Shown one piece after another: positions 1 through 64,000 of a stretch of DNA of 64,000 nucleotides (positions within the stretch are counted from its first letter, which is position 1; the number at the start of each line of letters is the position of its first letter). The notes under the pieces were generated by a model, which was not told where the DNA came from, ran no database searches, and saw only the letters and a list, made by a program, of their open reading frames with translations. Position numbers and translations under genes: made by a program. The stretch lies in assembly GCA_025458905.1 (NCBI GenBank), contig JALORN010000014.1:1-64000 (forward strand), in the 5' to 3' direction. This stretch comes from Steroidobacteraceae bacterium. Lineage in GTDB: Bacteria; Pseudomonadota; Gammaproteobacteria; Steroidobacterales; Steroidobacteraceae.

Positions 1-732
1 AAGCGCCACCTCGTCTACGGGCGGCTGGCGCGGCGCCTGCGCGCGCTCGGGCTCGACAGTTTCCGCGACTACCTGCAGCGGATCGAGGGCGACGCGGGGG
101 AGCTCGAGGAGTTCTGCAACGCGATCACCACCAACCTGACGTTCTTCTTTCGCGAGGGGCATCACTTCCAGTACCTGAGTTCCACGGTCCTGCCGGCCCT
201 GCAGAAGCAGAACGCCGCGTCGCGCCGCATCCGCATCTGGTCGGCGGGATGCTCGACAGGCGAGGAGCCCTACTCGATCGCCTGCTGCGTGCTGGAGACC
301 CTGGGCGCGCTGCGCGACTGGGACATCAGGATCCTCGCCACCGACCTCGACTCGAAGGTGCTGGCGCACGGCCAGGCCGGCGTCTACGCCGCCGACCGGC
401 TCGACAAGGTCGACCGGGCGCGCCGCGACCGCTGGTTCGTGCCACAGGACGGCGGCGCGCACTGGTCGGCACGCGAGGAGCTGCGACGGCTGATCAGCTT
501 CAAGCGCCTGAACCTCATGGAGACCTGGCCGGTGAAGGGCCCGTTCGACGTGATCTTCTGCCGCAACGTGGTGATCTACTTCGACAAGCCCACCCAGCGC
601 GTGGTGTTCGGGCGCATGGCGGAGCTGCAGCGTCCGGGAGGCCACCTGTTCATCGGGCACTCCGAGTCGCTGTTCAACGTCTGCGACCGCTACGAGCTCA
701 TCGGCCAGACCACCTACAGGAAGAACGACTGA
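1..732 (+). CDS. cheR: CheR chemotaxis protein methyltransferase (5' end outside window)
   Basis: Transfers methyl groups from S-adenosylmethionine to glutamates of chemoreceptors, acting in the cytoplasm at the receptor array. The frame is open from the first base, so the start lies upstream; 243 residues are visible. I see the end of the N-terminal helical domain (TNLTFFFRE motif), then the SAM-binding motif SAGCSTGEEPYS, and the FCRNVVIYFD motif typical of CheR. The stop is one base before the cheD start, so the two genes are probably translationally coupled. Family assignment is firm. The only loss is the N-terminal few dozen residues. No cheA or cheW is in the window; they probably lie upstream. 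Confidence 0.96.
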   Translation, partial: KRHLVYGRLARRLRALGLDSFRDYLQRIEGDAGELEEFCNAITTNLTFFFREGHHFQYLSSTVLPALQKQNAASRRIRIWSAGCSTGEEPYSIACCVLETLGALRDWDIRILATDLDSKVLAHGQAGVYAADRLDKVDRARRDRWFVPQDGGAHWSAREELRRLISFKRLNLMETWPVKGPFDVIFCRNVVIYFDKPTQRVVFGRMAELQRPGGHLFIGHSESLFNVCDRYELIGQTTYRKND

Positions 733-733
733 G

Positions 734-1417
734 ATGAAGACCGGTGCCCGACATGCCGCGCAGCACGGCGCCGGGGCAGTGCACCCGCACGTCCCGACGC
801 CGCTGCCCAAGGCGCCTGCGCATTTCTCCCACATCGGTCGCCACTGGGACGCGCGCGAGGGCCGATGGGTGGCGAAGCTGCTGCCCGGCGACTACTACGT
901 GACCACGCACGACGAGCTGATCTTCACGGTGCTCGGCTCCTGCGTCTCGGCGTGCATCCGCGACCGGGTGCTGCGCATCGGCGGCATGAACCACTTCATG
1001 CTGCCCGAGAACGCCAGCGAGGGCGGATCCTGGGGCCAGACGGCGAGCGCGGCCACGCGCTACGGCAACGTCGCGATGGAGCGGCTCGTCAACGACATCC
1101 TGAAGGCGGGCGGCCGGCGCGAGAACCTCGAGGTCAAGCTGGTCGGGGGCGGGCGCGTGCTCGATGCGATGACCGACATCGGCGCCCGCAACATCCAGTT
1201 CGTCCGCGAGTTCGTCGCGACCGAGGGCTACAAGGTCGTCGGCGAGGACCTCGGGTCGAACCAGCCGCGCAAGGTGATGTACCACCCGGAGACGGGCGAC
1301 GCCCGCGTCAAGAAGCTCGGCAACCGCGAGGCCGGCAGCGACCTGGTGGAGCGCGAGAAGTCCTACGCCCGGAAGATCGACACGACGCCGGTCGCGGGCG
1401 AGATCGACCTGTTCTGA
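734..1417 (+). CDS. cheD: CheD chemoreceptor glutamine deamidase
   Basis: Converts specific receptor glutamines to glutamates and, in other species, partners with CheC. The catalytic cysteine sits in TVLGSCVSACI (Cys70) and the histidine in GGMNHFM (His87). The 17-residue spacing equals that of characterised CheD. At 227 residues it is a longer version of the family because of a tail of about 60 residues after the core. ATG lies one base after the cheR stop and 15 bases separate it from cheB. The cheR-cheD-cheB order is common in beta- and gammaproteobacteria. Confidence 0.95.
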   Translation: MKTGARHAAQHGAGAVHPHVPTPLPKAPAHFSHIGRHWDAREGRWVAKLLPGDYYVTTHDELIFTVLGSCVSACIRDRVLRIGGMNHFMLPENASEGGSWGQTASAATRYGNVAMERLVNDILKAGGRRENLEVKLVGGGRVLDAMTDIGARNIQFVREFVATEGYKVVGEDLGSNQPRKVMYHPETGDARVKKLGNREAGSDLVEREKSYARKIDTTPVAGEIDLF

Positions 1418-1432
1418 GCGAGGGGCACGAGG

Positions 1433-2545
1433 ATGGCGGCCACCCACGGCAAGATCAAGGTCCTGGTCGTCGACGACTCGGCGCTGGTGCGGCAGCTGCT
1501 CACCGAGATCCTCGGCAGCGACCCGGCGCTCGAGGTGGTGGGCGTGGCGCAGGATGCCTACGTCGCGCGCGAGAAGATCAAGGCGCTCGACCCCGACGTG
1601 ATCACGCTGGACGTGGAGATGCCGAAGATGGACGGCATCCAGTTCCTGCGCAACCTGATGCGGCTGCGGCCGATGCCGGTCGTGATGTGCTCGTCGCTGA
1701 CCGAGAAGGGCGCCGAGGTGACGCTGTCGGCGCTCGAGCTCGGCGCGGTCGACTTCGTGACCAAGCCGAAGATCGACCTCGCCCACACCCTCGAGGACTA
1801 CGCTGCCGAGCTGATCGGCAAGATCAAGGTGGCCGCGCGCGCGCGCGTGCGCGCGCTCGCGGCCACGGCCCAGCCCGGTGGCGCGGCGCCGGTCCCGGGC
1901 GCGGCCGCCCGCGCGGCCCCAGGGGGCGTGCCGCTGCGCTTCCGGACCACCGACCAGCTGATCGCGATCGGCGCCTCGACCGGTGGCACCGAGGCGATCC
2001 GCGAGGTCCTGTGCCGCATGCCGCCGGACGCACCGGGCATCGTGATCTCGCAGCACATCCCGGCGGCCTTCAGCGGGCCGTTCGCGGCGCGCATGGACGG
2101 CTGCTCGCAGATGACGGTGCACGAGGCGCGCGACGGGCAGCTGGTGATCCCCGGGCACGTGTTCATCGCGCCCGGTGACCGCCACCTCGTCGTCGAGCGC
2201 GACGGTGCCCGGTGGCGCATCCGCGTCACCCAGGAGCCGCCGGTCAACCACCACCGGCCGAGCGTCGACGTCATGTTCCGGTCCGTGGCGCGCTGCGCCG
2301 GCCCGAATGCGATCGGCGTGATGCTCACGGGCATGGGTGCGGATGGCGCCAAGGGGATGCTCGAGATGCGCGAGGCGGGCGCGCGCAACGTGGTGCAGGA
2401 CGAGAAGACCAGCGTCGTCTGGGGGATGCCCGGCGCCGCCGCCAGCCTCGGCGCGGCCGAGACGATCCTGCCGCTGCCGGAGATCGCCGGGCAGGTACTG
2501 CAATGGGTCGCGGAGCGCTGCGGCCCGGCGGCTGCACGCGCCTGA
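1433..2545 (+). CDS. cheB: CheB receptor methylesterase/response regulator (copy 1)
   Basis: Removes methyl groups from chemoreceptors when phosphorylated by CheA. An N-terminal receiver domain has its phospho-acceptor in [11 protein letters not shown] (Asp60). A proline/alanine-rich linker follows, then the methylesterase domain with catalytic Ser182 (GASTGG), His208 (QHIP) and Asp304 (GMGADG). The 26- and 96-residue spacings match the Salmonella enzyme. It follows cheD by 15 bases. A second cheB closes the island at 8308. Confidence 0.96.
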
Positions 2546-2608
2546 GACCAGAGGAACGGAGGACCGTGTGCGGCGATCGACCCCGGTGGCCGCGGGCGGG
2601 CAGACGCA

Positions 2609-3808
2609 ATGAATGCACGATGCAAGTGGATGTTCGCCGCGGCGCTGCTGCCCGTGGCCACGCCGCACGTCGCGGCCGCGGCCGACGAGCCGGCGCCCGC
2701 CGTGCAGCTGGAGGCCGCCTATGTCGGGGACGCGTTCCGCAACGCGCGCGGTGGCCTGGCCATCGGTGATGCCTACCTCGACAACCTGGACCTGATGGCG
2801 ACGCTCGACGGCGAGCGGGCCCTGGGCGTGCCGGGCCTGACGCTGCACGGCCACGTCGTGCACAGCAATGGCCGGGCGTTCAGCGGCCGCTGGGTCGGGG
2901 ACGCGCAGGGCGTCAGCAACATCGAGGGCGTCGACACCTGGCGCCTCTACGAGTTCTGGGGCGAGCTGCGCTTCGGCGCAGCCGGGGCCACGACCCTGCG
3001 CGCGGGCCTGTACGACCTGAACAGCGAGTTCGACAGCATCGACACGGCGCGGCTGTTCCTGCACGCGTCCCACGGGCTCGGTCCCGAGCTCGGCTTCAGC
3101 GGCGAGAACGGGCCGTCGACCTTCCCCGTGACCTCGCTCGCGCTGCGGTTGCAGGGCGGGGCGGAGGCCTGGTACTGGCGGCTCGCGGCCTTCGACGCGG
3201 TGCCGGGGGCGCCGGGCCGCCCCGACCGGACCTCCTTCCGGCTGGGCGAGGGCGACGGCGCCTTGCTGGTCGGCGAGGTCGGCAGGGCGGTCGGCCCGTT
3301 CCGCAAGCTCGCCGTCGGGGCGTGGAACTACAGCGCGGCGTTCGCGGCCATCGGCGAGGTCGACGCGCTCGGCGACGCCACGCGCGCGCGCGGCAACGGC
3401 GGCTACTACGCGATCGCCGAGGCGAGCCTCGTCGAGAGTGGCCGGCTGAACGTCGGTGGCTGGGTCCGTGCCGGGCGGGCCGAGGACCGCTTCAACCGCT
3501 TCGAGGACTACCTGGGCCTCGGGGTCAGCGCCGCCGGGCTCGTGCCCGGCCGGCCGGACGACCAGCTCGGCTTCGCGATCGCCTCGGTGGGCGCAGGTGC
3601 GCCCTGGCGCGGCGAGATGGCACTCGCCGGCGCCGCGACCCGAGCGCGCGAGACGACGCTCGAGCTCGCCTGGCGCGTCCCGGTCGCCGGCTGGCTCACG
3701 CTGCAGCCGGACCTGCAGTACGTGATCCACCCGGGCTTCGACGCCGCCCTCGACGCCGCCTTCGTCGCGGGCCTGCGATTCGAGCTGGGCACCGCCTGGT
3801 CGCGGTGA
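2609..3808 (+). CDS. OprB-like carbohydrate-selective porin
   Basis: Probably an outer-membrane beta-barrel of the OprB family, which lets sugars diffuse into the periplasm. It starts with a signal peptide (hydrophobic stretch about residues 8-24, ending near AAAADEP). The mature protein has alternating strands, the family-like segment RAGLYDLNSEFD, and the PDLQYVIHPG motif near the C-terminus that is characteristic of OprB. At 399 residues it is the usual size. It sits inside the chemotaxis island, 63 bases after cheB and 51 before the first receptor, so a role in delivering an attractant is possible; that is inference. Confidence 0.8.
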   Translation: MNARCKWMFAAALLPVATPHVAAAADEPAPAVQLEAAYVGDAFRNARGGLAIGDAYLDNLDLMATLDGERALGVPGLTLHGHVVHSNGRAFSGRWVGDAQGVSNIEGVDTWRLYEFWGELRFGAAGATTLRAGLYDLNSEFDSIDTARLFLHASHGLGPELGFSGENGPSTFPVTSLALRLQGGAEAWYWRLAAFDAVPGAPGRPDRTSFRLGEGDGALLVGEVGRAVGPFRKLAVGAWNYSAAFAAIGEVDALGDATRARGNGGYYAIAEASLVESGRLNVGGWVRAGRAEDRFNRFEDYLGLGVSAAGLVPGRPDDQLGFAIASVGAGAPWRGEMALAGAATRARETTLELAWRVPVAGWLTLQPDLQYVIHPGFDAALDAAFVAGLRFELGTAWSR

Positions 3809-3859
3809 ACGCCCGCGACATCGATCAACCATAAGAAAGACAGACCTGAGGAGCAGACC

Positions 3860-6088
3860 GTGAACTGGATCAGAAACCTCCCTTTCCCCGTGAAGCTCGG
3901 CGCGATCGCGTCGGTGATGCTGCTCCCGGTGCTGCTGCTCGGGTTCTTCTTCGTGCAGACCAAGAACGGCACGATCGAGCAGTCGAGGAACATCGACGCG
4001 GGCCTGCGCTACTACCACGCGCTCGAGGAGGCGCTGCTGCCACTCGGCGAGCGCGAGGCGTACGCGGTCGCCGCCGCCCTGGGCGACACGACGGCGGTGG
4101 CGAAGGTCGACGCCGCGACCGCGCGGGTCGACGCGGTCGTGGCCGCCCAGGAGCGCGTGCCCGCCGGCTTCGCGGACGCGGAGGCCGAAGCGGCGCGGCA
4201 ATGGGGTGAGATCAAGAGCGCCTGGCAGTCGCTGAAGGCCGACCGCACGCAGCTGCCGTCCGAGATCGCGGTGGCGCACGAGTCGCTGCGCGCCAAGCTG
4301 GTCGCCCACATCGGCTGGATCGCCGCGACGTCGGGGATCTCGCTGGATCCGGGGGCCGTGTCGTACTTCGTGCTGGATACCGCGGTGACGCGGGTCCCGC
4401 AGCTGGAGTCGGCACTCGCGGACGTGCGCGCCGCCGCCGCGAGGCTCGCGGCCCAGGGCTCGGCGACGGACGGCGAGCGCCTGGACGTCGTCCGCGCGCT
4501 GGCCCACGTCGAGGTGGCGATGCAGGCGATCGAGTCGAACCTGCTCTCGGTGGCGAATGCCGGCGAGCAGGGCGCCGCCGTCGCGGCCGCCACGCAGGCT
4601 TTCCTGGGGGCGCTGGGCGAGGGCGTCCGCGACTACTCCGCGTTCATCCAGAAGAAGGCCCTGGGCGAGTCGATGACCGTGGCCCGCGTGATGGACGAGG
4701 GTGCCCGGCTGTCGGCGCTGATCGACCCGCTGCACGATGCCGTGAACTCGCGGGGCGCCGCGCTCGTGCGGGAGCGCATCGCCGCGGATCGCGCGGCGCG
4801 CAACCAGGTGCTCGCGATCGTCGCCGCGGCGTTGGCGCTGGCGCTCGCCTTCACGTACCTGGTGGCCCGCACGACGCTCGCGCGGCTGCGCCACGGCGTC
4901 GAGGTCGTGACGCGGATGTCCGAGGGTGACTACACCACCGAGATCGACGCCGACCCGGGACGCGACGAGCTGGGTCGCGTGCTGCAGGCGCTGCGGGCCA
5001 CGTGCGATCGCATGAACGAGGTGCTCGCCGGCGTGCAGTCGAGCGCCGCGACGGTCGCGACCGCCGCGCGCGAGATCAACGAGGGCACCCACGACCTCTC
5101 CGGCCGCACCGAGAAGGCCGCCGCCAACCTGGAGGAGACGGCCTCGTCGATGGAGGAGATCACCTCGACCGTCAAGCAGACGGCCGACAATGCGTCCCTC
5201 GCCAACCAGCTGGCGCAGACCTCGCGCCAGCAGGCCGAGCAGGGCGGCGCGGTGGCGCGCAGCACGACCGAGGCGATGAGCGCGATCGAGGAGTCGAGCC
5301 GCCGCATCGCCGACATCATCGGCGTGATCGACGAGATCGCGTTCCAGACCAATTTGCTGGCGCTGAACGCCGCGGTCGAGGCGGCGCGCGCCGGCGACCA
5401 GGGCCGCGGCTTCGCCGTGGTCGCGAGCGAGGTGCGCACGCTGGCGCAGCGCAGCGCCTCGGCCGCCAAGGAGATCAAGTCGCTGATCGAGACCAGCGTC
5501 GAGCGCGTCACCGAGGGCAGTCGCCTGGTCGCCGACTCCGGCCGGACGCTCGAGGCGATCGTCGAGTCGGTCAAGAAGGTCAGCGACGTCGTCGGCGAGA
5601 TCTCCGCCGCCGGTCGCGAGCAGGCCGAGGGGGTCGAGGAGGTCAACCGCTCGATCATGCAGATGGACGAGGGCACGCAGCAGAATGCGGCGATGGTCGA
5701 GCAGGCCACCGCAGCCGCCGCCTCGATGAGCGAGCAGGCAGCGCGGCTGCGCGAGCTGACCGCGACCTTCAAGCTGCGGACTGGCGCGGCGACCGGCGAC
5801 GCGACGCGGTCGACCGCGCCCGTCGCACCTCGCGCCAGGCCCGTCGGCGTGCCTGCGAACGCGCCGGCGGTCCCGCCGGTGCCGACGGCCGGCGCGCCCG
5901 CGAAGCCCGGTGCGCCGCCCAAGCCGGGCGCGCCGCTCAAGCCGCTGGCGGAGCGTCGTGGCGCCAACCGCCCCTGGTCAAAGCCGGCGAAGCCTGCTGC
6001 GGCGAGCGCGCCGGCGGAGACCGCGGCCGCGTCAACCCCCGCGCCGCGCCGCGCCGCGTCCGCCGCGGACGACTGGGAGCAGTTCTGA
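3860..6088 (+). CDS. Methyl-accepting chemotaxis protein with CheR/CheB tether
   Basis: Transmembrane chemoreceptor. A GTG start preceded by GAGGAG gives a first membrane helix at about residues 12-33. A periplasmic region of about 280 residues, ligand unknown, precedes a second helix near 312-334. A HAMP domain and the cytoplasmic signalling hairpin follow, with the conserved tip around [20 protein letters not shown]. After a proline/alanine/lysine-rich linker of about 95 residues the protein ends in DWEQF, matching the xWxxF tether that binds CheR and CheB in enteric receptors. 742 residues in all. A hairpin with a short T run follows at 6125-6158. Confidence 0.95.
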
Positions 6089-6124
6089 GGCAGCGCCTCC
6101 CAGCCTGGAGCGCCCGTCTCGAAC

Positions 6125-6158
6125 GCACACCGCCGGCCTCGCGCCGGCGGCGTGCTTT
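6125..6158 (+). terminator. Probable intrinsic terminator after the first chemoreceptor gene
   Basis: A 13-base arm (6125-6137) pairs with 6143-6155 with one mismatch around a 5-base loop, followed directly by TTT. It lies 37 bases past the receptor stop. Confidence 0.6.
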
Positions 6159-6413
6159 CGGGCCCGGCGACGCGGCCTGCACGTCCGCGCAAGGCCGCCG
6201 TAGGGGAGCCTCTGAATCGCCGCCCGGTGAGAGCACGGTCACGGGGTGCGCGTGATGCAGTTCCCTACGGCGCCGGCCGGCATGCCCGATAAGTCGGTTG
6301 AGCGCGGTCGGAGCACCCCCGAGGTGCGACGGCCGCCCGGGGTTCACGACGGCACACAGGCACGACGACGGCGTCCCCACGCAGGGCTGCCGCGCTCGTG
6401 GAGGAGAGAGGAC
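6159..6413. other. Non-coding leader between the two chemoreceptor genes
   Basis: With the terminator this gap is 325 bases. I see no convincing gene. CCCGATAA at 6285-6292 resembles the -10 element of a sigma-28 (flagellar) promoter, GCCGATAA, but no good -35 element is placed before it. A strong purine-rich ribosome binding site (GGAGGAGAGAGG) stands just before the ATG at 6414. I looked for a cyclic di-GMP riboswitch core and did not find one. Confidence 0.35.
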
Positions 6414-8279
6414 ATGACGATTCTGACCATGGGCATCGTGGCGATGCTGCTGGCCGCCGCAGCAGGCGTCGCAGGCTTCCTCGTCGCGCGTCGCAACGCG
6501 GCGCGGGGCGGGACTGCGCTGGGCGCCCGCCTGCGGGCCGGGCTCGACGTGACCAGCACGAACATCGTGATCGCGGACGAGAACCTGGACATCGTCTACA
6601 TGAACCGGACGGTGGAGTCGATGCTGCGCCACGCGCAGGACGACATCCGCAAGGACCTGCCGGGCTTCGACGTCGACCGCCTGGTCGGCACCAACATCGA
6701 CGGCTTCCACAAGGACCCGTCGCACCAGCGCCGGATGCTGGCGGCGCTCGAGAGGACGTTCGAGTCGCGTCTGTCGCTGGGGGGGCGGACCTTCCGCATC
6801 ATCGCCAACCCGATGAAGGACGCCGCCGGGCGCCGGCTCGGCACGGTCGTCGAATGGCAGGACCTCACCGAGACGCTGGCGCGCGAGGCGCGCGAGCGGG
6901 AGCGCGCCGAGCAGGAGCGGCTGGTGGCGATGGAGAATGCCCGGCTGCGCGCGGCGCTGGACAACGTCACCACCAACGTCATGGTCGCCGACGGCGACCT
7001 GCGCATCGTCTACATGAACCGGACCGTGCAGGACATGATGCGCCAGGCGCAGCCGGACATCCGCAAGGACCTGCCGCACTTCGACGTCGACCGGCTGCTC
7101 GGCGCCAACATCGACGTGTTCCACAGGAACCCGGCGCACCAGCGCAACCTGCTGCCGGCGCTCACCGGCACCTTCCGCTCGACCCTGAAGGTGGGCGGGC
7201 GCTCGATGCAGATCATCGCCAACCCGGTGCGCTCGGCGAGCGGCGAGCGCATCGGCACGGTGGTCGAGTGGGCCGACCAGACCGACGAGAAGCGCGTCGA
7301 GGGCGAGGTCAAGGGGCTGGTCGATGCCGTGCTCGCGGGCGACCTCACGCACCGGATCCCGCTCGACGGCAAGACCGGCTTCATGGCGGCGATCAGCTCA
7401 GGCATCAACACCATCGCCGACAACCTCACGGACCTCGTCAGCCAGGTGAAGGGCGCCGCAGCCGAGGTGCAGCAGGGCACCGGCGACATCGCGCAGGGCA
7501 ACGACGATCTGAGCCGCCGCACCGAGCAGCAGGCTGCGAGCCTCGAGCAGACCGCGGCCAGCATGGAGCAGATGACCTCGGGCGTGACCAGCACGGCGGA
7601 GAACGCGGCGCGCGCCAGCACGCTCGCTGCCGAGGCACGCAATGCCGCCGAGAAGGGCGGCACGGTGGTGCAGGACGCGGTCCGGTCGATGGGCGGCATC
7701 AGCGAGGCGAGCCGCAAGATGGCCGACATCATCCACGTCATCGACGACATCGCCTTCCAGACCAACCTGCTGGCGCTGAACGCCGCGATCGAGGCGGCAC
7801 GCGCCGGCGAGGAGGGCCGCGGCTTCGCGGTGGTCGCGACCGAGGTACGCATGCTGGCGCAGCGCAGCGCGGCCTCGGCCAAGGAGATCAAGGCGCTGAT
7901 CGACGACAGCCTCGCCAAGGTCGAGCAGGGTTCGACGCTCGTGACCAACTCGGGCGCGGTGCTCGAGCAGATCGTCGGCGCAGTCAAGAAGGTGTCCGAC
8001 ATCGTCTCGGAGATCGCCGCCGCGACGCGCGAGCAGTCGGTCGGCATCGACCAGGTCAACACGGCGGTCACGCACCTCGACCAGCTGACGCAGCAGAACG
8101 CGGCGCTGGTCGAGGAGGCATCGGCCGCGAGCCGCTCGATGGCCGAGCAGGCGCGCTCGCTCTACCAGCTGGTGGAGCGGTTCGACACCGGCGCGGCGCG
8201 TGGCGCCGGCCGGCTGGCCGCCGCGCCGACCCTGCGGGCGCGCGCCGAGGCGGATGCACCCCGCGAGCGGGCGGCGTGA
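6414..8279 (+). CDS. Methyl-accepting chemotaxis protein with two tandem Aer2-type PAS domains
   Basis: I chose the ATG at 6414 because a strong GGAGGAGAGAGG site lies 5' of it and the protein then begins with a membrane helix (residues 3-25); the frame is open further upstream. There is no periplasmic domain. Two near-duplicate PAS domains (residues 49-151 and 187-289) share [21 protein letters not shown] and IIANP. Each keeps a His (99, 237) and a Trp (148, 286) 49 residues apart, the spacing of the haem His and oxygen-gating Trp in Pseudomonas Aer2. A HAMP-like stretch and the signalling domain ([20 protein letters not shown]) follow. It has no C-terminal tether. Oxygen sensing is inference. 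Confidence 0.93.
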
Positions 8280-8307
8280 CACGCGGATCCCGGCCGGAAG
8301 CGCAGCG

Positions 8308-9549
8308 ATGAGTCGCCGCAAGATCCAGGTGCTGGTCGTCGACGACTCGCCGGTCGATCGCGAGCTGCTGATCGAGATCATCGGCGCGGAGCCTGACTTC
8401 GAGGTCGCCGGCCAGGCCGCCGATGCCTACGAGGCCCGCGACAAGATCCGCAGCCTCGATCCCGACGTCGTCACGCTCGACGTGTCGATGCCGGGCATGG
8501 ACGGCATCAAGTTCCTGCGCAACCTGATGCGACTGCGGCCCATGCCCGTGGTCATGGTCTCGGTGACCACCGACGAGGGCGCGGCGGTGACGCTCGATGC
8601 ACTGCAGATCGGTGCGGTCGACTTCGTCACCAAGCCCGGCGCGACGGGTCGCAGCTTCGCGGAGTACCGGCGCGAGGTCGCCTCGAAGGTGCGGATGGCG
8701 GCCTACGCGCGCGTCACGCCCTGCGCGGGACCGGCGGCTGGCGCGGCCGCGTCGCAGCCGCGGCGGCTCGCGGAGGTGCTGCCCTTCCCCGGCAGGGGCA
8801 CGGCGGTCGCACCGCCGGAGGGGGGCGCTCCCGCGCCAGGCACCGTCGCGGCGCCGGTACCGGCCGCGCCGTCGTCGTCGCCGGGGCGGGTGAGGCGCGA
8901 GCGCGCCGCGCCCGTCGACCTGATCGCGATCGGCGCGTCGACCGGCGGCGTCGGCGCGATCGAGGCGGTGCTCGGGCAGCTGCCCGTGGACGGACTGCCG
9001 CCGGTCGTCGTCACGCAGCACATCCCGGCGGGATTCAGCCAGAGCTTCGCGCAGCGCCTGGACTCGCAGCTGGAGCTCGAGGTGCGCCATGCCGTCGACG
9101 GCATGCCGATCGTCGCCGGGCACGTCTACATCGCACCCGGCGGCCACCAGTTCGCGGTCGAGCGCGCCGGCGACGGATACGTCTGCCGCGTGACGCGCGA
9201 GCCGCGCGTGAACCTGCACCGCCCGAGCGTGCAGGTGCTGTTCCACTCGGTGGCGAAGCACGCCGGCGCGCGGGCGATCGGCGTGCTGCTGACCGGGATG
9301 GGCGCAGACGGTGCGCAGGGACTCCTGGAGATGCGTCGTGCCGGCGCCTACAACGTCGTGCAGGACGAGGCGACCAGCGTGGTCTGGGGGATGCCGGGGG
9401 CGGCCGCGCGGCTCGGCGCCGCCGACGAGATGCTGCCACTGGGCGAGATCGCGCGCGCGATCGGTGAACTCGTCGTCGCGGGCCGCGACCGGCCGCGCCG
9501 TCGCGTCGGGCGCCGCCGCTCAGCCCGGAGCGACGAGCCGCTCGAGTGA
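8308..9549 (+). CDS. cheB: CheB receptor methylesterase/response regulator (copy 2)
   Basis: Second CheB of the island, 413 residues from the ATG at 8308. That start directly precedes the receiver motif QVLVVDDSPVDREL; the frame is open upstream of it. Receiver phospho-acceptor Asp58 (TLDVSMPGMDG) is followed by a linker of about 65 Pro/Ala-rich residues, longer than in copy 1. The esterase domain has Ser211, His238 and Asp334 all present. It follows the PAS-type receptor by 28 bases, suggesting it serves that receptor. A small gene on the other strand overlaps its last 30 bases. Confidence 0.95.
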   Translation: MSRRKIQVLVVDDSPVDRELLIEIIGAEPDFEVAGQAADAYEARDKIRSLDPDVVTLDVSMPGMDGIKFLRNLMRLRPMPVVMVSVTTDEGAAVTLDALQIGAVDFVTKPGATGRSFAEYRREVASKVRMAAYARVTPCAGPAAGAAASQPRRLAEVLPFPGRGTAVAPPEGGAPAPGTVAAPVPAAPSSSPGRVRRERAAPVDLIAIGASTGGVGAIEAVLGQLPVDGLPPVVVTQHIPAGFSQSFAQRLDSQLELEVRHAVDGMPIVAGHVYIAPGGHQFAVERAGDGYVCRVTREPRVNLHRPSVQVLFHSVAKHAGARAIGVLLTGMGADGAQGLLEMRRAGAYNVVQDEATSVVWGMPGAAARLGAADEMLPLGEIARAIGELVVAGRDRPRRRVGRRRSARSDEPLE

Positions 9550-9819
9550 GGGCGTGCCGTCGGGGCTCCAGCCCCGCTGGCGCAGGCAGGCCGCCACCCG
9601 CGGGTGATGGGCGTCGATGCGGCGGCGCTGCGCCGGGCGACCGCCCATCGCGGTGCGGCAGGCGCGCAGCTCGGCACCGAAGCCGGCGGCGGACGCGATC
9701 GGCGTGTGCTGCACGGCCGCGGCCGGCCCGGCCCGGCCCGTCGCGCAGACCGTACCGGCCGCCGCGACCCACAGCGCCACCAGCGCCGCCCGTGCGGCGC
9801 GCGCGGTCGGGTGGAGCAT
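9520..9819 (-). CDS. Small predicted secreted protein of unknown function
   Basis: 99 residues from the second ATG, which has AGGGG six bases upstream; an ATG two codons earlier (9825) is less well placed. A basic N-terminus and hydrophobic stretch (about residues 8-25, ending TVCA) look like a signal peptide. The remainder is Ala/Arg-rich with two further cysteines (RACRTAM, VAACLRQRGW) that could form a disulfide. The 3' end runs 30 bases into the convergent cheB gene. I recognise no family, and a chance frame cannot be excluded in such GC-rich DNA. Confidence 0.4.
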   Translation of the reverse strand: MLHPTARAARAALVALWVAAAGTVCATGRAGPAAAVQHTPIASAAGFGAELRACRTAMGGRPAQRRRIDAHHPRVAACLRQRGWSPDGTPSLERLVAPG

Positions 9820-9934
9820 GTTCATCCCCTGTCGTTCTCTTTGTGGGGACATCCTGCCAGCGTCGATGCCGATCCGTGGGCGGTGGGGACATAAGCCGGG
9901 CGTCCGGGCACCCGCGCTGCCGACGACGGCGCGC

Positions 9935-10483
9935 TCAGGCCGGGACCCGGGGTTCGCGACGCAGGAAGCGGACCATCTGGATCTCGTCGACGAAGGTCTC
10001 GCCGATGCGGACCGCGGCCGGTTCGCGCGCATAGCCGCGGAAGCCCAGCGAGGCGTAGAGGCGCTGGGCACGCTCGTTGGTCGCGAGCACCGTGAGGCAG
10101 ACCTGGCGCAGGTCGCCGAGCGACTCGGCGCGCACCAGCGCCTCGCGCAGCAGCAGCTTGCCGACCCCCGAGCCCTCGGCCTCGGGCCGGACGAACATGC
10201 GCGAGATCAGCGCCTTGTGCCGCAGCCGCGAGGCGGGCTCGCGCTCGAGGCTGGTGATGCCGATCAGCGCGTCGCCGAGGAATGCGCCGAGCGTGAAGCT
10301 GTCGGGCGCGAAGCGCGTGGGGATCCCCGGGGAAGGCTCATCTTCGGGAGCGGTCCGGAAGAAGTGCCCGTGGCTCGCGAGGCCCTCGCGCCAGAGCGCG
10401 GCGTATGCCGGCCCGTCGCGCGGCTCGAGGCAGCGCAGCAGGGGCTCGGCGGCGCCCGGGCTCGGTGTTTCGGCGGTCCGCAT
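9935..10483 (-). CDS. GNAT family N-acetyltransferase
   Basis: 182 residues. The GNAT fold is shown by the acetyl-CoA-binding strand-loop-helix (SRMFVRPEAEGSGVGKLL, an R/Q-x-x-G-x-G/A-type motif) and by the later LTVLATNERAQRLYASLGF segment, which is the usual motif B with the conserved Tyr-x-x-x-G-F. The substrate is unknown. The C-terminal DEIQMVRFL is typical of the RimI/YjaB-like group. It is divergent from the DUF894-type exporter with 125 bases between starts. No obvious operon partner except, possibly, the small secreted protein 109 bases downstream. Confidence 0.85.
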   Translation of the reverse strand: MRTAETPSPGAAEPLLRCLEPRDGPAYAALWREGLASHGHFFRTAPEDEPSPGIPTRFAPDSFTLGAFLGDALIGITSLEREPASRLRHKALISRMFVRPEAEGSGVGKLLLREALVRAESLGDLRQVCLTVLATNERAQRLYASLGFRGYAREPAAVRIGETFVDEIQMVRFLRREPRVPA

Positions 10484-10608
10484 CGCGACCCAGGATGACG
10501 GAGGACGACGCAGAGTCTAGCGCCGCGCCACGAGGTGGTCGAGGCGCCGGGCGGTGAATGGGTGACGTCGCCTACACAGCTTTGGCAGCCCATGCTAGAA
10601 GATCCGGG

Positions 10609-12285
10609 ATGACCGTCGCGCGCGAGAGCCCTTCCGCCTTCGAACGGTGGCGCAGCGCGACGCTCGCCCCGTTCTCGCACCGCGCGTTCGCGCTGTTCTG
10701 GTGGGCCTCGCTGGTCTCCTCGTTCGGCAGCCTGATCCAGACGGTCGGCGCCTCGTGGCTGATGACCACCATCGCGCCGTCGCCCGACATGATCGCGCTG
10801 GTGCAGACCGCCGGCGCGCTGCCGTTCTTCTTCCTGTCGCTGGTCGCGGGGGCCTTCGCGGACACGCGCGACCGTCGCGCCATCATGATCTTCTCGCAGG
10901 TGCTGATGCTGGTCGCCTCGGCGGTGCTCGCCGGCATCACGCTCGCGGGTGGCATCTCGCCGGCGCTGCTGCTCTGGCTCACCTTCCTGATCGGCTGCGG
11001 CACCGCGATCTTCGCCCCGGCGTGGCAGTCGTCGATCGGCGAGCTCGTGCCGCGCTCGCAGATCCCGTCGGCGGTCATGGCCAACGCGGTGGGGTTCAAC
11101 CTCGCGCGCAGCATCGGGCCGGCGATCGGCGGCCTGATCGTCGCGGCGGCGGGTGCTGCCGTCGCGTTCGTCGTCAACGCGTTCTCGTACGTGGGGATGC
11201 TGGCGACCGTGCTGTGGTGGCGGCCCCAGCGCATCCGCGCAACCCTGCCGCCCGAGGCCCTGGGCACGGCGATCTCGGCCGGCATCCGCTACGTCCGGCT
11301 GTCGCCGCACCTGCTGGCGATCCTGGCGCGCTGCCTGCTGTTCTCGATCCCGATGGCCGCGACGCCCGCACTGATGCCGGTGGTCGCCCGCGACCTGCTC
11401 GGCGGCGACGCGCGCACCTATGGCCTGCTGCTCGGCGGCTTCGGCATCGGCGCGATGCTCGGCGCGCTGTCGAGCGCCGCGCTGCGCAGCCGCTTCACCA
11501 GCGACGCCCTGCTGCGCATCCTCTCGGCGCTGGCGTTCGTCGCGATGCTGGCGAACGGCCAGAGCACGTTCGCGGCGCTGACGCTGCTGGCGCACGTGCT
11601 GGCGGGCTCGACCTGGACCCTCGGCCTCGCCAACTTCAACATCGCGGTGCAGCTGTCCTCGCCGCGCTGGGTGATGGGCCGGATGCTCGCCACCTACCAG
11701 ACCATCGCGTTCGCCGGCATGGCGCTCGGCAGCTGGGGGTGGGGCGTGCTGGCCGAGCGCATCGGGCTGCGCGAGTCGCTGACCCTCGCCGCGTTCTCCG
11801 CGCTGGTGTCGCTGGTCGCGGCCCGCTGGCTGCCGGTCTCGGTGGCGACCCTCGGGTCGCTCGACCCGCACGGCGGTCCCGAGGTCGCGCCGCCGAAGGT
11901 CGAGATCCACCCCGCCTCGGGCCCGATCGTCGTCACCATCACCTACCGGGTGCCGGCGCAGAACGCCGAGCCGTTCATCGACGTCATCAACGAACTCGGA
12001 CGCATCCGCAGCCGCGACGGCGCGCGACGCTGGTCCGTCTGCCAGGACATCGACGACCCGCAGTACTGGGTCGAGCGCTTCGAGAGCCCGACGTGGCTCG
12101 ACTACCTGCGACGACAGCAGCGCATGACCCTCGCCGACGTGCAGGTCCGCGACCGGCTGCGCCAGCTGATCATCGGCGAGCGTGGCACGGTGCGCCGCAC
12201 GATCGAGCGGCCGAGCGGCTCGGAGCCGCTCGGTGCGGTGCACCAGCGCCCCGAGGCGCTCGACGACACGTCCGGCCACTCCTGA
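10609..12285 (+). CDS. Major facilitator exporter of the DUF894 (MFS_3, EntS-like) group
   Basis: Inner-membrane transporter, 558 residues from the ATG at 10609 (an ATG 17 codons earlier is possible). About residues 10-420 hold 10-12 hydrophobic helices with the MFS loop ADTRDRR. After residue 430 a soluble C-terminal domain of roughly 110 residues resembles the antibiotic-monooxygenase-like extension of this family (ITYRVP, RIRSRDGARRW, RFESPTWLDYLRR). The family includes enterobactin exporters; the substrate here is unknown. It is divergent from the acetyltransferase and 50 bases upstream of a racemase-fold enzyme. Confidence 0.87.
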   Translation: MTVARESPSAFERWRSATLAPFSHRAFALFWWASLVSSFGSLIQTVGASWLMTTIAPSPDMIALVQTAGALPFFFLSLVAGAFADTRDRRAIMIFSQVLMLVASAVLAGITLAGGISPALLLWLTFLIGCGTAIFAPAWQSSIGELVPRSQIPSAVMANAVGFNLARSIGPAIGGLIVAAAGAAVAFVVNAFSYVGMLATVLWWRPQRIRATLPPEALGTAISAGIRYVRLSPHLLAILARCLLFSIPMAATPALMPVVARDLLGGDARTYGLLLGGFGIGAMLGALSSAALRSRFTSDALLRILSALAFVAMLANGQSTFAALTLLAHVLAGSTWTLGLANFNIAVQLSSPRWVMGRMLATYQTIAFAGMALGSWGWGVLAERIGLRESLTLAAFSALVSLVAARWLPVSVATLGSLDPHGGPEVAPPKVEIHPASGPIVVTITYRVPAQNAEPFIDVINELGRIRSRDGARRWSVCQDIDDPQYWVERFESPTWLDYLRRQQRMTLADVQVRDRLRQLIIGERGTVRRTIERPSGSEPLGAVHQRPEALDDTSGHS

Positions 12286-12335
12286 GCGCGGCCGGGCCGC
12301 TGGCCGTCGCTGGCGGCGTGGAGGAGAATCCCGGG

Positions 12336-13256
12336 ATGTCCCCCGCAACCGTCAGGATCGGCGTGCTCGGCAGCGGCACCGCGTCGCGCGAGCTGCCGGC
12401 GCACCTCGCCGCGTACGCCGGCCCCGGGCTCGCGCCGGTGATCGTGAACCCACGCCTGTCGGCCTTCGCGGCGACGCCCTACGAGCGGCTGCTGGTCGAC
12501 GTCGGCTACGTCGATGCCGCGGAGTCGGCGCCGGCACGGGGCTGCGATGCGCTGTTCATCAACTCGATGGCCGACTACGGCCTGGACGCGATGCGGGCGG
12601 TGGTTCCGGTCCCGGTGGTCGGCGCAGGGGAGGCCGCGCTGCGCGAGGGCGGTCGCGACGGCCGCCGCTTCGCGATCGTCACGGTGTGGCCACCTTCGAT
12701 GCGCTTCCTCTACGACGAGCGGCTCCGCGCCTGCGGCCTCGAGAGCCAGTGCGCCGCGGTCCACCACCTCTCCGACGAGGACGAGCTCGCGCGCCTCGGC
12801 GCCGAGGAGGGAGTGATGGCGCGGATGCATCGCGGCGAGGGCTCGGTCGTCGAGCGGCTGGCCGGGCTCTGCGCACGCGCCGCGCGCGGCGGTGGCGCGG
12901 AGTGCATCGTGCTCGGCTGCACCTGCATGGCGCCGGTCGGCCCGGCGCTCGCCGCCGCCTCGCCGGTACCGGTGGTCGAATCCTCGCGCCACGGTTTCCT
13001 CGCGGCCGTCGCGGCGGCGCGCGACCCGGAGCGGGCCCGCGACGCCCGCGGCGCCGTGGCCAGCACGCGCCACGGGCTCGTGCCGTCGCTGGTCGACGGC
13101 TGGTTCGCCGTTGCGGCGCGCGTGCCTGCCGCCGGCGCGCCGGGGGCGGAACCCGGGCCGGGACGCGCGGCGACGGGCCGGGAGGCAACACCGCCGCGGC
13201 TCGCGCCACCGAGCGACGGCTCGGACTGCCCCGTGTGCGTCGACGAACCCGAGTGA
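12336..13256 (+). CDS. Asp/Glu/hydantoin racemase superfamily protein, one-cysteine type
   Basis: 306 residues from an ATG with GAGGAG about ten bases upstream; the frame is open further 5' inside the previous gene. The fold is that of cofactor-independent racemases and decarboxylases. The C-terminal active-site cysteine is present in VLGCTCM (Cys196). At the N-terminal site, where racemases have Cys (IACF-D), this protein has Ser77 in FINSMADYG. A single cysteine on the second site is what arylmalonate decarboxylase has, so proton transfer on one face or a decarboxylation is possible. The last 60 residues are Pro/Ala-rich and end with a CPVC motif of unknown use. Confidence 0.75.
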   Translation: MSPATVRIGVLGSGTASRELPAHLAAYAGPGLAPVIVNPRLSAFAATPYERLLVDVGYVDAAESAPARGCDALFINSMADYGLDAMRAVVPVPVVGAGEAALREGGRDGRRFAIVTVWPPSMRFLYDERLRACGLESQCAAVHHLSDEDELARLGAEEGVMARMHRGEGSVVERLAGLCARAARGGGAECIVLGCTCMAPVGPALAAASPVPVVESSRHGFLAAVAAARDPERARDARGAVASTRHGLVPSLVDGWFAVAARVPAAGAPGAEPGPGRAATGREATPPRLAPPSDGSDCPVCVDEPE

Positions 13257-13289
13257 CCGGGTAGTCACCCCGGGTCCCGGGGCGCTGGC

Positions 13290-13295
13290 TATGAT
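13290..13295 (+). promoter_or_regulatory. Possible -10 element of the TonB receptor promoter
   Basis: TATGAT stands 33 bases before the ATG in an otherwise GC-rich spacer. The -35 region is weak. An AAGGAAGG ribosome binding site follows at about 13313-13320. Confidence 0.3.
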
Positions 13296-13328
13296 GCGCC
13301 CCCTCGCAGGACAAGGAAGGTCCCCGTC

Positions 13329-15818
13329 ATGGCCCGAGGCCGTCGTTCGCCCCGGTTGGCTGCCCCGTGCTTCGCGCTCGCGACGGCACTCCCCGCCAGC
13401 GTCGTTCCGCTGCTCGCCGTTGCGCAGGAGCCCGCCGGCTCGCTGCAGGAAGTCGTCGTCACCGCGCGCCGCTTCGAGGAGCCGCTGCGCGAGGCGCCGC
13501 TGACGGCAGCCGCGATCGACGCGGCGACGCTGTCGCGCGAGGGCGTGCGCACGGTCGAGGCGCTGGCCGCGCTCGCGCCGGGGCTGACGGTCGACGGCTC
13601 GGGCTTCCCGAACGACGTGCGCATCGCGATGCGCGGCGTGACCTCCGACCGCGGCCGCCCGAGCGTCGCGGTGCTGCTCGACGGCGTCGACCTGTCCAGC
13701 GAGAACCTTTACGTGTTCGGCGGCGGCCCGGCGATCACCTCGCGGCTGCTCGACCTGGAGCGCGTCGAGGTGGTGCGCGGCACGCAGACGGTGCTGCAGG
13801 GGCGCAACGCGTTCGCGGGCGCGATCAACTACGTCAGCCGCCGCCCCGATGCCGGGGGCCCCGCGGCCGAGCTGCGGCTCGACGCGGGGTCGGGCGGCCT
13901 GCTCGACGTCGAGGGCGCGGTGAACCTGCCGCTCGGGCCGGAAGGCATGGCGGCGCGCGTGCACGTCGCCTCGCACCAGCTCGACGGCTTCTGGCGCAAC
14001 CCGGTGACGGGGGGCGAGATCGGCGGCTCGCGCGGCCTCGCGGGAACCGCGAGCCTCGCCTTCGAGGCCGGCGACGCCTGGAGCGGCTGGCTGCGGCTCG
14101 CCTATGCCGACGACGAGGCAGATCCGCAGGCGATCGCCTACGTCGCGCCGAACGCGCGCCGCCCGGTGCCCGGCGCGACGCTCGGTGGACCGCCGGGCAG
14201 CGCTGCCGTGCCCTGTCCGCCCGGGCTGACGACCGCGCCCTGCGGGCGGCCCTCGCTCGCCGGCGAGATCCGCGCCGACGAGTCGCGCATCCAGCTGTCC
14301 CCCGATCCTGCGACCGGAGCCGACTTCGCGGGCTCCGACGGCGAACACCGGCTCGCGACGCTGGAACTGGTGCGGCGCGGCGAGTCGTCGCGCTTCACCT
14401 CGATCAGCGCCTGGATGGACCACGACCAGCGCCAGCGCTTCGACGGCGACTTCTCGAACTATCCGGCCGCCTCGCTGACGACGCTGTCGATCAGCAACCT
14501 CTCCGACCAGCTGTACTCGCAGCGGCAGTTCTCGCAGGAACTGCGCCTCGACGGCGAGCAGGGGCCGTGGCGCTGGCTGGCCGGCGCGCTGGTGCTCGAC
14601 GAGCACTACGGGCTGGTCAATTTCGACCAGTTCTACCTGCGCGACCCGCGCTCGCTGTTGCGCTTCCCGTCGGCGGCCTTCCCACGCGGCCTCGCAGCCG
14701 GCCCGGTCGGCGTCGCGCCGTTCCCGCTCGGCGTGACGCGCGACACGCGCCATGCGTCGGCCTTCGGTGCGCTGCGGCGCACGCTCGGCGAGTCCTGGGC
14801 CCTGGGCCTCGAGGCGCGCTTCAGCCGCGACCGCATCCGCTATCGCCAGGGCGGGTGGACCGTGCAGGAGGCGACGCTGGCCCGCGGCGTGCCCGCCTGC
14901 CCGCCGCTGCAGCCGGGACGCACGCCATCGTCCTGCGGCATCGAGGGACGGATCGAGGCCGACGAGTTCACGCCGCGCTTCATCGCCGAGTACCGGCCGT
15001 TCGACGATGCGCTCGCCTACTTCTCGGCGGCGCGCGGCGCGAAGCCCGCGGGCTTCAACGTCAACGAGGTCACGAGCTACGTCGACCAGCAGTACCGGCC
15101 GGAGTCGCTGTGGTCGTACGAGCTCGGCTTCAAGGGCAGCGACTCCGCGCGGCGCCTGGTCGCCGACGCGGCGCTGTTCTTCAACCGCTACACCGACCAG
15201 CAGATCGGCACGCAGCGGCAGACGCCCGGCCTGCTGCCGACCTCGGCGATCGTCAATGCCGGGCGCGTCGACAGCTACGGGCTGGAGGCGGCGCTGCGCT
15301 GGCAGATCAACACCGTGCTGGCGCTGGACCTCGGCTATGCGTTCACGCACGCGACCTACGACTCGCTGGTGTACGGCGACATCGACGGCCGCGTCGCCTC
15401 GGACCTGCTGCGCGCCGAGGCGGGCAATGCGCTCGGCGACTTCTCGGGCAACACCGTGGCGCGCGTGCCGCGGCATTCCGCGCGCGTCGCGCTCGAGGCC
15501 GGCGGCGCGCTGCCCGGGTCGAGCGGGCTGCGCTGGAACGGCACGCTGGCGGCGCAGTGGCGCAGCCGGCGCTACATCGACGAGTCGAACCTCGCCTGGA
15601 TGCCGGCCTATGGCCTGGTGGACCTGCGCGCCGGCGTGGCCGGGGAGCGCTGGAGCGTCACGGCCTACGTCGACAACCTGCTCGACGAGGATCGCATCCA
15701 GAGCGCGATCCGCTTCATCGACCTCGGGACCACGGAGAACTTCACGCCGCAGCGCGACTACCTCGCCTTCCTGCCGCGGCCGCGCGTCGCCGGGGTGCGG
15801 GTCACGTTCGATTTCTGA
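13329..15818 (+). CDS. TonB-dependent outer-membrane receptor
   Basis: Takes up a large or scarce substrate across the outer membrane using TonB energy. A signal peptide (about residues 1-32, ending AVAQEP) leads into the TonB box LQEVVVTARR. The plug domain (RIAMRGV, VLLDGVDL, LERVEVVRGTQTVLQGRNAFAGAINYV split over residues 95-175) is complete. The C-terminal barrel is complete and ends in the terminal phenylalanine (VTFDF). 829 residues, normal for the family. AAGGAAGG lies before the ATG. The neighbour DUF1838 gene is convergent. The sequence resembles receptors of sphingomonad-type catabolic loci rather than siderophore receptors; substrate unknown. Confidence 0.93.
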   Translation: MARGRRSPRLAAPCFALATALPASVVPLLAVAQEPAGSLQEVVVTARRFEEPLREAPLTAAAIDAATLSREGVRTVEALAALAPGLTVDGSGFPNDVRIAMRGVTSDRGRPSVAVLLDGVDLSSENLYVFGGGPAITSRLLDLERVEVVRGTQTVLQGRNAFAGAINYVSRRPDAGGPAAELRLDAGSGGLLDVEGAVNLPLGPEGMAARVHVASHQLDGFWRNPVTGGEIGGSRGLAGTASLAFEAGDAWSGWLRLAYADDEADPQAIAYVAPNARRPVPGATLGGPPGSAAVPCPPGLTTAPCGRPSLAGEIRADESRIQLSPDPATGADFAGSDGEHRLATLELVRRGESSRFTSISAWMDHDQRQRFDGDFSNYPAASLTTLSISNLSDQLYSQRQFSQELRLDGEQGPWRWLAGALVLDEHYGLVNFDQFYLRDPRSLLRFPSAAFPRGLAAGPVGVAPFPLGVTRDTRHASAFGALRRTLGESWALGLEARFSRDRIRYRQGGWTVQEATLARGVPACPPLQPGRTPSSCGIEGRIEADEFTPRFIAEYRPFDDALAYFSAARGAKPAGFNVNEVTSYVDQQYRPESLWSYELGFKGSDSARRLVADAALFFNRYTDQQIGTQRQTPGLLPTSAIVNAGRVDSYGLEAALRWQINTVLALDLGYAFTHATYDSLVYGDIDGRVASDLLRAEAGNALGDFSGNTVARVPRHSARVALEAGGALPGSSGLRWNGTLAAQWRSRRYIDESNLAWMPAYGLVDLRAGVAGERWSVTAYVDNLLDEDRIQSAIRFIDLGTTENFTPQRDYLAFLPRPRVAGVRVTFDF

Positions 15819-15845
15819 ACGCGTCGGCGGCGGCCGCGGGTCGAT

Positions 15846-16829
15846 TCAGGGGCCGCGTGCCTCGTCGAGTGCCTTGCGCAGGCTGTCCCAGGACGTCTGG
15901 AACGGCCGCGGGTCGTCGAATTCCGGCGTGCGGCGCATCGCGGGGTAGCGGCTCGCGATCGTCGAGCGCAGCGGCTCGGGCAGTTCGTCGAACGCGAGCG
16001 TCGAGCGGCCCTGGCTGGTCAGCACCATCTGGCCCTCGCGCCCGGCCATCTTCATCCACGGCAGCCAGTCGGAGATCCGCACCCAGGTGGCGGTGTAGGG
16101 CAAGGGGCGGCCGGGACGCCAGGCCTCGACCTCGGCGCGCGGCAGCGTGAAGGTCGACAGCTCCATCACGCGGTACTTGCCACCGACGTAGTCCTGGTAG
16201 CCGCCGCCGAGCGGACTGTCGCGGAAGAACGAGCTGCTGCGCGTCGCGACCCAGGAGCGGCCCATGTCGACGAAGCCCAGCCGCGCCGGCGTCGGTCGCC
16301 CCTGCGCGTCCAGCGGGAACGCCGGCGCGCGCATGCTCGCCGGGTCGTTCTCCATGTGGATCACGCGCACGAGCTCGCCGGTCCAGGGGTTGCGCCAGGT
16401 GTCGAGGACCTGGCGGGTCTCCGGGTCGAGGTAGAGCATCAGCTCGCGTGCCGCGGCCTGGTAGCCGCTGCCGCGCGCCGGGTCCTCGACCCGGCGACAG
16501 GCGCGGGGGTTCACGCCCTGCACTTCGAACAGCAGCCGGTCGGGCTCGCCGGCGCGGCGGCCATAGACCTGCCCGGTCCAGAAGTAGAACTGCGGCGCTG
16601 CGACGTCGGTGCTGCCGCAGGCCATCGCCTGCTCGAGCGCGAAGTCGCCCGACGGCGTCCCGGGCTGCAGGAGCGCGCGGGCCCGCTCCGCGGCGGGCGC
16701 GGCCATGGCGGTGGCGGAGGCGACGGCGAGCAGCAGCCGCAGGGCCTGCAGGCCGGGCGCCGTGCGCGACGGTGGGCGGCGGGCAGCGCGGTCGGCGCCC
16801 GGGGACGGGCGGGGCGTCATCGTGGTCAT
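15846..16829 (-). CDS. DUF1838 family exported protein
   Basis: 327 residues with an N-terminal hydrophobic stretch (about 28-43, ending AMAAPAAE), likely a signal peptide. The middle has the DUF1838 hallmark TWRNPWTGE followed by IHMENDPAS, then a tryptophan-rich region (ISDWLPWMKM). Biochemical function of the family is not known to me; members often lie beside TonB receptors in catabolic clusters, as here. An ATG three codons downstream (16820) is an alternative start. It converges on the TonB receptor gene with 27 bases between stops. Confidence 0.8.
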   Translation of the reverse strand: MTTMTPRPSPGADRAARRPPSRTAPGLQALRLLLAVASATAMAAPAAERARALLQPGTPSGDFALEQAMACGSTDVAAPQFYFWTGQVYGRRAGEPDRLLFEVQGVNPRACRRVEDPARGSGYQAAARELMLYLDPETRQVLDTWRNPWTGELVRVIHMENDPASMRAPAFPLDAQGRPTPARLGFVDMGRSWVATRSSSFFRDSPLGGGYQDYVGGKYRVMELSTFTLPRAEVEAWRPGRPLPYTATWVRISDWLPWMKMAGREGQMVLTSQGRSTLAFDELPEPLRSTIASRYPAMRRTPEFDDPRPFQTSWDSLRKALDEARGP

Positions 16830-17013
16830 GGGGATGGGGTTCGACGGCTTGCGGGGGTGGAGGGTGTACGAGCCGCGGCCGGGCGGGCGGCGACTGCGGT
16901 TCGGGGCGCGCCGATGATAACCGCGTCACACCCGGGAGCCGCGCTCGGCGCGTCGCGGGATACCGAGAACGGGTCGATGGGTCCCGGGGTTTCCCCGGTG
17001 TCACGATTCTGCA

Positions 17014-17511
17014 ATGAATGTTCGTTGCGGTCGCGGACGTGGCCCCGGGCGCCCCCGCGCCCCCACGCGCCAGCCGGGGATGAGCCTGCTCGAGTTGATG
17101 CTGGTGGTCGCGCTGGTGGCGATCCTCAGCGCGATCGCCGTTCCCGGCTACAGCGCCTACCAGGAGCGGGCACGGGTCGCCCAGGCGGCGCGCGACATCG
17201 GCGAGATCTCGCAGCGGATCGAGCGCTTCCGCACCGCGCAACTGCGCCTGCCGGACGCCCTCGACGAAGTCGGGGAGGACGATCGGATCGACCCCTGGGG
17301 CCGGGGCTACGTCTACTACAACTACGACGCTGACGAGACTCCCGACCCGACGCGCCGCGACCGCAACCTGCGCCCGCTGAACACCGACTACGACCTCTAC
17401 AGCGTCGGCAAGGACGGCGCCTCCCACAAGCAGGTCAGCCATCGGACGAGCGACGACGACGTCATCAGGGCGCTCGACGGCTCGTTCATCGGCCGCGGCG
17501 AAGACTTCTGA
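17014..17511 (+). CDS. Type II secretion/type IV pilin-like prepilin
   Basis: 165 residues. The prepilin peptidase site is clear: a basic leader ending in Gly22, then MSLLELMLVVALVAIL with Glu at mature position 5 and a hydrophobic helix. The body is short and hydrophilic, with WGRGYVYYNYD and a C-terminal DLYSVGKDG that resembles the calcium-binding end of GspG major pseudopilins. No secretion or pilus genes are nearby. It lies ten bases upstream of the GGDEF-EAL gene, so both may be one unit. An isolated pseudopilin beside a cyclic di-GMP enzyme suggests a surface-sensing role, which is inference. Confidence 0.82.
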   Translation: MNVRCGRGRGPGRPRAPTRQPGMSLLELMLVVALVAILSAIAVPGYSAYQERARVAQAARDIGEISQRIERFRTAQLRLPDALDEVGEDDRIDPWGRGYVYYNYDADETPDPTRRDRNLRPLNTDYDLYSVGKDGASHKQVSHRTSDDDVIRALDGSFIGRGEDF

Positions 17512-17521
17512 CCCGGCCGGC

Positions 17522-20407
17522 ATGATCGCGGTCGCCGAAACGACCCCGCTGCGCAGCCGCGTCGCGCGGCGCCTGTTCGTGGTGTTCGTGATCTGCGCGC
17601 TGCTGCCGTTCCTCGCGACCGGCAGCTATGCCCTGCTGGAGATCGGCCGGGTGTCGCGGGACGCGGATTCGGCGCGCATGGGCTATGCCGCCAAGAGCTA
17701 CGCACTCGAGGTCGGCGGCAAGCTCGCCTCCGCGGACGACACCCTGCGGGCGATGCTCGCCGACGACTTCTCGGGGCTCGAGGATTTCGCCGCCCGCGCC
17801 CGTCGCCGTGCCTGGTTCACCGGCCGGGTGCGCGCGGTCGGCGAACGTGACACGGCGCGGCAGGCGGCGCTCGGGCTCGACCAGGCACAGGTGGGGGCGG
17901 TGCTCGCCGGTGGCGCGGTGCTGGTCGTCGCCGACACGCCGCTCGCCGACGGCGGCGTCGATTTCTCGGCGGGCACGGCGGCGCCGGTCAGCGCGTGGCT
18001 GGTGCGGCAGCGGCAGCCGGGGAGCGACCTGATCATGGTGGAGCTGGCGATGCGCCAGCTGTGGGGGACGGTGGAGGACTTCGCCGACCGTGCCAGCCTG
18101 GTGGTGTTCCTCTCCCCGGCGCGGCTGCTGGCCACCTCGGCCCCCGAGCCGGCGGCGGGCCTGTTCGATGCCCTAGCGGCCGAGTTGCGCCGGCGCAGCG
18201 GTCGCAGCGAGGCGCGGGCGCTGCTCGAGATCGAGGTGGCCGGCGAGGCCTTCCGCGGTCGCGTGTTCGACTACCCGCTGGCGCGCATCTACGCGGCGCC
18301 GGCGCTGCGCGTCGTCGCCTGGGAAGCGGCGCCGGCCGCGACCGCCGCGCTGTCGACGCGCCAGCTGGTGTTCCCCGCCCTGATGCTCGCGGGCGTGCTG
18401 CTCGCGGCCTGGCTCGCCGTGCGGCAGCTCGCGCGCCAGCTGCAGCCGCTGAACCGGCTGGTCGCCGCGACCCGGCGGATCGCCGTCCGCGACTTCGACT
18501 CGGTGGTGCGCATCGAGTCGAACGACGAGTTCCGCGAGCTCGGCGAAGCCTTCACCAGCATGCAGGTGGCGCTCAAGCGCGAGTTCGCGGCCGTCGAGGC
18601 CATGGCCGAGGTCGACCGGCTGCTGCTCGAGTCGCGTGGCCTCGAGACGGTGCTGGACGCGCTGCTGCCGCGGATGAGCCGGGTGGTCGACTGCCACAGC
18701 GCCTCCGTGACGCTGCTCGACCCGATGTCGCCCGACCGCGCGCGGGTGTTCGAGTACGTGCCCGCCCTCGGCGAGAGCCTGCCGGTGCGGCGCGTCGCCT
18801 TCGACGTCGAGCGCCTGCGCGAGTGCTTCGCGCGCTCGCCCGTGGTCGAGCTGCGCGGCGGGCAGGTCGACGCGGAGTACGGCTTCATCTCCAGCCTGGC
18901 CGACTGCGGCGCGCGCTGCGTGCGGCTGCTGCCGCTGCGCCAGGACAGCGAGATCGCCGGCGTGCTCGCCCTCGGCTTCGACGACGAGCGCGAGCCGCCC
19001 CCCGAGGGCGCGCGCGACCACTCGCGCGAGCTCGCCGACCGGCTGTCCGTGGCGCTCTCGAACCTGGCGCACGGCGACGCGCTCTACCGCCAGGCGCACT
19101 TCGACTCGCTGACCGGCCTGCCGAACCGCCAGTTCTTCCACAAGCGTCTGCGGGTGGACATGGAGGCGGCGGCGCTCGGCGGTTCGCAGGGCGCGCTGAT
19201 CTACGTCGACCTCGACAACTTCAAGCGCGTCAACGACAGCGCCGGCCACGCCAGCGGCGACGAGCTGCTGCGCGTGGTCGCGCAGCGCCTCGGCAACTGC
19301 TGCCGCGGCGAGGACATGGTCGCGCGGCTCGGCGGCGACGAGTTCGCGATCGTGGTCCGCGACGGCGCGAACGCGGAGGAGCTGCGCCAGATCGCCGAGC
19401 GCGTGCTGGCGGCGGTGGCGATGCCGATCCGCATCGACAAGCGCGAGCACCTGGTCTCGGCGAGCGTGGGCATCACCGTGTTCGGCAGCGGCGACGAGAC
19501 GCTGGAGCAGGTGCTGAAGCACGCCGACATCGCCATGTACCGGGCCAAGGACTCCGGCCGCAGCCGCGTGGTGTTCTTCGAGCCGGAGATGAACGCGCGC
19601 ATGGAGGCGCGGATCGCGCTCGAGAGCGGCCTGCAGCGCGCGCTCCAGGACCAGCTGTTCGAGCTGCACTACCAGCCGATCGTCACGGCGCAGGACGCGC
19701 GCCTCGCCGGTGCCGAGGCGCTGCTGCGCTGGCCGGGCGCGCCGCCGAACGTCGGCGGCCCGGCGACCTTCATCGGCGCGGCCGAGCAGACCGGCCTGAT
19801 CGTCGGCATCGGCGAGTGGGCGCTGGATCGCGCCTGCGCGCAGCTGCGGCAGTGGCGCGCCGACGGGCTCGCGCTGCCCTACGTGTCGGTCAACCTCTCG
19901 CCCCGGCAGCTCGCCGACGGGCAGTTCTCCGAGGTGCTGCAGCGCGCCCTGGCGCGGCACCAGCTCCAGCCCCGCGACCTGGTCATGGAGATCACGGAGG
20001 GCGTGTTCGCCGAGGGCGAGACGGCCCATGCGGCGCTCGCGGCGATCGCGCGCCTCGGCGTGCGGCTGGCGATCGACGACTTCGGCACCGGCTATTCGTC
20101 GCTGAGCTACCTGCGCACCTTCCCGATCCATTCGGTCAAGATCGACCGCAGCTTCATCACCGACATCCCCGGCAGCGAGTCGGCGGGCAAGCTGGTCGAG
20201 ACCATCGTCCGCATGGGGCACGGCCTCAACAAGCAGGTGATCGCCGAGGGCGTGGAGACGCCACAGCAGGTGCAGTTCCTGCGCGCGGCCGGCTGCGACT
20301 CGATCCAGGGCTACTACGTGGCCCGCCCGATGCCGGCGGAGGTGTTCGCGACCTGGATGGGCAGCTACCGCGCAGGCCCCGGCGAGGGCGCGCGCGAGGC
20401 AGGCTGA
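17522..20407 (+). CDS. Membrane GGDEF-EAL cyclic di-GMP enzyme
   Basis: 961 residues. A membrane helix (about 16-38), a periplasmic sensor region of about 240 residues, a second helix (near 279-300) and a HAMP domain are followed by a GAF-like domain (about 365-510). Next comes a diguanylate cyclase domain with intact GGDEF (604-608) and an inhibitory RxxD site (595-598) five residues before it. The C-terminal phosphodiesterase domain begins with EALLRW (732) and has DDFGTGYSSL and KIDRSFI, so both activities could be functional. The GAF and periplasmic ligands are unknown. It starts ten bases after the pseudopilin gene. Confidence 0.94.
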   Translation: MIAVAETTPLRSRVARRLFVVFVICALLPFLATGSYALLEIGRVSRDADSARMGYAAKSYALEVGGKLASADDTLRAMLADDFSGLEDFAARARRRAWFTGRVRAVGERDTARQAALGLDQAQVGAVLAGGAVLVVADTPLADGGVDFSAGTAAPVSAWLVRQRQPGSDLIMVELAMRQLWGTVEDFADRASLVVFLSPARLLATSAPEPAAGLFDALAAELRRRSGRSEARALLEIEVAGEAFRGRVFDYPLARIYAAPALRVVAWEAAPAATAALSTRQLVFPALMLAGVLLAAWLAVRQLARQLQPLNRLVAATRRIAVRDFDSVVRIESNDEFRELGEAFTSMQVALKREFAAVEAMAEVDRLLLESRGLETVLDALLPRMSRVVDCHSASVTLLDPMSPDRARVFEYVPALGESLPVRRVAFDVERLRECFARSPVVELRGGQVDAEYGFISSLADCGARCVRLLPLRQDSEIAGVLALGFDDEREPPPEGARDHSRELADRLSVALSNLAHGDALYRQAHFDSLTGLPNRQFFHKRLRVDMEAAALGGSQGALIYVDLDNFKRVNDSAGHASGDELLRVVAQRLGNCCRGEDMVARLGGDEFAIVVRDGANAEELRQIAERVLAAVAMPIRIDKREHLVSASVGITVFGSGDETLEQVLKHADIAMYRAKDSGRSRVVFFEPEMNARMEARIALESGLQRALQDQLFELHYQPIVTAQDARLAGAEALLRWPGAPPNVGGPATFIGAAEQTGLIVGIGEWALDRACAQLRQWRADGLALPYVSVNLSPRQLADGQFSEVLQRALARHQLQPRDLVMEITEGVFAEGETAHAALAAIARLGVRLAIDDFGTGYSSLSYLRTFPIHSVKIDRSFITDIPGSESAGKLVETIVRMGHGLNKQVIAEGVETPQQVQFLRAAGCDSIQGYYVARPMPAEVFATWMGSYRAGPGEGAREAG

Positions 20408-20540
20408 CCCGCCGCCGCCGCGCGGGCGATGACGGACCTGCATCGACGGCGGAGTTTCCGTCCAGCGCACCCGCGCGGCCCGCAACATCGGGCCGTGGCC
20501 GATGCGGTAACGTAGCGCGACCGCCGCACCGGACCGCGCC

Positions 20541-21299
20541 ATGAAGGAACTCGTCCGCCACCTCGACACCCGCGAGCTGCCCTGGGAGCCGCTCGGCGCC
20601 CCCGGGCTGTTCACGCGGCGGCTGGCACGCGACCCGGCGAGCGGCGAGCGGACCGCGCTGCAGCGCGCGGTGCCGGAACTCGGCCAGCGGCCCCCCGGGC
20701 AGGCCCATTTCCACGGCACCTACGAGGAGATCGTCGTGGTGCGCGGCAGCATGTCGTTCGACGGCGAGCTGTGGCTGCAGCCCGGGGGCTACCTCTACCA
20801 CCCACCGCGGACCGTGCACGGGTTCCGCAGCGCCCTGCGTGGCGAGACCTGGTTCCTGTCGCGCGTCGGCCGGGAACTCGACTTCACCTTCGTGCCTCAC
20901 CCGCCGCAGTCGACGCCCTACTACGTCGACGGCGCGGCGCCGGCGCGCGGCTGGACCTACGTCGACGATCCGCTGTCGCGGCCGTGGCCGCGGGTGAGGT
21001 CGGCGGGCGCGCCATTCGCCGGCGGGGAGGTGCTGCGCCTCTCTGCCGAGCCGGACACCGACGAGGGCAGCTGGCTGGTGCGCCTGCCGGCCGGCTGGCG
21101 CGCCGCGCCCGGCGGCTTCGCCCGGCGCAGCTACCTCGAGCTGTTCGTGCTCGAGGGCGAGGTGACGCTCGCCGATGGGGTACGCCTCGGGACACAGGGC
21201 TACACGTTCCGGCCGGGCGCGGTGGACGGCGAGCCGCTCGCCTCCGACGCCGGCGCCTGTCTCTACGTGAACGTCGGGGCGCGCCTTGGCCGCGCCTGA
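20541..21299 (+). CDS. Cupin-domain protein
   Basis: 252 residues, probably a double cupin. The N-terminal half has the metal-binding pattern HFHGTYEEIVVVRG (two His, one Glu) and, later, PPRTVHG with the fourth ligand. The second half repeats the barrel more loosely (FVLEGEVTL). No signal peptide. Such proteins are isomerases, dioxygenases or regulatory sugar-binding proteins; I cannot choose. It leads a group of four genes transcribed to the right (transporter, phytanoyl-CoA dioxygenase-like, exported beta-propeller). Confidence 0.75.
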   Translation: MKELVRHLDTRELPWEPLGAPGLFTRRLARDPASGERTALQRAVPELGQRPPGQAHFHGTYEEIVVVRGSMSFDGELWLQPGGYLYHPPRTVHGFRSALRGETWFLSRVGRELDFTFVPHPPQSTPYYVDGAAPARGWTYVDDPLSRPWPRVRSAGAPFAGGEVLRLSAEPDTDEGSWLVRLPAGWRAAPGGFARRSYLELFVLEGEVTLADGVRLGTQGYTFRPGAVDGEPLASDAGACLYVNVGARLGRA

Positions 21300-21306
21300 A
21301 CGGGGC

Positions 21307-22710
21307 ATGGCCGCGGCCGCCGGGATCGCCCCGGCCGGGCCGGCCGCGGCGGCTGCGACGGCGGCGCCGGGGCGTACGCTGCCCACCTGGGTATACGCCG
21401 GCTGGGGCTTCGGGACGCTCGCCCCGGCGCTGGTGCTGAGCCTGACGAACATCCTGCTGCTGCGCTTCATGACCGACCACGTCGGCCTGAGCGCCGCGGT
21501 CGGCGCGAGCCTGATCGCCTTCTCCAAGATCTACGACGCGGTCACCGACCCGCTCGGTGGGCTGCTCAGCGACAAGACCCGCAGCCGCTGGGGGCGCCGG
21601 CGGCCGTGGCTGCTCGCCGGCACGCTGATGCTGGTGGTGGCGATGCTGGCGCTGTTCTGGGGCCCCTCGCTCCAGAGCCCGGCCGCGGCCGCCTGGTACA
21701 TGGGCGCGGCGCTGATCTTCTACGCCACCGCGTACTCGGCGTTCAGTATCCCCTACATGGCGATGCCCGCCGAGATGACGCAGGGCTACCACGACCGCTC
21801 GTACCTGATGTCGTTCCGCGTCTACGCGGTCGGCCTCGCGGGGCTCGCGGCCTCGGCGGGCGGGCCGGCGCTGATCGCCGCCTATGGCGGCGGCCTGCAG
21901 GGGCACCGGCTGATGGCCCTGACGCTCGCCCCGCTGGTGCTCGCCGCCGGGCTGGTGTGCTTCTTCGCGACCGCGCGGGCGCCGTTCGTGCCGGCGCCGC
22001 CGGCGCAGCGCGTGCCGCTCGCCGAGCAGGTGCGCCTGGCGCTCGCGAACCGCCCGTTCGTGATCCTGCTCGTCATCAAGTTCTTCACGCTGATGAACCT
22101 CGGCACCGCGGCCGCGACACCGTTCTTCTTCCAGCGCATCCTCGGCCTGTCGGACGGCTTCCTCGGGCTCTACCTGCTTACTTCGTCGGTCTCGCTGATG
22201 GCCTCGCAGCCCCTGTGGCTGGCGGTGTCGCGGCGCCTCGGCAAGAAGCGCGCCTACCAGATCGCGCTGGCGATCCCGGTCGTGGTCGGCGTGTCGTGGT
22301 TCCTCGCGGCCCAGGGCGACCCGCTCGCGACCATCCTGCTGCGCGGCGCGTTCTCGGGCGTGGGCGCGGGCGGCGTGCTGCTGATGGGCCAGTCGCTGCT
22401 GCCCGACACCATGGAGTACGACTACCGGCGCACCGGGCTGCGGCGCGAGGGCGTGTTCTCGGGTCTCTACACCACGATGGAGAAGGCCGCGTCCGCGATG
22501 GGCGTGTCGGTGGTCGGCGCCTTCCTCTCCGCGATGGGCTACGTGCAGTCGCGCGGCGGGGTGGTCGTCGAGCAGCCGCCGAGCGCGATCCTGGCGATCA
22601 CGATCTGCATCGCCGTGATCCCCGCCTCGATGAACCTGCTGAGCGCGTTCGCGCTGCTGTTCTACGACCTCGACGAGGAGAAGTTGAAGCGGACCACGCG
22701 CGTCGCGTGA
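21307..22710 (+). CDS. GPH-type sugar:cation symporter (MFS)
   Basis: 467 residues from the ATG at 21307, eight bases past the cupin stop; a TTG at 21286 inside the cupin gene is an alternative. Twelve hydrophobic helices with the MelB-like loop VTDPLGGLLSDKTRSRWGRRRPW identify the glycoside-pentoside-hexuronide family, which imports sugars or glycosides with Na+ or H+. DTMEYDYRRTGLRREG in the second half is another family landmark. The downstream oxygenase and beta-propeller suggest a shared substrate; identity unknown. Confidence 0.88.
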   Translation: MAAAAGIAPAGPAAAAATAAPGRTLPTWVYAGWGFGTLAPALVLSLTNILLLRFMTDHVGLSAAVGASLIAFSKIYDAVTDPLGGLLSDKTRSRWGRRRPWLLAGTLMLVVAMLALFWGPSLQSPAAAAWYMGAALIFYATAYSAFSIPYMAMPAEMTQGYHDRSYLMSFRVYAVGLAGLAASAGGPALIAAYGGGLQGHRLMALTLAPLVLAAGLVCFFATARAPFVPAPPAQRVPLAEQVRLALANRPFVILLVIKFFTLMNLGTAAATPFFFQRILGLSDGFLGLYLLTSSVSLMASQPLWLAVSRRLGKKRAYQIALAIPVVVGVSWFLAAQGDPLATILLRGAFSGVGAGGVLLMGQSLLPDTMEYDYRRTGLRREGVFSGLYTTMEKAASAMGVSVVGAFLSAMGYVQSRGGVVVEQPPSAILAITICIAVIPASMNLLSAFALLFYDLDEEKLKRTTRVA

Positions 22711-22742
22711 GCCGCGAGGCCCTGCCTGGAGGACGACCCGCC

Positions 22743-23648
22743 ATGACCCGAGCCGCACAGTCCGTGGTGACCGACGAGGAGGTCGCCACCTATCGCGAGG
22801 AAGGCTGCACGCGCATCCGCGGCGCCTTCCCGCGCGAGTGGGTGCAGCGCCTGCTGGCCGCGCACGAGCGCCTGGTGGAGCGTTGCGAGGCAGTCGCGGT
22901 CGTCAACCCCGCGACCGGCACGCGCTCCGCGCGCATCGGCGCGACCGAGCGCATCCCGGCGCTGCAGTACACCCGCAGCCCCTCCGGCGCGTTCGGCATC
23001 CGCAACGCCGTGTTCCACGACCCGGACTTCGCCGCCTGGCTGTGGGAGTCGCCGGCGGCGGAGATCGTGGCGCGCACCATCGGCTCGACCCGACTCCAGT
23101 TCTGGTTCGACCAGACCTTCTGCAAGGCCGCTGGCGGCGCACCCGAGTCGGCGTCGGCCTGGCACACCGACATCGGCTCGTTCTCGTTCCTCGGCCAGCA
23201 CCTGCCGTCGTTCTGGATCGCGCTGACCGACGTCGGGCCGGACGACGCGCCGCTGCAGACCGTGCCGGGCTCGCATCGCGACCCGCGCATGTTCCGTCCC
23301 GTGTTCGGCCGCGAGGGCGTGCCGCTGCCGCCGGGCTACGCCGAGCTCGAGGAGATCGTCCGCGCGGTGCGCGACCCGGCGACGCCGATCCGCACCTGGG
23401 AGGTCGAGGCCGGTGATGCGCTGATGATCCACCCGTTCTGCTGGCACGCCTCGCTGCCGAACACCGGCCGCGGCGGCGCCCGCATCGGCTTCTCGTCGCG
23501 CTGGCTCGGCGACGACGTCACCTGGCAGAAGCGCGAGATGACCTTCGACTACCCCGACGACCCGCGCTTCCGCGACGTCCGCCAGGGCGAGGCCGCGCCG
23601 CTCGAGGGCTTTCCCTACGTCTGGCCGCGCCAGTCGCGGGCCGCCTGA
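22743..23648 (+). CDS. Phytanoyl-CoA dioxygenase (PhyH) family oxygenase
   Basis: 301 residues from an ATG with GGAGG seven to eleven bases upstream. An Fe(II)/2-oxoglutarate oxygenase of the PhyH family: the first two iron ligands are in AWHTDIGSF (HxD), the third is in IHPFCWHASLPN, and an arginine about 12 residues later (ARIGFSSRW) would bind 2-oxoglutarate. All the key residues look intact. The substrate is unlikely to be phytanoyl-CoA; bacterial members hydroxylate many small molecules. It sits 32 bases after the sugar transporter and 21 before the beta-propeller gene. Confidence 0.87.
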   Translation: MTRAAQSVVTDEEVATYREEGCTRIRGAFPREWVQRLLAAHERLVERCEAVAVVNPATGTRSARIGATERIPALQYTRSPSGAFGIRNAVFHDPDFAAWLWESPAAEIVARTIGSTRLQFWFDQTFCKAAGGAPESASAWHTDIGSFSFLGQHLPSFWIALTDVGPDDAPLQTVPGSHRDPRMFRPVFGREGVPLPPGYAELEEIVRAVRDPATPIRTWEVEAGDALMIHPFCWHASLPNTGRGGARIGFSSRWLGDDVTWQKREMTFDYPDDPRFRDVRQGEAAPLEGFPYVWPRQSRAA

Positions 23649-23669
23649 CCCGCCCGCCGAGGTTTCCCG

Positions 23670-24815
23670 ATGCCCACACGCCGTGAACTGCTCGCCGCGC
23701 TCGGATCCGGCGCGGCGCTCGCCTGCAGCCCGTCCGCCCCGGCCGCCGTCGCCGCGGGGTCGTCCTCCCCGCATCCGGGGCTGTTGCTCGGCCCCGGGCC
23801 CGCGGGCCGCTGCGACGATTCCAAGGTCGGCATCGGCGTGCCGCGCTGGGACGCGCGCTCGCGCCGCTGGCTGCTCTGGTACTACTGCCGCGACGCGGCC
23901 TACGACCCGATGGCGCCGCGCACGCTCGGCACCGGGCGGGTCGCGCTCGCGAGCTCGCGCGACGGCCTCGCCTGGCAGCGCGTCGACGGGCCGCTCGGCA
24001 AGGCCGCGGTGCTCGAGCACGGCGTCGAGCCGGACTACGACGCGCTGCACCTCGGCATCACCGACGTCACCTGGGCGCGCGGCCGCTGGTGGATGTGGTG
24101 CTTCGGCGGCAACCGCGACCGGCGCCCGACGATCGCCGGCGCCCTGCCGGGCATGGGCATGCGGCCCGGCCTCGCGACCAGCCGCGACGGCCTGCACTGG
24201 GCCAAGCTGCGCGGCCGCGGGCCCGGAGGCGCGCTGATCGACATCCGCAACGACCAGGAGGTGTTCGCGTCCTGGGTCAACGGCCTCTACGTCGACGGCC
24301 GCTTCGGCATGATGTTCACCACGGTCGACAACGGCGTCTCGCAGTTTCGCAGCTGGCTCGCCTGGTCCGACGACGCGCTGGCCTGGAGCGAGCCACAGGA
24401 GCTGCGCTTCGTCGACGGCGCGCGCGACTGGGACGGCAAGGGGATCATGACGCGGCACGTGCAGCGCAACCCGCTGGGCGGCGAGGGTCGGTGGCTGATG
24501 GCCTATACCGCGCTGCACGGCGAGCGCTCGCGCAACATGGAGCGCTCGGTGGCGCTCGCCGTATCGGACGACCTCGTCGCCTGGCGCCGCCTGCACGACG
24601 TGCCGGTGTTCACGGTCGGGCCGGCCGGCAGCTGGGATGCGGGCGGCGTGTCCGCGCCGCAGCTGCTGAAGGTGGGGCGCGAGCTGCGGCTCTACTACTT
24701 CGGCTTCCCGCCGCCGCGCGACGAGGAGCGGCTGCCGAAGGGCGTGGGGCTCGCGATCAGCCGCGACGGCTCGCCCGGATCCTTCGAGCGCTGGCAGGGC
24801 ACGCCTGCCGCCTGA
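23670..24815 (+). CDS. Exported five-bladed beta-propeller, glycosidase-like (GH32/43/68 superfamily)
   Basis: 381 residues. The N-terminus MPTRRELLAALGSGAALA is a Tat-type signal (twin arginine, then hydrophobic), possibly ending at a lipobox-like ALACSP. The body has repeated blade motifs (SSRDGLAWQRV, ATSRDGLHWAKL, AISRDGSPGSFERW) as in glycosyl hydrolases of the five-bladed propeller clan. An acidic triad cannot be assigned with certainty from the sequence alone. Last gene of the cupin-transporter-oxygenase group. A catabolic role on a glycoside is inference. Confidence 0.7.
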   Translation: MPTRRELLAALGSGAALACSPSAPAAVAAGSSSPHPGLLLGPGPAGRCDDSKVGIGVPRWDARSRRWLLWYYCRDAAYDPMAPRTLGTGRVALASSRDGLAWQRVDGPLGKAAVLEHGVEPDYDALHLGITDVTWARGRWWMWCFGGNRDRRPTIAGALPGMGMRPGLATSRDGLHWAKLRGRGPGGALIDIRNDQEVFASWVNGLYVDGRFGMMFTTVDNGVSQFRSWLAWSDDALAWSEPQELRFVDGARDWDGKGIMTRHVQRNPLGGEGRWLMAYTALHGERSRNMERSVALAVSDDLVAWRRLHDVPVFTVGPAGSWDAGGVSAPQLLKVGRELRLYYFGFPPPRDEERLPKGVGLAISRDGSPGSFERWQGTPAA

Positions 24816-24878
24816 CCGGGCGGCGCGGTCCCGCGGGCCCGCGTTGGCGTCCGCGGACGCGGGGCCACGCGCGGCGCT
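24816..24878. terminator. Convergent intergenic hairpin, possible bidirectional terminator
   Basis: 63 bases between two convergent genes. It contains the perfect 14-base palindrome at 24847-24860 inside a larger imperfect inverted repeat (GGCCCGCGT ... ACGCGGGGCC). No T run on either side. Confidence 0.4.
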
Positions 24879-25808
24879 TCAACCCACGTCGGCGGCGTCA
24901 GGCAGCCGGCGGCTCGCGCTGCCGCGCAGCGCCTCGATCAGGCGCGTGACCGCCGGCGTGAAGGTCTCGAGCGCGTCCTTGCGATAGACGATGCCGGCCC
25001 GCGTGCGGCCTGCCGGCGTATCGGCGCTCAGTCGCACCAGCCGGCGCTCGCGAACGTCGGGGGCCACGAGCTCGTCCGGCAGCACCGTCAGGTGCCCGAG
25101 CTCGAGCACCGCGTGGCGCAGGAAGGCGAGCGAGTTGGTCGTCATCTGCTGGCGCGGCGCCGGCAGCCCGGCGTCGTGGAACCAGGCGGTGAAGACCTGC
25201 TGGAACGCGCCGCTGTCGAGCATGATCCAGGTCGACCCGGCGAGGTCGGCGGGCGAGACCGAACGGCGCACCGCCAGCGGATGGGAGGGGCGCGTATAGA
25301 CGCCCGAGCGCGACTCGAACAGCGTCTCGATGGCGAGGTCCTTGGTCGAGATCCCCGAGGCGAGCAGCCCGAACACGAGGTCGACCTCCGAGCGCCGCAG
25401 CGCATCGACCAGCTCCGAGAACGACCCGGAGACCACGTGGATGTCGATCGCCGGGTGGCGGCGCGCGAAGTCCGCGATCATCTCGGGCGCGAGGTAGTGG
25501 GTGAAGTTCAGCGTGATGCCGATGCGCACGCTGCCGGACTGCATCGAGCGCAGGTTGGCGAGCTCGGTGCGCGCGCGCGACTCCTCGTTGAGGATCACGT
25601 GGGCGCGGGCCACCAGCTGGCGGCCATACTGGGTAGGCGTGACCGCCCGCGAGCCGCGCTCGAACAGCGGCAGGCCGAGGCGCTCCTCGAGGCTGCGGAT
25701 GCTGCGGCTGAGCCCCGACTGGGTGATGTGCAGGCGCTCGGCCGCCTTGTTGAACGAGCGGTACTCGACCAGGGCGAGGAAGTGCTTGAGCTGCTGGATC
25801 TCGATCAC
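24879..25808 (-). CDS. LysR-family transcriptional regulator
   Basis: 309 residues from a GTG start at 25808, placed so that the protein opens with IEIQQLKHFLALVEYRSF, the usual LysR beginning; the frame is open upstream. The helix-turn-helix is intact (AAERLHITQSGLSRSIRSLEE) and the effector-binding domain spans about residues 90-300. It diverges from the exported M24 peptidase gene with 145 bases between starts, the normal arrangement for a regulator acting on its neighbour. No clean T-N11-A operator could be picked out. Effector unknown. Confidence 0.9.
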   Translation of the reverse strand: MIEIQQLKHFLALVEYRSFNKAAERLHITQSGLSRSIRSLEERLGLPLFERGSRAVTPTQYGRQLVARAHVILNEESRARTELANLRSMQSGSVRIGITLNFTHYLAPEMIADFARRHPAIDIHVVSGSFSELVDALRRSEVDLVFGLLASGISTKDLAIETLFESRSGVYTRPSHPLAVRRSVSPADLAGSTWIMLDSGAFQQVFTAWFHDAGLPAPRQQMTTNSLAFLRHAVLELGHLTVLPDELVAPDVRERRLVRLSADTPAGRTRAGIVYRKDALETFTPAVTRLIEALRGSASRRLPDAADVG

Positions 25809-25953
25809 GGCCCGGATCTTAACGCCGCGGCGGGCCGCGCACAGGCGCCGGCCGGGCGCCGCGACCGCCGCGGAGGCCGCGGAGCCGTCTCGCTGCGGAC
25901 CGGCCCGGTTTCGCGCTAACTTGGCGCCTGGCGGGGCGCCGTGGAGCTGGCCG

Positions 25954-27351
25954 ATGGAACGACGCGATTTCTTCTCCCTGATGGCTGCCGGCGCGGGTGC
26001 CGGCCTGCTCGGGGCCGCCGGGGCGGGTCCCGGCGAGGCGCGCGCCAACTGGGGCATGGTGGCGCCGGGCGCGGTGCCGCCCGCCGGGTTCGACGGCCGG
26101 CGCCTGGTCAACGACGCCCGGGCGCGCGAGGTCATGGAGCGCGAGGGCGTCGACGGCCTGGTCGCGCTCGACCCGGTCAACGTCTTCTACCTCGCGAACT
26201 ACATCGGCTACGAGCAGCAGAAGCTGCGCGCGCTTCCCGGCTTCGCGGTGATGCCGCGCGATCCGTCGCTGCCCACGGTGCTGGTCGCCGCGGGCTCGGA
26301 CCTGATGTTCCTCGCCAACGGCGACCGCGAGGTGCCGGAGGTCGTGCCCTACACCTTCCCGGCCGAACTCGACGCCTATCTCGAGCGCGGCGACTGGAGC
26401 GTCGAGCCGCAGGCCGCGCCGCTTGGTGCTCGCGCCGGCATCGCGGCGGACCTGCAGCCGCGCGAGCGTCGCTGGGAGGCATACCGCGAACGGGTCGCGC
26501 CGCGCGCGGCCGCGACGCCGGAGTGGGCGCTGGTCAAGGCGCTGGCGATGGCCGGGCTCGCGCGCGGGCGCGTCGCGGTGGACGACCTGCGCATCGCCGA
26601 GGTGCTGCGTGCGCTCGGCCGCAAGTCGCCGACCTGCGTGCCCGGCGACAACACCTTCCGCAAGATCCGCGTGATCAAGTCCGAGGTCGAGCTCGGCCAC
26701 ATGCGCGCCATCGCGCGCATCAACCAGGAGGCCTGCATGGCGATGCTGCGGCAGCTGCGCCGCGGCACCACGCGGGCCGAGATCGACCAGCTGTTCATGG
26801 CCGAGGCCGCCAAGCGCGGCGCGAAGGCGATCTGGATCGCGGCCGGCACGATCGGCGGGCTGACGCGCGGCGAGGTGGTGGAGGGCGAGCCGATGATGGT
26901 CGACGCCGTCTCGCAGCGGAACTTCTACCACGGCGATTTCGGCCGGACGGTGGTGCTCGGCGAGCCGTCGAAGGACCTCGCCGCCTGCATGCGCGCGCTG
27001 CGCGTCGGCACCGAGACCGTGCTGGGGAAGGGCCGCCCCGGCATGCGCTTCTCGGAGCTGCGCGCGCTCGCCGGCGAGGCGATGCGCAAGGCCTACACCG
27101 GCGGCCTCCCGGTGCGGTTCGCGGTCGGCCCGCATTCGGTGGGCCTGCAGCACACCGACCAGCCCTATCGCGACGGCCTGCCCTTCATGGTGCCCGACGA
27201 CCTGGCGCTCGAGCCGGGCATGACGCTGACCGTGGACCTGCCGACCTCGCTGCTCGGCTGGGGCGCGATCCACTACGAGGACCTGCTGGTCGTGACCCGC
27301 CAGGGTCTCGAGCCGCTCGCGACCGTCGACGGACCGCTGGTGCAGGTCTGA
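25954..27351 (+). CDS. Exported M24-family metallopeptidase (Xaa-Pro dipeptidase/creatinase-like)
   Basis: 465 residues from the ATG at 25954 (GGAG upstream). The N-terminus MERRDFFSLMAAGAGAG is a Tat signal, so the protein should act outside the cytoplasm. An N-terminal creatinase-like domain is followed by the pita-bread domain with all five metal ligands: Asp in MVDAV, Asp in HGDFGRT, His in GPHSVG, Glu in LEPGMT and Glu in HYEDLL. Most bacterial Xaa-Pro dipeptidases are cytoplasmic, so Tat export is notable. The divergent LysR gene probably controls it. Confidence 0.87.
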   Translation: MERRDFFSLMAAGAGAGLLGAAGAGPGEARANWGMVAPGAVPPAGFDGRRLVNDARAREVMEREGVDGLVALDPVNVFYLANYIGYEQQKLRALPGFAVMPRDPSLPTVLVAAGSDLMFLANGDREVPEVVPYTFPAELDAYLERGDWSVEPQAAPLGARAGIAADLQPRERRWEAYRERVAPRAAATPEWALVKALAMAGLARGRVAVDDLRIAEVLRALGRKSPTCVPGDNTFRKIRVIKSEVELGHMRAIARINQEACMAMLRQLRRGTTRAEIDQLFMAEAAKRGAKAIWIAAGTIGGLTRGEVVEGEPMMVDAVSQRNFYHGDFGRTVVLGEPSKDLAACMRALRVGTETVLGKGRPGMRFSELRALAGEAMRKAYTGGLPVRFAVGPHSVGLQHTDQPYRDGLPFMVPDDLALEPGMTLTVDLPTSLLGWGAIHYEDLLVVTRQGLEPLATVDGPLVQV

Positions 27352-27369
27352 AGGCGGTGCGGCCGCGCG

Positions 27370-28413
<1,044 letters not shown>

Positions 28414-28550
28414 CCGGCGAGTCTACCGGGATCGCGCGTCCGTGCCGTGGCCATGCGCGCCGCGCCGCGCTGGCCGCGCTGCGCCGCGCTGGCATACCTT
28501 CGGACGGTCCGCCGGTCATCCGTGCCGGCCACCGCGCCAGGGAGGCTCCG

Positions 28551-29285
28551 ATGTACACCGCGCTGTTCTTCGTCTACGGCCTGCTGCAGGTCGGCCTGTT
28601 CGTGTGGCTGGTGCGCATCTGGCGCGAGACCCGCGAGCCGATCGCCGCCGCGCTGCTGCTGCCGCAGTTCTTCCTGATCTGGGACAACTGGCGCGTCGCC
28701 GCCGGGCCGCTGCTCGGCTTCGGCGACCTGCTTTACTGGCTGACCTGGCCGAGCTTCTGGGTGCACTGGTTCGCCGGCTGCTGGCTGATCATCGCGGCAG
28801 GCGCGCTGCTGCGGCTCGCGGGCTTCGAGTTCGCCCGCTCGAAGTGGGTGATGGGCTCGTTCTGCGCGGTCGCGTTCGCGCTGATGCTGCACGACCTGCC
28901 GAACTTCTGGACCCAGGACATCTACCCGGTCTGCGAGCACGACCTGATCCGCTACAGCGGCCGCGTCACCGAGGCGACGCGCTGCTTCCCCGACCAGCCG
29001 CTCGACGGCGTCCGGCAGTTCCCGCTCGCGCCCGTGGTGACCTGCTTCGTGCTGATGGGCACCGGCCTCGTGCTGTGGTTCCGCCGTGGCTTCCCGTGGC
29101 TGTTCCTCGGCGCCTTCCTGATGCTGGTCAGCGCGACGCCGCCGTTCGCGCAGTACAAGCTCGACAACTTCGGCGAGTTCCTGATCAAGGGTGGCGCGTT
29201 CTGGGCGCTGTGGCACTTCACGCGCGGCAAGGTGCGCGCGCCGAGTGCCGTGGCGGTGGCCCCCGAGGTCGCGCAGAGCACCTGA
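28551..29285 (+). CDS. Integral membrane protein of unknown function
   Basis: 244 residues from an ATG preceded by GGGAGG. Six or so hydrophobic helices are visible (about 3-23, 34-52, 62-100 as two, 108-127, 160-186, 190-210), with a cysteine-containing loop near residues 125-146 (DIYPVCEHDLIRYSG, TRCFPDQ). I recognise no family. It lies 28 bases upstream of the exported nitrilase-like gene and is probably cotranscribed with it. Confidence 0.7.
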   Translation: MYTALFFVYGLLQVGLFVWLVRIWRETREPIAAALLLPQFFLIWDNWRVAAGPLLGFGDLLYWLTWPSFWVHWFAGCWLIIAAGALLRLAGFEFARSKWVMGSFCAVAFALMLHDLPNFWTQDIYPVCEHDLIRYSGRVTEATRCFPDQPLDGVRQFPLAPVVTCFVLMGTGLVLWFRRGFPWLFLGAFLMLVSATPPFAQYKLDNFGEFLIKGGAFWALWHFTRGKVRAPSAVAVAPEVAQST

Positions 29286-29313
29286 GGCACCGCGGCTACC
29301 GGGGAGGCCCGAC

Positions 29314-31434
29314 ATGTCCGACCCGCCGCGCCTCACCCGGCGCCAGACGTTGCAGCTCGCGGGGGCCGGCCTCGCCGCCGGGGCGGCGGACCTCGCCGCG
29401 GCCGCGGGCCGCGGCGCGACGCGTTCCGCACCCTCCCCGCGCCGCGCGGCGACGGGCGACGGGGGTGACGATGCGGGCGGCGTCGCGGGCGACGGCTCCG
29501 GCGCCGACGCGGTTCGGTGCCTGCTGGTGCAGCGGTCCTGGGACGGCGCCGATCCGTCGGTCGCACTGGCGCCGCTGCTCGCGCGGCTCGACACGGCGTT
29601 CGCCGACGAGCCGCATCGGCTGGTGCTGCTGCCGCAGGCCGATGCACCCGTGGCTGCCGCGCCCGCGGCGAGCCACACGCTGGACGCGCTGGCCGCGCTC
29701 GCACGACGCCATCGTTGCTGGGTGGCGGGCGCGGCGACCCTCGACGCCGACGGCGGCGCACGTACCACGGGCTTCCTTCTCGATGCGGCCGGCCGACGGC
29801 GCCTGCTCGTGCCGAAGGCGACGCCCGACCTCGCCGACGGCTTCGCGGCAGCGTCCGCCACGCTCGCCGCGCCGCGCCGCTTCGAGGCCGTGGCGACGCC
29901 GTTCGGCGTGCTGGGGCTGCTGCCGGGGGAGGACCTGTTGATCCCCGGGCTGGTGCGCGCGGTGGTGTACGCCGGTGCCGAGCTGCTGCTCGCGCCGTTC
30001 GCCGCGGCACCGCCGGGCACGGCCGAGGCGCTCGCCGAGCTGCCCGCGTCGATCGGCTACGAGAACTGGTGCGCGGTGGCGATCGCGGCCCGTGCCGGCG
30101 GCGCACGCTACGGCGACCTGACGCTCGACGGTGCCGGGGGTGACGCCACGCTCGACGCGGTCGCGGTGCGCTTCGACCCGCAGTGGGTGCGCCGCGCGCG
30201 CGCGAAGATCTCGCCAGACCTCTACGACAACTTCCCGCTGTGGCTGCGCGACGAGCTGTTCGGCCGCATCTTCGAGCACCAGGCCGCTGCGCGTGCGCCG
30301 GTCGCGAGCCCGGCGACGCGCGAGGCCTGGCGCGCCGAGGCCGGGCGGCGCGTCCGGCTGCGGGAGCAGCGCCGCACGCCCAGCGGCGAGCTGCTCGATT
30401 CCTACCTCGCGCTGGTCGCGCAGCCGGCGACCCTGTCGCCGCTGCCGGTCGAGGGCCGTCGCGCTGCGCTGATGCAGAACCTCGAGACGGCGCTGGCGCA
30501 GGTCGGGCGCATCGCCGCGGCGCCGAACGCCAGGCTCGCGCTGTTCCCCGAGTTCTGCTTCACCGGTGCGGGCTATCGCACGGTGCCGGACCTGCTGAGC
30601 GCCTCGGTCGAGGCCGGCGGTCCCGAGGTGTCGCGGCTGCGCGAGTGGGCGCGCGACAACTCGATCCACGTCGCCGCCGAGTTCATGGAGGCGGACCCGG
30701 CCTTCCCGGGGCGCTCGTTCAACAGCGCCTTCTTCATCGACGATCGCGGCGAGATCCTCCTGCGCCATCGCAAGCTGCAGTGCGTCGACGTCTACGGCGC
30801 GCTGCCCGACACCACGCCCGGCAGCATCTACGACCAGTACGTGGCGAAGCACGGCGTCGAGGACCTCTACCGGATCGTCGACACGCCGCTCGGCAAGATC
30901 GGCGTGATCATCTGCTTCGAGATCGTGTTCCCCGAGGTCGCGCGCGCCCTCGCGAACGCGGGTGCCGAGCTGATCCTGCAGCTGACCGCGGAGGGCTTCG
31001 GCTCGAACCGACCGGCCTGGCACCAGCTGCGCCGCAAGCGCGCGTTCGAGAACCAGGCTTACCTGCTGTGCTCCAACAAGGGCTACGATGCGACGAAGCG
31101 CGAGGCATGGATCAGCTACGGTGAGAGCCAGATGATCGACTTCCGTGGCCGCGAGCGCGACCGCATCGGACACAACGGGCCCGGCGTGATGGTGGTGCCG
31201 GTGGACATGGCGTCGCTGCGCGCCGCGCGCCGCGACCTGCGGCTGAACACCGCGATCTGGGACGAGCCGGGCGCCTATGCGGGGGCCTACCTGCAGGGCC
31301 TCGGCATCGCCAACAACGGCTGGCGCGGCGACCCTGGGCAGAACCCCTATGCCCGCGTCGGCGAGCGCGTGACGGGCCTCGCCGACGTGCAGGACCGCTT
31401 CTACGCGCGCGGCGTCTACCTGCGGCCGGCCTGA
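29314..31434 (+). CDS. Tat-exported double carbon-nitrogen hydrolase (nitrilase superfamily), first domain degenerate
   Basis: 706 residues. Tat signal TRRQTLQLAGAGLAAG, then two nitrilase-fold halves. The second (about 365-650) has the full triad: Glu413 in LFPEFCF, Lys487 in HRKLQCVD, Cys534 in IICFEIVFPE. The first half (about 66-300) keeps the outline (VLLPQAD, GVLGLLPGED, AGAELLLAPF) but Gln stands for the Glu and Leu for the Cys, so it is probably not catalytic. Substrate is an amide, carbamoyl or nitrile compound, not known here. GGGGAGG precedes the ATG at 29314. The upstream membrane protein may be its partner. Confidence 0.82.
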   Translation: MSDPPRLTRRQTLQLAGAGLAAGAADLAAAAGRGATRSAPSPRRAATGDGGDDAGGVAGDGSGADAVRCLLVQRSWDGADPSVALAPLLARLDTAFADEPHRLVLLPQADAPVAAAPAASHTLDALAALARRHRCWVAGAATLDADGGARTTGFLLDAAGRRRLLVPKATPDLADGFAAASATLAAPRRFEAVATPFGVLGLLPGEDLLIPGLVRAVVYAGAELLLAPFAAAPPGTAEALAELPASIGYENWCAVAIAARAGGARYGDLTLDGAGGDATLDAVAVRFDPQWVRRARAKISPDLYDNFPLWLRDELFGRIFEHQAAARAPVASPATREAWRAEAGRRVRLREQRRTPSGELLDSYLALVAQPATLSPLPVEGRRAALMQNLETALAQVGRIAAAPNARLALFPEFCFTGAGYRTVPDLLSASVEAGGPEVSRLREWARDNSIHVAAEFMEADPAFPGRSFNSAFFIDDRGEILLRHRKLQCVDVYGALPDTTPGSIYDQYVAKHGVEDLYRIVDTPLGKIGVIICFEIVFPEVARALANAGAELILQLTAEGFGSNRPAWHQLRRKRAFENQAYLLCSNKGYDATKREAWISYGESQMIDFRGRERDRIGHNGPGVMVVPVDMASLRAARRDLRLNTAIWDEPGAYAGAYLQGLGIANNGWRGDPGQNPYARVGERVTGLADVQDRFYARGVYLRPA

Positions 31435-31527
31435 GTCGCGCGAGTCCGTCGCCGGTGGGTCAGGCAGGGCTTGCGGCGCGGCGCGGCGCGGACGGCCTAC
31501 ACGGGCCGGTGAATGCCCTCCCCATGA

Positions 31528-32973
31528 GTGCCTAGCGTGCACCTCGCCTCGGGTGCCGACACCACGCTCGGGCGCGCGGTGCGGGCCGCGGATCCGTGCG
31601 ACGGCCGCAGCGGCGTGCGCGCGCTGCCCGACGCGCTCGAAGCCTTCACCGCGCGCGTCGCGCTGGCGCGCACCGCCGAAGCGGCGCTCGACCTGCAGTA
31701 CTACATCTGGCGGGCCGACACGACCGGCATCCTGCTGCTCGAGGAGATCCGCCGCGCGGCCGCGCGCGGCGTGCGCGTGCGGCTGCTGCTCGACGACAAC
31801 GGCATCGCCGGCATGGACCCGTTGCTCGCGGCGCTCGACGCGTGCGCGGGCGTCGAGGTACGCCTCTTCAACCCGTACCCGCAGCGCCGCTTCAAGCCGC
31901 TGGGATACCTGTTCGACTTCGCGCGCCTGAACCGGCGGATGCACAACAAGGCCTGGATCGCGGACCGGCAGGCCGCGATCGTCGGCGGGCGCAACGTCGG
32001 CGACGTCTGTTTCGGTGCCGACCCGGCGCTGGCCTTCGCCGACCTGGACGCGCTGGTCGCCGGCCCGGTCGCGGCCGACATCGCCGCGGCCTTCGATGCC
32101 TACTGGAACAGCCCGCTGGCCCGACCCGTTTCGCGGCTGGTGAAGGGCGGGGCGAAGGCCGCCGCCGCCCTCACGAGCCGTATCGCCGAGGTCGCGGCGG
32201 CACCGCAGACGGCACGCTACGTCGATGCGCTACGTGACACCGGGCTGGCCGCCCGCATGTCCGCCGGCACGCTGGCGCTCGAATGGGTGGCGATCCGGCT
32301 GGTCGTCGATCCGCCCGCCAAGGCCGAGGGCAGGGTGGAGCCATCCGAGTGGATGGCGGCCGACCTGACGGCGGCGCTGGGACGGGCGGAGCGGCTGGTC
32401 GACCTGGTCTCGCCCTACTTCGTGCCCGGTGCGCGCGGCACGGCCGCCTTGTCCCGCTACCGCGAGAGCGGCGTCAGGCTGCGCGTGCTCACCAACTCGC
32501 TGGCCGCCACCGACGTGGCTGCCGTGCACGCCGGCTACGCCCGCCGGCGCCTCGACCTGCTGCGCGCCGGCGTGTCGCTGTACGAATTCAAGCCCGAGCG
32601 CGGCGCGGCGCCGGGACGGGGTTGGGGCGTGGTCGGGAGCAGCGCAGCCAGCCTGCACGGCAAGACCTTCGCGCTCGACCGGAGGCGAGCCTACGTCGGC
32701 TCGTTCAACGTCGATCCGCGCTCGCTCTCCCTGAATACCGAGATGGGGCTGGTGATCGAGAGCCCGGGCCTGGCCACCACCATCTCCGATGCGATCGATC
32801 GCTGGCTACCCGCCAACGCCTACGAGCTGCGGCTCGGGAAGGGGGGTCGGGTGGAGTGGATCGAACGGACCGGTGCGGGCGAAGTGGTATACGACGAGGA
32901 GGCGCACGCGAGCCGAGGGCGCCGCCTGCTCGTCTGGCTGCTGGAGCGGCTGCCGATCGAATGGCTGCTGTGA
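31528..32973 (+). CDS. Phospholipase D-family protein (cardiolipin synthase-like)
   Basis: 481 residues from a GTG start; an ATG four bases earlier is in another frame and stops at once. Two HKD motifs: HNKAWIADRQAAIVGGRN (near residue 140) and HGKTFALDRRRAYVGSFN (near 378), the paired active site of the PLD superfamily. No membrane helices, which separates it from ClsA; it resembles ClsC/YmdC-type enzymes with DLQYYIWRADTTG near the N-terminus. Likely makes cardiolipin or another phosphatidyl product. The 93 bases before it hold no recognisable promoter. Confidence 0.86.
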   Translation: MPSVHLASGADTTLGRAVRAADPCDGRSGVRALPDALEAFTARVALARTAEAALDLQYYIWRADTTGILLLEEIRRAAARGVRVRLLLDDNGIAGMDPLLAALDACAGVEVRLFNPYPQRRFKPLGYLFDFARLNRRMHNKAWIADRQAAIVGGRNVGDVCFGADPALAFADLDALVAGPVAADIAAAFDAYWNSPLARPVSRLVKGGAKAAAALTSRIAEVAAAPQTARYVDALRDTGLAARMSAGTLALEWVAIRLVVDPPAKAEGRVEPSEWMAADLTAALGRAERLVDLVSPYFVPGARGTAALSRYRESGVRLRVLTNSLAATDVAAVHAGYARRRLDLLRAGVSLYEFKPERGAAPGRGWGVVGSSAASLHGKTFALDRRRAYVGSFNVDPRSLSLNTEMGLVIESPGLATTISDAIDRWLPANAYELRLGKGGRVEWIERTGAGEVVYDEEAHASRGRRLLVWLLERLPIEWLL

Positions 32974-33031
32974 GGTGCCGGTCGGGGCGGCATCATGCCC
33001 ACTGTCGGGATGTCGAGCCGCAGCATCGCGA

Positions 33032-33316
33032 TCATGGCGGCGATCGGCCCGCAGCCATTGCGCGTGCCCGACCTGCAGACGCTGGCCGTCCACCCGCAGG
33101 CAGCGGGCGCGACGCGGCCGACGCCCGGGAATTCATCGTGCCGAGGTGCCCGGTCTGGTGCAGCACCAGGATCTGCAGGTCGCGCGACACCGCATCGAGA
33201 TCGTCGCGGGCCGGGTGCCGCAGCTCCTTCAGCTGCACGTCGTCGTAGCCGAAGCCGAGGATCAGCCCGGCCGGCGCGACGACCTGCGCATCGACCGCCC
33301 GCCATTCGCGCAGCAC
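33032..33316 (-). pseudogene. Remnant of an amidohydrolase paralogous to the gene at 34646-36553
   Basis: About 66 codons translate to a segment (LREW, LILGFGYDD, LKELRHPARDDLDAVSRD, HQTGHLGTMNSRA) that matches residues near 105-165 of the intact YtcJ-type amidohydrolase 1.3 kb away. Homology stops on both sides: upstream there is nothing similar and downstream the frame turns into unrelated Arg/Ala sequence before a stop. It carries no start with a ribosome binding site and no metal-binding histidines. A decayed duplicate is the simplest reading. The stretch 32974-33386 (413 bases) holds nothing else but this and the 12-base repeat at 33349. Confidence 0.8.
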
Positions 33317-33348
33317 CGTGCGTGGCGCCGAGTGACACGAGTGTGCAT

Positions 33349-33372
33349 CGTTGGAGGCTCCGTTGGAGGCTC
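33349..33372 (+). repeat. Tandem 12-base direct repeat
   Basis: CGTTGGAGGCTC occurs twice in a row, between the amidohydrolase remnant and the end of the porin gene. Probably a slippage product near the decayed gene. Confidence 0.85.
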
Positions 33373-33386
33373 CACGAGTGGTCGTG

Positions 33387-34640
33387 TCAAAGACGCAGGT
33401 TCAGCCGCAGGCCGCCGATCCAGGCGACCTCGGACGCGCCGCGCGCCGGGTCGACGAGTTGCAGGTGCGCGGACAGCCGCGCATCGGGCCCGAGCGCGAT
33501 ACCGTACCAGGCCTCGAGTCCGGCCTCGTCGTCCACGTCCAGCAGGGGCGCGATCGTGTCCTGCAGCACGTCGGACAGGTCGTAGAAGAAGCCGCCGAGG
33601 CCGAACTCGTCGCCCGGGCGTCCCGCCACCAGCCCCCGCCCGACCAGGCCGAGCAATAGCGCGGAGCGGATCGGGTTCGGGTTGCCATCCGCGATCGCCA
33701 CCTTCACCGCGAGGTCGAGCCCCTGGTCCTTGCGGCCGTCGCCGCCGGGCAGGCGGTGCGCGAACTGCGCCGACAGGTTGAAGCTGCCCTTGCGCGGCTC
33801 GGTCACGAAGCCGGGAGGCGCGAGCAGGTCGCCGAGGTCGGCGCCGCGCCGGGTGGAACCGGTGGCGTTCAGCGACAGCGAGGAGCGGCGGCCGGACACG
33901 TCGCCCGACCAGGTGCCGGTGACCCCGAGGTTGACGCCAGTCGAGAACAGCCCGCCGAAGCCGTAGTTGCGCGTCCGGTCGCCGGGGTCGAACACCATGG
34001 TCGTCCACGACCAGGGCGCGCCGCGACGCACCAGCACGCCACCCATGATGGTCGGCGGCACGACGCCCGACGGTGGCGCAGCGAAGGCGAGGTGGGCGAA
34101 CCGGCGCGTGCCGAGCCCGCCGAGCACGGGATCCGCGGCGAGCAGGTCGAGCGCATTGATCTTGCCGAGCAGCAGCGTGCTGCGCTCGCCGAGCGGCATC
34201 CGCAGGTGGATCGACGTGGCCGCGGCGGAGCGCCCGCCGAGCGGGACCACCGCACCGGTGTTTGCCGGCCAGAGCTGGCCACCGTAGGAAAACGGCGCCG
34301 TGCCGACGCGGCCCTCGGCGTGGACGTTCAGGCTCAGCCCCTCGGCGAGACCGAGCTTGCCGAAGTCGACGTCGGCATGGGCGTCCCAGCGGCCGAGGCC
34401 GTCTGCCCCGGACTCGCCGGTGCCCTCGAGCAGCCCAGTGGCGAAGCCCGTGACCTCGGCGCGCAGTGCCACGCCGCGCTCGGCGAGCCGCGTGCGGACG
34501 CCGCCCCAGTCGCCCGCGAGTCCACTCGCCGCGCCAGGCGTCGGCCACGCGGCGACCAGGCACAGCGACACGGCGAGGCCGACGGCGTTCGCACGCCCGC
34601 GCGCCGTGCCGACGCTCGCCCGGCGGGCCGCCGGGCCCAC
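33387..34640 (-). CDS. OprB-like carbohydrate porin (second copy)
   Basis: 417 residues from a GTG start five bases past the amidohydrolase stop; this start is chosen because a signal peptide follows (hydrophobic about 18-33, ending GAASGLAG). Then LAGDWGGVRTRLAERGV, the usual OprB opening, and barrel strands with WTTMVFDPGDRTRNYGFGG in the middle. The C-terminal end VAWIGGLRLNLRL is a typical outer-membrane terminus. It differs from the porin at 2609. Close coupling to the amidohydrolase suggests delivery of that enzyme's substrate. Confidence 0.85.
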   Translation of the reverse strand: MGPAARRASVGTARGRANAVGLAVSLCLVAAWPTPGAASGLAGDWGGVRTRLAERGVALRAEVTGFATGLLEGTGESGADGLGRWDAHADVDFGKLGLAEGLSLNVHAEGRVGTAPFSYGGQLWPANTGAVVPLGGRSAAATSIHLRMPLGERSTLLLGKINALDLLAADPVLGGLGTRRFAHLAFAAPPSGVVPPTIMGGVLVRRGAPWSWTTMVFDPGDRTRNYGFGGLFSTGVNLGVTGTWSGDVSGRRSSLSLNATGSTRRGADLGDLLAPPGFVTEPRKGSFNLSAQFAHRLPGGDGRKDQGLDLAVKVAIADGNPNPIRSALLLGLVGRGLVAGRPGDEFGLGGFFYDLSDVLQDTIAPLLDVDDEAGLEAWYGIALGPDARLSAHLQLVDPARGASEVAWIGGLRLNLRL

Positions 34641-34645
34641 GCTGG

Positions 34646-36553
34646 TCAACGGCCGGTACCGCGCGCCATCGCGTCGGCCAGCTGCATGATCAGCACCGAG
34701 GGGCAGGAGTCGACGGCGGGCGCTGCGGCAGCGGCCCGCATGCTCCACATCGAATTCGCCGGCAGCGCCGGATGCGCCATCGCACCGAGCAGCTTCCCGA
34801 GCCCCTCGCCGGGTCCCCGGGTCGCGGCCTGGCGCATCTCGGCCGGCGTCAGGCGGAACACCGTCGTGCCCTCCTTGACGGTCTCGGTGACCCGGATGCT
34901 CGCGATCGTCGTCGGGTCGACCGCGGTCGGATCCTTCGAGAGGATCGCGAGGTCGGCGAGCTTGCCGACCTCGAGGCTGCCCTTGGCCTTTTCCTCGCCG
35001 TGCTGGTACGCCGCCCAGAGCGTCATCGACTTGAGGCCGGTGATCACGTCGACGCGATGCTGGGGCCCGACGACGCGACCCGAGCCGCGCGCGCGCCGCG
35101 TCACGGTGGCGTCGAGCACGCGCATCGAGTCGGGGAAGGCCACCGGCGCGTCGTGGTGACTGGTGAAGACCATGCCGCGCTGCAGCACCCAGCCGGTCGG
35201 CGAGATGTTGGCACCGTCGACGGGTCCGGCGGTGCGCTCGAGGTGCCAGTCGCCCCAGTAGAAGGTGTGCATCGGGAACAGTGCCGGCACGATGCCGAGC
35301 GCCTTCATGCTGTCGAGCTGGTCCTCGCGCAGGAACTGGCCGTGGATCAGCACCGGGCGCAGGTTCCGCGCCTGCGGGAAGCGCGCCTGGGCGGCCTTGT
35401 GCCCGGCGATCAGCACGTCGGTGGCACGCTCGCCGTTCGAATGGACGATGATCTGGATCCCTTTCTCCGACGCCCACGCGATCGCCGACATCGCATCCTC
35501 GGCCGACACCGCCGCGTAGCCCGAGTAGCCCGCCGGATAGCTGCCCACGGGCTTGTAATAGGGCCGGTCGCGCCAGGCCGTGAAGCCCTGCGGGCTGCCG
35601 TCGATCGTCAGCTTGGCGCCGGCGATGCGGAAGCGGTTGACGTAGGCCGCGCTCGCGCCCCGTTCGATCGGCTCGCGGCCGAGCAGCACGTCGGGATAGG
35701 CGGCGACGTCGATCGGGAAGCCGCCCTCGGCGGCCACTTCCTGCAGCAGCTTCACGGAACCGGGGGTGGTCCGGCCTTCCTGCGCCGTGGTGTAGCCGTA
35801 GCGGGCCCAGAGCTTGGCGCCCTCGCGCGCAAAGGTCTTGAAGCCTTCCGGGCCGACCGCCGGCAGCAGCTTGTAGACAGCGTTGATGTGCGCGGTCTCC
35901 TCGAGCACGCCGTTCGGCTCCTGGCTGCCTTCGCGACGGCGGATCACGCCGCCCGCGGGGTCCTTGGAAGCGGCCGTGTAGCCCACGACCTCCAGCGCCT
36001 TGGTGTTGAGCACGCTCAGGTGGCCGGACTGGTGCGCGAGCAGGATCGGCACGTCCCGGGAGACCGCGTCCAGGTCGTCGCGCGTCGGGTGGCGCAGTTC
36101 CTTCAGGGTCGAGTCGTCGTAGCCGAAGCCGACGATCAGGTTGACCTTGGCGACCACCGCCCGGTTGTCCTCGACCCACTTGCGCAGCGTGGCCTGCAGG
36201 CCGGCGATGTCGGTCACCTGGCCGTCGGGCGGCGCCAGCAGGTTCGCGCTGAGCGCCTGGAAACCCCCCATGCCGACGTGGCCGTGCGGGTCGACGAAGC
36301 CCGGCACGATGGTGCGGCCCTTCAGGTCGATCACGCGGGTCTTGCGGCCCTTGAACTTCATCACCTCGGCACGGGAGCCGACCGCGACGATCCGGCCCCC
36401 GGATTCGGCCAGCGCCTCGGCGCGCATCGCCGAGTCGTCCAGGGTGATGATGGGGCCGCCGGTCCAGATGCGGTCGGCCGACTGGGCGAATGCGGCGTCG
36501 CAGGCGAGAGCCAGGGCGAGTGCGGCGAACGCCGCGGGTCCGGGGATACGCAT
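34646..36553 (-). CDS. YtcJ-like metal-dependent amidohydrolase, exported
   Basis: 635 residues from the ATG at 36553 (GGAG eight bases upstream); it begins with a signal peptide (hydrophobic to residue 20, DAAFAQ). Amidohydrolase_3 family: the metal-binding HxH is in FVDPHGHVGMGG, with later histidines in QSGHLS, VHSNGE and LIHGQF. The long N-terminal part includes the GRTIVPGFVD beta-sandwich strand. Family members cleave amides or cyclic ureas; the substrate here is unknown. A truncated paralogue lies beyond the porin, so the locus may once have had two copies. Confidence 0.87.
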   Translation of the reverse strand: MRIPGPAAFAALALALACDAAFAQSADRIWTGGPIITLDDSAMRAEALAESGGRIVAVGSRAEVMKFKGRKTRVIDLKGRTIVPGFVDPHGHVGMGGFQALSANLLAPPDGQVTDIAGLQATLRKWVEDNRAVVAKVNLIVGFGYDDSTLKELRHPTRDDLDAVSRDVPILLAHQSGHLSVLNTKALEVVGYTAASKDPAGGVIRRREGSQEPNGVLEETAHINAVYKLLPAVGPEGFKTFAREGAKLWARYGYTTAQEGRTTPGSVKLLQEVAAEGGFPIDVAAYPDVLLGREPIERGASAAYVNRFRIAGAKLTIDGSPQGFTAWRDRPYYKPVGSYPAGYSGYAAVSAEDAMSAIAWASEKGIQIIVHSNGERATDVLIAGHKAAQARFPQARNLRPVLIHGQFLREDQLDSMKALGIVPALFPMHTFYWGDWHLERTAGPVDGANISPTGWVLQRGMVFTSHHDAPVAFPDSMRVLDATVTRRARGSGRVVGPQHRVDVITGLKSMTLWAAYQHGEEKAKGSLEVGKLADLAILSKDPTAVDPTTIASIRVTETVKEGTTVFRLTPAEMRQAATRGPGEGLGKLLGAMAHPALPANSMWSMRAAAAAPAVDSCPSVLIMQLADAMARGTGR

Positions 36554-36691
36554 GGGTGTGCTCCGTCCGAATCGAGCGTGAGGCTGGGGCTCGCGCGTCG
36601 CCAGGCGACCCGGCGGCAACCCCTGCCATCCGGGTACGCCACGCGGCGCGTCCAGGAGGACACCCTATTGCTTGCTGCAACTAACCGCGGG

Positions 36692-36717
36692 ACTCCGCGG
36701 ACCCTTGTCCGCGGAGT
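36692..36717 (-). terminator. Perfect 11-bp hairpin downstream of the membrane-protein gene
   Basis: Arms 36692-36702 and 36707-36717 pair perfectly around a 4-base loop. It begins 15 bases past the stop of the minus-strand membrane protein. No T run follows, so it may be an mRNA 3' end stabiliser rather than a full terminator. Rest of 36554-36731 shows only GC-poor patches near 36660-36684 that could hold the amidohydrolase promoter. Confidence 0.55.
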
Positions 36718-36731
36718 GGCAGCGACCCGCC

Positions 36732-37703
36732 TCAGCCGTGCGGCTTCGCCGATGCGGCCGCCGCCTGCCGCGACATCTCGGCCTTCTTGTGCGCCGGCGT
36801 GCGCGCCGCGAGCAGCGCAGCGATGACCACGCCGCAGGTGAGCAGGCTCATCTCGAGCGCGAAGTCCTGCGGGCGCTCCCAGAACTCGGTGAACAGGTGC
36901 CAGCGGCCGCCGATCTCGACGGCGTTCCAGGCGACGATCGCGGTCGGGATGCCGTAGCGGATCGCCGTGGTCACCTTCCAGAACTTCATCAGGCGCTGGA
37001 ACAGGTAGACCGCCCAGATCACGTTGAGGAAGAAGATGCCGTAGGTGACGGGGTGGCGGTCGCCCAGGATGCTCTCGTCGTAGATGAACAGCAGCACGAG
37101 GTAGAAGAACCAGATCACGTACACGGTCTCGAGCGCGGTGATCGCGGCGAAGTTGCGCTCGTGGCCGGGGCTCGGGCGGCCGGTCCTGAGGTTCAGGTTG
37201 CGCTGGAACCAAAGGAAGAAGTTGCACTTCGTCTCCTTGTTCAGCAGGAAGTAGACCAACGTCGCGCCCATCACGCCGATCGACGACATCATCACCAGGT
37301 ACTCGGCCTTGGTGGCGATCGCGCCGGCGACCTCCTTGTCCATCAGGTCCGGCACGCCGAGGAAGTTGGCCGCCCAGACGAACGAGAACTCGATCCAGCC
37401 GGTCCAGAGCAAGGTTCCGGCCCAGAAGCCGTACCAGGTGGCCGAGACCTCCTTGCGGGTGCGCATGCCGAGGAACAGCAGCACGGCGCCCAGGGCACCC
37501 ATCGCGAACGCCGACTGGTAGACATAACCGGGGCCCGGCCAGACGTCCTCCATCACGATCATCACCGTGTGGCCGAGTGCCTGGACGACGAACACGATGA
37601 CGAAGGCCAGCAGGCCGACCCAGGGCGGACGGTAGAGCAGGCTCATCAGGCGGCCCTGGCCCTGGGGATCGGCGGCGGGAACGGCGTCGGCGGGGGTGCT
37701 CAT
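36732..37703 (-). CDS. Multi-span membrane protein of unknown function
   Basis: 323 residues with about eight hydrophobic helices (near 28-48, 64-82, 88-110, 130-150, 188-210, 218-240, 250-268, 285-300). Charged, aromatic-rich loops (TKCNFFLWFQRNLN; WHLFTEFWERPQDF) are distinctive, and the C-terminus is cytoplasmic and Ala/Lys-rich. I recognise no family with a known function. It diverges from the OmpR-type regulator gene with 128 bases between starts and shares the 11-base-spaced repeat there, so it may belong to that regulator's targets. Confidence 0.72.
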   Translation of the reverse strand: MSTPADAVPAADPQGQGRLMSLLYRPPWVGLLAFVIVFVVQALGHTVMIVMEDVWPGPGYVYQSAFAMGALGAVLLFLGMRTRKEVSATWYGFWAGTLLWTGWIEFSFVWAANFLGVPDLMDKEVAGAIATKAEYLVMMSSIGVMGATLVYFLLNKETKCNFFLWFQRNLNLRTGRPSPGHERNFAAITALETVYVIWFFYLVLLFIYDESILGDRHPVTYGIFFLNVIWAVYLFQRLMKFWKVTTAIRYGIPTAIVAWNAVEIGGRWHLFTEFWERPQDFALEMSLLTCGVVIAALLAARTPAHKKAEMSRQAAAASAKPHG

Positions 37704-37774
37704 GGGGAACTCCGGGCGCGTGGCGTCTCGGTGAGGCCTGTACGAGACTCTAGGCGCTGCCGGCCGGGCCGTGT

Positions 37775-37793
37775 GTCAACAGAGCGTCAACAG
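37775..37793 (+). promoter_or_regulatory. Tandem GTCAACAG repeat, candidate response-regulator operator
   Basis: GTCAACAG occurs at 37775-37782 and 37786-37793, exactly 11 bases apart, the spacing of OmpR/PhoB-type tandem half-sites. It lies between the divergent membrane-protein gene and the response regulator gene, 39 bases before the latter's ATG. Confidence 0.45.
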
Positions 37794-37831
37794 TGCGAAA
37801 TCCCGGGAAATCGTCAGGCAGGATGTGAGCG

Positions 37832-38554
37832 ATGGAACAGAAGGCGCCCCGTATCCTGCTGGTCGACGACGACGTTGCGCTGGCCTCGATGCTGCGCGAG
37901 TTCCTGGAGCTACAGGGCTTCCAGGTCGGCATGGCGCACGATGCGGAGGCGGGGCTGGCGTGCCTCGAGTCCGACCCGCCCGACCTGCTCGTGCTCGACG
38001 TGATGCTTCCCGGCATCAGCGGCTTCGAGGCGCTGAAGCGCCTGCGACAGCGGCACGACCTGCCGGTGGTGATGCTGACGGCGCGCGGTGAGGAGTCCGA
38101 GCGCATCCTCGGCCTGATGGACGGCGCCGACGACTACCTCGCCAAGCCCTGCAGCCCGCTGGAGCTCGCGGTGCGCATCCGCGCGATCCTGAAGCGCGCG
38201 CGGCCGGTGGCGGCGGCGGCGGTCGACGAGCCGGTGCTGGCCGCCGGTGCGATCCGGCTCGACACGCGCCGGCGCGAGGCGCAGGCGCTCGGGCGACCGC
38301 TCGCGCTGACCGCCGCGGAGATGCGCGTGCTCGAGCAATTGCTGCGCCACCCGGGCGAGGTGCTGTCGCGCGCGCGCCTGACGCAGCTCGCGCTCGACCG
38401 GCCGATCGAGGCCTACGATCGCAGCATCGACACGTTGATCTCGAAGCTGCGACGCAAGCTCGAGGCCGCGGGCCTGCACGAGGGCTGCATCGGCGGGGTC
38501 CGTGGCCAGGGCTACGTGCTCGACCCCGAGCACGTGGTGCCGGGCGCCCGCTGA
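37832..38554 (+). CDS. OmpR-family response regulator
   Basis: 240 residues: receiver domain with phospho-acceptor Asp in LVLDVMLPGISG and the conserved Lys in DYLAKPCSP, then a winged-helix DNA-binding domain (LTAAEMRVLEQLLRHPGEVLSR, YDRSIDTLISKLRRKL, GGVRGQGYVLD). Its stop overlaps the start of the histidine kinase (TGATG), so the pair is translationally coupled. CpxR/RstA-like in layout. The tandem GTCAACAG repeat just upstream may be its own operator. Confidence 0.93.
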   Translation: MEQKAPRILLVDDDVALASMLREFLELQGFQVGMAHDAEAGLACLESDPPDLLVLDVMLPGISGFEALKRLRQRHDLPVVMLTARGEESERILGLMDGADDYLAKPCSPLELAVRIRAILKRARPVAAAAVDEPVLAAGAIRLDTRRREAQALGRPLALTAAEMRVLEQLLRHPGEVLSRARLTQLALDRPIEAYDRSIDTLISKLRRKLEAAGLHEGCIGGVRGQGYVLDPEHVVPGAR

Positions 38555-39900
38555 TGCGCCTGCCCCCGTCCCGGCTCTACTGGCGCATGGCGCTGTACAT
38601 CGGCGCGGCGCTGGTCGCCTTCGTCGTGCTGTCGCTGGCGAGCGTCTGGTTCGTCGCCGCCGGCGAGCTGCAGAACTACACCGCGACCAAGCACAGCGGC
38701 CTGGGCCGCGAGGCAGCCCGGGTGCTCGGGGCCGGCGGGCGCGAGGCGCTGGTGCGCTGGCTCGACGCGGACGCCGCGATCCCGAGCGACGTCACCGTCT
38801 ACGTGCTGGATGGGCGCAGCGAGGACCTGCGCGGCCAGCCGCTGCCGCGCCTCTACGCCGACTTCGTGCGCCGCTCGGTGGTCGGGCCACCCGAGGCCGC
38901 CGACGACGCGTTCCGGCCGGTGCGGCTCGCGCCGCAGCTGGTCGGGCCCGACGGGCAGCTCTACACGTTCCTGGTGCTGCCGAACCGCATCAGCCTGGTC
39001 GGCAACGCGCTGACGACCTTCGGCCTGCTGGCGGTGGCGATCCTGGTGATCGCGACGGTGGCGTGGTGGATCGCGCGCTCGGTCGGGCGACCGGTCGGCG
39101 AGCTGCAGCGCGTGGTGCGCGAGCTCGCCTCGGGGCAGACCGACGCGCGCGTGCCGGCCGCGCTGGCCGCGCGCGGCGACGAGCTGGGCTCGCTGGCCGC
39201 GGACTTCAACCGGATGGCGGAGCAGATCTCGCGGCTTCTGGCGAGCCGCGCGCAGCTGATGGGCGAGCTGTCGCACGAGCTGCGCTCGCCGCTCGCGCGG
39301 CTGCAGGCGGCGCTCGCGCTGGCGGCGCACCGCGGCACCGTGGGCGAGAGCGAGGTGGCGCGGATCGAGGCCGAGATCCGCCGCATGGACCACACCATCG
39401 GCGACCTGCTGAAGTTCTCGCGGCTCGACGCCGCCGCACCGTTCCAGCGGCGCCTGGTGCGTCTCGACGAGCTGCTGGCGGCGCTGGTGCGGGACGAGGA
39501 GCTGGAGGCCGCGGGGCACGGTTGCCGCCTCGATCTCGAGGCGGGCCCGGGAGCGCCGGTCGTCGGCGACCCGGAGCTGCTGCGCGCAGCGCTCGAGAAC
39601 GTGCTGCGCAATGCGATCCGCTACGCGCCGCGCGACTCGGCGGTGTCCGTGGTACTGCGGCGCGAGCCGGAGTGGCAGCACGTCGGGATCGCCGACCGCG
39701 GGCCCGGTGTGCCCGAGGCGTTCCTCGAGCGCATCTTCGAGCCCTACGTGCGGGTGCCGGACGGCTCCGGGGGCACCGGCCTCGGGCTCGCGATCGCGCG
39801 GCGCGCGGTCGAGGCGCACGGTGGCCAGATCGCCGCGCGGCCGCGCGACGGCGGTGGGCTCGAGGTGTCGATCCGGCTGCCGGCCGCACAGGTCGGCTGA
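38554..39900 (+). CDS. Sensor histidine kinase paired with the OmpR-type regulator
   Basis: 448 residues. Membrane helix about 12-34, a periplasmic sensor of about 110 residues, a second helix near 153-178, HAMP, then the phospho-acceptor His in LSHELRSPLARLQ. The ATPase domain has N box NVLRNAIRYA, G1 DRGPGVPE and G2 GGTGLGLAIARR. All catalytic motifs intact. Layout is that of CpxA/RstB. Signal unknown. It converges on the PAS kinase; a 7-bp perfect hairpin lies between them. Confidence 0.93.
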   Translation: MRLPPSRLYWRMALYIGAALVAFVVLSLASVWFVAAGELQNYTATKHSGLGREAARVLGAGGREALVRWLDADAAIPSDVTVYVLDGRSEDLRGQPLPRLYADFVRRSVVGPPEAADDAFRPVRLAPQLVGPDGQLYTFLVLPNRISLVGNALTTFGLLAVAILVIATVAWWIARSVGRPVGELQRVVRELASGQTDARVPAALAARGDELGSLAADFNRMAEQISRLLASRAQLMGELSHELRSPLARLQAALALAAHRGTVGESEVARIEAEIRRMDHTIGDLLKFSRLDAAAPFQRRLVRLDELLAALVRDEELEAAGHGCRLDLEAGPGAPVVGDPELLRAALENVLRNAIRYAPRDSAVSVVLRREPEWQHVGIADRGPGVPEAFLERIFEPYVRVPDGSGGTGLGLAIARRAVEAHGGQIAARPRDGGGLEVSIRLPAAQVG

Positions 39901-39913
39901 GGCCCGCGCCCAT

Positions 39914-39932
39914 CGCGCCGGCAGGCGGCGCG
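39914..39932. terminator. Hairpin between convergent kinase genes
   Basis: CGCGCCG (39914-39920) pairs perfectly with CGGCGCG (39926-39932) around a 5-base loop in the 44-base gap between two stops. Could serve both strands. Confidence 0.4.
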
Positions 39933-39944
39933 TGCGGCTGCGCT

Positions 39945-42900
39945 TCAGGGCGTGCGCGATGCGCCGGCCGGCGGCGACGGCTGCAGCGGCGGCTGCGCCC
40001 GCAGCGGCACGCGGCAGCAGATGCGGGTGCCGCCGCGTCGCGGCGTGGTGATGGCCAGCTCGCCGCCCAGCATCCGCGCGCGATATTCCATGATGCGCAG
40101 CCCCATGCCCGATGCGGAACGGCGTTCCGGCGCCGGCATGCCCGAGCCGTTGTCGACCACCTCGAGGCGCAGCTCGTCGTCCGCGGTGACCAGCCGCAGC
40201 AGCACGCGCGAGGCACGGCCGTGGCGCACGGCGTTGCTGACGCTCTCCTGGGCGATCCGGTAGAGGTGGTTGGCCTGCGCCGAGTCCAGGCGCAGCGGCG
40301 AGCCGATGCGCTTGCGGAACTGCGCGCGGATCCCGAAGCTGCGGCGCACGCGGCGCGCGAGGTCGAACAGCGCGCCCGGCAGTCCGCCGAGCTCGAGCGC
40401 GGCGGGCGCCAGGCCGTGGGCCAGCGCCCGCGCGTTCTGCACGGCCTCGTCGACCAGTCCGGCCGCCTCGCGCAACAGCGACGCGGCCGTGGCCGGATCC
40501 TCCCCCATCCGCGCGACCGCGGAGCGCAGCAGCAGCGCGATGCCGGTCAGTTCCTGCCCGAGGCCGTCGTGCAGGTCGCTGGCGAGGCGCTGCTGCTCGA
40601 AGCTCGAGGTCTCGATGATCGCGCGCTCCAGCTGCCGCCGGTCGGTCACGTCCTGCAGCACGCCGATGATCATCCGCTCGCCGGCGAACTCCACTGCGCT
40701 GAACACGCCCTCGACCAGGAAGCTGCTGCCGTCGGCGCGCCGCGCGAGCCACTCGCGCGAGCCGGTCGCGGCGCCCGCGCCGTCGTCGGCGGCGGTGCGC
40801 ACGGCCCGCTCCAGCATCTCGTGGGCGACGCCGAGCCGGGCCACCGACGAGCCGACCAGGGCCGCGGACGCGAGCCCGAAGAGCCGGCCGACCGCCGGGT
40901 TCGCGAGGCGGATCTCGCCGGCCGGGCGGAACAGCACCACGCCCTCGCGCATCGTCTCCAGGACGCGGGCCTGGGTGCGCAGCTGTTCCTCGGCCTGGCG
41001 CCGCCGCGTCACGTCCGTGACGCGCACCGACAGGCCGATCGAGGAGCCGTCCTGCACCACCGGCGCCGCCGAATACTCGAGGTGCAGCCATGCGCCCCAG
41101 GGCATCTGCTCGTGGGTCTCGGCCGTCTGCGGGCGCTGCTCGAGCAGGGCGCGCTGGCAGGCCGCCCGCAGCAGCTCGCGCACCGACGGGTCGAGCAGCT
41201 CGATCGCGTTGCGGCCGACGGCCTCCTCGGGCGACAGGCCCCGCAGCGGACGGTTGGCGTAGTGGACCCGCAGCTGCGGGTCGAGCAGCAGCAGCCAGTC
41301 GGGCGCGTTGCTGGTGACGGCGCGCTGCACCGCGACCGCGGCGCCGCGCGCCTGCTCGGCGGCCTTCAGCGCGGTGATATCCTGCTTGGCGCCGTAGAGC
41401 CGGATGGCCTGGCCGCCGGCGCACTCCGCCTTGCCGACCAGCCGCAGCCAGACCTGCCGTCCCCGCAGCGTGTGCGCGCGCACCTCGATGTCGAACGGCT
41501 CGCCACGCTCGATCGCGCCAGCCATCGCCGCCTGCATCGCCCCGTGGCAGTCCGGCTCGTAGAGGTCGAAGGCGTTGGCGAGCGAGGGCGTGTACGCCGC
41601 GGGCGTGGTCTCGAACAGCGCATAGGTCTCGGCCGTCCAGGTCAGCGCGCCGGTGCGCAGGTTCAGCTCCCAGCCACCGACCTTGGCCGCGGCCTGGGTC
41701 TCGGCGAGGAACTCGCCCATCTTCCTGAGCGTGGTGACGTCGACGGTCGTGCCGAGGACGCGCGCCGGTCGTCCTTGGGGATCGCGCTCGGCGGCGCGGG
41801 CGCGGATCAGCACCCAGATCCAGTCGCCGCACTTGACGCGGAAGCGGCACTCGAACTGCACCGACTCGAGCGTGCCGGCGAGGAAGCGGTCGACCTCGGC
41901 GCGGACGCGCAGCCGCTCGTCCGGGTGGACGATCTCGTCCCAGGGCTCGCCGCGCGCGTTCCACTCCTCGCGCGTGTAGCCGGTCAGGGCGAGCCAGCTG
42001 TCGCTCGCGAACCAGGTCTCGTGCGCGACGTCGAGGATCCAGAAGCCGACGCCGCCGCCCCACAGCGCGGTCTCGAGGTGGCGCTCGATCTCGTGCAGGC
42101 GGGTCTCGGCGCGCCGCCGCTCGTCGATGCCCATCATCACGCCGCTGAGGCGCGTGACGCGGCCGTCGGCGGCGCGGGCCGACACCCGGCCGCGGGCGTA
42201 GACCCAGTGCCACGGCCCGTCCTCGGTGGTGCGCGCGCGGTACTCGATCTCGTACCATGGCGTCTCGCCCTTGATGTGGCGCAGCAGCTGGCGGCGCGAG
42301 CGCTCGAGGTCCTCGGGGTGGGTAAGGCGCGCGAGTGCCTCCAGGCCGACGCTGGTCGCCTCCGGCAGGCCGCCGACCAGCTCGCGGCAGCGCGCATCGA
42401 AGCGATGCACGCCGCTCGGCACGTCGTAGTCCCAGGCCCCGATGTTGGCCGCGTCGAGCGAGAAGTCGAGCTGGGCACGGTTGGCGGCGAGCTCCGCCTC
42501 GGCGGCCTTGCGGCGGTCGACGCTGCGCGCCACCACCACCAGGCCGTTGACCGCCGGGTCGTCGAACGCGTTGGTGGCGACGATCTCCAGCCAGCACCAG
42601 CCGCCGCCCTTGTGGCGCAGCCGTGCTTCCGCCGGGCCCGGGATGATGCGCTTCGGGTCCAGCAGGTGCGCCGCGAAGCGCTGCCGCAGGTCGGCGGCGT
42701 CGTCGGCGTGCACGAAGTCGAAGACGTTGCGGCCGAGCAGCTCGCCCGGTTCGTAGCCGAGCACCCGCTGGCAGGACGGGCTCTGGTAGTCGATGGTGCC
42801 GTCGCGCGACAGCACGGTGATGAGGTCGTGGATCTTCTCGACCAGCACGGCGAGGCGCCGTTGGGCCGCACGGCGCTCGTCGCGCGCCTGCTGCAGCGCG

Positions 42901-43655
42901 CCGACGTCCCGCGCCATGATCACCATGCCGCCGACGACCCCGTCGCGCCCCCGGATCGGGCGCAGCGAGGTGGCGAGCGACAGGGTCTGGCCGGTCGACG
43001 GCACGACCAGGTCGAGGCGGTCGGCATCGTGCGACTCGCCGCGCAGGACCCGCTCGTAGATCGGACGCCGCTCGGCGAGGCAGGGGAACAGGTCGAACCA
43101 GCCGAGGCCGACCAGTTCGGCGCTGGAGCGGCCGATGGCCTGCGCCGCCGCCTGGTTGATCCAGCTGAGCCGCAGCGCGCGGTCGAGGCCGAACATCTTG
43201 ACCGGCAGGGAGCCGGCGGCCTCCTCGATGCCCTTGCGGTCGGTGAGGTCGGTGAGGTCGGTGAAGGTCGCGAGCACGCGCGCGTCGGCGTCGTGCTCGA
43301 GCCGGCGCAGCAGCACCTGGACCCAGCGGCCGTGGCCGTCCTTCGTGACCAGGCCGAGCTCGACGCGGCGTTCGCCCTCGCCGCGCGCGGATTCCTCGAT
43401 CGCGCGCTGCGCGAGCGCGGCGCTGTCGGCCTGCAGCCAGGCCTGCAGCGGCCCGCCGGCGAGCTCCGCCGGCGCGATGCCGAGCGTGCGCCCGAGGGCG
43501 CCGTTGGCGAGCACGATCCGCGCCTGCGCTCCCGCGGCGTCGAGGATCGCCAGCCCGTCGGCCGCGCAGTCGAAGGCCTGCCGCAGCAGCGAGTCGCCGC
43601 GGCCGGATCCGCCGACCAGCGCCAGCCGCTCGGCCTGCTGTCCGGGCGGCTTCAT
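39945..43655 (-). CDS. Soluble multi-PAS histidine kinase of the NarX/DegS type
   Basis: 1236 residues, starting with the ATG that overlaps the stop of the upstream kinase (ATGA). I count about eight PAS domains in series over residues 20-1035, several with the usual C-terminal PAC strands, with no clear membrane helix. The C-terminal module is HisKA_3 (His in SDLHDGLGQELTG) with an ATPase domain that has VDNGSGMP and GMGLRIMEYRA. Kinases of this kind phosphorylate NarL/LuxR-type regulators, but none is nearby. The frame is open a further 92 codons upstream inside the preceding gene; the ATGA overlap favours the start given. Confidence 0.9.
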   Translation of the reverse strand: MKPPGQQAERLALVGGSGRGDSLLRQAFDCAADGLAILDAAGAQARIVLANGALGRTLGIAPAELAGGPLQAWLQADSAALAQRAIEESARGEGERRVELGLVTKDGHGRWVQVLLRRLEHDADARVLATFTDLTDLTDRKGIEEAAGSLPVKMFGLDRALRLSWINQAAAQAIGRSSAELVGLGWFDLFPCLAERRPIYERVLRGESHDADRLDLVVPSTGQTLSLATSLRPIRGRDGVVGGMVIMARDVGALQQARDERRAAQRRLAVLVEKIHDLITVLSRDGTIDYQSPSCQRVLGYEPGELLGRNVFDFVHADDAADLRQRFAAHLLDPKRIIPGPAEARLRHKGGGWCWLEIVATNAFDDPAVNGLVVVARSVDRRKAAEAELAANRAQLDFSLDAANIGAWDYDVPSGVHRFDARCRELVGGLPEATSVGLEALARLTHPEDLERSRRQLLRHIKGETPWYEIEYRARTTEDGPWHWVYARGRVSARAADGRVTRLSGVMMGIDERRRAETRLHEIERHLETALWGGGVGFWILDVAHETWFASDSWLALTGYTREEWNARGEPWDEIVHPDERLRVRAEVDRFLAGTLESVQFECRFRVKCGDWIWVLIRARAAERDPQGRPARVLGTTVDVTTLRKMGEFLAETQAAAKVGGWELNLRTGALTWTAETYALFETTPAAYTPSLANAFDLYEPDCHGAMQAAMAGAIERGEPFDIEVRAHTLRGRQVWLRLVGKAECAGGQAIRLYGAKQDITALKAAEQARGAAVAVQRAVTSNAPDWLLLLDPQLRVHYANRPLRGLSPEEAVGRNAIELLDPSVRELLRAACQRALLEQRPQTAETHEQMPWGAWLHLEYSAAPVVQDGSSIGLSVRVTDVTRRRQAEEQLRTQARVLETMREGVVLFRPAGEIRLANPAVGRLFGLASAALVGSSVARLGVAHEMLERAVRTAADDGAGAATGSREWLARRADGSSFLVEGVFSAVEFAGERMIIGVLQDVTDRRQLERAIIETSSFEQQRLASDLHDGLGQELTGIALLLRSAVARMGEDPATAASLLREAAGLVDEAVQNARALAHGLAPAALELGGLPGALFDLARRVRRSFGIRAQFRKRIGSPLRLDSAQANHLYRIAQESVSNAVRHGRASRVLLRLVTADDELRLEVVDNGSGMPAPERRSASGMGLRIMEYRARMLGGELAITTPRRGGTRICCRVPLRAQPPLQPSPPAGASRTP

Positions 43656-46255
43656 GCGACGGTCTCCCCGGCGGCACCGGTCCCGACGGCCGGCCGCGCG
43701 GCGTCGGCGGCGTCCGCCGCGCCCACCGACATCACCCGGGCGATCGCGTCCACGAGTTCCTCGGCGGTGAACGGCTTGCGCAGCACGGCGAAGCGCCCGG
43801 CGTCCTCCTCGGCATAGCCGGTCTGCAGCAGCACCCGCAGCTGCGGGCAGCGCTGGACGGCCCAGGCCGCCAGCTGCACCCCGTTGAGCTTGCCCGGCAT
43901 GCGGATGTCCGAGAACAGCAGGGTGGGGCAAGCGCTGCCGGAGAGGTACTCGCGGGCGGCGTCGCCGCTCGCCGCGGAAACGACCTCGAAGCCGATCTCC
44001 GCCAGCGACAGCTCGAGCACCCGGCGCAGCCGGTCGTTGTCCTCGACCAGGAGGACGCCATGCCCGAAGAACCTGCCCTGCGTGTTCGGCGTGCGCACGG
44101 CGGGAGTATTCGCGGGCGGAGGGGCTTCGGGCAACAATATCCTGACGCTCGTTCCACGACCGGGCACGGAATCGATGCGCAGCGCGCCGCCGGACTGCCG
44201 GCAGAAGCCGTCCGCCATGCTGAGTCCCAGGCCGGCGCCGCCCGAGTCGGCACGGGTGGTGAAGAAAGGCTCGGTGGCGCGCTCGGCGACCTCCGGCGAC
44301 ATCCCGCTGCCCCGGTCGACGACCGCGATCGCCACCCGCGCACCCTGCTCGTGGTCGCGTCGCACCTCGACGCGCACCGACTCGCCCGGCGCGCTCGCGT
44401 CGCGCGCGTTGGCGAGCAGGCTGATCAGCGTCGCGGTCAGCTGGGCGCGATCGGCCTCGACCAGCGGCGACGGGCGCTCGACCTCGATCTCGAGCCGCAG
44501 CCGGTCGCCGATCGTGCGGGCCAGCAGGTCGCGGATGCCGAGCAGGTAGACGTCGAGCACCAGCGGCTGCGGCGCCAAGGGCTGGCGGCGTGCGAACGCC
44601 AGCAGCTGCCGGGTGATCCTCGCGCCGCTGCGCGCCGCACCGCGCGACTCCTCGACCAGGCGCATCGCCACCGGATCGGCGCGCACGGCGCCGCGCTTGC
44701 CGAGCAGGCCGGCCGCCTGCTCGACCACGGTCAGGAGGTTGTTGAAGTCGTGGGCGACGCCGCCGGTCAGCTGGCCGAGGGCGTCGAGACGTTGCAGGCG
44801 CGCAGCCTCCTGCTCCAGCGCGCGGCGGCGCCGCAGCCGCATCGCGACGATCACCCCCGCCAGCGCCACGATCACGAGCAGCGCCAGCGCGAGGTTGCGT
44901 TGCTGGCGACTCTGCGCGGAGCGTGCCTCGGAGGCGGCGCGTTGCGCACGCAGCAGCGCCAGCTCGCGCTGGGCGAGCGCGTCGTCCAGGCGCGCCTGCA
45001 GCAGGCCGAGGCGCAGGCGTGCCCGGTCCGAGCTGGAGCGGTCGCGCTCGAGCAGGGCGGCCCCCTGCACCGCATAGGCAGCGGCGTGGTCGCCGGCCGC
45101 CGCGAGCGCCCGCGCCTGCGCGTCGAGCAGCTCGGCTCGCACCCGGGTGCCGGGTGCGGCGCGCGCGGCGGCCTCGCGCGCGCGCGCGGCCGCTTCCCGG
45201 TTGCGGCCACTCGCCACCAGCGCGTCGGCCAGCACCACCTCGGCGGGCAGGGCCCGCATCGGCATGCCGGCCAGCTGCGCGATCGCGCGCCGCGCAGCCT
45301 CGCCGGCCGCGGTGCCCTGGCCGGCCGCGAGCTGCGCGCGGGCCAGGAACACCTGCAGCTCGCCGCGCAGGTAGGCGTCGATGTGCGGGTCGGCGCGCAG
45401 GAGGATCGCGCGCAGGCCGGACACGGCGCCGGCCGCGTCGCCCCGCGCGAGCGCGAGCATCGCCCGGCCGCTCGCCTGGGTGAAGGCGATCTGCGCGTTG
45501 CCCGAGCGGGCCGCGAGCGCAGCCGCGCGGTCGAACGAGCCCACGGCGGCGTCGAGGTCGCGGTTCTCGATCGACAGGTAGCCGAGGTTGTTCTCGATCG
45601 AGGCCTCGAGGCCGGGCTCGTCGAGGCGCGCGGCCAGCTCGCGCGCCTCGACGTAGTAGCGGACCGCGTCCTCGAGTGCGCCGGCGAACTGCGTGACCGT
45701 GCCGAGGCTCGCGAGCGCCGTGACGGCCGCGAGCGGCTCGCCGCTGGCGCGGGCGGCCGCGAGCGAGTCGACGTAGCCGCGGGTCGCAGGCTCGAAGTCA
45801 CCACGGTTCATCGCGAGCGTCGCGGATTGGCGCAGCGCATGGAAACGGGCGAACGAGTCGCCCGAGGCCTCGGCCAGCGCTTGCGCCTGCTGCGCCTCGC
45901 GCGTCGCGGTCGCCACGTCCCGCGAGCGGAAGTGGCTGCGGGCCCGCGCCGCCCGGGCGATCGCCCGCAGCGCCGTGTCGCCCGCCGCACGCGTTTCGAG
46001 GGAATCGGCCAGGGCCTGCAGGGCGCCGGCCGTCACCAGGTCCTGGCTGACCAGGCGGGTGAGCGCCCGGCGGAAAGACGCGAGCTCCCCGGGCACCGGC
46101 GGCGCGGCGCGCGACGCTGGCAGCGGCGGCGACGTCGCCGCCGCGGCCGCGACCAGCAGGCTGGCGAGCGCCCCGGCGAGCCACGGACTGCGGGACAGGC
46201 GCGCGCCGGGCCCGTGCCGCGACGGTGCCGCGCGCGCCGAGAGGTTGAGCTTCAC
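43652..46255 (-). CDS. Exported-TPR hybrid histidine kinase with receiver domain
   Basis: 867 residues. An N-terminal hydrophobic segment (about 22-42) and helical TPR-like repeats (about 55-400) are probably periplasmic, followed by a membrane helix (LALALLVIVALAGVIVAM) and a coiled coil. The kinase core is of the NtrB-like kind: phospho-acceptor His in GGVAHDFNNLLT, ATPase G boxes RGSGMSPEV and GAGLGLSMADGF. A C-terminal receiver has Asp in LFSDIRMPG and Lys in LRKPF. First gene of the two-kinase operon. Its receiver could relay phosphate to or from the PAS kinase; inference. Confidence 0.9.
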   Translation of the reverse strand: MKLNLSARAAPSRHGPGARLSRSPWLAGALASLLVAAAAATSPPLPASRAAPPVPGELASFRRALTRLVSQDLVTAGALQALADSLETRAAGDTALRAIARAARARSHFRSRDVATATREAQQAQALAEASGDSFARFHALRQSATLAMNRGDFEPATRGYVDSLAAARASGEPLAAVTALASLGTVTQFAGALEDAVRYYVEARELAARLDEPGLEASIENNLGYLSIENRDLDAAVGSFDRAAALAARSGNAQIAFTQASGRAMLALARGDAAGAVSGLRAILLRADPHIDAYLRGELQVFLARAQLAAGQGTAAGEAARRAIAQLAGMPMRALPAEVVLADALVASGRNREAAARAREAAARAAPGTRVRAELLDAQARALAAAGDHAAAYAVQGAALLERDRSSSDRARLRLGLLQARLDDALAQRELALLRAQRAASEARSAQSRQQRNLALALLVIVALAGVIVAMRLRRRRALEQEAARLQRLDALGQLTGGVAHDFNNLLTVVEQAAGLLGKRGAVRADPVAMRLVEESRGAARSGARITRQLLAFARRQPLAPQPLVLDVYLLGIRDLLARTIGDRLRLEIEVERPSPLVEADRAQLTATLISLLANARDASAPGESVRVEVRRDHEQGARVAIAVVDRGSGMSPEVAERATEPFFTTRADSGGAGLGLSMADGFCRQSGGALRIDSVPGRGTSVRILLPEAPPPANTPAVRTPNTQGRFFGHGVLLVEDNDRLRRVLELSLAEIGFEVVSAASGDAAREYLSGSACPTLLFSDIRMPGKLNGVQLAAWAVQRCPQLRVLLQTGYAEEDAGRFAVLRKPFTAEELVDAIARVMSVGAADAADAARPAVGTGAAGETVA

Positions 46256-46409
46256 GAGTGCCTACCTGCGAGCCATGGGGGCTGGACCTGCGGAGGCGGG
46301 ACCGTCGATCCCCCGGTCGAGGCCGGATTCTAGGCCATGCCCCTCGTCGGCGCGCGCGCTGCGGGCTGCCGCCGCGTACCATCGAGGACGTGGGCCACCA
46401 GCGCGGGCG

Positions 46410-47396
46410 ATGCGGATGACGGACGGCAGCGAAATCGTCGCGACGCGACGCGGCGTGCTCGGTCTCGTGACCCTCGAGCGCCCCGCCGCGCTGAACGCGC
46501 TGACGACCGCGATGGTCGAGGCGATCGACGCCGCACTGACGGGTTTCGAGGCCGACCCGGGCGTGCACGCCATCGTGCTGCGCTCCGCCTCGACCCGCGC
46601 GTTCTGCGCGGGCGGCGACATGCGGCGGATCCGCGCGCTGTGCCTCGCCGGTGACTTCGACGGCGCCGAGCGGTTCTTCGCCGCGGAGTTCGCGCTCAAT
46701 CGCCGGCTCGCCGGCCTGGACCGACCGATCGTCGCGCTGGTCGACGGCATCTGCATGGGCGGCGGGCTCGGCCTGTCGGTGCACGGCCGCTTCCGCGTCG
46801 CGACCGAGCATGCGGTGTTCGCGATGCCCGAGACCGCGCTCGGCTACTTCCCCGACGTCGGCGGCAGCCACTTCCTGCCGCGCCTGCCTGCGGGTCTCGG
46901 CCGCTGGCTGGGCCTGACCGGCGCGCGCCTCGACGGCGCCGAGTCGGTCGCGCTCGGGCTCGCCACCCACCTCGTGCCGCGCGAGCGCATCGGTGCACTG
47001 CTGGACGCGCTCGCGTCGAGCGGGGCCGGCGAGACCTGTGCGGCGATCCTCGACCGCCACGCCGTGCCGGCACGGGCGCCGCGCCTCGAGGCGCTCGCGG
47101 CGGACTGCGCGGCGACCTTCGGCGTCGCCGGCGACCGGCAGGCACTGGTGGAGGCGCTGCAGCGGCAGGGCGGGCCGTTCGCGGCGGAAGCCCTCGCGGC
47201 GCTGGCGCGCGCCTCGCCGCACAGCCTGGACGTGACGCTCGCGCTGTTCGCCACCGGCCAGTGGTCGTCGCTCGCTGCGAGCCTCGAGCACGAGCTCGCG
47301 GCCGCGCGCGCCATCCTGCGCCATCCGGATTTCGTCGAGGGCGTGCGCGCGGTGCTGGTCGACAAGACTCGCGAGGCGCACTGGCAGTCGATTTAG
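46410..47396 (+). CDS. 3-hydroxyisobutyryl-CoA hydrolase (enoyl-CoA hydratase superfamily)
   Basis: 328 residues from the ATG at 46410 (a second ATG lies two codons later); the frame is open upstream. The crotonase oxyanion motif AFCAGGDMRRI and the GICMGGGLGLSVHGRFRVA segment, followed by MPETALGYFPDVGG, are diagnostic of 3-hydroxyisobutyryl-CoA hydrolase in valine degradation rather than of enoyl-CoA hydratase. Complete length for the family. It diverges from the TPR kinase across 154 bases with no clear promoter pair visible. Followed by maleylacetoacetate isomerase. Confidence 0.88.
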   Translation: MRMTDGSEIVATRRGVLGLVTLERPAALNALTTAMVEAIDAALTGFEADPGVHAIVLRSASTRAFCAGGDMRRIRALCLAGDFDGAERFFAAEFALNRRLAGLDRPIVALVDGICMGGGLGLSVHGRFRVATEHAVFAMPETALGYFPDVGGSHFLPRLPAGLGRWLGLTGARLDGAESVALGLATHLVPRERIGALLDALASSGAGETCAAILDRHAVPARAPRLEALAADCAATFGVAGDRQALVEALQRQGGPFAAEALAALARASPHSLDVTLALFATGQWSSLAASLEHELAAARAILRHPDFVEGVRAVLVDKTREAHWQSI

Positions 47397-47505
47397 CGGC
47401 GGCTCCCGCGGCGCCCCTTGCCCGTCGCACCGGCGCTCCGCGGCCCCGTGCGCCGGCGCCGACCCGGCGCAACGCGTAGACTCGGCGATCCGGAGGAGGA
47501 CTCGC

Positions 47506-48165
47506 ATGGGCAGGTTGCGGCTCTACGGCTACTGGCGCAGCTCGGCGTCCTATCGCGTGCGCATCGCGCTCGCCGTCAAGGGACTCGACTACGAGTACGT
47601 GCCGGTGCACCTGGTGCGCGACGGCGGCGAGCAGTTCGGCGCGGCCTACACGAGGCTGAACCCGCAGTCGCGCGTGCCCGCGCTCGAGCTCGATGGCGTG
47701 GTGCTGACGCAGTCGATGGCGATCCTCGAGTGGCTCGAGGAGGCCTTCCCCGGCGCGCCGCCCCTGCTGCCGGCGGAGCCGCTGGCGCGGGCGCGGGTGC
47801 GCAGCCTCGCGCAGCTCGTCGTCGCCGACATCCAGCCGCTGCAGAACACGGCGGTGATCCGCTACCTGCGCGAGCGCCACGGCTGGGCCGAGCCCGAGGT
47901 CGGGTCGTGGATGCAGGAGTGGATCGGCCGCGGCCTGCGTGCGCTGGAGCAGCGGCTCGCCGGCGAGCCGCGCACGGGGCGCTTCTGCGACGGCGACACG
48001 CCGACGCTCGCCGACGTCTGCCTCGTCCCGCAGGCCTATGCGTCGCGGCGCTTCGGCATCGACCTCGCGGCCTTCCCGCGGATCGCGGCGATCGATGCCG
48101 CCTGCCGCGAGCTCGAGCCGTTCCGGCGCGCCGCGCCCGAGCAGCAGCCCGACGCGGGCGCCTGA
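47506..48165 (+). CDS. maiA: Maleylacetoacetate isomerase (zeta-class glutathione transferase)
   Basis: 219 residues, normal length. The zeta-class active-site signature SSASYRVRIALA is present (usually SSCSWRVRIAL; the Cys of the SSC motif is Ala here), with the glutathione-contact TQSMAILEWLEE. The C-terminal all-helical domain is complete (DTPTLADVCLVPQAY). Isomerises maleylacetoacetate to fumarylacetoacetate in tyrosine breakdown. GGAGGAGG precedes the ATG by seven bases. No homogentisate dioxygenase or fumarylacetoacetase is next to it, so it stands apart from the rest of the pathway. Confidence 0.87.
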   Translation: MGRLRLYGYWRSSASYRVRIALAVKGLDYEYVPVHLVRDGGEQFGAAYTRLNPQSRVPALELDGVVLTQSMAILEWLEEAFPGAPPLLPAEPLARARVRSLAQLVVADIQPLQNTAVIRYLRERHGWAEPEVGSWMQEWIGRGLRALEQRLAGEPRTGRFCDGDTPTLADVCLVPQAYASRRFGIDLAAFPRIAAIDAACRELEPFRRAAPEQQPDAGA

Positions 48166-48187
48166 GCCGGCGAACGCCGCGCGCCGC

Positions 48188-49315
48188 CTAGCCGCCGCCG
48201 TCGCCGACCAGCGGGACGGTCTGGTGCACCCAGTTCGAGGGGTCCTCGCGGCGGGCCGGCGAGGGGATCACCAGCACCTGGCGGCGCCGCAGCCGCTCGA
48301 AGCGCTCGACGTCGATCTCGTTGCCGGCGGCGGCATACCGGGCGACGACGCGCCGGAAGGCGACTTCCATGCCGTCGGTCTCGGTCAGGAACTCCTCCGT
48401 CGGAGAGCGCGGCGTGAGCTTCGGCTCGACCTTCTCGACCACCCGCAGGTCTTCCTCCACGGCGAGGCGGATGCCCGCCATGCGTTCGGCGTCGTGCTCG
48501 GGCTCGAGCAGGTAGTTGCGGGCCTGCCAGCCGATCGCACGCGAGCGCCAGGGGTCGATCGGCGTGCGCGCGGTGAAGTTGATCTGGCTCATGCCCTCGC
48601 GGAACGTCGGCTGGATCCGGTGGCAGACGCCGACCAGGCTGAACTCCAGCGCGACGCGCGTGGAGCGGCGGTCGGCGGCGAGCAGTCTCGCGATCTCGCC
48701 GGACTTCTGGTCCTGCTGCGGCGCCGGTTTCTCGCGCGCGACGCGCGCCCCCCACTCGGTGGGCTCGATCGGGAACGGCTCGAGCTTCGGCGTGCGCTTG
48801 GCGCCGAACTGGCGGTGCACGAAGTTGGTGTGGGCGGTGTCGAGCGAGTTCTCCTCGAAGCGCATCCAGTTGGCGTTCGCCTCGAACTGGTAGGGCATGC
48901 GCCGCCAGTGCGTGGTGTCGTCGTACTCCGGGAAGAGGTCCGGTATCCGCGGTCGCGCGGCCTCGGGCAGGTCGCCGAGGAAGGCCCACACCCAGCCGTA
49001 TTTCTCCTGGGTCGGGTAGCGGTCGACGCGCACCCGCTTCGGGGGCGCGACGCCGGGCCCGAGCGCCGGGATCTGGCTGCAGCGACCGTCGGCGCCGAAG
49101 CGCCAGCCGTGGTAGGGGCAGGCGACCTCGTGACCGACCAGCTCGCCGTCGCCGAGGGCCGCGCCGCGATGCGGGCACACGTCCGAGAGGCAGGCGACGG
49201 CGCCGGCCGCATCCCGGAACAGCACGAAATGGCAGCCGAGCATCTGCACGCGCGTCGGCTTGCCCGGCACCACGTCGCCGGAGGCGCAGGCGACGTACCA
49301 GTTGTTGATCAGCAT
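48188..49315 (-). CDS. Rieske non-haem iron oxygenase, alpha-subunit type
   Basis: 375 residues. The Rieske cluster is bound by CPHRGAALGDG and CPYHGWRFG (Cys-x-His, 15-17 residues apart). The mononuclear iron site follows in ENSLDTAHTNFVH (Asp and two His). Length and the short N-terminus fit the vanillate demethylase/chloroplast PAO-like group that acts alone with a reductase. Last gene of a four-gene operon led by a haem-oxygenase-fold diiron protein. Substrate unknown; dealkylation or hydroxylation is likely from the family. Confidence 0.87.
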   Translation of the reverse strand: MLINNWYVACASGDVVPGKPTRVQMLGCHFVLFRDAAGAVACLSDVCPHRGAALGDGELVGHEVACPYHGWRFGADGRCSQIPALGPGVAPPKRVRVDRYPTQEKYGWVWAFLGDLPEAARPRIPDLFPEYDDTTHWRRMPYQFEANANWMRFEENSLDTAHTNFVHRQFGAKRTPKLEPFPIEPTEWGARVAREKPAPQQDQKSGEIARLLAADRRSTRVALEFSLVGVCHRIQPTFREGMSQINFTARTPIDPWRSRAIGWQARNYLLEPEHDAERMAGIRLAVEEDLRVVEKVEPKLTPRSPTEEFLTETDGMEVAFRRVVARYAAAGNEIDVERFERLRRRQVLVIPSPARREDPSNWVHQTVPLVGDGGG

Positions 49316-49337
49316 GGGGCCGCCCGCGATGCCTGGC

Positions 49338-49754
49338 TCAGGCCGCGTCGGCGGCGCGCCCGCCCTCGCGGCGTGACGGATCCGGGGCCGCGGCGCGCGT
49401 CGCGGCGGCCGCGCCGGCGCCCGCGCCGCGCGCGCCCGCCTGCTCGGTGCGCAGTGCGACCAGTTCCTGCTCGACCACGCGCAGCAGGCGCGTGACGAAC
49501 GCCTCCTGAATCGCGAGCCGCTGCCGCGCGACCGGCGCGTCCGGCACGTAGGCCTGCAGCGCGCCGGCCTGCAGCGCGCCCGACTGCACCAGCAGCCGCT
49601 CCATGGTGTCGAGCCGCTCGAGCACCGTGCCGACTTCCTGCGCGACGGCCATCGTGATGCCGAGCACGCGGTCGACCGCGGGATCGTCGAAGAAAGTGAC
49701 GCGCGGCTCGGTGCTGTACTCGATCGCGGCGCGCACGGCGTTCAGGTCGTCCAT
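49338..49754 (-). CDS. Small helical protein of the Rieske/HDO operon, function unknown
   Basis: 138 residues from an ATG with GGGAGG about eight bases upstream. Predicted mostly alpha-helical: residues 1-60 and 74-103 form heptad-like stretches (VLGITMAVAQEVGTVLERLDTME; LLRVVEQELVALRTEQ), separated by a GALQAGALQA repeat. The last 35 residues are Ala/Gly-rich and probably disordered. I recognise no domain. Tight placement (13 bases after the methyltransferase, 22 before the Rieske gene) argues for an accessory or scaffolding role. Confidence 0.6.
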   Translation of the reverse strand: MDDLNAVRAAIEYSTEPRVTFFDDPAVDRVLGITMAVAQEVGTVLERLDTMERLLVQSGALQAGALQAYVPDAPVARQRLAIQEAFVTRLLRVVEQELVALRTEQAGARGAGAGAAAATRAAAPDPSRREGGRAADAA

Positions 49755-49767
49755 CGATGTGCCTCCC

Positions 49768-50916
49768 TCAGGACCGCGCGGCCGGTGCCGCCGCGGGCTT
49801 CTCCGCCACGGCCGCGAACCAGTGGCCGGGACCGTTGATCTTGCCGAGCTGGATCTCGCGCGCCGCGCCGGGTGCGAAGCCGGCCGCGACGAGCTCGCGG
49901 ACGATGTCCGCGTCGGCGTAGTTCTCCCAGAACGGCTCGTCGTTGTAGTAGACGTCGTAGGCGCGCTCGGCCTGCTCGAAGGGCGTGCGCGCGGCGTTCT
50001 GGATCGCGACGTCCTGGTGCAGCGCGAGCCCGCCCGGGGCGAGCAGCCGGAAGGTCTCGCGGAAGGTGGCGTTGCGGGTCTCGTTCGACACCTCGTGGAA
50101 CAGGTTGTGCGAGACCACGAGGTCGAAGTACCCGTCGGGGAAGCCCGTGGCGCCGCAGTCCATCTGGTGGAAGAACACCCGCGCGCCGAGCGACTCGGCG
50201 CGCGCGCTGGCATAGCGCAGCATCGCCGCGCCGATGTCGATCGCGTGCACCTCGGCGTCGGGGAACTCCTGGGCATAGGGCACCGAGCCGGCACCGGCGG
50301 AGCAGCCCATGTCGAGGATGCGCCGCGGCGCGAATCCCGGGCGATGCCACTTGATCCAGCGGATCGCGGCGAAGCCCTTGCTGTCGTCGCCGCCCATGCC
50401 CTGGCCCATCGAGTAGAGGTTGCCGCCGGCCTCGTAGAGCGCGCCGGCCATCACGTCATCGGCGTCGCGGGTGTGGGCATAGCCCTGCGGCTGCAGGTGC
50501 ACGTGGTGCTCGCGCATCGCTGCGGGCGGCTCGAAGCCCGCCGGCAGGTCGAGCCCGCCGAGACGCTGCGCGCCGCCCAGCAGGCGCCGCGCCTCGGCCT
50601 CGATGCGCTCGCGATCGCGCATCAGGGGTTCCGTCACGGTCGCCCACATCATCTCCTGCGAGCAGCGCGTCAGCGCCGCCCAGGCCTGGTAGGCCGGCTC
50701 CGCGAGCAGGCCGCGCTTGATCTCCTCGCGGTCGGCGCCGGAGCGCGAGCGCAGGCGGCGCTGCATCGCCGGGCGGACGCGCGCTTCGAACAGCAGCTGG
50801 TTGCCCGGGCGGATGCGGCCGGTGAGCTCGCGTTTCAGTGCGAGCACGAACCGCTGCCGTGCGAGGTCGTCGGCCGTCTGCCGTGCGAGCACGGCGTGCT
50901 TGAGCTCGTGGACCAT
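49768..50916 (-). CDS. Class I SAM-dependent methyltransferase with long N-terminal helical domain
   Basis: 382 residues. The Rossmann methyltransferase core starts near residue 195: motif I ILDMGCSAGAGS, acidic loop VHAIDIGAAM, then VVSHNLFHEVS and LLAPGGLALHQD. The first 190 residues are a separate, helical domain ending in QPQGYAHTRDADD and a glycine-rich ALYEAGGNLYSMGQGMGGDDSKG stretch, unlike small-molecule methyltransferases such as UbiE. Second gene of the operon, 16 bases after the diiron protein. Substrate not known. Confidence 0.83.
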   Translation of the reverse strand: MVHELKHAVLARQTADDLARQRFVLALKRELTGRIRPGNQLLFEARVRPAMQRRLRSRSGADREEIKRGLLAEPAYQAWAALTRCSQEMMWATVTEPLMRDRERIEAEARRLLGGAQRLGGLDLPAGFEPPAAMREHHVHLQPQGYAHTRDADDVMAGALYEAGGNLYSMGQGMGGDDSKGFAAIRWIKWHRPGFAPRRILDMGCSAGAGSVPYAQEFPDAEVHAIDIGAAMLRYASARAESLGARVFFHQMDCGATGFPDGYFDLVVSHNLFHEVSNETRNATFRETFRLLAPGGLALHQDVAIQNAARTPFEQAERAYDVYYNDEPFWENYADADIVRELVAAGFAPGAAREIQLGKINGPGHWFAAVAEKPAAAPAARS

Positions 50917-50932
50917 GGCGGCTCCCCCTCAC

Positions 50933-51649
50933 TCAGGCGGCCTGGCGCAGGCCGAAGGTCGCGAGCATCCCCGAGAGCATGCTGTAGCGCATCTGCGCCG
51001 AGGCACGCACCGCGGCGATCGCCTTGCGCTGCAGGTCCGGCGTGTTCGCATAGCGGCTGGCGATCGACAGGCCCGAGGCCTCGTGGCCCGGGTCGTTCTC
51101 GATGTGCACGTGGAAGAACTCCAGCTGGTCGTCGTCGAACCCCATCTTGCGCATCGCGTCGACGAGCATCGGGTAGAGGGTCGGCAGCTGGCCCTCGAGC
51201 GCGACCATGATCCCGGCGAAGGCCTCGGCCATCGTGCGCTGGCTCGCGAGTTCCCAGATCCAGGCGCGCATCGCGCGCGTGGTCGGCAGGATCAAGCCCT
51301 TCTCCTCGGCACGGTAGATGTCGTCGTCGGGCACGCCGCAGGCGCGCGCGAACTTGGCGCAGAGCTCCGGATGGCGCTTGCCGGGCTGGCCGGGCATCTC
51401 CTCGCCGAGCAGGTTGTCGAGCAGCTCGCGGCGCGCATCGAGGTCGGGCAGGCGGGCGTACAGCGCCGCGAACTGCTGGGCGATCGCGTCCACGTAGTAG
51501 TAGTGCTGCACGGCCCACTGGCCGAGCTGCCGGCGCGAGAACTCGCCGCGCGCCCAGGCCAGGCTGAACGGATGCAGGACGCCGTGCTCGGGCTTGCGGG
51601 CGGCCGCGAGGGCCTCGGCGAACGCTTCATTCGACAGCAACGTGTCCAT
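50933..51649 (-). CDS. Haem-oxygenase-fold diiron oxidase (HDO; TenA/PqqC/CADD-like)
   Basis: 238 residues. All-helical protein of the TenA/PqqC superfamily carrying a candidate diiron site: Glu84 (LLGEE) and His93 (KRHPEL), Glu152 (LEGQLP), then His182, Asp186 and His189 in HVHIENDPGHE. The H-x3-D-x2-H spacing is that of CADD, UndA and SznF-type oxidases; PqqC itself lacks the metals. First gene of a four-gene operon. GGGGAGG precedes the ATG. A possible -10 (TATAAC at 51690-51685 on this strand) lies about 30 bases further up. Substrate unknown. Confidence 0.82.
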   Translation of the reverse strand: MDTLLSNEAFAEALAAARKPEHGVLHPFSLAWARGEFSRRQLGQWAVQHYYYVDAIAQQFAALYARLPDLDARRELLDNLLGEEMPGQPGKRHPELCAKFARACGVPDDDIYRAEEKGLILPTTRAMRAWIWELASQRTMAEAFAGIMVALEGQLPTLYPMLVDAMRKMGFDDDQLEFFHVHIENDPGHEASGLSIASRYANTPDLQRKAIAAVRASAQMRYSMLSGMLATFGLRQAA

Positions 51650-51684
51650 CGCAACGACCTCCCCTGACGTGGTGGGGAGAGGTT

Positions 51685-51690
51685 GTTATA
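51685..51690 (-). promoter_or_regulatory. Possible -10 element for the HDO operon
   Basis: TATAAC on the minus strand in the only AT-rich patch (51683-51700) of this region. The -35 side is poor (GTACTT at a 17-base spacing). A GTTGT-N4-GTTGT repeat flanks it. Confidence 0.35.
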
Positions 51691-51730
51691 GTTGTATGAC
51701 GACCGGCAAGTACGCAGATGTCCCTAGCCG

Positions 51731-52147
51731 GTGGCGGCCCTCGGCGTGATCGAGTACTACGAGCAGATCCGGATCCTGCACGTCGCGGCGGCCCTGGCGA
51801 GCGGCGGGCTGTTCGCGCTGCGTGGCGTGGCGATGTGGGTGGGCTCCCCGCGCGGCATGGCGGCGGCCGTGCGCTACCTGAGCTATGCGATCGACACGCT
51901 GCTGCTGGGCGCCGCGGTGTCGCTCGCCACCCTGCTGCAGCGCGTGCCGCTGGTCGACCGCTGGATCACCACCAAGATCGTGCTGGTGCTCGCCTACATC
52001 GCGCTCGGCTCGCTGGCGCTGAGGCGCGCGCCGACGCTGCGCGCCCGGCGGGCGAGCCTGATCGCCGCGTTGCTGACCTTCGCTGCGATCCTGTGGGTGG
52101 CGCTGCACCGCGGGGCGACGTTCTGGGCAGGCGGGGCGGCCCCGTAG
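51731..52147 (+). CDS. SirB2-family membrane protein
   Basis: 138 residues from a GTG start. Four hydrophobic helices (about 15-37, 46-66, 75-96, 110-130) and the family opening YYEQIRILHVAAALASGGLFALRG with the conserved His. Function of SirB2 is not established. It diverges from the HDO operon and shares its promoter region. A start five codons downstream (GTG at 51746) is possible. Confidence 0.8.
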   Translation: MAALGVIEYYEQIRILHVAAALASGGLFALRGVAMWVGSPRGMAAAVRYLSYAIDTLLLGAAVSLATLLQRVPLVDRWITTKIVLVLAYIALGSLALRRAPTLRARRASLIAALLTFAAILWVALHRGATFWAGGAAP

Positions 52148-52159
52148 GGGCTGCGGGGG

Positions 52160-52627
52160 TCAGTCGGCGCCCAGCACCTCGAGCTGCACCTGGGCGAGCC
52201 CGCGCCGCACCATGCCGAGCTCGCGCGCCGCCGCGAGCGAGACGTCGCCGATGCGGTCCGCCTGCGTCGGTCCGCGGTCGTTGACCCGCACCACCACCGA
52301 CTTGCCGCTGGCCCCATCCGTGATCCGCACGCGGGTGCCGAAAGGCAGCGTCCGGTGCGCCATGGTCAGCGCGGCAGGATCGAAGCGCTCGCCGCTGGCG
52401 GTGCGCCGCCCGGCGAAGCGCCGCCCGTACCAGGCGATCGTGCCGCTGTCGCGCGTGGCGACGGCGGCGGCGGACGCCGGTGCGGCGTCGCGGTTCGCCG
52501 TGGCAGCCGCGGGCTCGGCCCCGGTGCCGGGCGCGATCGTCGCCTGCGCCCGGGCCTGTTCGACGCCGCACGCCAGCCATGGCAGCGCGAGCGCGAGCGC
52601 GGCGGCGCCCCGCAGCAGACGGCTCAT
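52160..52627 (-). CDS. rlpA: RlpA-like septal ring lytic transglycosylase
   Basis: 155 residues. Short exported protein: hydrophobic N-terminus ending WLACGVE, where the cysteine could be lipidated although the box is not ideal. The double-psi beta-barrel domain is typical ([40 protein letters not shown]). Lacks the C-terminal SPOR domain of E. coli RlpA. The start overlaps the stop of mscL (ATGA), so the two are coupled. Probably cleaves denuded glycan strands at the septum. Confidence 0.88.
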
Positions 52628-53019
52628 GGCCGCTTCCTCAGCAGGTCGCGGATCTCCGCGAGCAGTACTTCGCTCGCCGGGGGCGGCGGCGGCGGCGCGG
52701 CAGGGTCGGGCTTCTTGAGCTGGTTGATCGCGCGCAGCGCGATGAACAGCACCAGCGCGATCACCAGGAAGTCGAACACGGTCTGCAGGAACGCGCCCCA
52801 CTTCAGGATCACGTCCTTGCCGTCGGCGCCGGCACCGAGGCTGGTGCCGAGGTCGGAGAAGCTCATGCCGCCGACCAGCTTGCCCAGCGGCGGCATCACC
52901 ACGTCGCCGACGAACGACGAGACGATCTTGCCGAAGGCGCCGCCGATGATCACGCCGACGGCGAGGTCGACGACGTTGCCCTTCATCGCGAATTCCTTGA
53001 ACTCTGCCGCGATACCCAT
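52624..53019 (-). CDS. mscL: Large-conductance mechanosensitive channel
   Basis: 131 residues, the usual size. Amphipathic N-terminus [30 protein letters not shown] leads into the first pore helix; the periplasmic loop and second helix ([18 protein letters not shown]) follow. A polyproline stretch precedes the C-terminal bundle ending [13 protein letters not shown]. Osmotic safety valve in the inner membrane. Cotranscribed with rlpA (overlapping stop/start). The 5' leader contains an 8-bp hairpin at 53043-53060. Confidence 0.95.
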
Positions 53020-53374
53020 GTGTGCTCCCTGGAAAGGTCGAGGCCGGCGGACCCGCCGGCACGGCATTGGAGCACCGGGCCGTCGTGGAGACTGTGAACG
53101 ATCGTTGCGGACACCCGCGGGCCTTCCACGCCGCGGCCGATCCGGCTCGGCACGGGCCGTGCGGAGAATGATCTTTCGACGGAGTTAGGCGCGATTCAGG
53201 CGAATTTCAGGCCATTTTGGACGCTGATCGCACAGCGCGTCGGACCCCGTCCCGCCGCCGCCGTCCGCAAGGTGGTCCCGGGGTCCGGGTACTGCCTCGG
53301 GGCACCCGGAAGGCCTTGAAAGGCCGGTGTCCGTACCGATGTATGCGGTGCACAAAAACACAAGGAGTGTGTTC
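53020..53374. other. Regulatory spacer between mscL and the small membrane peptide
   Basis: 355 bases, no convincing longer gene. It holds a GCCGGCGG-AC-CCGCCGGC hairpin (53043-53060), three 7-base repeats with an 11-base period at 53184-53212, and the relatively AT-rich leader and AAGGAG site (53362-53367) of the peptide gene at 53375. A 75-codon frame on the opposite strand is not supported. Confidence 0.5.
53184..53212 (+). promoter_or_regulatory. Three heptamers with 11-base period, candidate PhoB/OmpR-type operator
   Basis: GTTAGGC (53184-53190), TTCAGGC (53195-53201) and TTCAGGC (53206-53212) are spaced 7+4 bases each, the geometry of pho-box tandem half-sites. Between mscL and the small membrane peptide gene. 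Confidence 0.4.
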
Positions 53375-53458
53375 ATGAACGCCCTGGAACTGATCGTGAT
53401 CTCGCTGTTCATCTTCCTGTCGCCGGTGTTGCTCTACGCGACCGCCCGCGACCTCTGA
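53375..53458 (+). CDS. 27-residue single-span membrane peptide
   Basis: A very small gene with ATG preceded by AAGGAG (seven bases away). The product is one hydrophobic helix (LELIVISLFIFLSPVLLYA) between a short N-terminus and ATARDL. Codons fit the high-GC usage of neighbours, and two hairpins follow the stop (53475-53501 and 53501-53515). It resembles KdpF/CydX-type regulatory peptides in size and layout, but no matching partner is adjacent. Nothing is known of its role. Confidence 0.6.
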   Translation: MNALELIVISLFIFLSPVLLYATARDL

Positions 53459-53474
53459 ACGCGGCCCCCCGGGA

Positions 53475-53515
53475 GGGAAGGCCCAGGGAAGCGGCCTTCC
53501 CGCCCCGTGGGGGCG
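53475..53515 (+). terminator. Double hairpin after the small peptide gene
   Basis: GGGAAGGCC (53475-53483) pairs with GGCCTTCCC (53493-53501); a second stem CGCCCC...GGGGCG follows at 53501-53515. No long T run. Confidence 0.55.
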
Positions 53516-53566
53516 GGCGCGTTACGATGCACGCCCCCGCAGCGGTCCTCGGACGACGCTTCCCGC

Positions 53567-54760
53567 ATGACGGATTTCTCCCGCAGCGAACGCGAGATCG
53601 ACCTCGAGGAGCGCACCCGCCGCTTCGTGCGCGAGGTCGTGATCCCCTACGAATCGGACCGGCGCCTGACGGCCCACGGCCCGGCACCCGGGCTGGTGCA
53701 GGAACTGCGCGCGGCCGCCAGGGCCGCTGGCCTGCTCGCGCCCCAGGTCGCGCCGCAATGGGGCGGCCAGGGGCTGGACCATCGCGAGACCGCCACGGTG
53801 CTGCGGGCCGCGGGCTACTCCCTGCTCGGCCCGGTCGCGATGAACTGCATGGCGCCCGACGAAGGCAACATGCACCTGCTGCAGAAGGTGGCGACGCCGG
53901 AGCAGCAGCAGCGCTTCCTCGCGCCGCTGGCCGCCGGCCAGGTCCGCTCCGCGTTCCTGATGAGCGAGCCCGACGGCGGCGCGGGCTCCGACCCCGGGAT
54001 GCTGGCGACGACGGCGCGCCGCGTCGGCGGCGACTGGGTGATCGATGGTCGCAAGTGGCTGATCACCGGCGCAGTCGGCGCCAGCTTCGGCATCGTGATG
54101 GCGCGCACCCATGGCGAGAAGGCGACGATGTTCCTCACGCCGATGGACGCGCCGGGCATCACCGTCGAGCGCGTGCTCGAGACGCTCGACGAGGCGATCC
54201 CCGGTGGCCATGCGGTGATCCGCCTCGAGGGCCTGCGCGTGCCGGCGTCGCTGGTGCTCGGCGAGGTCGACGAGGGATTCCGCTACGCGCAGGTGCGGCT
54301 CGCGCCGGCGCGGCTCACCCATTGCATGCGCTGGTGGGGCGCCGCGCAGCGCTGCCACGACGTCGCGGTCGACTACGCCTGCCGCCGCCGGGCCTTCGGC
54401 AAGCCGCTGATCGAGCACGAGGGCGTCGGCTTCATGCTGGCGCGCAACGAGGTCGACCTGCGCCAGGCGCAGCTGCTGACCGACTGGGCGGCCTGGACCC
54501 TCGACCAGGGCTCGCGCGCCACGACCGAGTCGAGCATGGCCAAGATGGAATGCGCCGAGAAGCTCTTCGGCGTCGTCGATCGCTGCGTGCAGGTGCTCGG
54601 CGGGCTCGGCATCACCGGCGACACGCCGGTCGCGAGGATCTACCGCGAGCTGCGGGCGTTCCGCATCTACGACGGTCCCACCGAGGTGCACCTCTGGTCG
54701 CTCGCGCGGCGGCTGCAGCGCAACCACGCGCGGGCCCAGGCCGCGCCTGCCCCCGGCTGA
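53567..54760 (+). CDS. Acyl-CoA dehydrogenase
   Basis: 397 residues from the ATG at 53567 (the frame is open 20 codons upstream without a better site). FAD-dependent: FLMSEPDGGAGSDPGML binds the flavin/substrate loop, WLITGAVGASFGIVMAR and the C-terminal helical domain (RRRAFGKPLIEHEGVGFML; VQVLGGLGITGDTPVARIYRELRAFRIYDGPTEVHLWSLARR) are complete. The catalytic base expected near the C-terminus is the Glu of GPTEVH. Oxidises the alpha-beta bond of an acyl-CoA; chain length unknown. An SDR gene follows after 41 bases. Confidence 0.92.
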   Translation: MTDFSRSEREIDLEERTRRFVREVVIPYESDRRLTAHGPAPGLVQELRAAARAAGLLAPQVAPQWGGQGLDHRETATVLRAAGYSLLGPVAMNCMAPDEGNMHLLQKVATPEQQQRFLAPLAAGQVRSAFLMSEPDGGAGSDPGMLATTARRVGGDWVIDGRKWLITGAVGASFGIVMARTHGEKATMFLTPMDAPGITVERVLETLDEAIPGGHAVIRLEGLRVPASLVLGEVDEGFRYAQVRLAPARLTHCMRWWGAAQRCHDVAVDYACRRRAFGKPLIEHEGVGFMLARNEVDLRQAQLLTDWAAWTLDQGSRATTESSMAKMECAEKLFGVVDRCVQVLGGLGITGDTPVARIYRELRAFRIYDGPTEVHLWSLARRLQRNHARAQAAPAPG

Positions 54761-54801
54761 ACGCGCCCGGGGCACGCGGCCGCGCGACGGGGGCGAGGAC
54801 C

Positions 54802-55776
54802 ATGGACTGGCAGCAGCTGGGCAGGGCCCTGGCGTTCTACGGCCGCTTCGCGGCCAGCTTCACCCAGCCCGGCTACCGGACGCGGCGGCTGCGCTGGCCG
54901 CGCCTCGCGCCCGACTTCCGCGGGCAGCGCTGGCTCGTGACCGGCGGCTCCGGCGGGCTCGGCGCATGGATCGCGACCGAGGCGGCGCGTGCCGGCGCCC
55001 GCGTGACCGTCGCGGCGCGCAGCGCCTCGAAGCTCGAGACCCTGCGCTCGGCGGCACGCGCCGCGGGCATCGACGGGATCGACGCCGAGACCTGCGATTT
55101 CTCGCTGCAGGCCGACACCGCGCGGCTGCTGGGGCGGCTGCGCGACGCGGGTCGCCCGCTCGACGTGCTGGTGAACAACGTCGGCGTCCTCGAGGACGAG
55201 CTGCGGGTCACGACCGAGGGCCGCGAGGCGACGTTCGTGTCGAACCTGCTGAGCCACTACCAGCTCACCGAGGGGCTGGTCCGCCACGGCCTGCTGCGCC
55301 AGCCCGGAGGCCTCGTGATCAACATGAGTTCCGGCGGTGCCTACTTCGTGCCGCTGGCGATCGCAGCGCTGGACGTCACTGACCCGGCGCGCTTCGACGG
55401 CACCACGGCCTATGCGCTGCACAAGCGCGCCCAGCTCGTGCTGAACCGTTACTGGCGCGACACCTACGGCCCGCGCGGCCTGGACTTCTACGTGATGCAT
55501 CCCGGCTGGGTCGACACCCCCGGCGTGCAGCGCTCCCTGCCGCGCTTCCGCGCGCTGCTTCGGCCGCTGCTGCGCGATGCGGCCTCGGGCGGCGACACGG
55601 CCCTGTGGCTCGCGGCCACGCGGCCGCCCCAGGCGCTGCCGGACGGCCTGTGGTTCGACCGCGCGCTGCGCCCGGCGCACGTCCACGAACGGACGAGCGC
55701 CGGCGCGCCCGCGCCGCCGGCGCTCGTCGCCTACCTCGAGCAGGCGCTCGACCGGCTGCCCGGTTCGCGCTACTGA
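54802..55776 (+). CDS. Short-chain dehydrogenase/reductase (DHRS12-like)
   Basis: 324 residues. An N-terminal extension of about 35 residues precedes the nucleotide site TGGSGGLG; then LVNNVGVL, the catalytic Ser in INMSSGGAY and Tyr-x3-Lys in AYALHKRAQ, and PGWVDTPGV. All catalytic residues present. Its 3' end overlaps the convergent hemA gene by 7 bases. Pairing with the acyl-CoA dehydrogenase suggests a lipid or acyl substrate. Confidence 0.88.
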   Translation: MDWQQLGRALAFYGRFAASFTQPGYRTRRLRWPRLAPDFRGQRWLVTGGSGGLGAWIATEAARAGARVTVAARSASKLETLRSAARAAGIDGIDAETCDFSLQADTARLLGRLRDAGRPLDVLVNNVGVLEDELRVTTEGREATFVSNLLSHYQLTEGLVRHGLLRQPGGLVINMSSGGAYFVPLAIAALDVTDPARFDGTTAYALHKRAQLVLNRYWRDTYGPRGLDFYVMHPGWVDTPGVQRSLPRFRALLRPLLRDAASGGDTALWLAATRPPQALPDGLWFDRALRPAHVHERTSAGAPAPPALVAYLEQALDRLPGSRY

Positions 55777-57065
55777 TCGCGGGCGGCGACCTTGGCCGCG
55801 CCCGCGCGCGTATCGGCGCTGCGGCCGGAGACTGCGGTCGCGATCGCGGCCAGCGCCGGGGTCGCGAGCGGCGGCACCACCGCCACCAGCGCCTCGACCA
55901 AGGCGTCGGTCATCGCATCGTCGTGCAGCGGCGAGGGCGTGATCCGTAGCCGCTCGGTGCCGCGCGGCACCGTGGGGTAGTTGATCGGCTGCAGGTAGAC
56001 CGCGTGTTCGCGCAGCAGGCGCTCGGCGACCCGCGTGCAGCGCGCGGAGTCGCCGATCACCAGCGGCAGGATCTGCGCCGTGGTCGGCAACAGCGGCAGG
56101 CGTGCGGCGGCGAGCCGGTCGCGCAGGCCGGCGACCCGCCGGCGCAGCGCCTCGCGCTCGACCTGGCTCGAGCGCAGGTGGCGCACGCTGGCGAGCGCCG
56201 CGGCCGCGACCGCCGGCGGCAGGGCGGTGGTGAAGATGAAGCCGGGCGCGAAGCTGCGGACGAAGTCCACCAGTTCGCGGCGGCCGGTGACGAAGCCGCC
56301 GACCACGCCGAAGCCCTTCCCGAGGCCGCCCTGGACGACGTCCGCCTGCTCGAGCAGGCCGTGTGCCTCGAGCAGCCCGCCGCCCTGCGGGCCGTGCACG
56401 CCGACCGCGTGGGTCTCGTCGACGTAGCTGAGCGCGCCGTGGCGGCGGGCGACCGCGAGCAGCGCGCGCAGCGGCGCGACGTCGCCGTTCATCGAGTACA
56501 GCGACTCGAAGGCGACCAGCTTGGGGCGGGCCGGATCGGCGCGCGCCAGCAGTGCCTCCAGGGCCGCGGCGTCGCTGTGCGGGAAGACCCGGACCTCGGC
56601 GCGGCTGCGGCGGATGCCCTCGATCATCGAGGCGTGGTTGTCGGCGTCGGAGTAGACGATGCAGCCGGGCAGCCGCGACGCGAGCGTCGCCAGCACGGTG
56701 TCGTTGGCGACGTAGCCCGAGGAGAACACCAGCGCCGCCTGCTTGCCGTGCAGCGCGGCGAGCTCGGCCTCGAGCGCGACGATAGGGTCGTGGGTGCCGG
56801 CGATGTTGCGCGTGCCGCCGGCGCCCGCGCCGTAGCGCGCCAGCGCGAGCCGGCTGGCCTCGAGCACCAGCGGATGGCGGCTCATGCCGAGGTAGTCGTT
56901 GCTGCACCAGACGGTGACGGCACGGCGCACGCCGTCGAGGGTCGTGAACGCGACGGGGCCGGGCGCGAGCTCGCGCCCGAGCGCGCGGAAGTGCCGGTAG
57001 CGGGCCTCGCGTCGCAGCCGGTCGAGCGCGTCGCCGAAGAAGCCGTCGTAGTCGAAGCGGTGCAT
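55770..57065 (-). CDS. hemA: 5-aminolevulinate synthase
   Basis: 431 residues. Condenses glycine and succinyl-CoA to 5-aminolevulinate. It is ALAS rather than 2-amino-3-ketobutyrate ligase or AON synthase because it has GAGGTRNIAGT (the threonine that selects succinyl-CoA). Others present: WCSNDYLGM, DADNHASMIEGI (His), YVDETHAVG (Asp), and the PLP lysine in GGLGKGFGVVGG. Last gene of the siroheme/sulfite-reductase operon, 17 bases after hemB. This C4 route is unusual outside alphaproteobacteria. Confidence 0.9.
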   Translation of the reverse strand: MHRFDYDGFFGDALDRLRREARYRHFRALGRELAPGPVAFTTLDGVRRAVTVWCSNDYLGMSRHPLVLEASRLALARYGAGAGGTRNIAGTHDPIVALEAELAALHGKQAALVFSSGYVANDTVLATLASRLPGCIVYSDADNHASMIEGIRRSRAEVRVFPHSDAAALEALLARADPARPKLVAFESLYSMNGDVAPLRALLAVARRHGALSYVDETHAVGVHGPQGGGLLEAHGLLEQADVVQGGLGKGFGVVGGFVTGRRELVDFVRSFAPGFIFTTALPPAVAAAALASVRHLRSSQVEREALRRRVAGLRDRLAAARLPLLPTTAQILPLVIGDSARCTRVAERLLREHAVYLQPINYPTVPRGTERLRITPSPLHDDAMTDALVEALVAVVPPLATPALAAIATAVSGRSADTRAGAAKVAARDQ

Positions 57066-57082
57066 CGCCCGGGGCGCCGCGG

Positions 57083-58039
57083 TCACGGCAGGCCGAGCGC
57101 GCCGGCGAGGCGCGCGCCGTAGGTGACGATGAACGCGGCCCCGGCGCGGCGCATCACGTACCAGCTCTCGAGCAGTGCGGCATCGAAGTCCGCCAGCCCC
57201 TCGCGGGCGAGCAGCGTCAGCCCGGCATACTCGCCGCTGACCTGGTAGGCGCCGACCGGCAGACCGGTGCGAGCGCCGATGCCGGCGATCAGGTCGATCG
57301 AGCTCATGCCGGGCTTGACCATCAGCAGGTCCGCGCCTTCCTCGGCGCAGCGCACGCTCGCCGCGTACGCGTCGCGCGCGCTGCGCACGTCGAGCTGGTA
57401 GCCGCGCCGGTCGCCGTGCTGCGGCGCCGAGTCGGCAGCGACGCGGAACGGGCCGTAGAAGCCGCTGGCGAACTTGCTGCTGTAGCTCATGATCGGCACG
57501 AGTCCATGGCCGGCGGCGTCGAGCGCGGCGCGCAGGTGCGCGACGCGGCCGTCGTTCATGTCGCTCGGCGCGATGCCGTCGGCGCCGGCGTCGGCATAGG
57601 CGCGCGCCAGCTTCGCGAGCTCGGCGAGCGTGCCGGGGAGGTCCTGGCGGCCGCGGGCATCGTGCAGGCAGCAGTGGCCCGAGGCGGTGTGGCTGCAGAG
57701 GCAGGTGTCCACCCAGAGCGTGGCGCGCCCGCCGCTGCGTGCCATCACCGTCTCGATCGCGCGGCCGGCGAACGCGGGGTCGAAGCCGCCGGCCTGCTTT
57801 GCCGCGGGCACGGCGAACAGCATGAACTGGCGCACGCCGGCCTCGAGGTCGCGCGCCACCCGTTCGCCCAGCCGCGCGAGCGGCAGGCGGTGGTTGTCGC
57901 CGAGGCCGGGCACCGCCTCCGGCGCGGAGAGCCCCTCGACCACGAACAGCGGCTGCACCAGCTGCGCGCGGCCGAAGCCGACCTCGGAGACGAGGTCGCG
58001 CAGCGCCGCGGTGGCGCGCAGGCGCTGCAGCCGCTTCAT
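57083..58039 (-). CDS. hemB: Porphobilinogen synthase (5-aminolevulinate dehydratase)
   Basis: 318 residues. Joins two 5-aminolevulinates to porphobilinogen. Zinc-site cysteines in DTCLCSHTASGHCCLHDARG, Schiff-base lysines in SYSSKFASGFYGPF and LMVKPGMSSIDL, all intact; GADGIAPSDMNDGRV is the usual allosteric metal segment. Start overlaps the stop of the hemC-like gene (ATGA). Together with the ALAS gene it supplies porphobilinogen within the operon. Confidence 0.94.
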   Translation of the reverse strand: MKRLQRLRATAALRDLVSEVGFGRAQLVQPLFVVEGLSAPEAVPGLGDNHRLPLARLGERVARDLEAGVRQFMLFAVPAAKQAGGFDPAFAGRAIETVMARSGGRATLWVDTCLCSHTASGHCCLHDARGRQDLPGTLAELAKLARAYADAGADGIAPSDMNDGRVAHLRAALDAAGHGLVPIMSYSSKFASGFYGPFRVAADSAPQHGDRRGYQLDVRSARDAYAASVRCAEEGADLLMVKPGMSSIDLIAGIGARTGLPVGAYQVSGEYAGLTLLAREGLADFDAALLESWYVMRRAGAAFIVTYGARLAGALGLP

Positions 58040-59610
58040 GCCAGCAGCTCGGCGCGGAACTGCGCGGACGAGAGGAACGGGCGGACGTTGGCGGCACGCT
58101 CGCCGAGCGTCGCGCGGATCACGCGCAGGGTGTTGCCCGGTCCGCAGCCGTGCAGCGCCGCCTGCCCGAGCCCGGGCATGGCGCGCAGGTACTCGAGGAA
58201 CTGCGAGCCACTGTTCCAGAAGAAGTGGGTGCGATCGTGCACCGCCAGGGGCGGACGAACCCGCTCGAGGCGGTAGGTCGGCAGCAGCTCGGCACGACCC
58301 GGGTCGAAGCCCGAGTCGTGCGACAGCTTCACCCAGCGATCCAGCGCCGGGAAGAGATGCCGCACGTCGGCAGCCGCGGTCTCCCCGAGGCTCTCGTCGG
58401 AGCCGTTGACCCAGATGCCGCGCGCGGCGAGGCGGCGCCAGGTGGCGAGGCCCGGCGTCCACACGCACTGGCGAGGATGCGGGATCCAGTGCGCGGGCAG
58501 CGCCTCGGCGCGCGCCACCAGCAGGCCGGTCGCCGCGTCGGTCGCGGGCGCCGTCGACTCGAGCGGCACGCGCCGGAAGGGATCGGCGCCCGGGCCGTCG
58601 CCGCACCACAGGGCGGCAGCGCCGCGCGGGCGCGGCAGCGGCTCGTGGCGCCGCAGTCCCACGCGGTCGAGGCGCTGGCCGGCGTACTCGCCGCCGACGA
58701 ATTCGACGTCGCCGAAGCCGAGGTCAAGCGCGGTGATGCCGACCGGCGTGTCGTCGTCGCCGAGCGCGGCGAGGTGGGCACGCTCCTCGCGCACCAGGCG
58801 GAAGGTGGCGGTGTCGTTGACCGCCGCCAGCAGCGCGTGCAGGTCGGCGCGGTCGCGGCGCACCTCGATCGCGAGCGCGCCCTGGCCCGGCGCGGCGGGG
58901 TTCGCGGTCAGGGGCACCACCATCAGGCGGCATCGCTCGAGCGCGGCGCGGACCCGCGCCCGCGTCGCGTCGAACTGCGGCGCGGGCGCGAGCAGCATCC
59001 GATCGAGCGCCGCCTTGGCGATCACCACCGCATGGCCGGCACCGGCGAGCAGCGCGCCGAGACGCCGCTCGATGTCGCCCCGCACCGGCGGGAACTCGAC
59101 CGCGCGCGGGCGGAACGGCAGCGCCCACTGCAGGAAGGGCCGCAGGTTGCTGCGCCGCCGCTCCGAGCAGGACAGCACGCGCAGCACGCCGTCGCCCTCG
59201 CCGGCGAGCAGGCGCTCGAGCGCCGTGCGCGAGAACACCAGCACGTCGCGCGCGTCGGCGCGCGGCAGCGTCGCGGCGACCCCCGTGGTCGCGCGCGCGG
59301 GCAGCGGCAGGTCCTTCCAGGAGTGCACCGCGAGGTCGATCGCGCCGGCATCGAGCTGGTCGTGCAGGTGAACGGCGAAGCCACCGCCGCGGTTGATCGT
59401 GCCGATGGGCGTCGCGGCGTGCGCCGGTAGCGGCACGTCGCCGGCCTCGGCATAGGGCAGGTCGGCCGGCGCTGCACTGAACGCATAGCGCAGTGCGAGC
59501 CCCGGGTGGGCGCGCGCGAGCGCGTCCCCGACGAGTACCGCCTGGATCCGCGACAGGGCGCTGCCGCGCGCGCCGATCACGAGGCGGTGGCTCGCCCCTG
59601 GCCCGCTCAC
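58036..59610 (-). CDS. hemC: Hydroxymethylbilane synthase-like protein fused to a partial uroporphyrinogen-III synthase
   Basis: 524 residues from a GTG that overlaps the cysG stop (GTGA). Residues 8-310 are a porphobilinogen deaminase: VIGARGSALSRIQA, catalytic Asp100 in HSWKDLP, basic SCSERRRSNL, VRGDIERRL and PAAPGQGALAIE. Where the dipyrromethane-cofactor Cys should be (GGCQVPIG in E. coli) the sequence reads GDDDTPVG, with Asp286 at the Cys position. Residues 355-524 resemble the second half of HemD (VWTPGLATWRRLAARG, THFFWNSGSQFLEYL, GCGPGNTLRVIRATLG). The family fit is good; the chemistry is uncertain without the cysteine. Confidence 0.83.
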   Translation of the reverse strand: MSGPGASHRLVIGARGSALSRIQAVLVGDALARAHPGLALRYAFSAAPADLPYAEAGDVPLPAHAATPIGTINRGGGFAVHLHDQLDAGAIDLAVHSWKDLPLPARATTGVAATLPRADARDVLVFSRTALERLLAGEGDGVLRVLSCSERRRSNLRPFLQWALPFRPRAVEFPPVRGDIERRLGALLAGAGHAVVIAKAALDRMLLAPAPQFDATRARVRAALERCRLMVVPLTANPAAPGQGALAIEVRRDRADLHALLAAVNDTATFRLVREERAHLAALGDDDTPVGITALDLGFGDVEFVGGEYAGQRLDRVGLRRHEPLPRPRGAAALWCGDGPGADPFRRVPLESTAPATDAATGLLVARAEALPAHWIPHPRQCVWTPGLATWRRLAARGIWVNGSDESLGETAAADVRHLFPALDRWVKLSHDSGFDPGRAELLPTYRLERVRPPLAVHDRTHFFWNSGSQFLEYLRAMPGLGQAALHGCGPGNTLRVIRATLGERAANVRPFLSSAQFRAELLA

Positions 59611-61058
59611 GACGCGCGCTCCAGCGGAGCGCGGCCGGCAGCCACGGCGAGCGGCTGCGGTGCGCCGGCGAACCAATGCAGCTCGGCGGCGAGCGCCGCG
59701 GCCTCGCCGACGATCATGATCGTCGGCCCCGCGAGTCCAGGGTCGGGCGGCCCTGCCGCGAGCTCGCCGAGGGTGCTGGTGAGCACGCGCTGCTGCGGCC
59801 GCGTGGCGTGCTCCACCAGCGCGACCGGCGTCGCCGCCGGCCGGCCGGCGCGCAGCAGCGTGCGCGCCGAGTCGCGCAAACGGGCACGGCCCATGTAGAT
59901 CGCCAGCGTGTCGTCGCCGGCGCCGTGCGCGGCGAGCCCGTCGCCGGCCGCGTCGTCGGCCCGCCGCGCCGTGAGCAGGCGGGCGCCGGCGGCGTTGCCG
60001 CGATCGGTGAGCGGGATGCCCGCATAGGCCGCCGCGCCGACCGCCGCGGTGATGCCGGGCACGACCTCGTACGGGATGCCCGCCGCACGCAGCACCCGCA
60101 GCTCCTCGGCGCCGCGGCCGAACACGAACGGATCTCCGCCCTTGAGGCGCACCACCGTGAGGCCCTCGCGCGCCAGCGCCACGAGCCGCGCGTCGATCTC
60201 GGCCTGCGGTACCTGGGCACCGCCGCCCTGCTTCGCGACCGGGATCCGCCGCGCGTCGCGGCGCACCAGCGCCAGCACGCCGTCGGACACCAGGCCGTCG
60301 TGCACCACGACGTCCGCCTCCTGGATCGCCCGCAGCGCGCGCAGCGTCAGCAGTCCCGGGTCGCCGGGGCCCGCGCCGACCAGGAGCACCCGGCCGCGCG
60401 CCGGCGCGGTCGCATCCGACGCCGGACTCGATGCCACGAGCGCGCGCTCGAGCGCTGCGTCCGCCTCGGACTCGCGCCCGGCGCGCACCAGGCTCGCCAC
60501 CGGCCCGGCGAGCGCATCGCCGTAGAAGCGGCGCCGGGCGGCGGCGTCGGGCAGGGCGGCGACGATGCGACGCCGCGCGCGCGCGAGCACGCGCGCCAGC
60601 GCGCCGAAGGACTCGTCGATCGCGGTCTCGAGCTTCTCGCGCACCAGGCGCGCGAGCATCGGGGCGGTGCCGGCGCTCGAGATCGCGATCACCAGCGGCG
60701 AGCGGTCGACGATCGCCGGCACGATCGCGCTCGACAGCTCCGGGTCGTCGACCACGTTGACCGGCAGGCCGGCGCGTTCGCAGGCGGCCGCCACCTCGGC
60801 GTTGACGGCGCGGTCACCCGTGGCGGCGACCACGAGTCGCTGGCCGCCGACCATGGCGGGCTCGAACCGCGCCTCGCGCCAGGCGAAGCGGCCGGCGAGC
60901 GGCGGCGAGGACAGGGCCTCGCCGAGCGCGGGCGCGACCACCGTCACGTGCGCGCCGGCCTCGAGCAGCAGGGCCAGCTTGCGCGAGGCGACCGCACCGC
61001 CGCCGACCAGGAGCACCGGCCGGCTGCGCAGGTCGAGGAACAGCGGGAAGTAGTCCAT
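59607..61058 (-). CDS. cysG: Siroheme synthase (SirC/SirB bifunctional dehydrogenase-ferrochelatase plus SUMT)
   Basis: 483 residues. N-terminal domain FPLFLDLRSRPVLLVGGGAVASRK is the NAD-dependent precorrin-2 dehydrogenase/ferrochelatase, with ISSAGTAPMLARLVREKLE at the regulatory serine region. The C-terminal methyltransferase has VGAGPGDPGLLTLRAL and RLKGGDPFVFGRGAEE. Where E. coli reads LTHRDYAQ this has LTDRGNAAG. It makes siroheme from uroporphyrinogen-III. Starts 15 bases after cysH and overlaps the hemC-like start, so it is the hinge between the sulfur and tetrapyrrole halves. Confidence 0.93.
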   Translation of the reverse strand: MDYFPLFLDLRSRPVLLVGGGAVASRKLALLLEAGAHVTVVAPALGEALSSPPLAGRFAWREARFEPAMVGGQRLVVAATGDRAVNAEVAAACERAGLPVNVVDDPELSSAIVPAIVDRSPLVIAISSAGTAPMLARLVREKLETAIDESFGALARVLARARRRIVAALPDAAARRRFYGDALAGPVASLVRAGRESEADAALERALVASSPASDATAPARGRVLLVGAGPGDPGLLTLRALRAIQEADVVVHDGLVSDGVLALVRRDARRIPVAKQGGGAQVPQAEIDARLVALAREGLTVVRLKGGDPFVFGRGAEELRVLRAAGIPYEVVPGITAAVGAAAYAGIPLTDRGNAAGARLLTARRADDAAGDGLAAHGAGDDTLAIYMGRARLRDSARTLLRAGRPAATPVALVEHATRPQQRVLTSTLGELAAGPPDPGLAGPTIMIVGEAAALAAELHWFAGAPQPLAVAAGRAPLERAS

Positions 61059-61073
61059 GGGCCGCGCCGCGGG

Positions 61074-61844
61074 TCAGCCTTCGAGGCCGTGCAACCCGCA
61101 TTCGCGCTTCACGCCGTTGAAGCGCGTCAGCTCCGCGTCGCCGGCCTCGGCGAGCGTGCGGGTGGAATGCCAGTCGCCGATCGAGACGTACCCCTTGTCC
61201 CACAGCGGGTGGTAGGGCAGGCCGTGCGCCTTCAGGTACAGGCCGACGTCGCGGTCGCTCCAGTCGACGATCGGGTGGAGCTTGAAGCGGCCATCGAGGC
61301 GCTGCAGCAGCGGCAGGCCGCGGCGCGTCGAGGACTGGGCGCGTCGCAGGCCGGAGAACCAGGTCGCGACGCCGAGCTCGCGCAGCGCGCGGCGGAACGG
61401 CTCGAGCTTCATGATCTCGTTGTACCGGCCGAGCCCGTCGGCGCCCTGCTCCCAGAGCCGGCCGTGGCGCGCCTCGAACTCCGCGGCCGACAGCGGCGCG
61501 CGGTAGATCCGCAGGTCGAGGTCGAGTCGCCGGCGCAGTTGCTCGGCGAACTGCAGCGTCTCGGGGAAGAGATACTGCGTGTCGACCATGACCACCGGGA
61601 TCCGCGGGTCGACCTGCGTGACCAGGTGCAGCGCCACCGCGGCCTGGGCGCCGAAGCTCGACGACAGCACGAACGGTCCCGGCAGGTTGGCGAGCGCCCA
61701 CTCGATGCGCGCCGCGGCGGTCAGGGGCCCGAGCTGGCGCGACGCCGCCTCGAGGCCCACGGCATCGAGGGCCTGGTCGTCGGCGGTGCCCTCGACCGGG
61801 GCGTCGCCGCCGCTGCGCATCGCGGTGCGCGCCGGCGCGGTCAT
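61074..61844 (-). CDS. cysH: PAPS reductase
   Basis: 256 residues. Reduces 3'-phosphoadenylyl sulfate to sulfite. PP-motif and VDTQYLFPETLQFAE are present, and the catalytic cysteine is the ECGLH near the C-terminus. No CC-x80-CxxC cluster motif is found, so it is the PAPS-type, not the iron-sulfur APS reductase. ATG overlaps the cysI stop (ATGA). Confidence 0.94.
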   Translation of the reverse strand: MTAPARTAMRSGGDAPVEGTADDQALDAVGLEAASRQLGPLTAAARIEWALANLPGPFVLSSSFGAQAAVALHLVTQVDPRIPVVMVDTQYLFPETLQFAEQLRRRLDLDLRIYRAPLSAAEFEARHGRLWEQGADGLGRYNEIMKLEPFRRALRELGVATWFSGLRRAQSSTRRGLPLLQRLDGRFKLHPIVDWSDRDVGLYLKAHGLPYHPLWDKGYVSIGDWHSTRTLAEAGDAELTRFNGVKRECGLHGLEG

Positions 61845-63556
61845 GCCGCAGCCCCCGCGTCGATCGGGCCGGACGGCCAGAGTCGGTGCACGAAGTCGCC
61901 GAAGCGTTCCCCGGGCTGGCGGGCGCGTGCCCAGCGCGCGAACAGGGCGTCGATCTCGGCGAGGATCGCCGCTTCGTCGAGGTTCTCGCGGTGCAGGCGG
62001 TTCATCCGCTGGCCGCGCGCATCGCCGCCGACGTAGAGGTTGTAGCGGCCAGGGGCCTTGCCGATCAGCGCGACCTCGGCGAGCTGCGGTCGCGCGCAGC
62101 CGTTCGGGCAGCCGGTCATCCGCGCGAGCAGGGGTTCGCCGGCGAGACCGTTGCGCTCCAGCAGGCGCTCGAGGTGGCCGACGAAGCTCGGCAGGTAGCG
62201 CTCCGCCTCGGCCATCGCCAGCGGGCAGGTGGGCATGGCCACGCAGGCGAGTGCGTCGAGGCGCACCGGCGAGGCGCGCTCGTGCAGGTCGAGGCCGTGC
62301 TCGCGCAGCAGGGCCTCGATCCCGGCGCGTGCCGCCGGCGCGACGTCCGCGATCACGAGGTTCTGGTTCGCGGTGATGCGGAAGTGCCCCTGGTGGATCG
62401 CGGCGATGCGGCGCAGGCCGGTGCGCCAGGGCGCGCCGTCGCGGTCGGCGATGCGGCCGGCGGGGATCCGCAGCGTCACCTGCCACAGGCCGTTCTCGCC
62501 CGCGTACCAGCCGAAGCGGTCGCCGGAGCCGGTGAAGTGGAAGGGGCGCGGTGGCGCGAGCGCGCCGCCGAGGCGTCGCGCCAGCTCCTCGTGGAACCAC
62601 GGCAGGCCGCGATCGTCGATCGTGTACTTGAGGCGCGCGTGCCTGCGGTTGGTGCGGTCGCCGAAGTCGCGCTGGATCCCGACCACGGCCTCGCCGACCT
62701 CGAGCAGGCGCTCGGGCGGCAGGAAGCCGATCACGCTGCCGAGCCGCGCATAGGTCGCCGGTTCCCCGTGGGTCGTGCCCATGCCGCCACCGACCGTCAG
62801 GTCGAAGCCGACGATGCGGCCCGCCTCGACGATCGCGATGAAGCCGAGGTCCTGCGAGAACACGTCGACGTCGTTGACCGGCGGCAGCGCGATCGCCGAC
62901 TTGAACTTGCGCGGCAGGTAGGTGGGGCCGAGGATCGGCTCGGACTCCTCGCCGGCGCCTGCGTCCACCGGGGTCGGGCCCGCGGCCGAGTCGACGTACT
63001 TGCGGCCGTCGAGCCAGATCTCGTAGTAGGCGCGGCTCCTGGGCAGCAGGTGCTCCGAGAGCCGGCGCGACCAGTCGAGCACCTCGGCCTCGAGGGTGCT
63101 GCCGCCGGCGTGGCTGCTGGCCGCGACGTTGCGGTTGACGTCGCCGCAGGCCGCGATGGTGTCGACCAGCGCGGCGTTCATCGCGGCGATGGTCGCCTTC
63201 AGCTCGCGCTTCACGACGCCGTGCACCTGGAAGGCCTGGCGGGTCGTCAGGCGCAGCGTGCCGTTGGCGAACTCGTCCGCGATCGCGTCCATTGCCAGCC
63301 ACTGCCGCGGGGTGGCCGCACCGCCCGGCAGGCGCGTGCGGATCATGAAGCTGTAGGCGGGCTCGAGCTTCTGCTGGCGGCGCTCCTCGCGCAGGTCGCG
63401 GTCGTCCTGCTGGTAGCTGCCGTGGAACTTGATCAGCTGCGTGTCGTCGTCGCGCAGCGCGCCGGTCAGCGGGTCGGCGACGCTCTCGGCGAGCGTGCCG
63501 CGCAGCAGGCGGCTCGCGGTCTTGATCTTCTCGACCGGGGAGGGAGGGGCGCTCAT
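61841..63556 (-). CDS. cysI: Sulfite reductase haemoprotein (beta subunit)
   Basis: 571 residues, as in E. coli (570). Six-electron reduction of sulfite to sulfide. The siroheme-[4Fe-4S] ligands are in CVAMPTCPLA and TGCPNGCARPQ. Others include RLTTRQAFQVHG, DVNRNVAAS and the VGGGMGTTHGEP segment. It lies 66 bases after cysJ. Confidence 0.95.
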   Translation of the reverse strand: MSAPPSPVEKIKTASRLLRGTLAESVADPLTGALRDDDTQLIKFHGSYQQDDRDLREERRQQKLEPAYSFMIRTRLPGGAATPRQWLAMDAIADEFANGTLRLTTRQAFQVHGVVKRELKATIAAMNAALVDTIAACGDVNRNVAASSHAGGSTLEAEVLDWSRRLSEHLLPRSRAYYEIWLDGRKYVDSAAGPTPVDAGAGEESEPILGPTYLPRKFKSAIALPPVNDVDVFSQDLGFIAIVEAGRIVGFDLTVGGGMGTTHGEPATYARLGSVIGFLPPERLLEVGEAVVGIQRDFGDRTNRRHARLKYTIDDRGLPWFHEELARRLGGALAPPRPFHFTGSGDRFGWYAGENGLWQVTLRIPAGRIADRDGAPWRTGLRRIAAIHQGHFRITANQNLVIADVAPAARAGIEALLREHGLDLHERASPVRLDALACVAMPTCPLAMAEAERYLPSFVGHLERLLERNGLAGEPLLARMTGCPNGCARPQLAEVALIGKAPGRYNLYVGGDARGQRMNRLHRENLDEAAILAEIDALFARWARARQPGERFGDFVHRLWPSGPIDAGAAA

Positions 63557-63622
63557 CGCGGGGCTTCCGTGCGTCGGGACCGGCGGCCCGCCGCAGGCGC
63601 GGGACCGGCCCTCGGGTGGGGT

Positions 63623-64000
63623 TCAGTAGACGTCGCGTGCGTAGCGGCGGTCGGCCAGCATCTGGTCGACGTAGGCCCGCGCCGCGTCGGCGTCGCGGCC
63701 GCCGTGCCTGCGCACCACCTCGACCAGCGCCGCGTGCACGTCGGGCGCCATCTTCTGGGCGTCGCCGCAGACGTAGACGTGCGCGCCGCCGTCGAGCCAG
63801 CGCCACAGCTCCGCGCCGCGCTCCGCGATGCGCTGCTGCACGTAGACCCGCTGCGGCGGGTCGCGCGAGAACGCGACGTCCATGCGGTGCAGCGCGCCGC
63901 GCTTCAGCGCCGCGAGCCACTCGGCCTGGTAGAGGAACTCGTCGTCGAAGTGGCGCGCACCGAAGAACAGCCAGTTGCGGCCGGCCGCGCCGGATTCCTC
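63623..64000 (-). CDS. cysJ: Sulfite reductase flavoprotein (alpha subunit), C-terminal part
   Basis: Frame is open to the window edge; 125 codons are visible, the 5' end lies outside. NADPH-ferredoxin reductase-like end: LFFGARHFDDEFLYQAEW, HVYVCGDAQKMAPDVHAAL and the C-terminal RRYARDVY that matches CysJ. First visible gene of the operon. Confidence 0.94.
   Translation of the reverse strand, partial: EESGAAGRNWLFFGARHFDDEFLYQAEWLAALKRGALHRMDVAFSRDPPQRVYVQQRIAERGAELWRWLDGGAHVYVCGDAQKMAPDVHAALVEVVRRHGGRDADAARAYVDQMLADRRYARDVY

Follow-up and report, generated by a model that had tools for sequence, protein, structure and literature searches.

We identified, in a Steroidobacteraceae genome, a seven-gene block that probably represents an operon devoted to siroheme, carried by a bacterium without haem synthesis of its own, in which a fused porphobilinogen deaminase-uroporphyrinogen III synthase would be active on a non-covalent primer despite having lost the cysteine that anchors its cofactor. 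The block lies at one end of the window, i.e. the whole stretch of 64,000 nucleotides that was analysed. A sequence-only reading had placed seven packed minus-strand genes here in the order cysJ-cysI-cysH-cysG-hemCD-hemB-ALAS, which is borne out by the sequence and by domain assignments, as follows:

63623..64000, minus strand: cysJ, flavoprotein subunit of sulfite reductase, of which the C-terminal 125 amino acids lie in the window (TIGR01931, positions 474-597 of 597)
61841..63556, minus strand: cysI, haemoprotein subunit of the siroheme enzyme sulfite reductase (TIGR02041, 795.1 bits, cut-off 756.55)
61074..61844, minus strand: cysH, phosphoadenylyl-sulfate reductase (NF002537, 263.7 bits, cut-off 154)
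59607..61058, minus strand: cysG, siroheme synthase, methyltransferase plus dehydrogenase/ferrochelatase (NF007922, 526.1 bits, cut-off 400)
58036..59610, minus strand: hemCD, porphobilinogen deaminase-uroporphyrinogen III synthase fusion, 524 amino acids, GTG start (PF01379, 105.2 bits)
57083..58039, minus strand: hemB, porphobilinogen synthase, 318 amino acids (PF00490, 305.6 bits, cut-off 24.6)
55770..57065, minus strand: hemA (ALAS), 5-aminolevulinate synthase, 431 amino acids (TIGR01821, 550.4 bits, cut-off 338.55)

The cysJ frame extends beyond the window edge to an in-frame ATG near contig base 65452, corresponding to a protein of ~609 amino acids (upstream part read from L023). Both halves of CysG are present, with matches to PF00590, PF13241 and PF10414, and HemB additionally scored 296.6 bits against NF006762, barely below the cut-off of 297. 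The junctions have the same values as those reported earlier: 66 bases separate the cysJ stop from the cysI ATG, ATGA overlaps link cysI to cysH and hemCD to hemB, a GTGA overlap links cysG to hemCD, and gaps of 15 and 17 bases lie between cysH and cysG and between hemB and the ALAS gene, respectively. Scanning 11 kb revealed no terminator-like site at any operon junction, the sole such site being located within the hemCD gene (shuffle mean 1.7), and neither Rfam families nor tRNA genes were found on scanning the window. Judged from sequence, the seven genes are likely to form one transcript. In the pathway that they would encode, ALAS would convert glycine and succinyl-CoA to 5-aminolevulinate (ALA), HemB would convert ALA to porphobilinogen, the HemC-HemD fusion would join four porphobilinogens and close them to uroporphyrinogen III, and CysG would complete siroheme for use by CysI.

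Siroheme-type loci organized around the same HemC-HemD fusion were identified in 37 genomes of the order, including that of the window, and follow two layouts: cysJIH-(cysG)-hemCD-hemB-(ALAS)-(cysG), and cysG-(cysK)-short GluTR-hemCD-hemB-hemL. The gene set of the window recurs in G036 and G235 as cysJIH-hemCD-hemB-ALAS-cysG, with cysG moved to the other end; related forms are found in G033 (cysJIH-hemCD-hemB-cysG, lacking ALAS) and G267 (cysIH-hemCD-hemB, clipped by a contig end). The search for the gene order in relatives, proposed earlier as a check, recovered the set but not the exact order, which, with cysG between cysH and hemCD, was seen only in the window genome. Absence of the order from all close relatives, named earlier as a refutation, therefore does not hold in substance. 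Early tetrapyrrole genes next to cys genes, previously regarded as unusual, are a recurrent arrangement within this order, and since the same set stands together in G036, G235 and the contig-cut G267, their grouping is beyond chance. A cys gene is present in 32 of the 37 loci, the upstream side of the other five being ended by the contig, and inspection of all 37 revealed no hemE or hemN. Locus type was set from neighbouring genes, except for five contig-end-cut loci (G222, G206, G176, G209 and G157) typed as siroheme by sequence kinship and because their genomes gave no HemE match, and for G197 and L039 (no hemE seen nearby), typed as haem by kinship; as kinship coincides with the missing cysteine, these seven do not count as independent evidence.

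That the block arose through binning or assembly error in a single metagenome is scarcely credible. The window genome is a bin of 109 contigs, and the fusion found no match in 23 same-genus relatives, but the window contig matches six others from the bin in GC content and five in tetranucleotide make-up, and four single-contig genomes (G033, G064, G104 and G120) carry siroheme-type loci whose fusions have lost the same residues. The siroheme reductase family NIR_SIR was matched in 36 of the 37 siroheme-type genomes (all except G038, 82% complete) and in none of eight same-genus relatives of the window genome. Among these eight, HemC was not found in G001, G004, G007 and G017, nor were HemD and GluTR in G001 and G007.

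The HemC domain of the window fusion scored above the PF01379 cut-off of 22.1 bits and below that of the TIGR00212 equivalog (111.3 bits, cut-off 164). An AlphaFold model of the fusion (pLDDT 88) gave 1ypn as the best Foldseek match (E 1.9e-20), and the top 32 matches were all HMBS, pointing to a deaminase fold. No sequence match to HemD (PF02602) was detected in the fusion protein. When the C-terminal 215 residues were modelled alone (pLDDT 72), however, the top eight Foldseek matches, 1wd7, 3d8t and 3mw8 among them, were uroporphyrinogen III synthases, at modest values (E 3e-4 to 3e-3, TM 0.3-0.4). Because of these matches the protein, formerly described as a deaminase/partial HemD fusion, most likely comprises a complete HemD joined to HemC. 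Within its clade, the window fusion has diverged furthest (end branch 0.82), with a dN/dS of 0.56 against G036, a distant pair. Among the 11 close siroheme-type pairs computed, dN/dS ranged from 0.08 to 0.31, indicating purifying selection.

In textbooks, the deaminase step of tetrapyrrole synthesis is characterised by a dipyrromethane bound through a thioether. In HemC of E. coli, this cofactor is reported to be bound to Cys242 (PMC7242693, PMC8561815). The absence of this cysteine is the most surprising feature of the fusion, and one that was overlooked in the sequence-only reading. Pairwise alignment to E. coli 1ah5 places Asp286 of the window fusion at Cys242 and Asp179 at Asn151; in the multiple alignment the window clade has a gap at Cys242, such that the placement of Asp286 derives from the pairwise alignment. 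Cys242 and Asn151 are missing from all 34 complete siroheme-type fusions and present in 20/20 haem-type fusions and 41/41 ordinary HemC sequences (E. coli and 40 of the 71 ordinary loci among the 80 loci listed); Lys59 is likewise missing from all 34, and present in 20/20 haem-type fusions and 33/41 ordinary HemC sequences. With three partial siroheme-type fusions included, none of 37 has a cysteine in the Cys242 column. Conversely, the catalytic Asp84, together with Lys83 and Arg131, 132, 149, 155 and 176, is kept in all 34 fusions, and Arg11 in 33, the sole miss being a gap in G145.

These patterns suggest that the fusion is catalytically active. We propose that the chain would be grown from a pyrrole primer, either porphobilinogen or bound bilane, that the conserved arginines hold non-covalently, and that the bilane may then be passed directly to the fused synthase domain. 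Binding of the bilane product by apo-HMBS is reported to be tighter than that of porphobilinogen (PMC9714363). Nevertheless, since Arg131 and Arg132 mutants unable to bind the cofactor are reported to be inactive (PMC3945110), the cofactor seems hard to dispense with. No cysteine-less HMBS, nor an operon of this kind, was found among the matches listed for open-licence PubMed Central papers, as represented by their titles and the starts of their abstracts.

The main rival is that the fusion keeps a covalent dipyrromethane on another residue, a rather unlikely alternative. For the window clade the best candidate would be Cys148, at the place of E. coli Ser128, a position that touches the cofactor and is listed as a dipyrromethane contact (PMC3945110); in the other clade it would be a cysteine at the place of Ala78. 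The Ser128 column holds a cysteine in 4/5 members of the window clade and 4/29 of the other (0/20 haem-type fusions, 0/41 ordinary HemC), and the Ala78 column in 0/5 and 22/29, respectively, and in none of the 61 other sequences. Moreover, all five members of the window clade share Cys227 of the window protein, and in G145 and G211 the loop stretch contains a cysteine at another position. A search across the deaminase parts of the 34 siroheme-type fusions nevertheless found no column with cysteine in all of them; G033 lacks the Ser128-column cysteine, and G178 has a single cysteine in its whole deaminase part. The loss of Asn151 and Lys59 along with Cys242 speaks more for an altered mechanism than for a shift of the anchor.

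It is improbable that the HemC domain has ceased to be a deaminase, with an unrelated, unrecognised enzyme joining porphobilinogen and only the synthase half in use. Such decay would account for the low TIGR00212 score and for the loss of a residue otherwise present in 61/61 comparison sequences, but not for the retention of the substrate-binding arginines and of Asp84 and Lys83, nor for the dN/dS of 0.08-0.37 for the deaminase part alone in the same 11 close pairs. Furthermore, the search of the loci covered known pathway genes, and these suffice for the pathway.

On the fusion tree, the siroheme type requires two origins, each accompanied by the losses of Cys242, Asn151 and Lys59, and a single siroheme-type clade is opposed by the AU test (p 0.00044). 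This tree was built without the loop and RGN columns and left out the partial G133, G216, G157 and G216b, as well as L037 and L038, which lie on the same contigs as G129 and G110. Returning to the non-covalent primer, a fuller version of this account, tentative and perhaps somewhat short of an even chance, holds that the deaminase makes bilane without covalent dipyrromethane, starting from a free pyrrole and handing its product (perhaps an aminomethylbilane) to the fused synthase, and that the anchor was lost twice, each time at a switch from a haem to a siroheme operon, perhaps under low flux.

Consistent with a role restricted to siroheme, the proposed search for second hemC and hemD copies and for a GluTR (C5) route found none in the window genome (85.8% complete): its single PF01379 match is hemCD, and HemD (PF02602), GluTR (PF05201) and HemE (PF01208) gave no matches. 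The 100% complete G036 had the same outcome for all four profiles. Because GluTR has no match, ALAS appears to be the sole ALA route in the window genome, in whose gene content nothing points to a haem branch. The missing part of this genome may hold a second HemC, and the sole-copy argument is carried by more complete relatives: the fusion is the only PF01379 match in 34 of the 37 siroheme-type genomes, the exceptions being G033 and G110, which carry a second, ordinary HemC, and G157, whose sole match is a 51-position fragment at the end of another contig.

HemE was without a match in 31 of the 37 siroheme-type genomes. The remainder comprise G033, with an ordinary HemE, G064, where the match is partial and weak (64 bits), and G181, G186, G168 and G189, whose UroD bears a twin-arginine leader (read by eye). 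The contigs carrying the latter agree in composition with the rest of their bins; these four were set aside as counter-examples, the leader being taken to mark an exported protein. In G181, G186 and G189 a separate PF02602 protein adjoins the exported-type UroD, and the fused synthase is thus not the sole UroS-like protein in every genome. In a search covering six siroheme-type genomes together with G034, PF02602 was absent from G000, G036, G038, G050 and G034 and matched two proteins in G033. G197 carries a cysteine-bearing fusion, yet no HemE was found in this 80% complete genome. AhbD was above its cut-off in none of 39 genomes, 37 of them siroheme-type, and haem-copper oxidase genes are present in 35 of these 37. 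With HemE mostly absent, AhbD nowhere above cut-off, and siroheme reductases and haem-copper oxidases near-universal, the block most likely makes siroheme alone, and its carriers would have to obtain haem elsewhere.

The opposing view, that the block feeds a general tetrapyrrole pool including haem and that its cys neighbourhood is incidental, is very unlikely. The oxidase genes do indicate that haem is in use, and four genomes have a full-length, though export-leadered, UroD in addition to the ordinary one of G033; the HemE and AhbD searches, on which an ordinary haem supply was rejected, together with the cys-rich, hemE- and hemN-free loci, argue against it. The earlier proposal that the operon is a self-contained source of siroheme, reserved for sulfate assimilation, finds support in the comparative evidence from HemE, GluTR and recurrence.

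The block resembles cysJIH and cysG of E. coli in its sulfite reductase, PAPS reductase and siroheme synthase genes; in E. coli the cys genes lie apart from hemC-hemD, which is located at 3989-3991 kb beside hemX, hemY and cyaA. The window fusion shares with E. coli HemC (1ah5/1pda) the fold (Foldseek E ~2e-20), Asp84, Lys83 and the binding arginines, and differs in lacking Cys242. Siroheme-only clusters exist in clostridia. Uroporphyrinogen genes without HemE are reported in Clostridia, Desulfovibrio and archaea (PMC3004389), which the siroheme-type genomes resemble in having uroporphyrinogen III genes without late haem genes. The archaeal clusters are, however, proposed to feed haem via ahb-nir (PMC3004389), whereas in siroheme-type genomes AhbD is not above cut-off and the genes are joined to assimilatory sulfate reduction. 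The same fusion architecture occurs in Leptospira, in the hemACBLENG operon with HemKR (PMC11426443), and both activities have been reported for the fusion of L. interrogans (PMC8698207). In records from Bdellovibrionota and Leptospiraceae, sister fusions adjoin GluTR, hemL, hemE and mostly hemB and hemN; compared with these haem-type sisters, siroheme-type loci have cys genes and cysG in place of hemE and hemN, and their fusions lose the three residues whose cysteine the sisters keep. If natural enzymes do without this cysteine, the need for the cofactor becomes testable, with the cysteine-bearing sister fusions as natural controls.

These operons also mark respiring bacteria apparently unable to make haem that keep a private siroheme supply, in some of which ALAS replaces GluTR and GSAM. 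This suggests that a need for siroheme alone can suffice to keep the early pathway alive. In a profile scan of neighbouring genes, CysB scored 434.2 bits, just below its cut-off of 436, and another neighbour scored above the cysK cut-off.

On the minus strand, a predicted seven-gene operon combines sulfite reduction genes with early tetrapyrrole genes, and is laid out with its flank as follows:

past the window's right edge to 55770, minus strand: cysJ-cysI-cysH-cysG-hemCD-hemB-ALAS
58036-59610, minus strand: hemCD, a fusion of porphobilinogen deaminase (HemC) and uroporphyrinogen III synthase (HemD), 524 aa
53507-55776, plus strand: acyl-CoA dehydrogenase-like and short-chain dehydrogenase-like frames (named by eye), converging on the operon; the latter and the ALAS stop overlap by seven bases

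Family scans bore out the identity of all seven genes and the six junctions, read from the sequence, match the values given by the sequence-only reading, confirming its seven-gene arrangement. The contig extends beyond the window to 71162; the cysJ frame runs to about 65.45 kb, with divergent CysD-like and CysNC-like frames upstream. Across 11 kb scanned, no terminator-like site fell at an operon junction, the sole match lying within hemCD (shuffle mean 1.7).

Queried with the fusion protein, 60 relatives gave long-form homologues in five genomes (G033, G034, G036, G038 and G050), and an order-level search with a seven-row profile found such homologues in 50 of 296 genomes. To read the neighbourhoods in these genomes and in nine named records (L037-L045, among the matches listed), 14 pathway genes, initially named by eye and later checked by family scans, served as tblastn queries. 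Two kinds of loci emerged. The haem type (GluTR-hemCD-(hemB)-(hemL)-hemE-hemN) was seen in 13 genomes of the order, in records assigned to Bdellovibrionota and Leptospiraceae, and in two further records that are unplaced; it resembles the Leptospira operon hemACBLENG, in which, according to PMC11426443 and PMC8698207, HemC and HemD form one bifunctional protein. Of 20 haem-type loci, 18 contain a recognised hemE; none was found in L039, on a contig of 6.4 kb, or in G197. Between hemL and hemE, the G034 locus also carries a histidine kinase and a response regulator. The siroheme type, found in 37 genomes, contained neither hemE nor hemN in any locus read. Of the 37 loci, 32 include a cys gene and the remaining five are interrupted by contig ends. 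One form reads cysG-(cysK)-short GluTR-hemCD-hemB-hemL, adjoining cysH and a cysB-like gene; the other reads cysJIH-(cysG)-hemCD-hemB-(ALAS)-(cysG). ALAS is present in the loci of the window genome (G000), G036 and G235, while the G267 locus stops after hemB and G033 lacks ALAS at the locus and encodes GluTR elsewhere. The window's operon form recurs among relatives, but cysG was seen between cysH and hemCD in G000 alone. Together, the relatives' loci and gene content support the earlier interpretation of a dedicated siroheme supply. Very short glutamyl-tRNA reductases (about 290-310 aa), giving only partial PF05201 matches, were also seen in the siroheme operons of L021 (about 8000-8940) and L022 (about 3650-4500).

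Roughly 300 residues of an AlphaFold model of the window fusion (pLDDT 88, pTM 0.89) match solved HMBS structures; for the last 215 residues, modelled separately (pLDDT 72), the top eight matches are all UroS, with modest scores. In the deaminase half, HMMER alignment places Asp286 opposite E. coli Cys242, the residue that, according to PMC7242693 and PMC8561815, binds the cofactor through a thioether and is the pulling point of chain growth. We aligned 34 siroheme-type fusions, 20 haem-type fusions and 41 ordinary HemC sequences (E. coli numbering). Cys242 and Asn151 are retained in 61/61 haem-type fusions and ordinary HemC and in 0/34 siroheme-type fusions; Lys59 is found in 33/41, 20/20 and 0/34 of ordinary, haem-type and siroheme-type sequences, respectively. 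PMC3945110 reports that Lys59 mutation alters activity and that Asn151 contacts the chain in simulations. Conserved in all 34 siroheme-type fusions are Asp46, Asp84, Lys83, Arg131, 132, 149, 155, 176 and Gln198, along with Arg11 in 33 (a gap in G145). Including three partial fusions, none of 37 has cysteine at the Cys242 column; G145 and G211 have one elsewhere within the loop stretch. The haem-type fusion of L044 (bacterium DBS1-3.bin82) keeps the cofactor cysteine and has Met at Lys83, where the other 94 rows have Lys.

We reconstructed a quick tree of 58 rows, assigned to types before its inspection and with loop and RGN columns excluded. The window clade (G000, G033, G036, G235 and G267) adjoins the cysteine-keeping L044 (support 100), and the remaining 29 siroheme-type rows lie elsewhere; a single clade of all 34 was rejected (AU p 0.00044, on a quick tree with long branches). 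The tree calls for two origins of the siroheme-type fusion, both with the same residue losses; what is new is that the cofactor cysteine was lost in parallel, in association with siroheme operons. dN/dS was 0.08-0.31 in 11 close siroheme-type pairs computed, 0.05-0.20 in four haem-type pairs and 0.56 in the distant pair G000-G036; judged from sequence, the siroheme-type genes are not decaying.

In the simplest explanation, the fusion would need no thioether anchor to perform the entire conversion of porphobilinogen to uroporphyrinogen III, and the unanchored product could pass to the fused synthase. A non-covalent primer is not absurd, since apo-HMBS binds bilane better than porphobilinogen, as reported in PMC9714363. 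The main rival has the cofactor anchored at another residue: Cys148, at the position of the cofactor contact Ser128, occurs in 4/5 of the window clade, and a cysteine at the Ala78 position in 22/29 of the other clade. Neither is universal among siroheme-type fusions, and G178 has only one cysteine in its entire deaminase half. Were activity without a bound cofactor shown, the account of the HMBS enzyme would change.

In G000 (4.28 Mb, 85.8% complete), the window's own HemC is the only PF01379 match, and PF02602, PF05201 and PF01208 had no match. ALAS is therefore the sole ALA-forming route seen there, and HemE is unseen. The window contig agrees with six other bin contigs by GC and with five by tetranucleotides. 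Among same-genus relatives, searches found no fusion (0/23, G001-G023), HemC (0/4), HemD or GluTR (0/2), HemE (0/3) or NIR_SIR (0/8), and COX1 was present in 2/2; they look like respiring organisms that do not make tetrapyrroles. Because G000 is larger and more GC-rich than two sampled relatives, its placement in the genus may be loose.

The fusion is the sole PF01379 match in 34 of 37 siroheme-type genomes. Two genomes encode an ordinary HemC in addition: in G033 it lies on the single chromosome, and in G110 it lies on a 5.2 kb contig, possibly foreign to the bin, together with frames resembling cobA and hemD (L200:501-2656, G110:C42). In G157, whose fusion is truncated, the profile matches just one fragment of 51 positions, at the end of another contig. 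HemE had no match in 31 of 37; G033 has an ordinary HemE, G064 a weak, partial match, and G181, G186, G168 and G189 a UroD with a twin-arginine leader (by eye). AhbD exceeded the cut-off in 0/39 genomes searched (37 siroheme-type) and matched below it in 39/39 and in 14/14 controls, one control exceeding it. A haem-copper oxidase was found in 35/37 siroheme-type genomes (not in G206 or G216) and NIR_SIR in 36/37 (not in G038, 82% complete) and in 12/13 haem-type genomes. These tallies indicate that siroheme-type bacteria, which encode the early pathway and a siroheme enzyme, use haem without a visible ordinary route. The leader-bearing UroD lies beside a TonB-dependent receptor and a PF02602 HemD in G189 (L202:6925-11436), G186 (L203:5343-10099) and G181 (L205:8959-13569), the PF02602 protein having an apparent signal peptide (by eye) in the latter two; in G168 (L204, near 9431-10660), UroD was seen alone. 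Judged from sequence, this group appears to be an exported set for handling porphyrinogens, carried by bacteria that lack ordinary haem synthesis.
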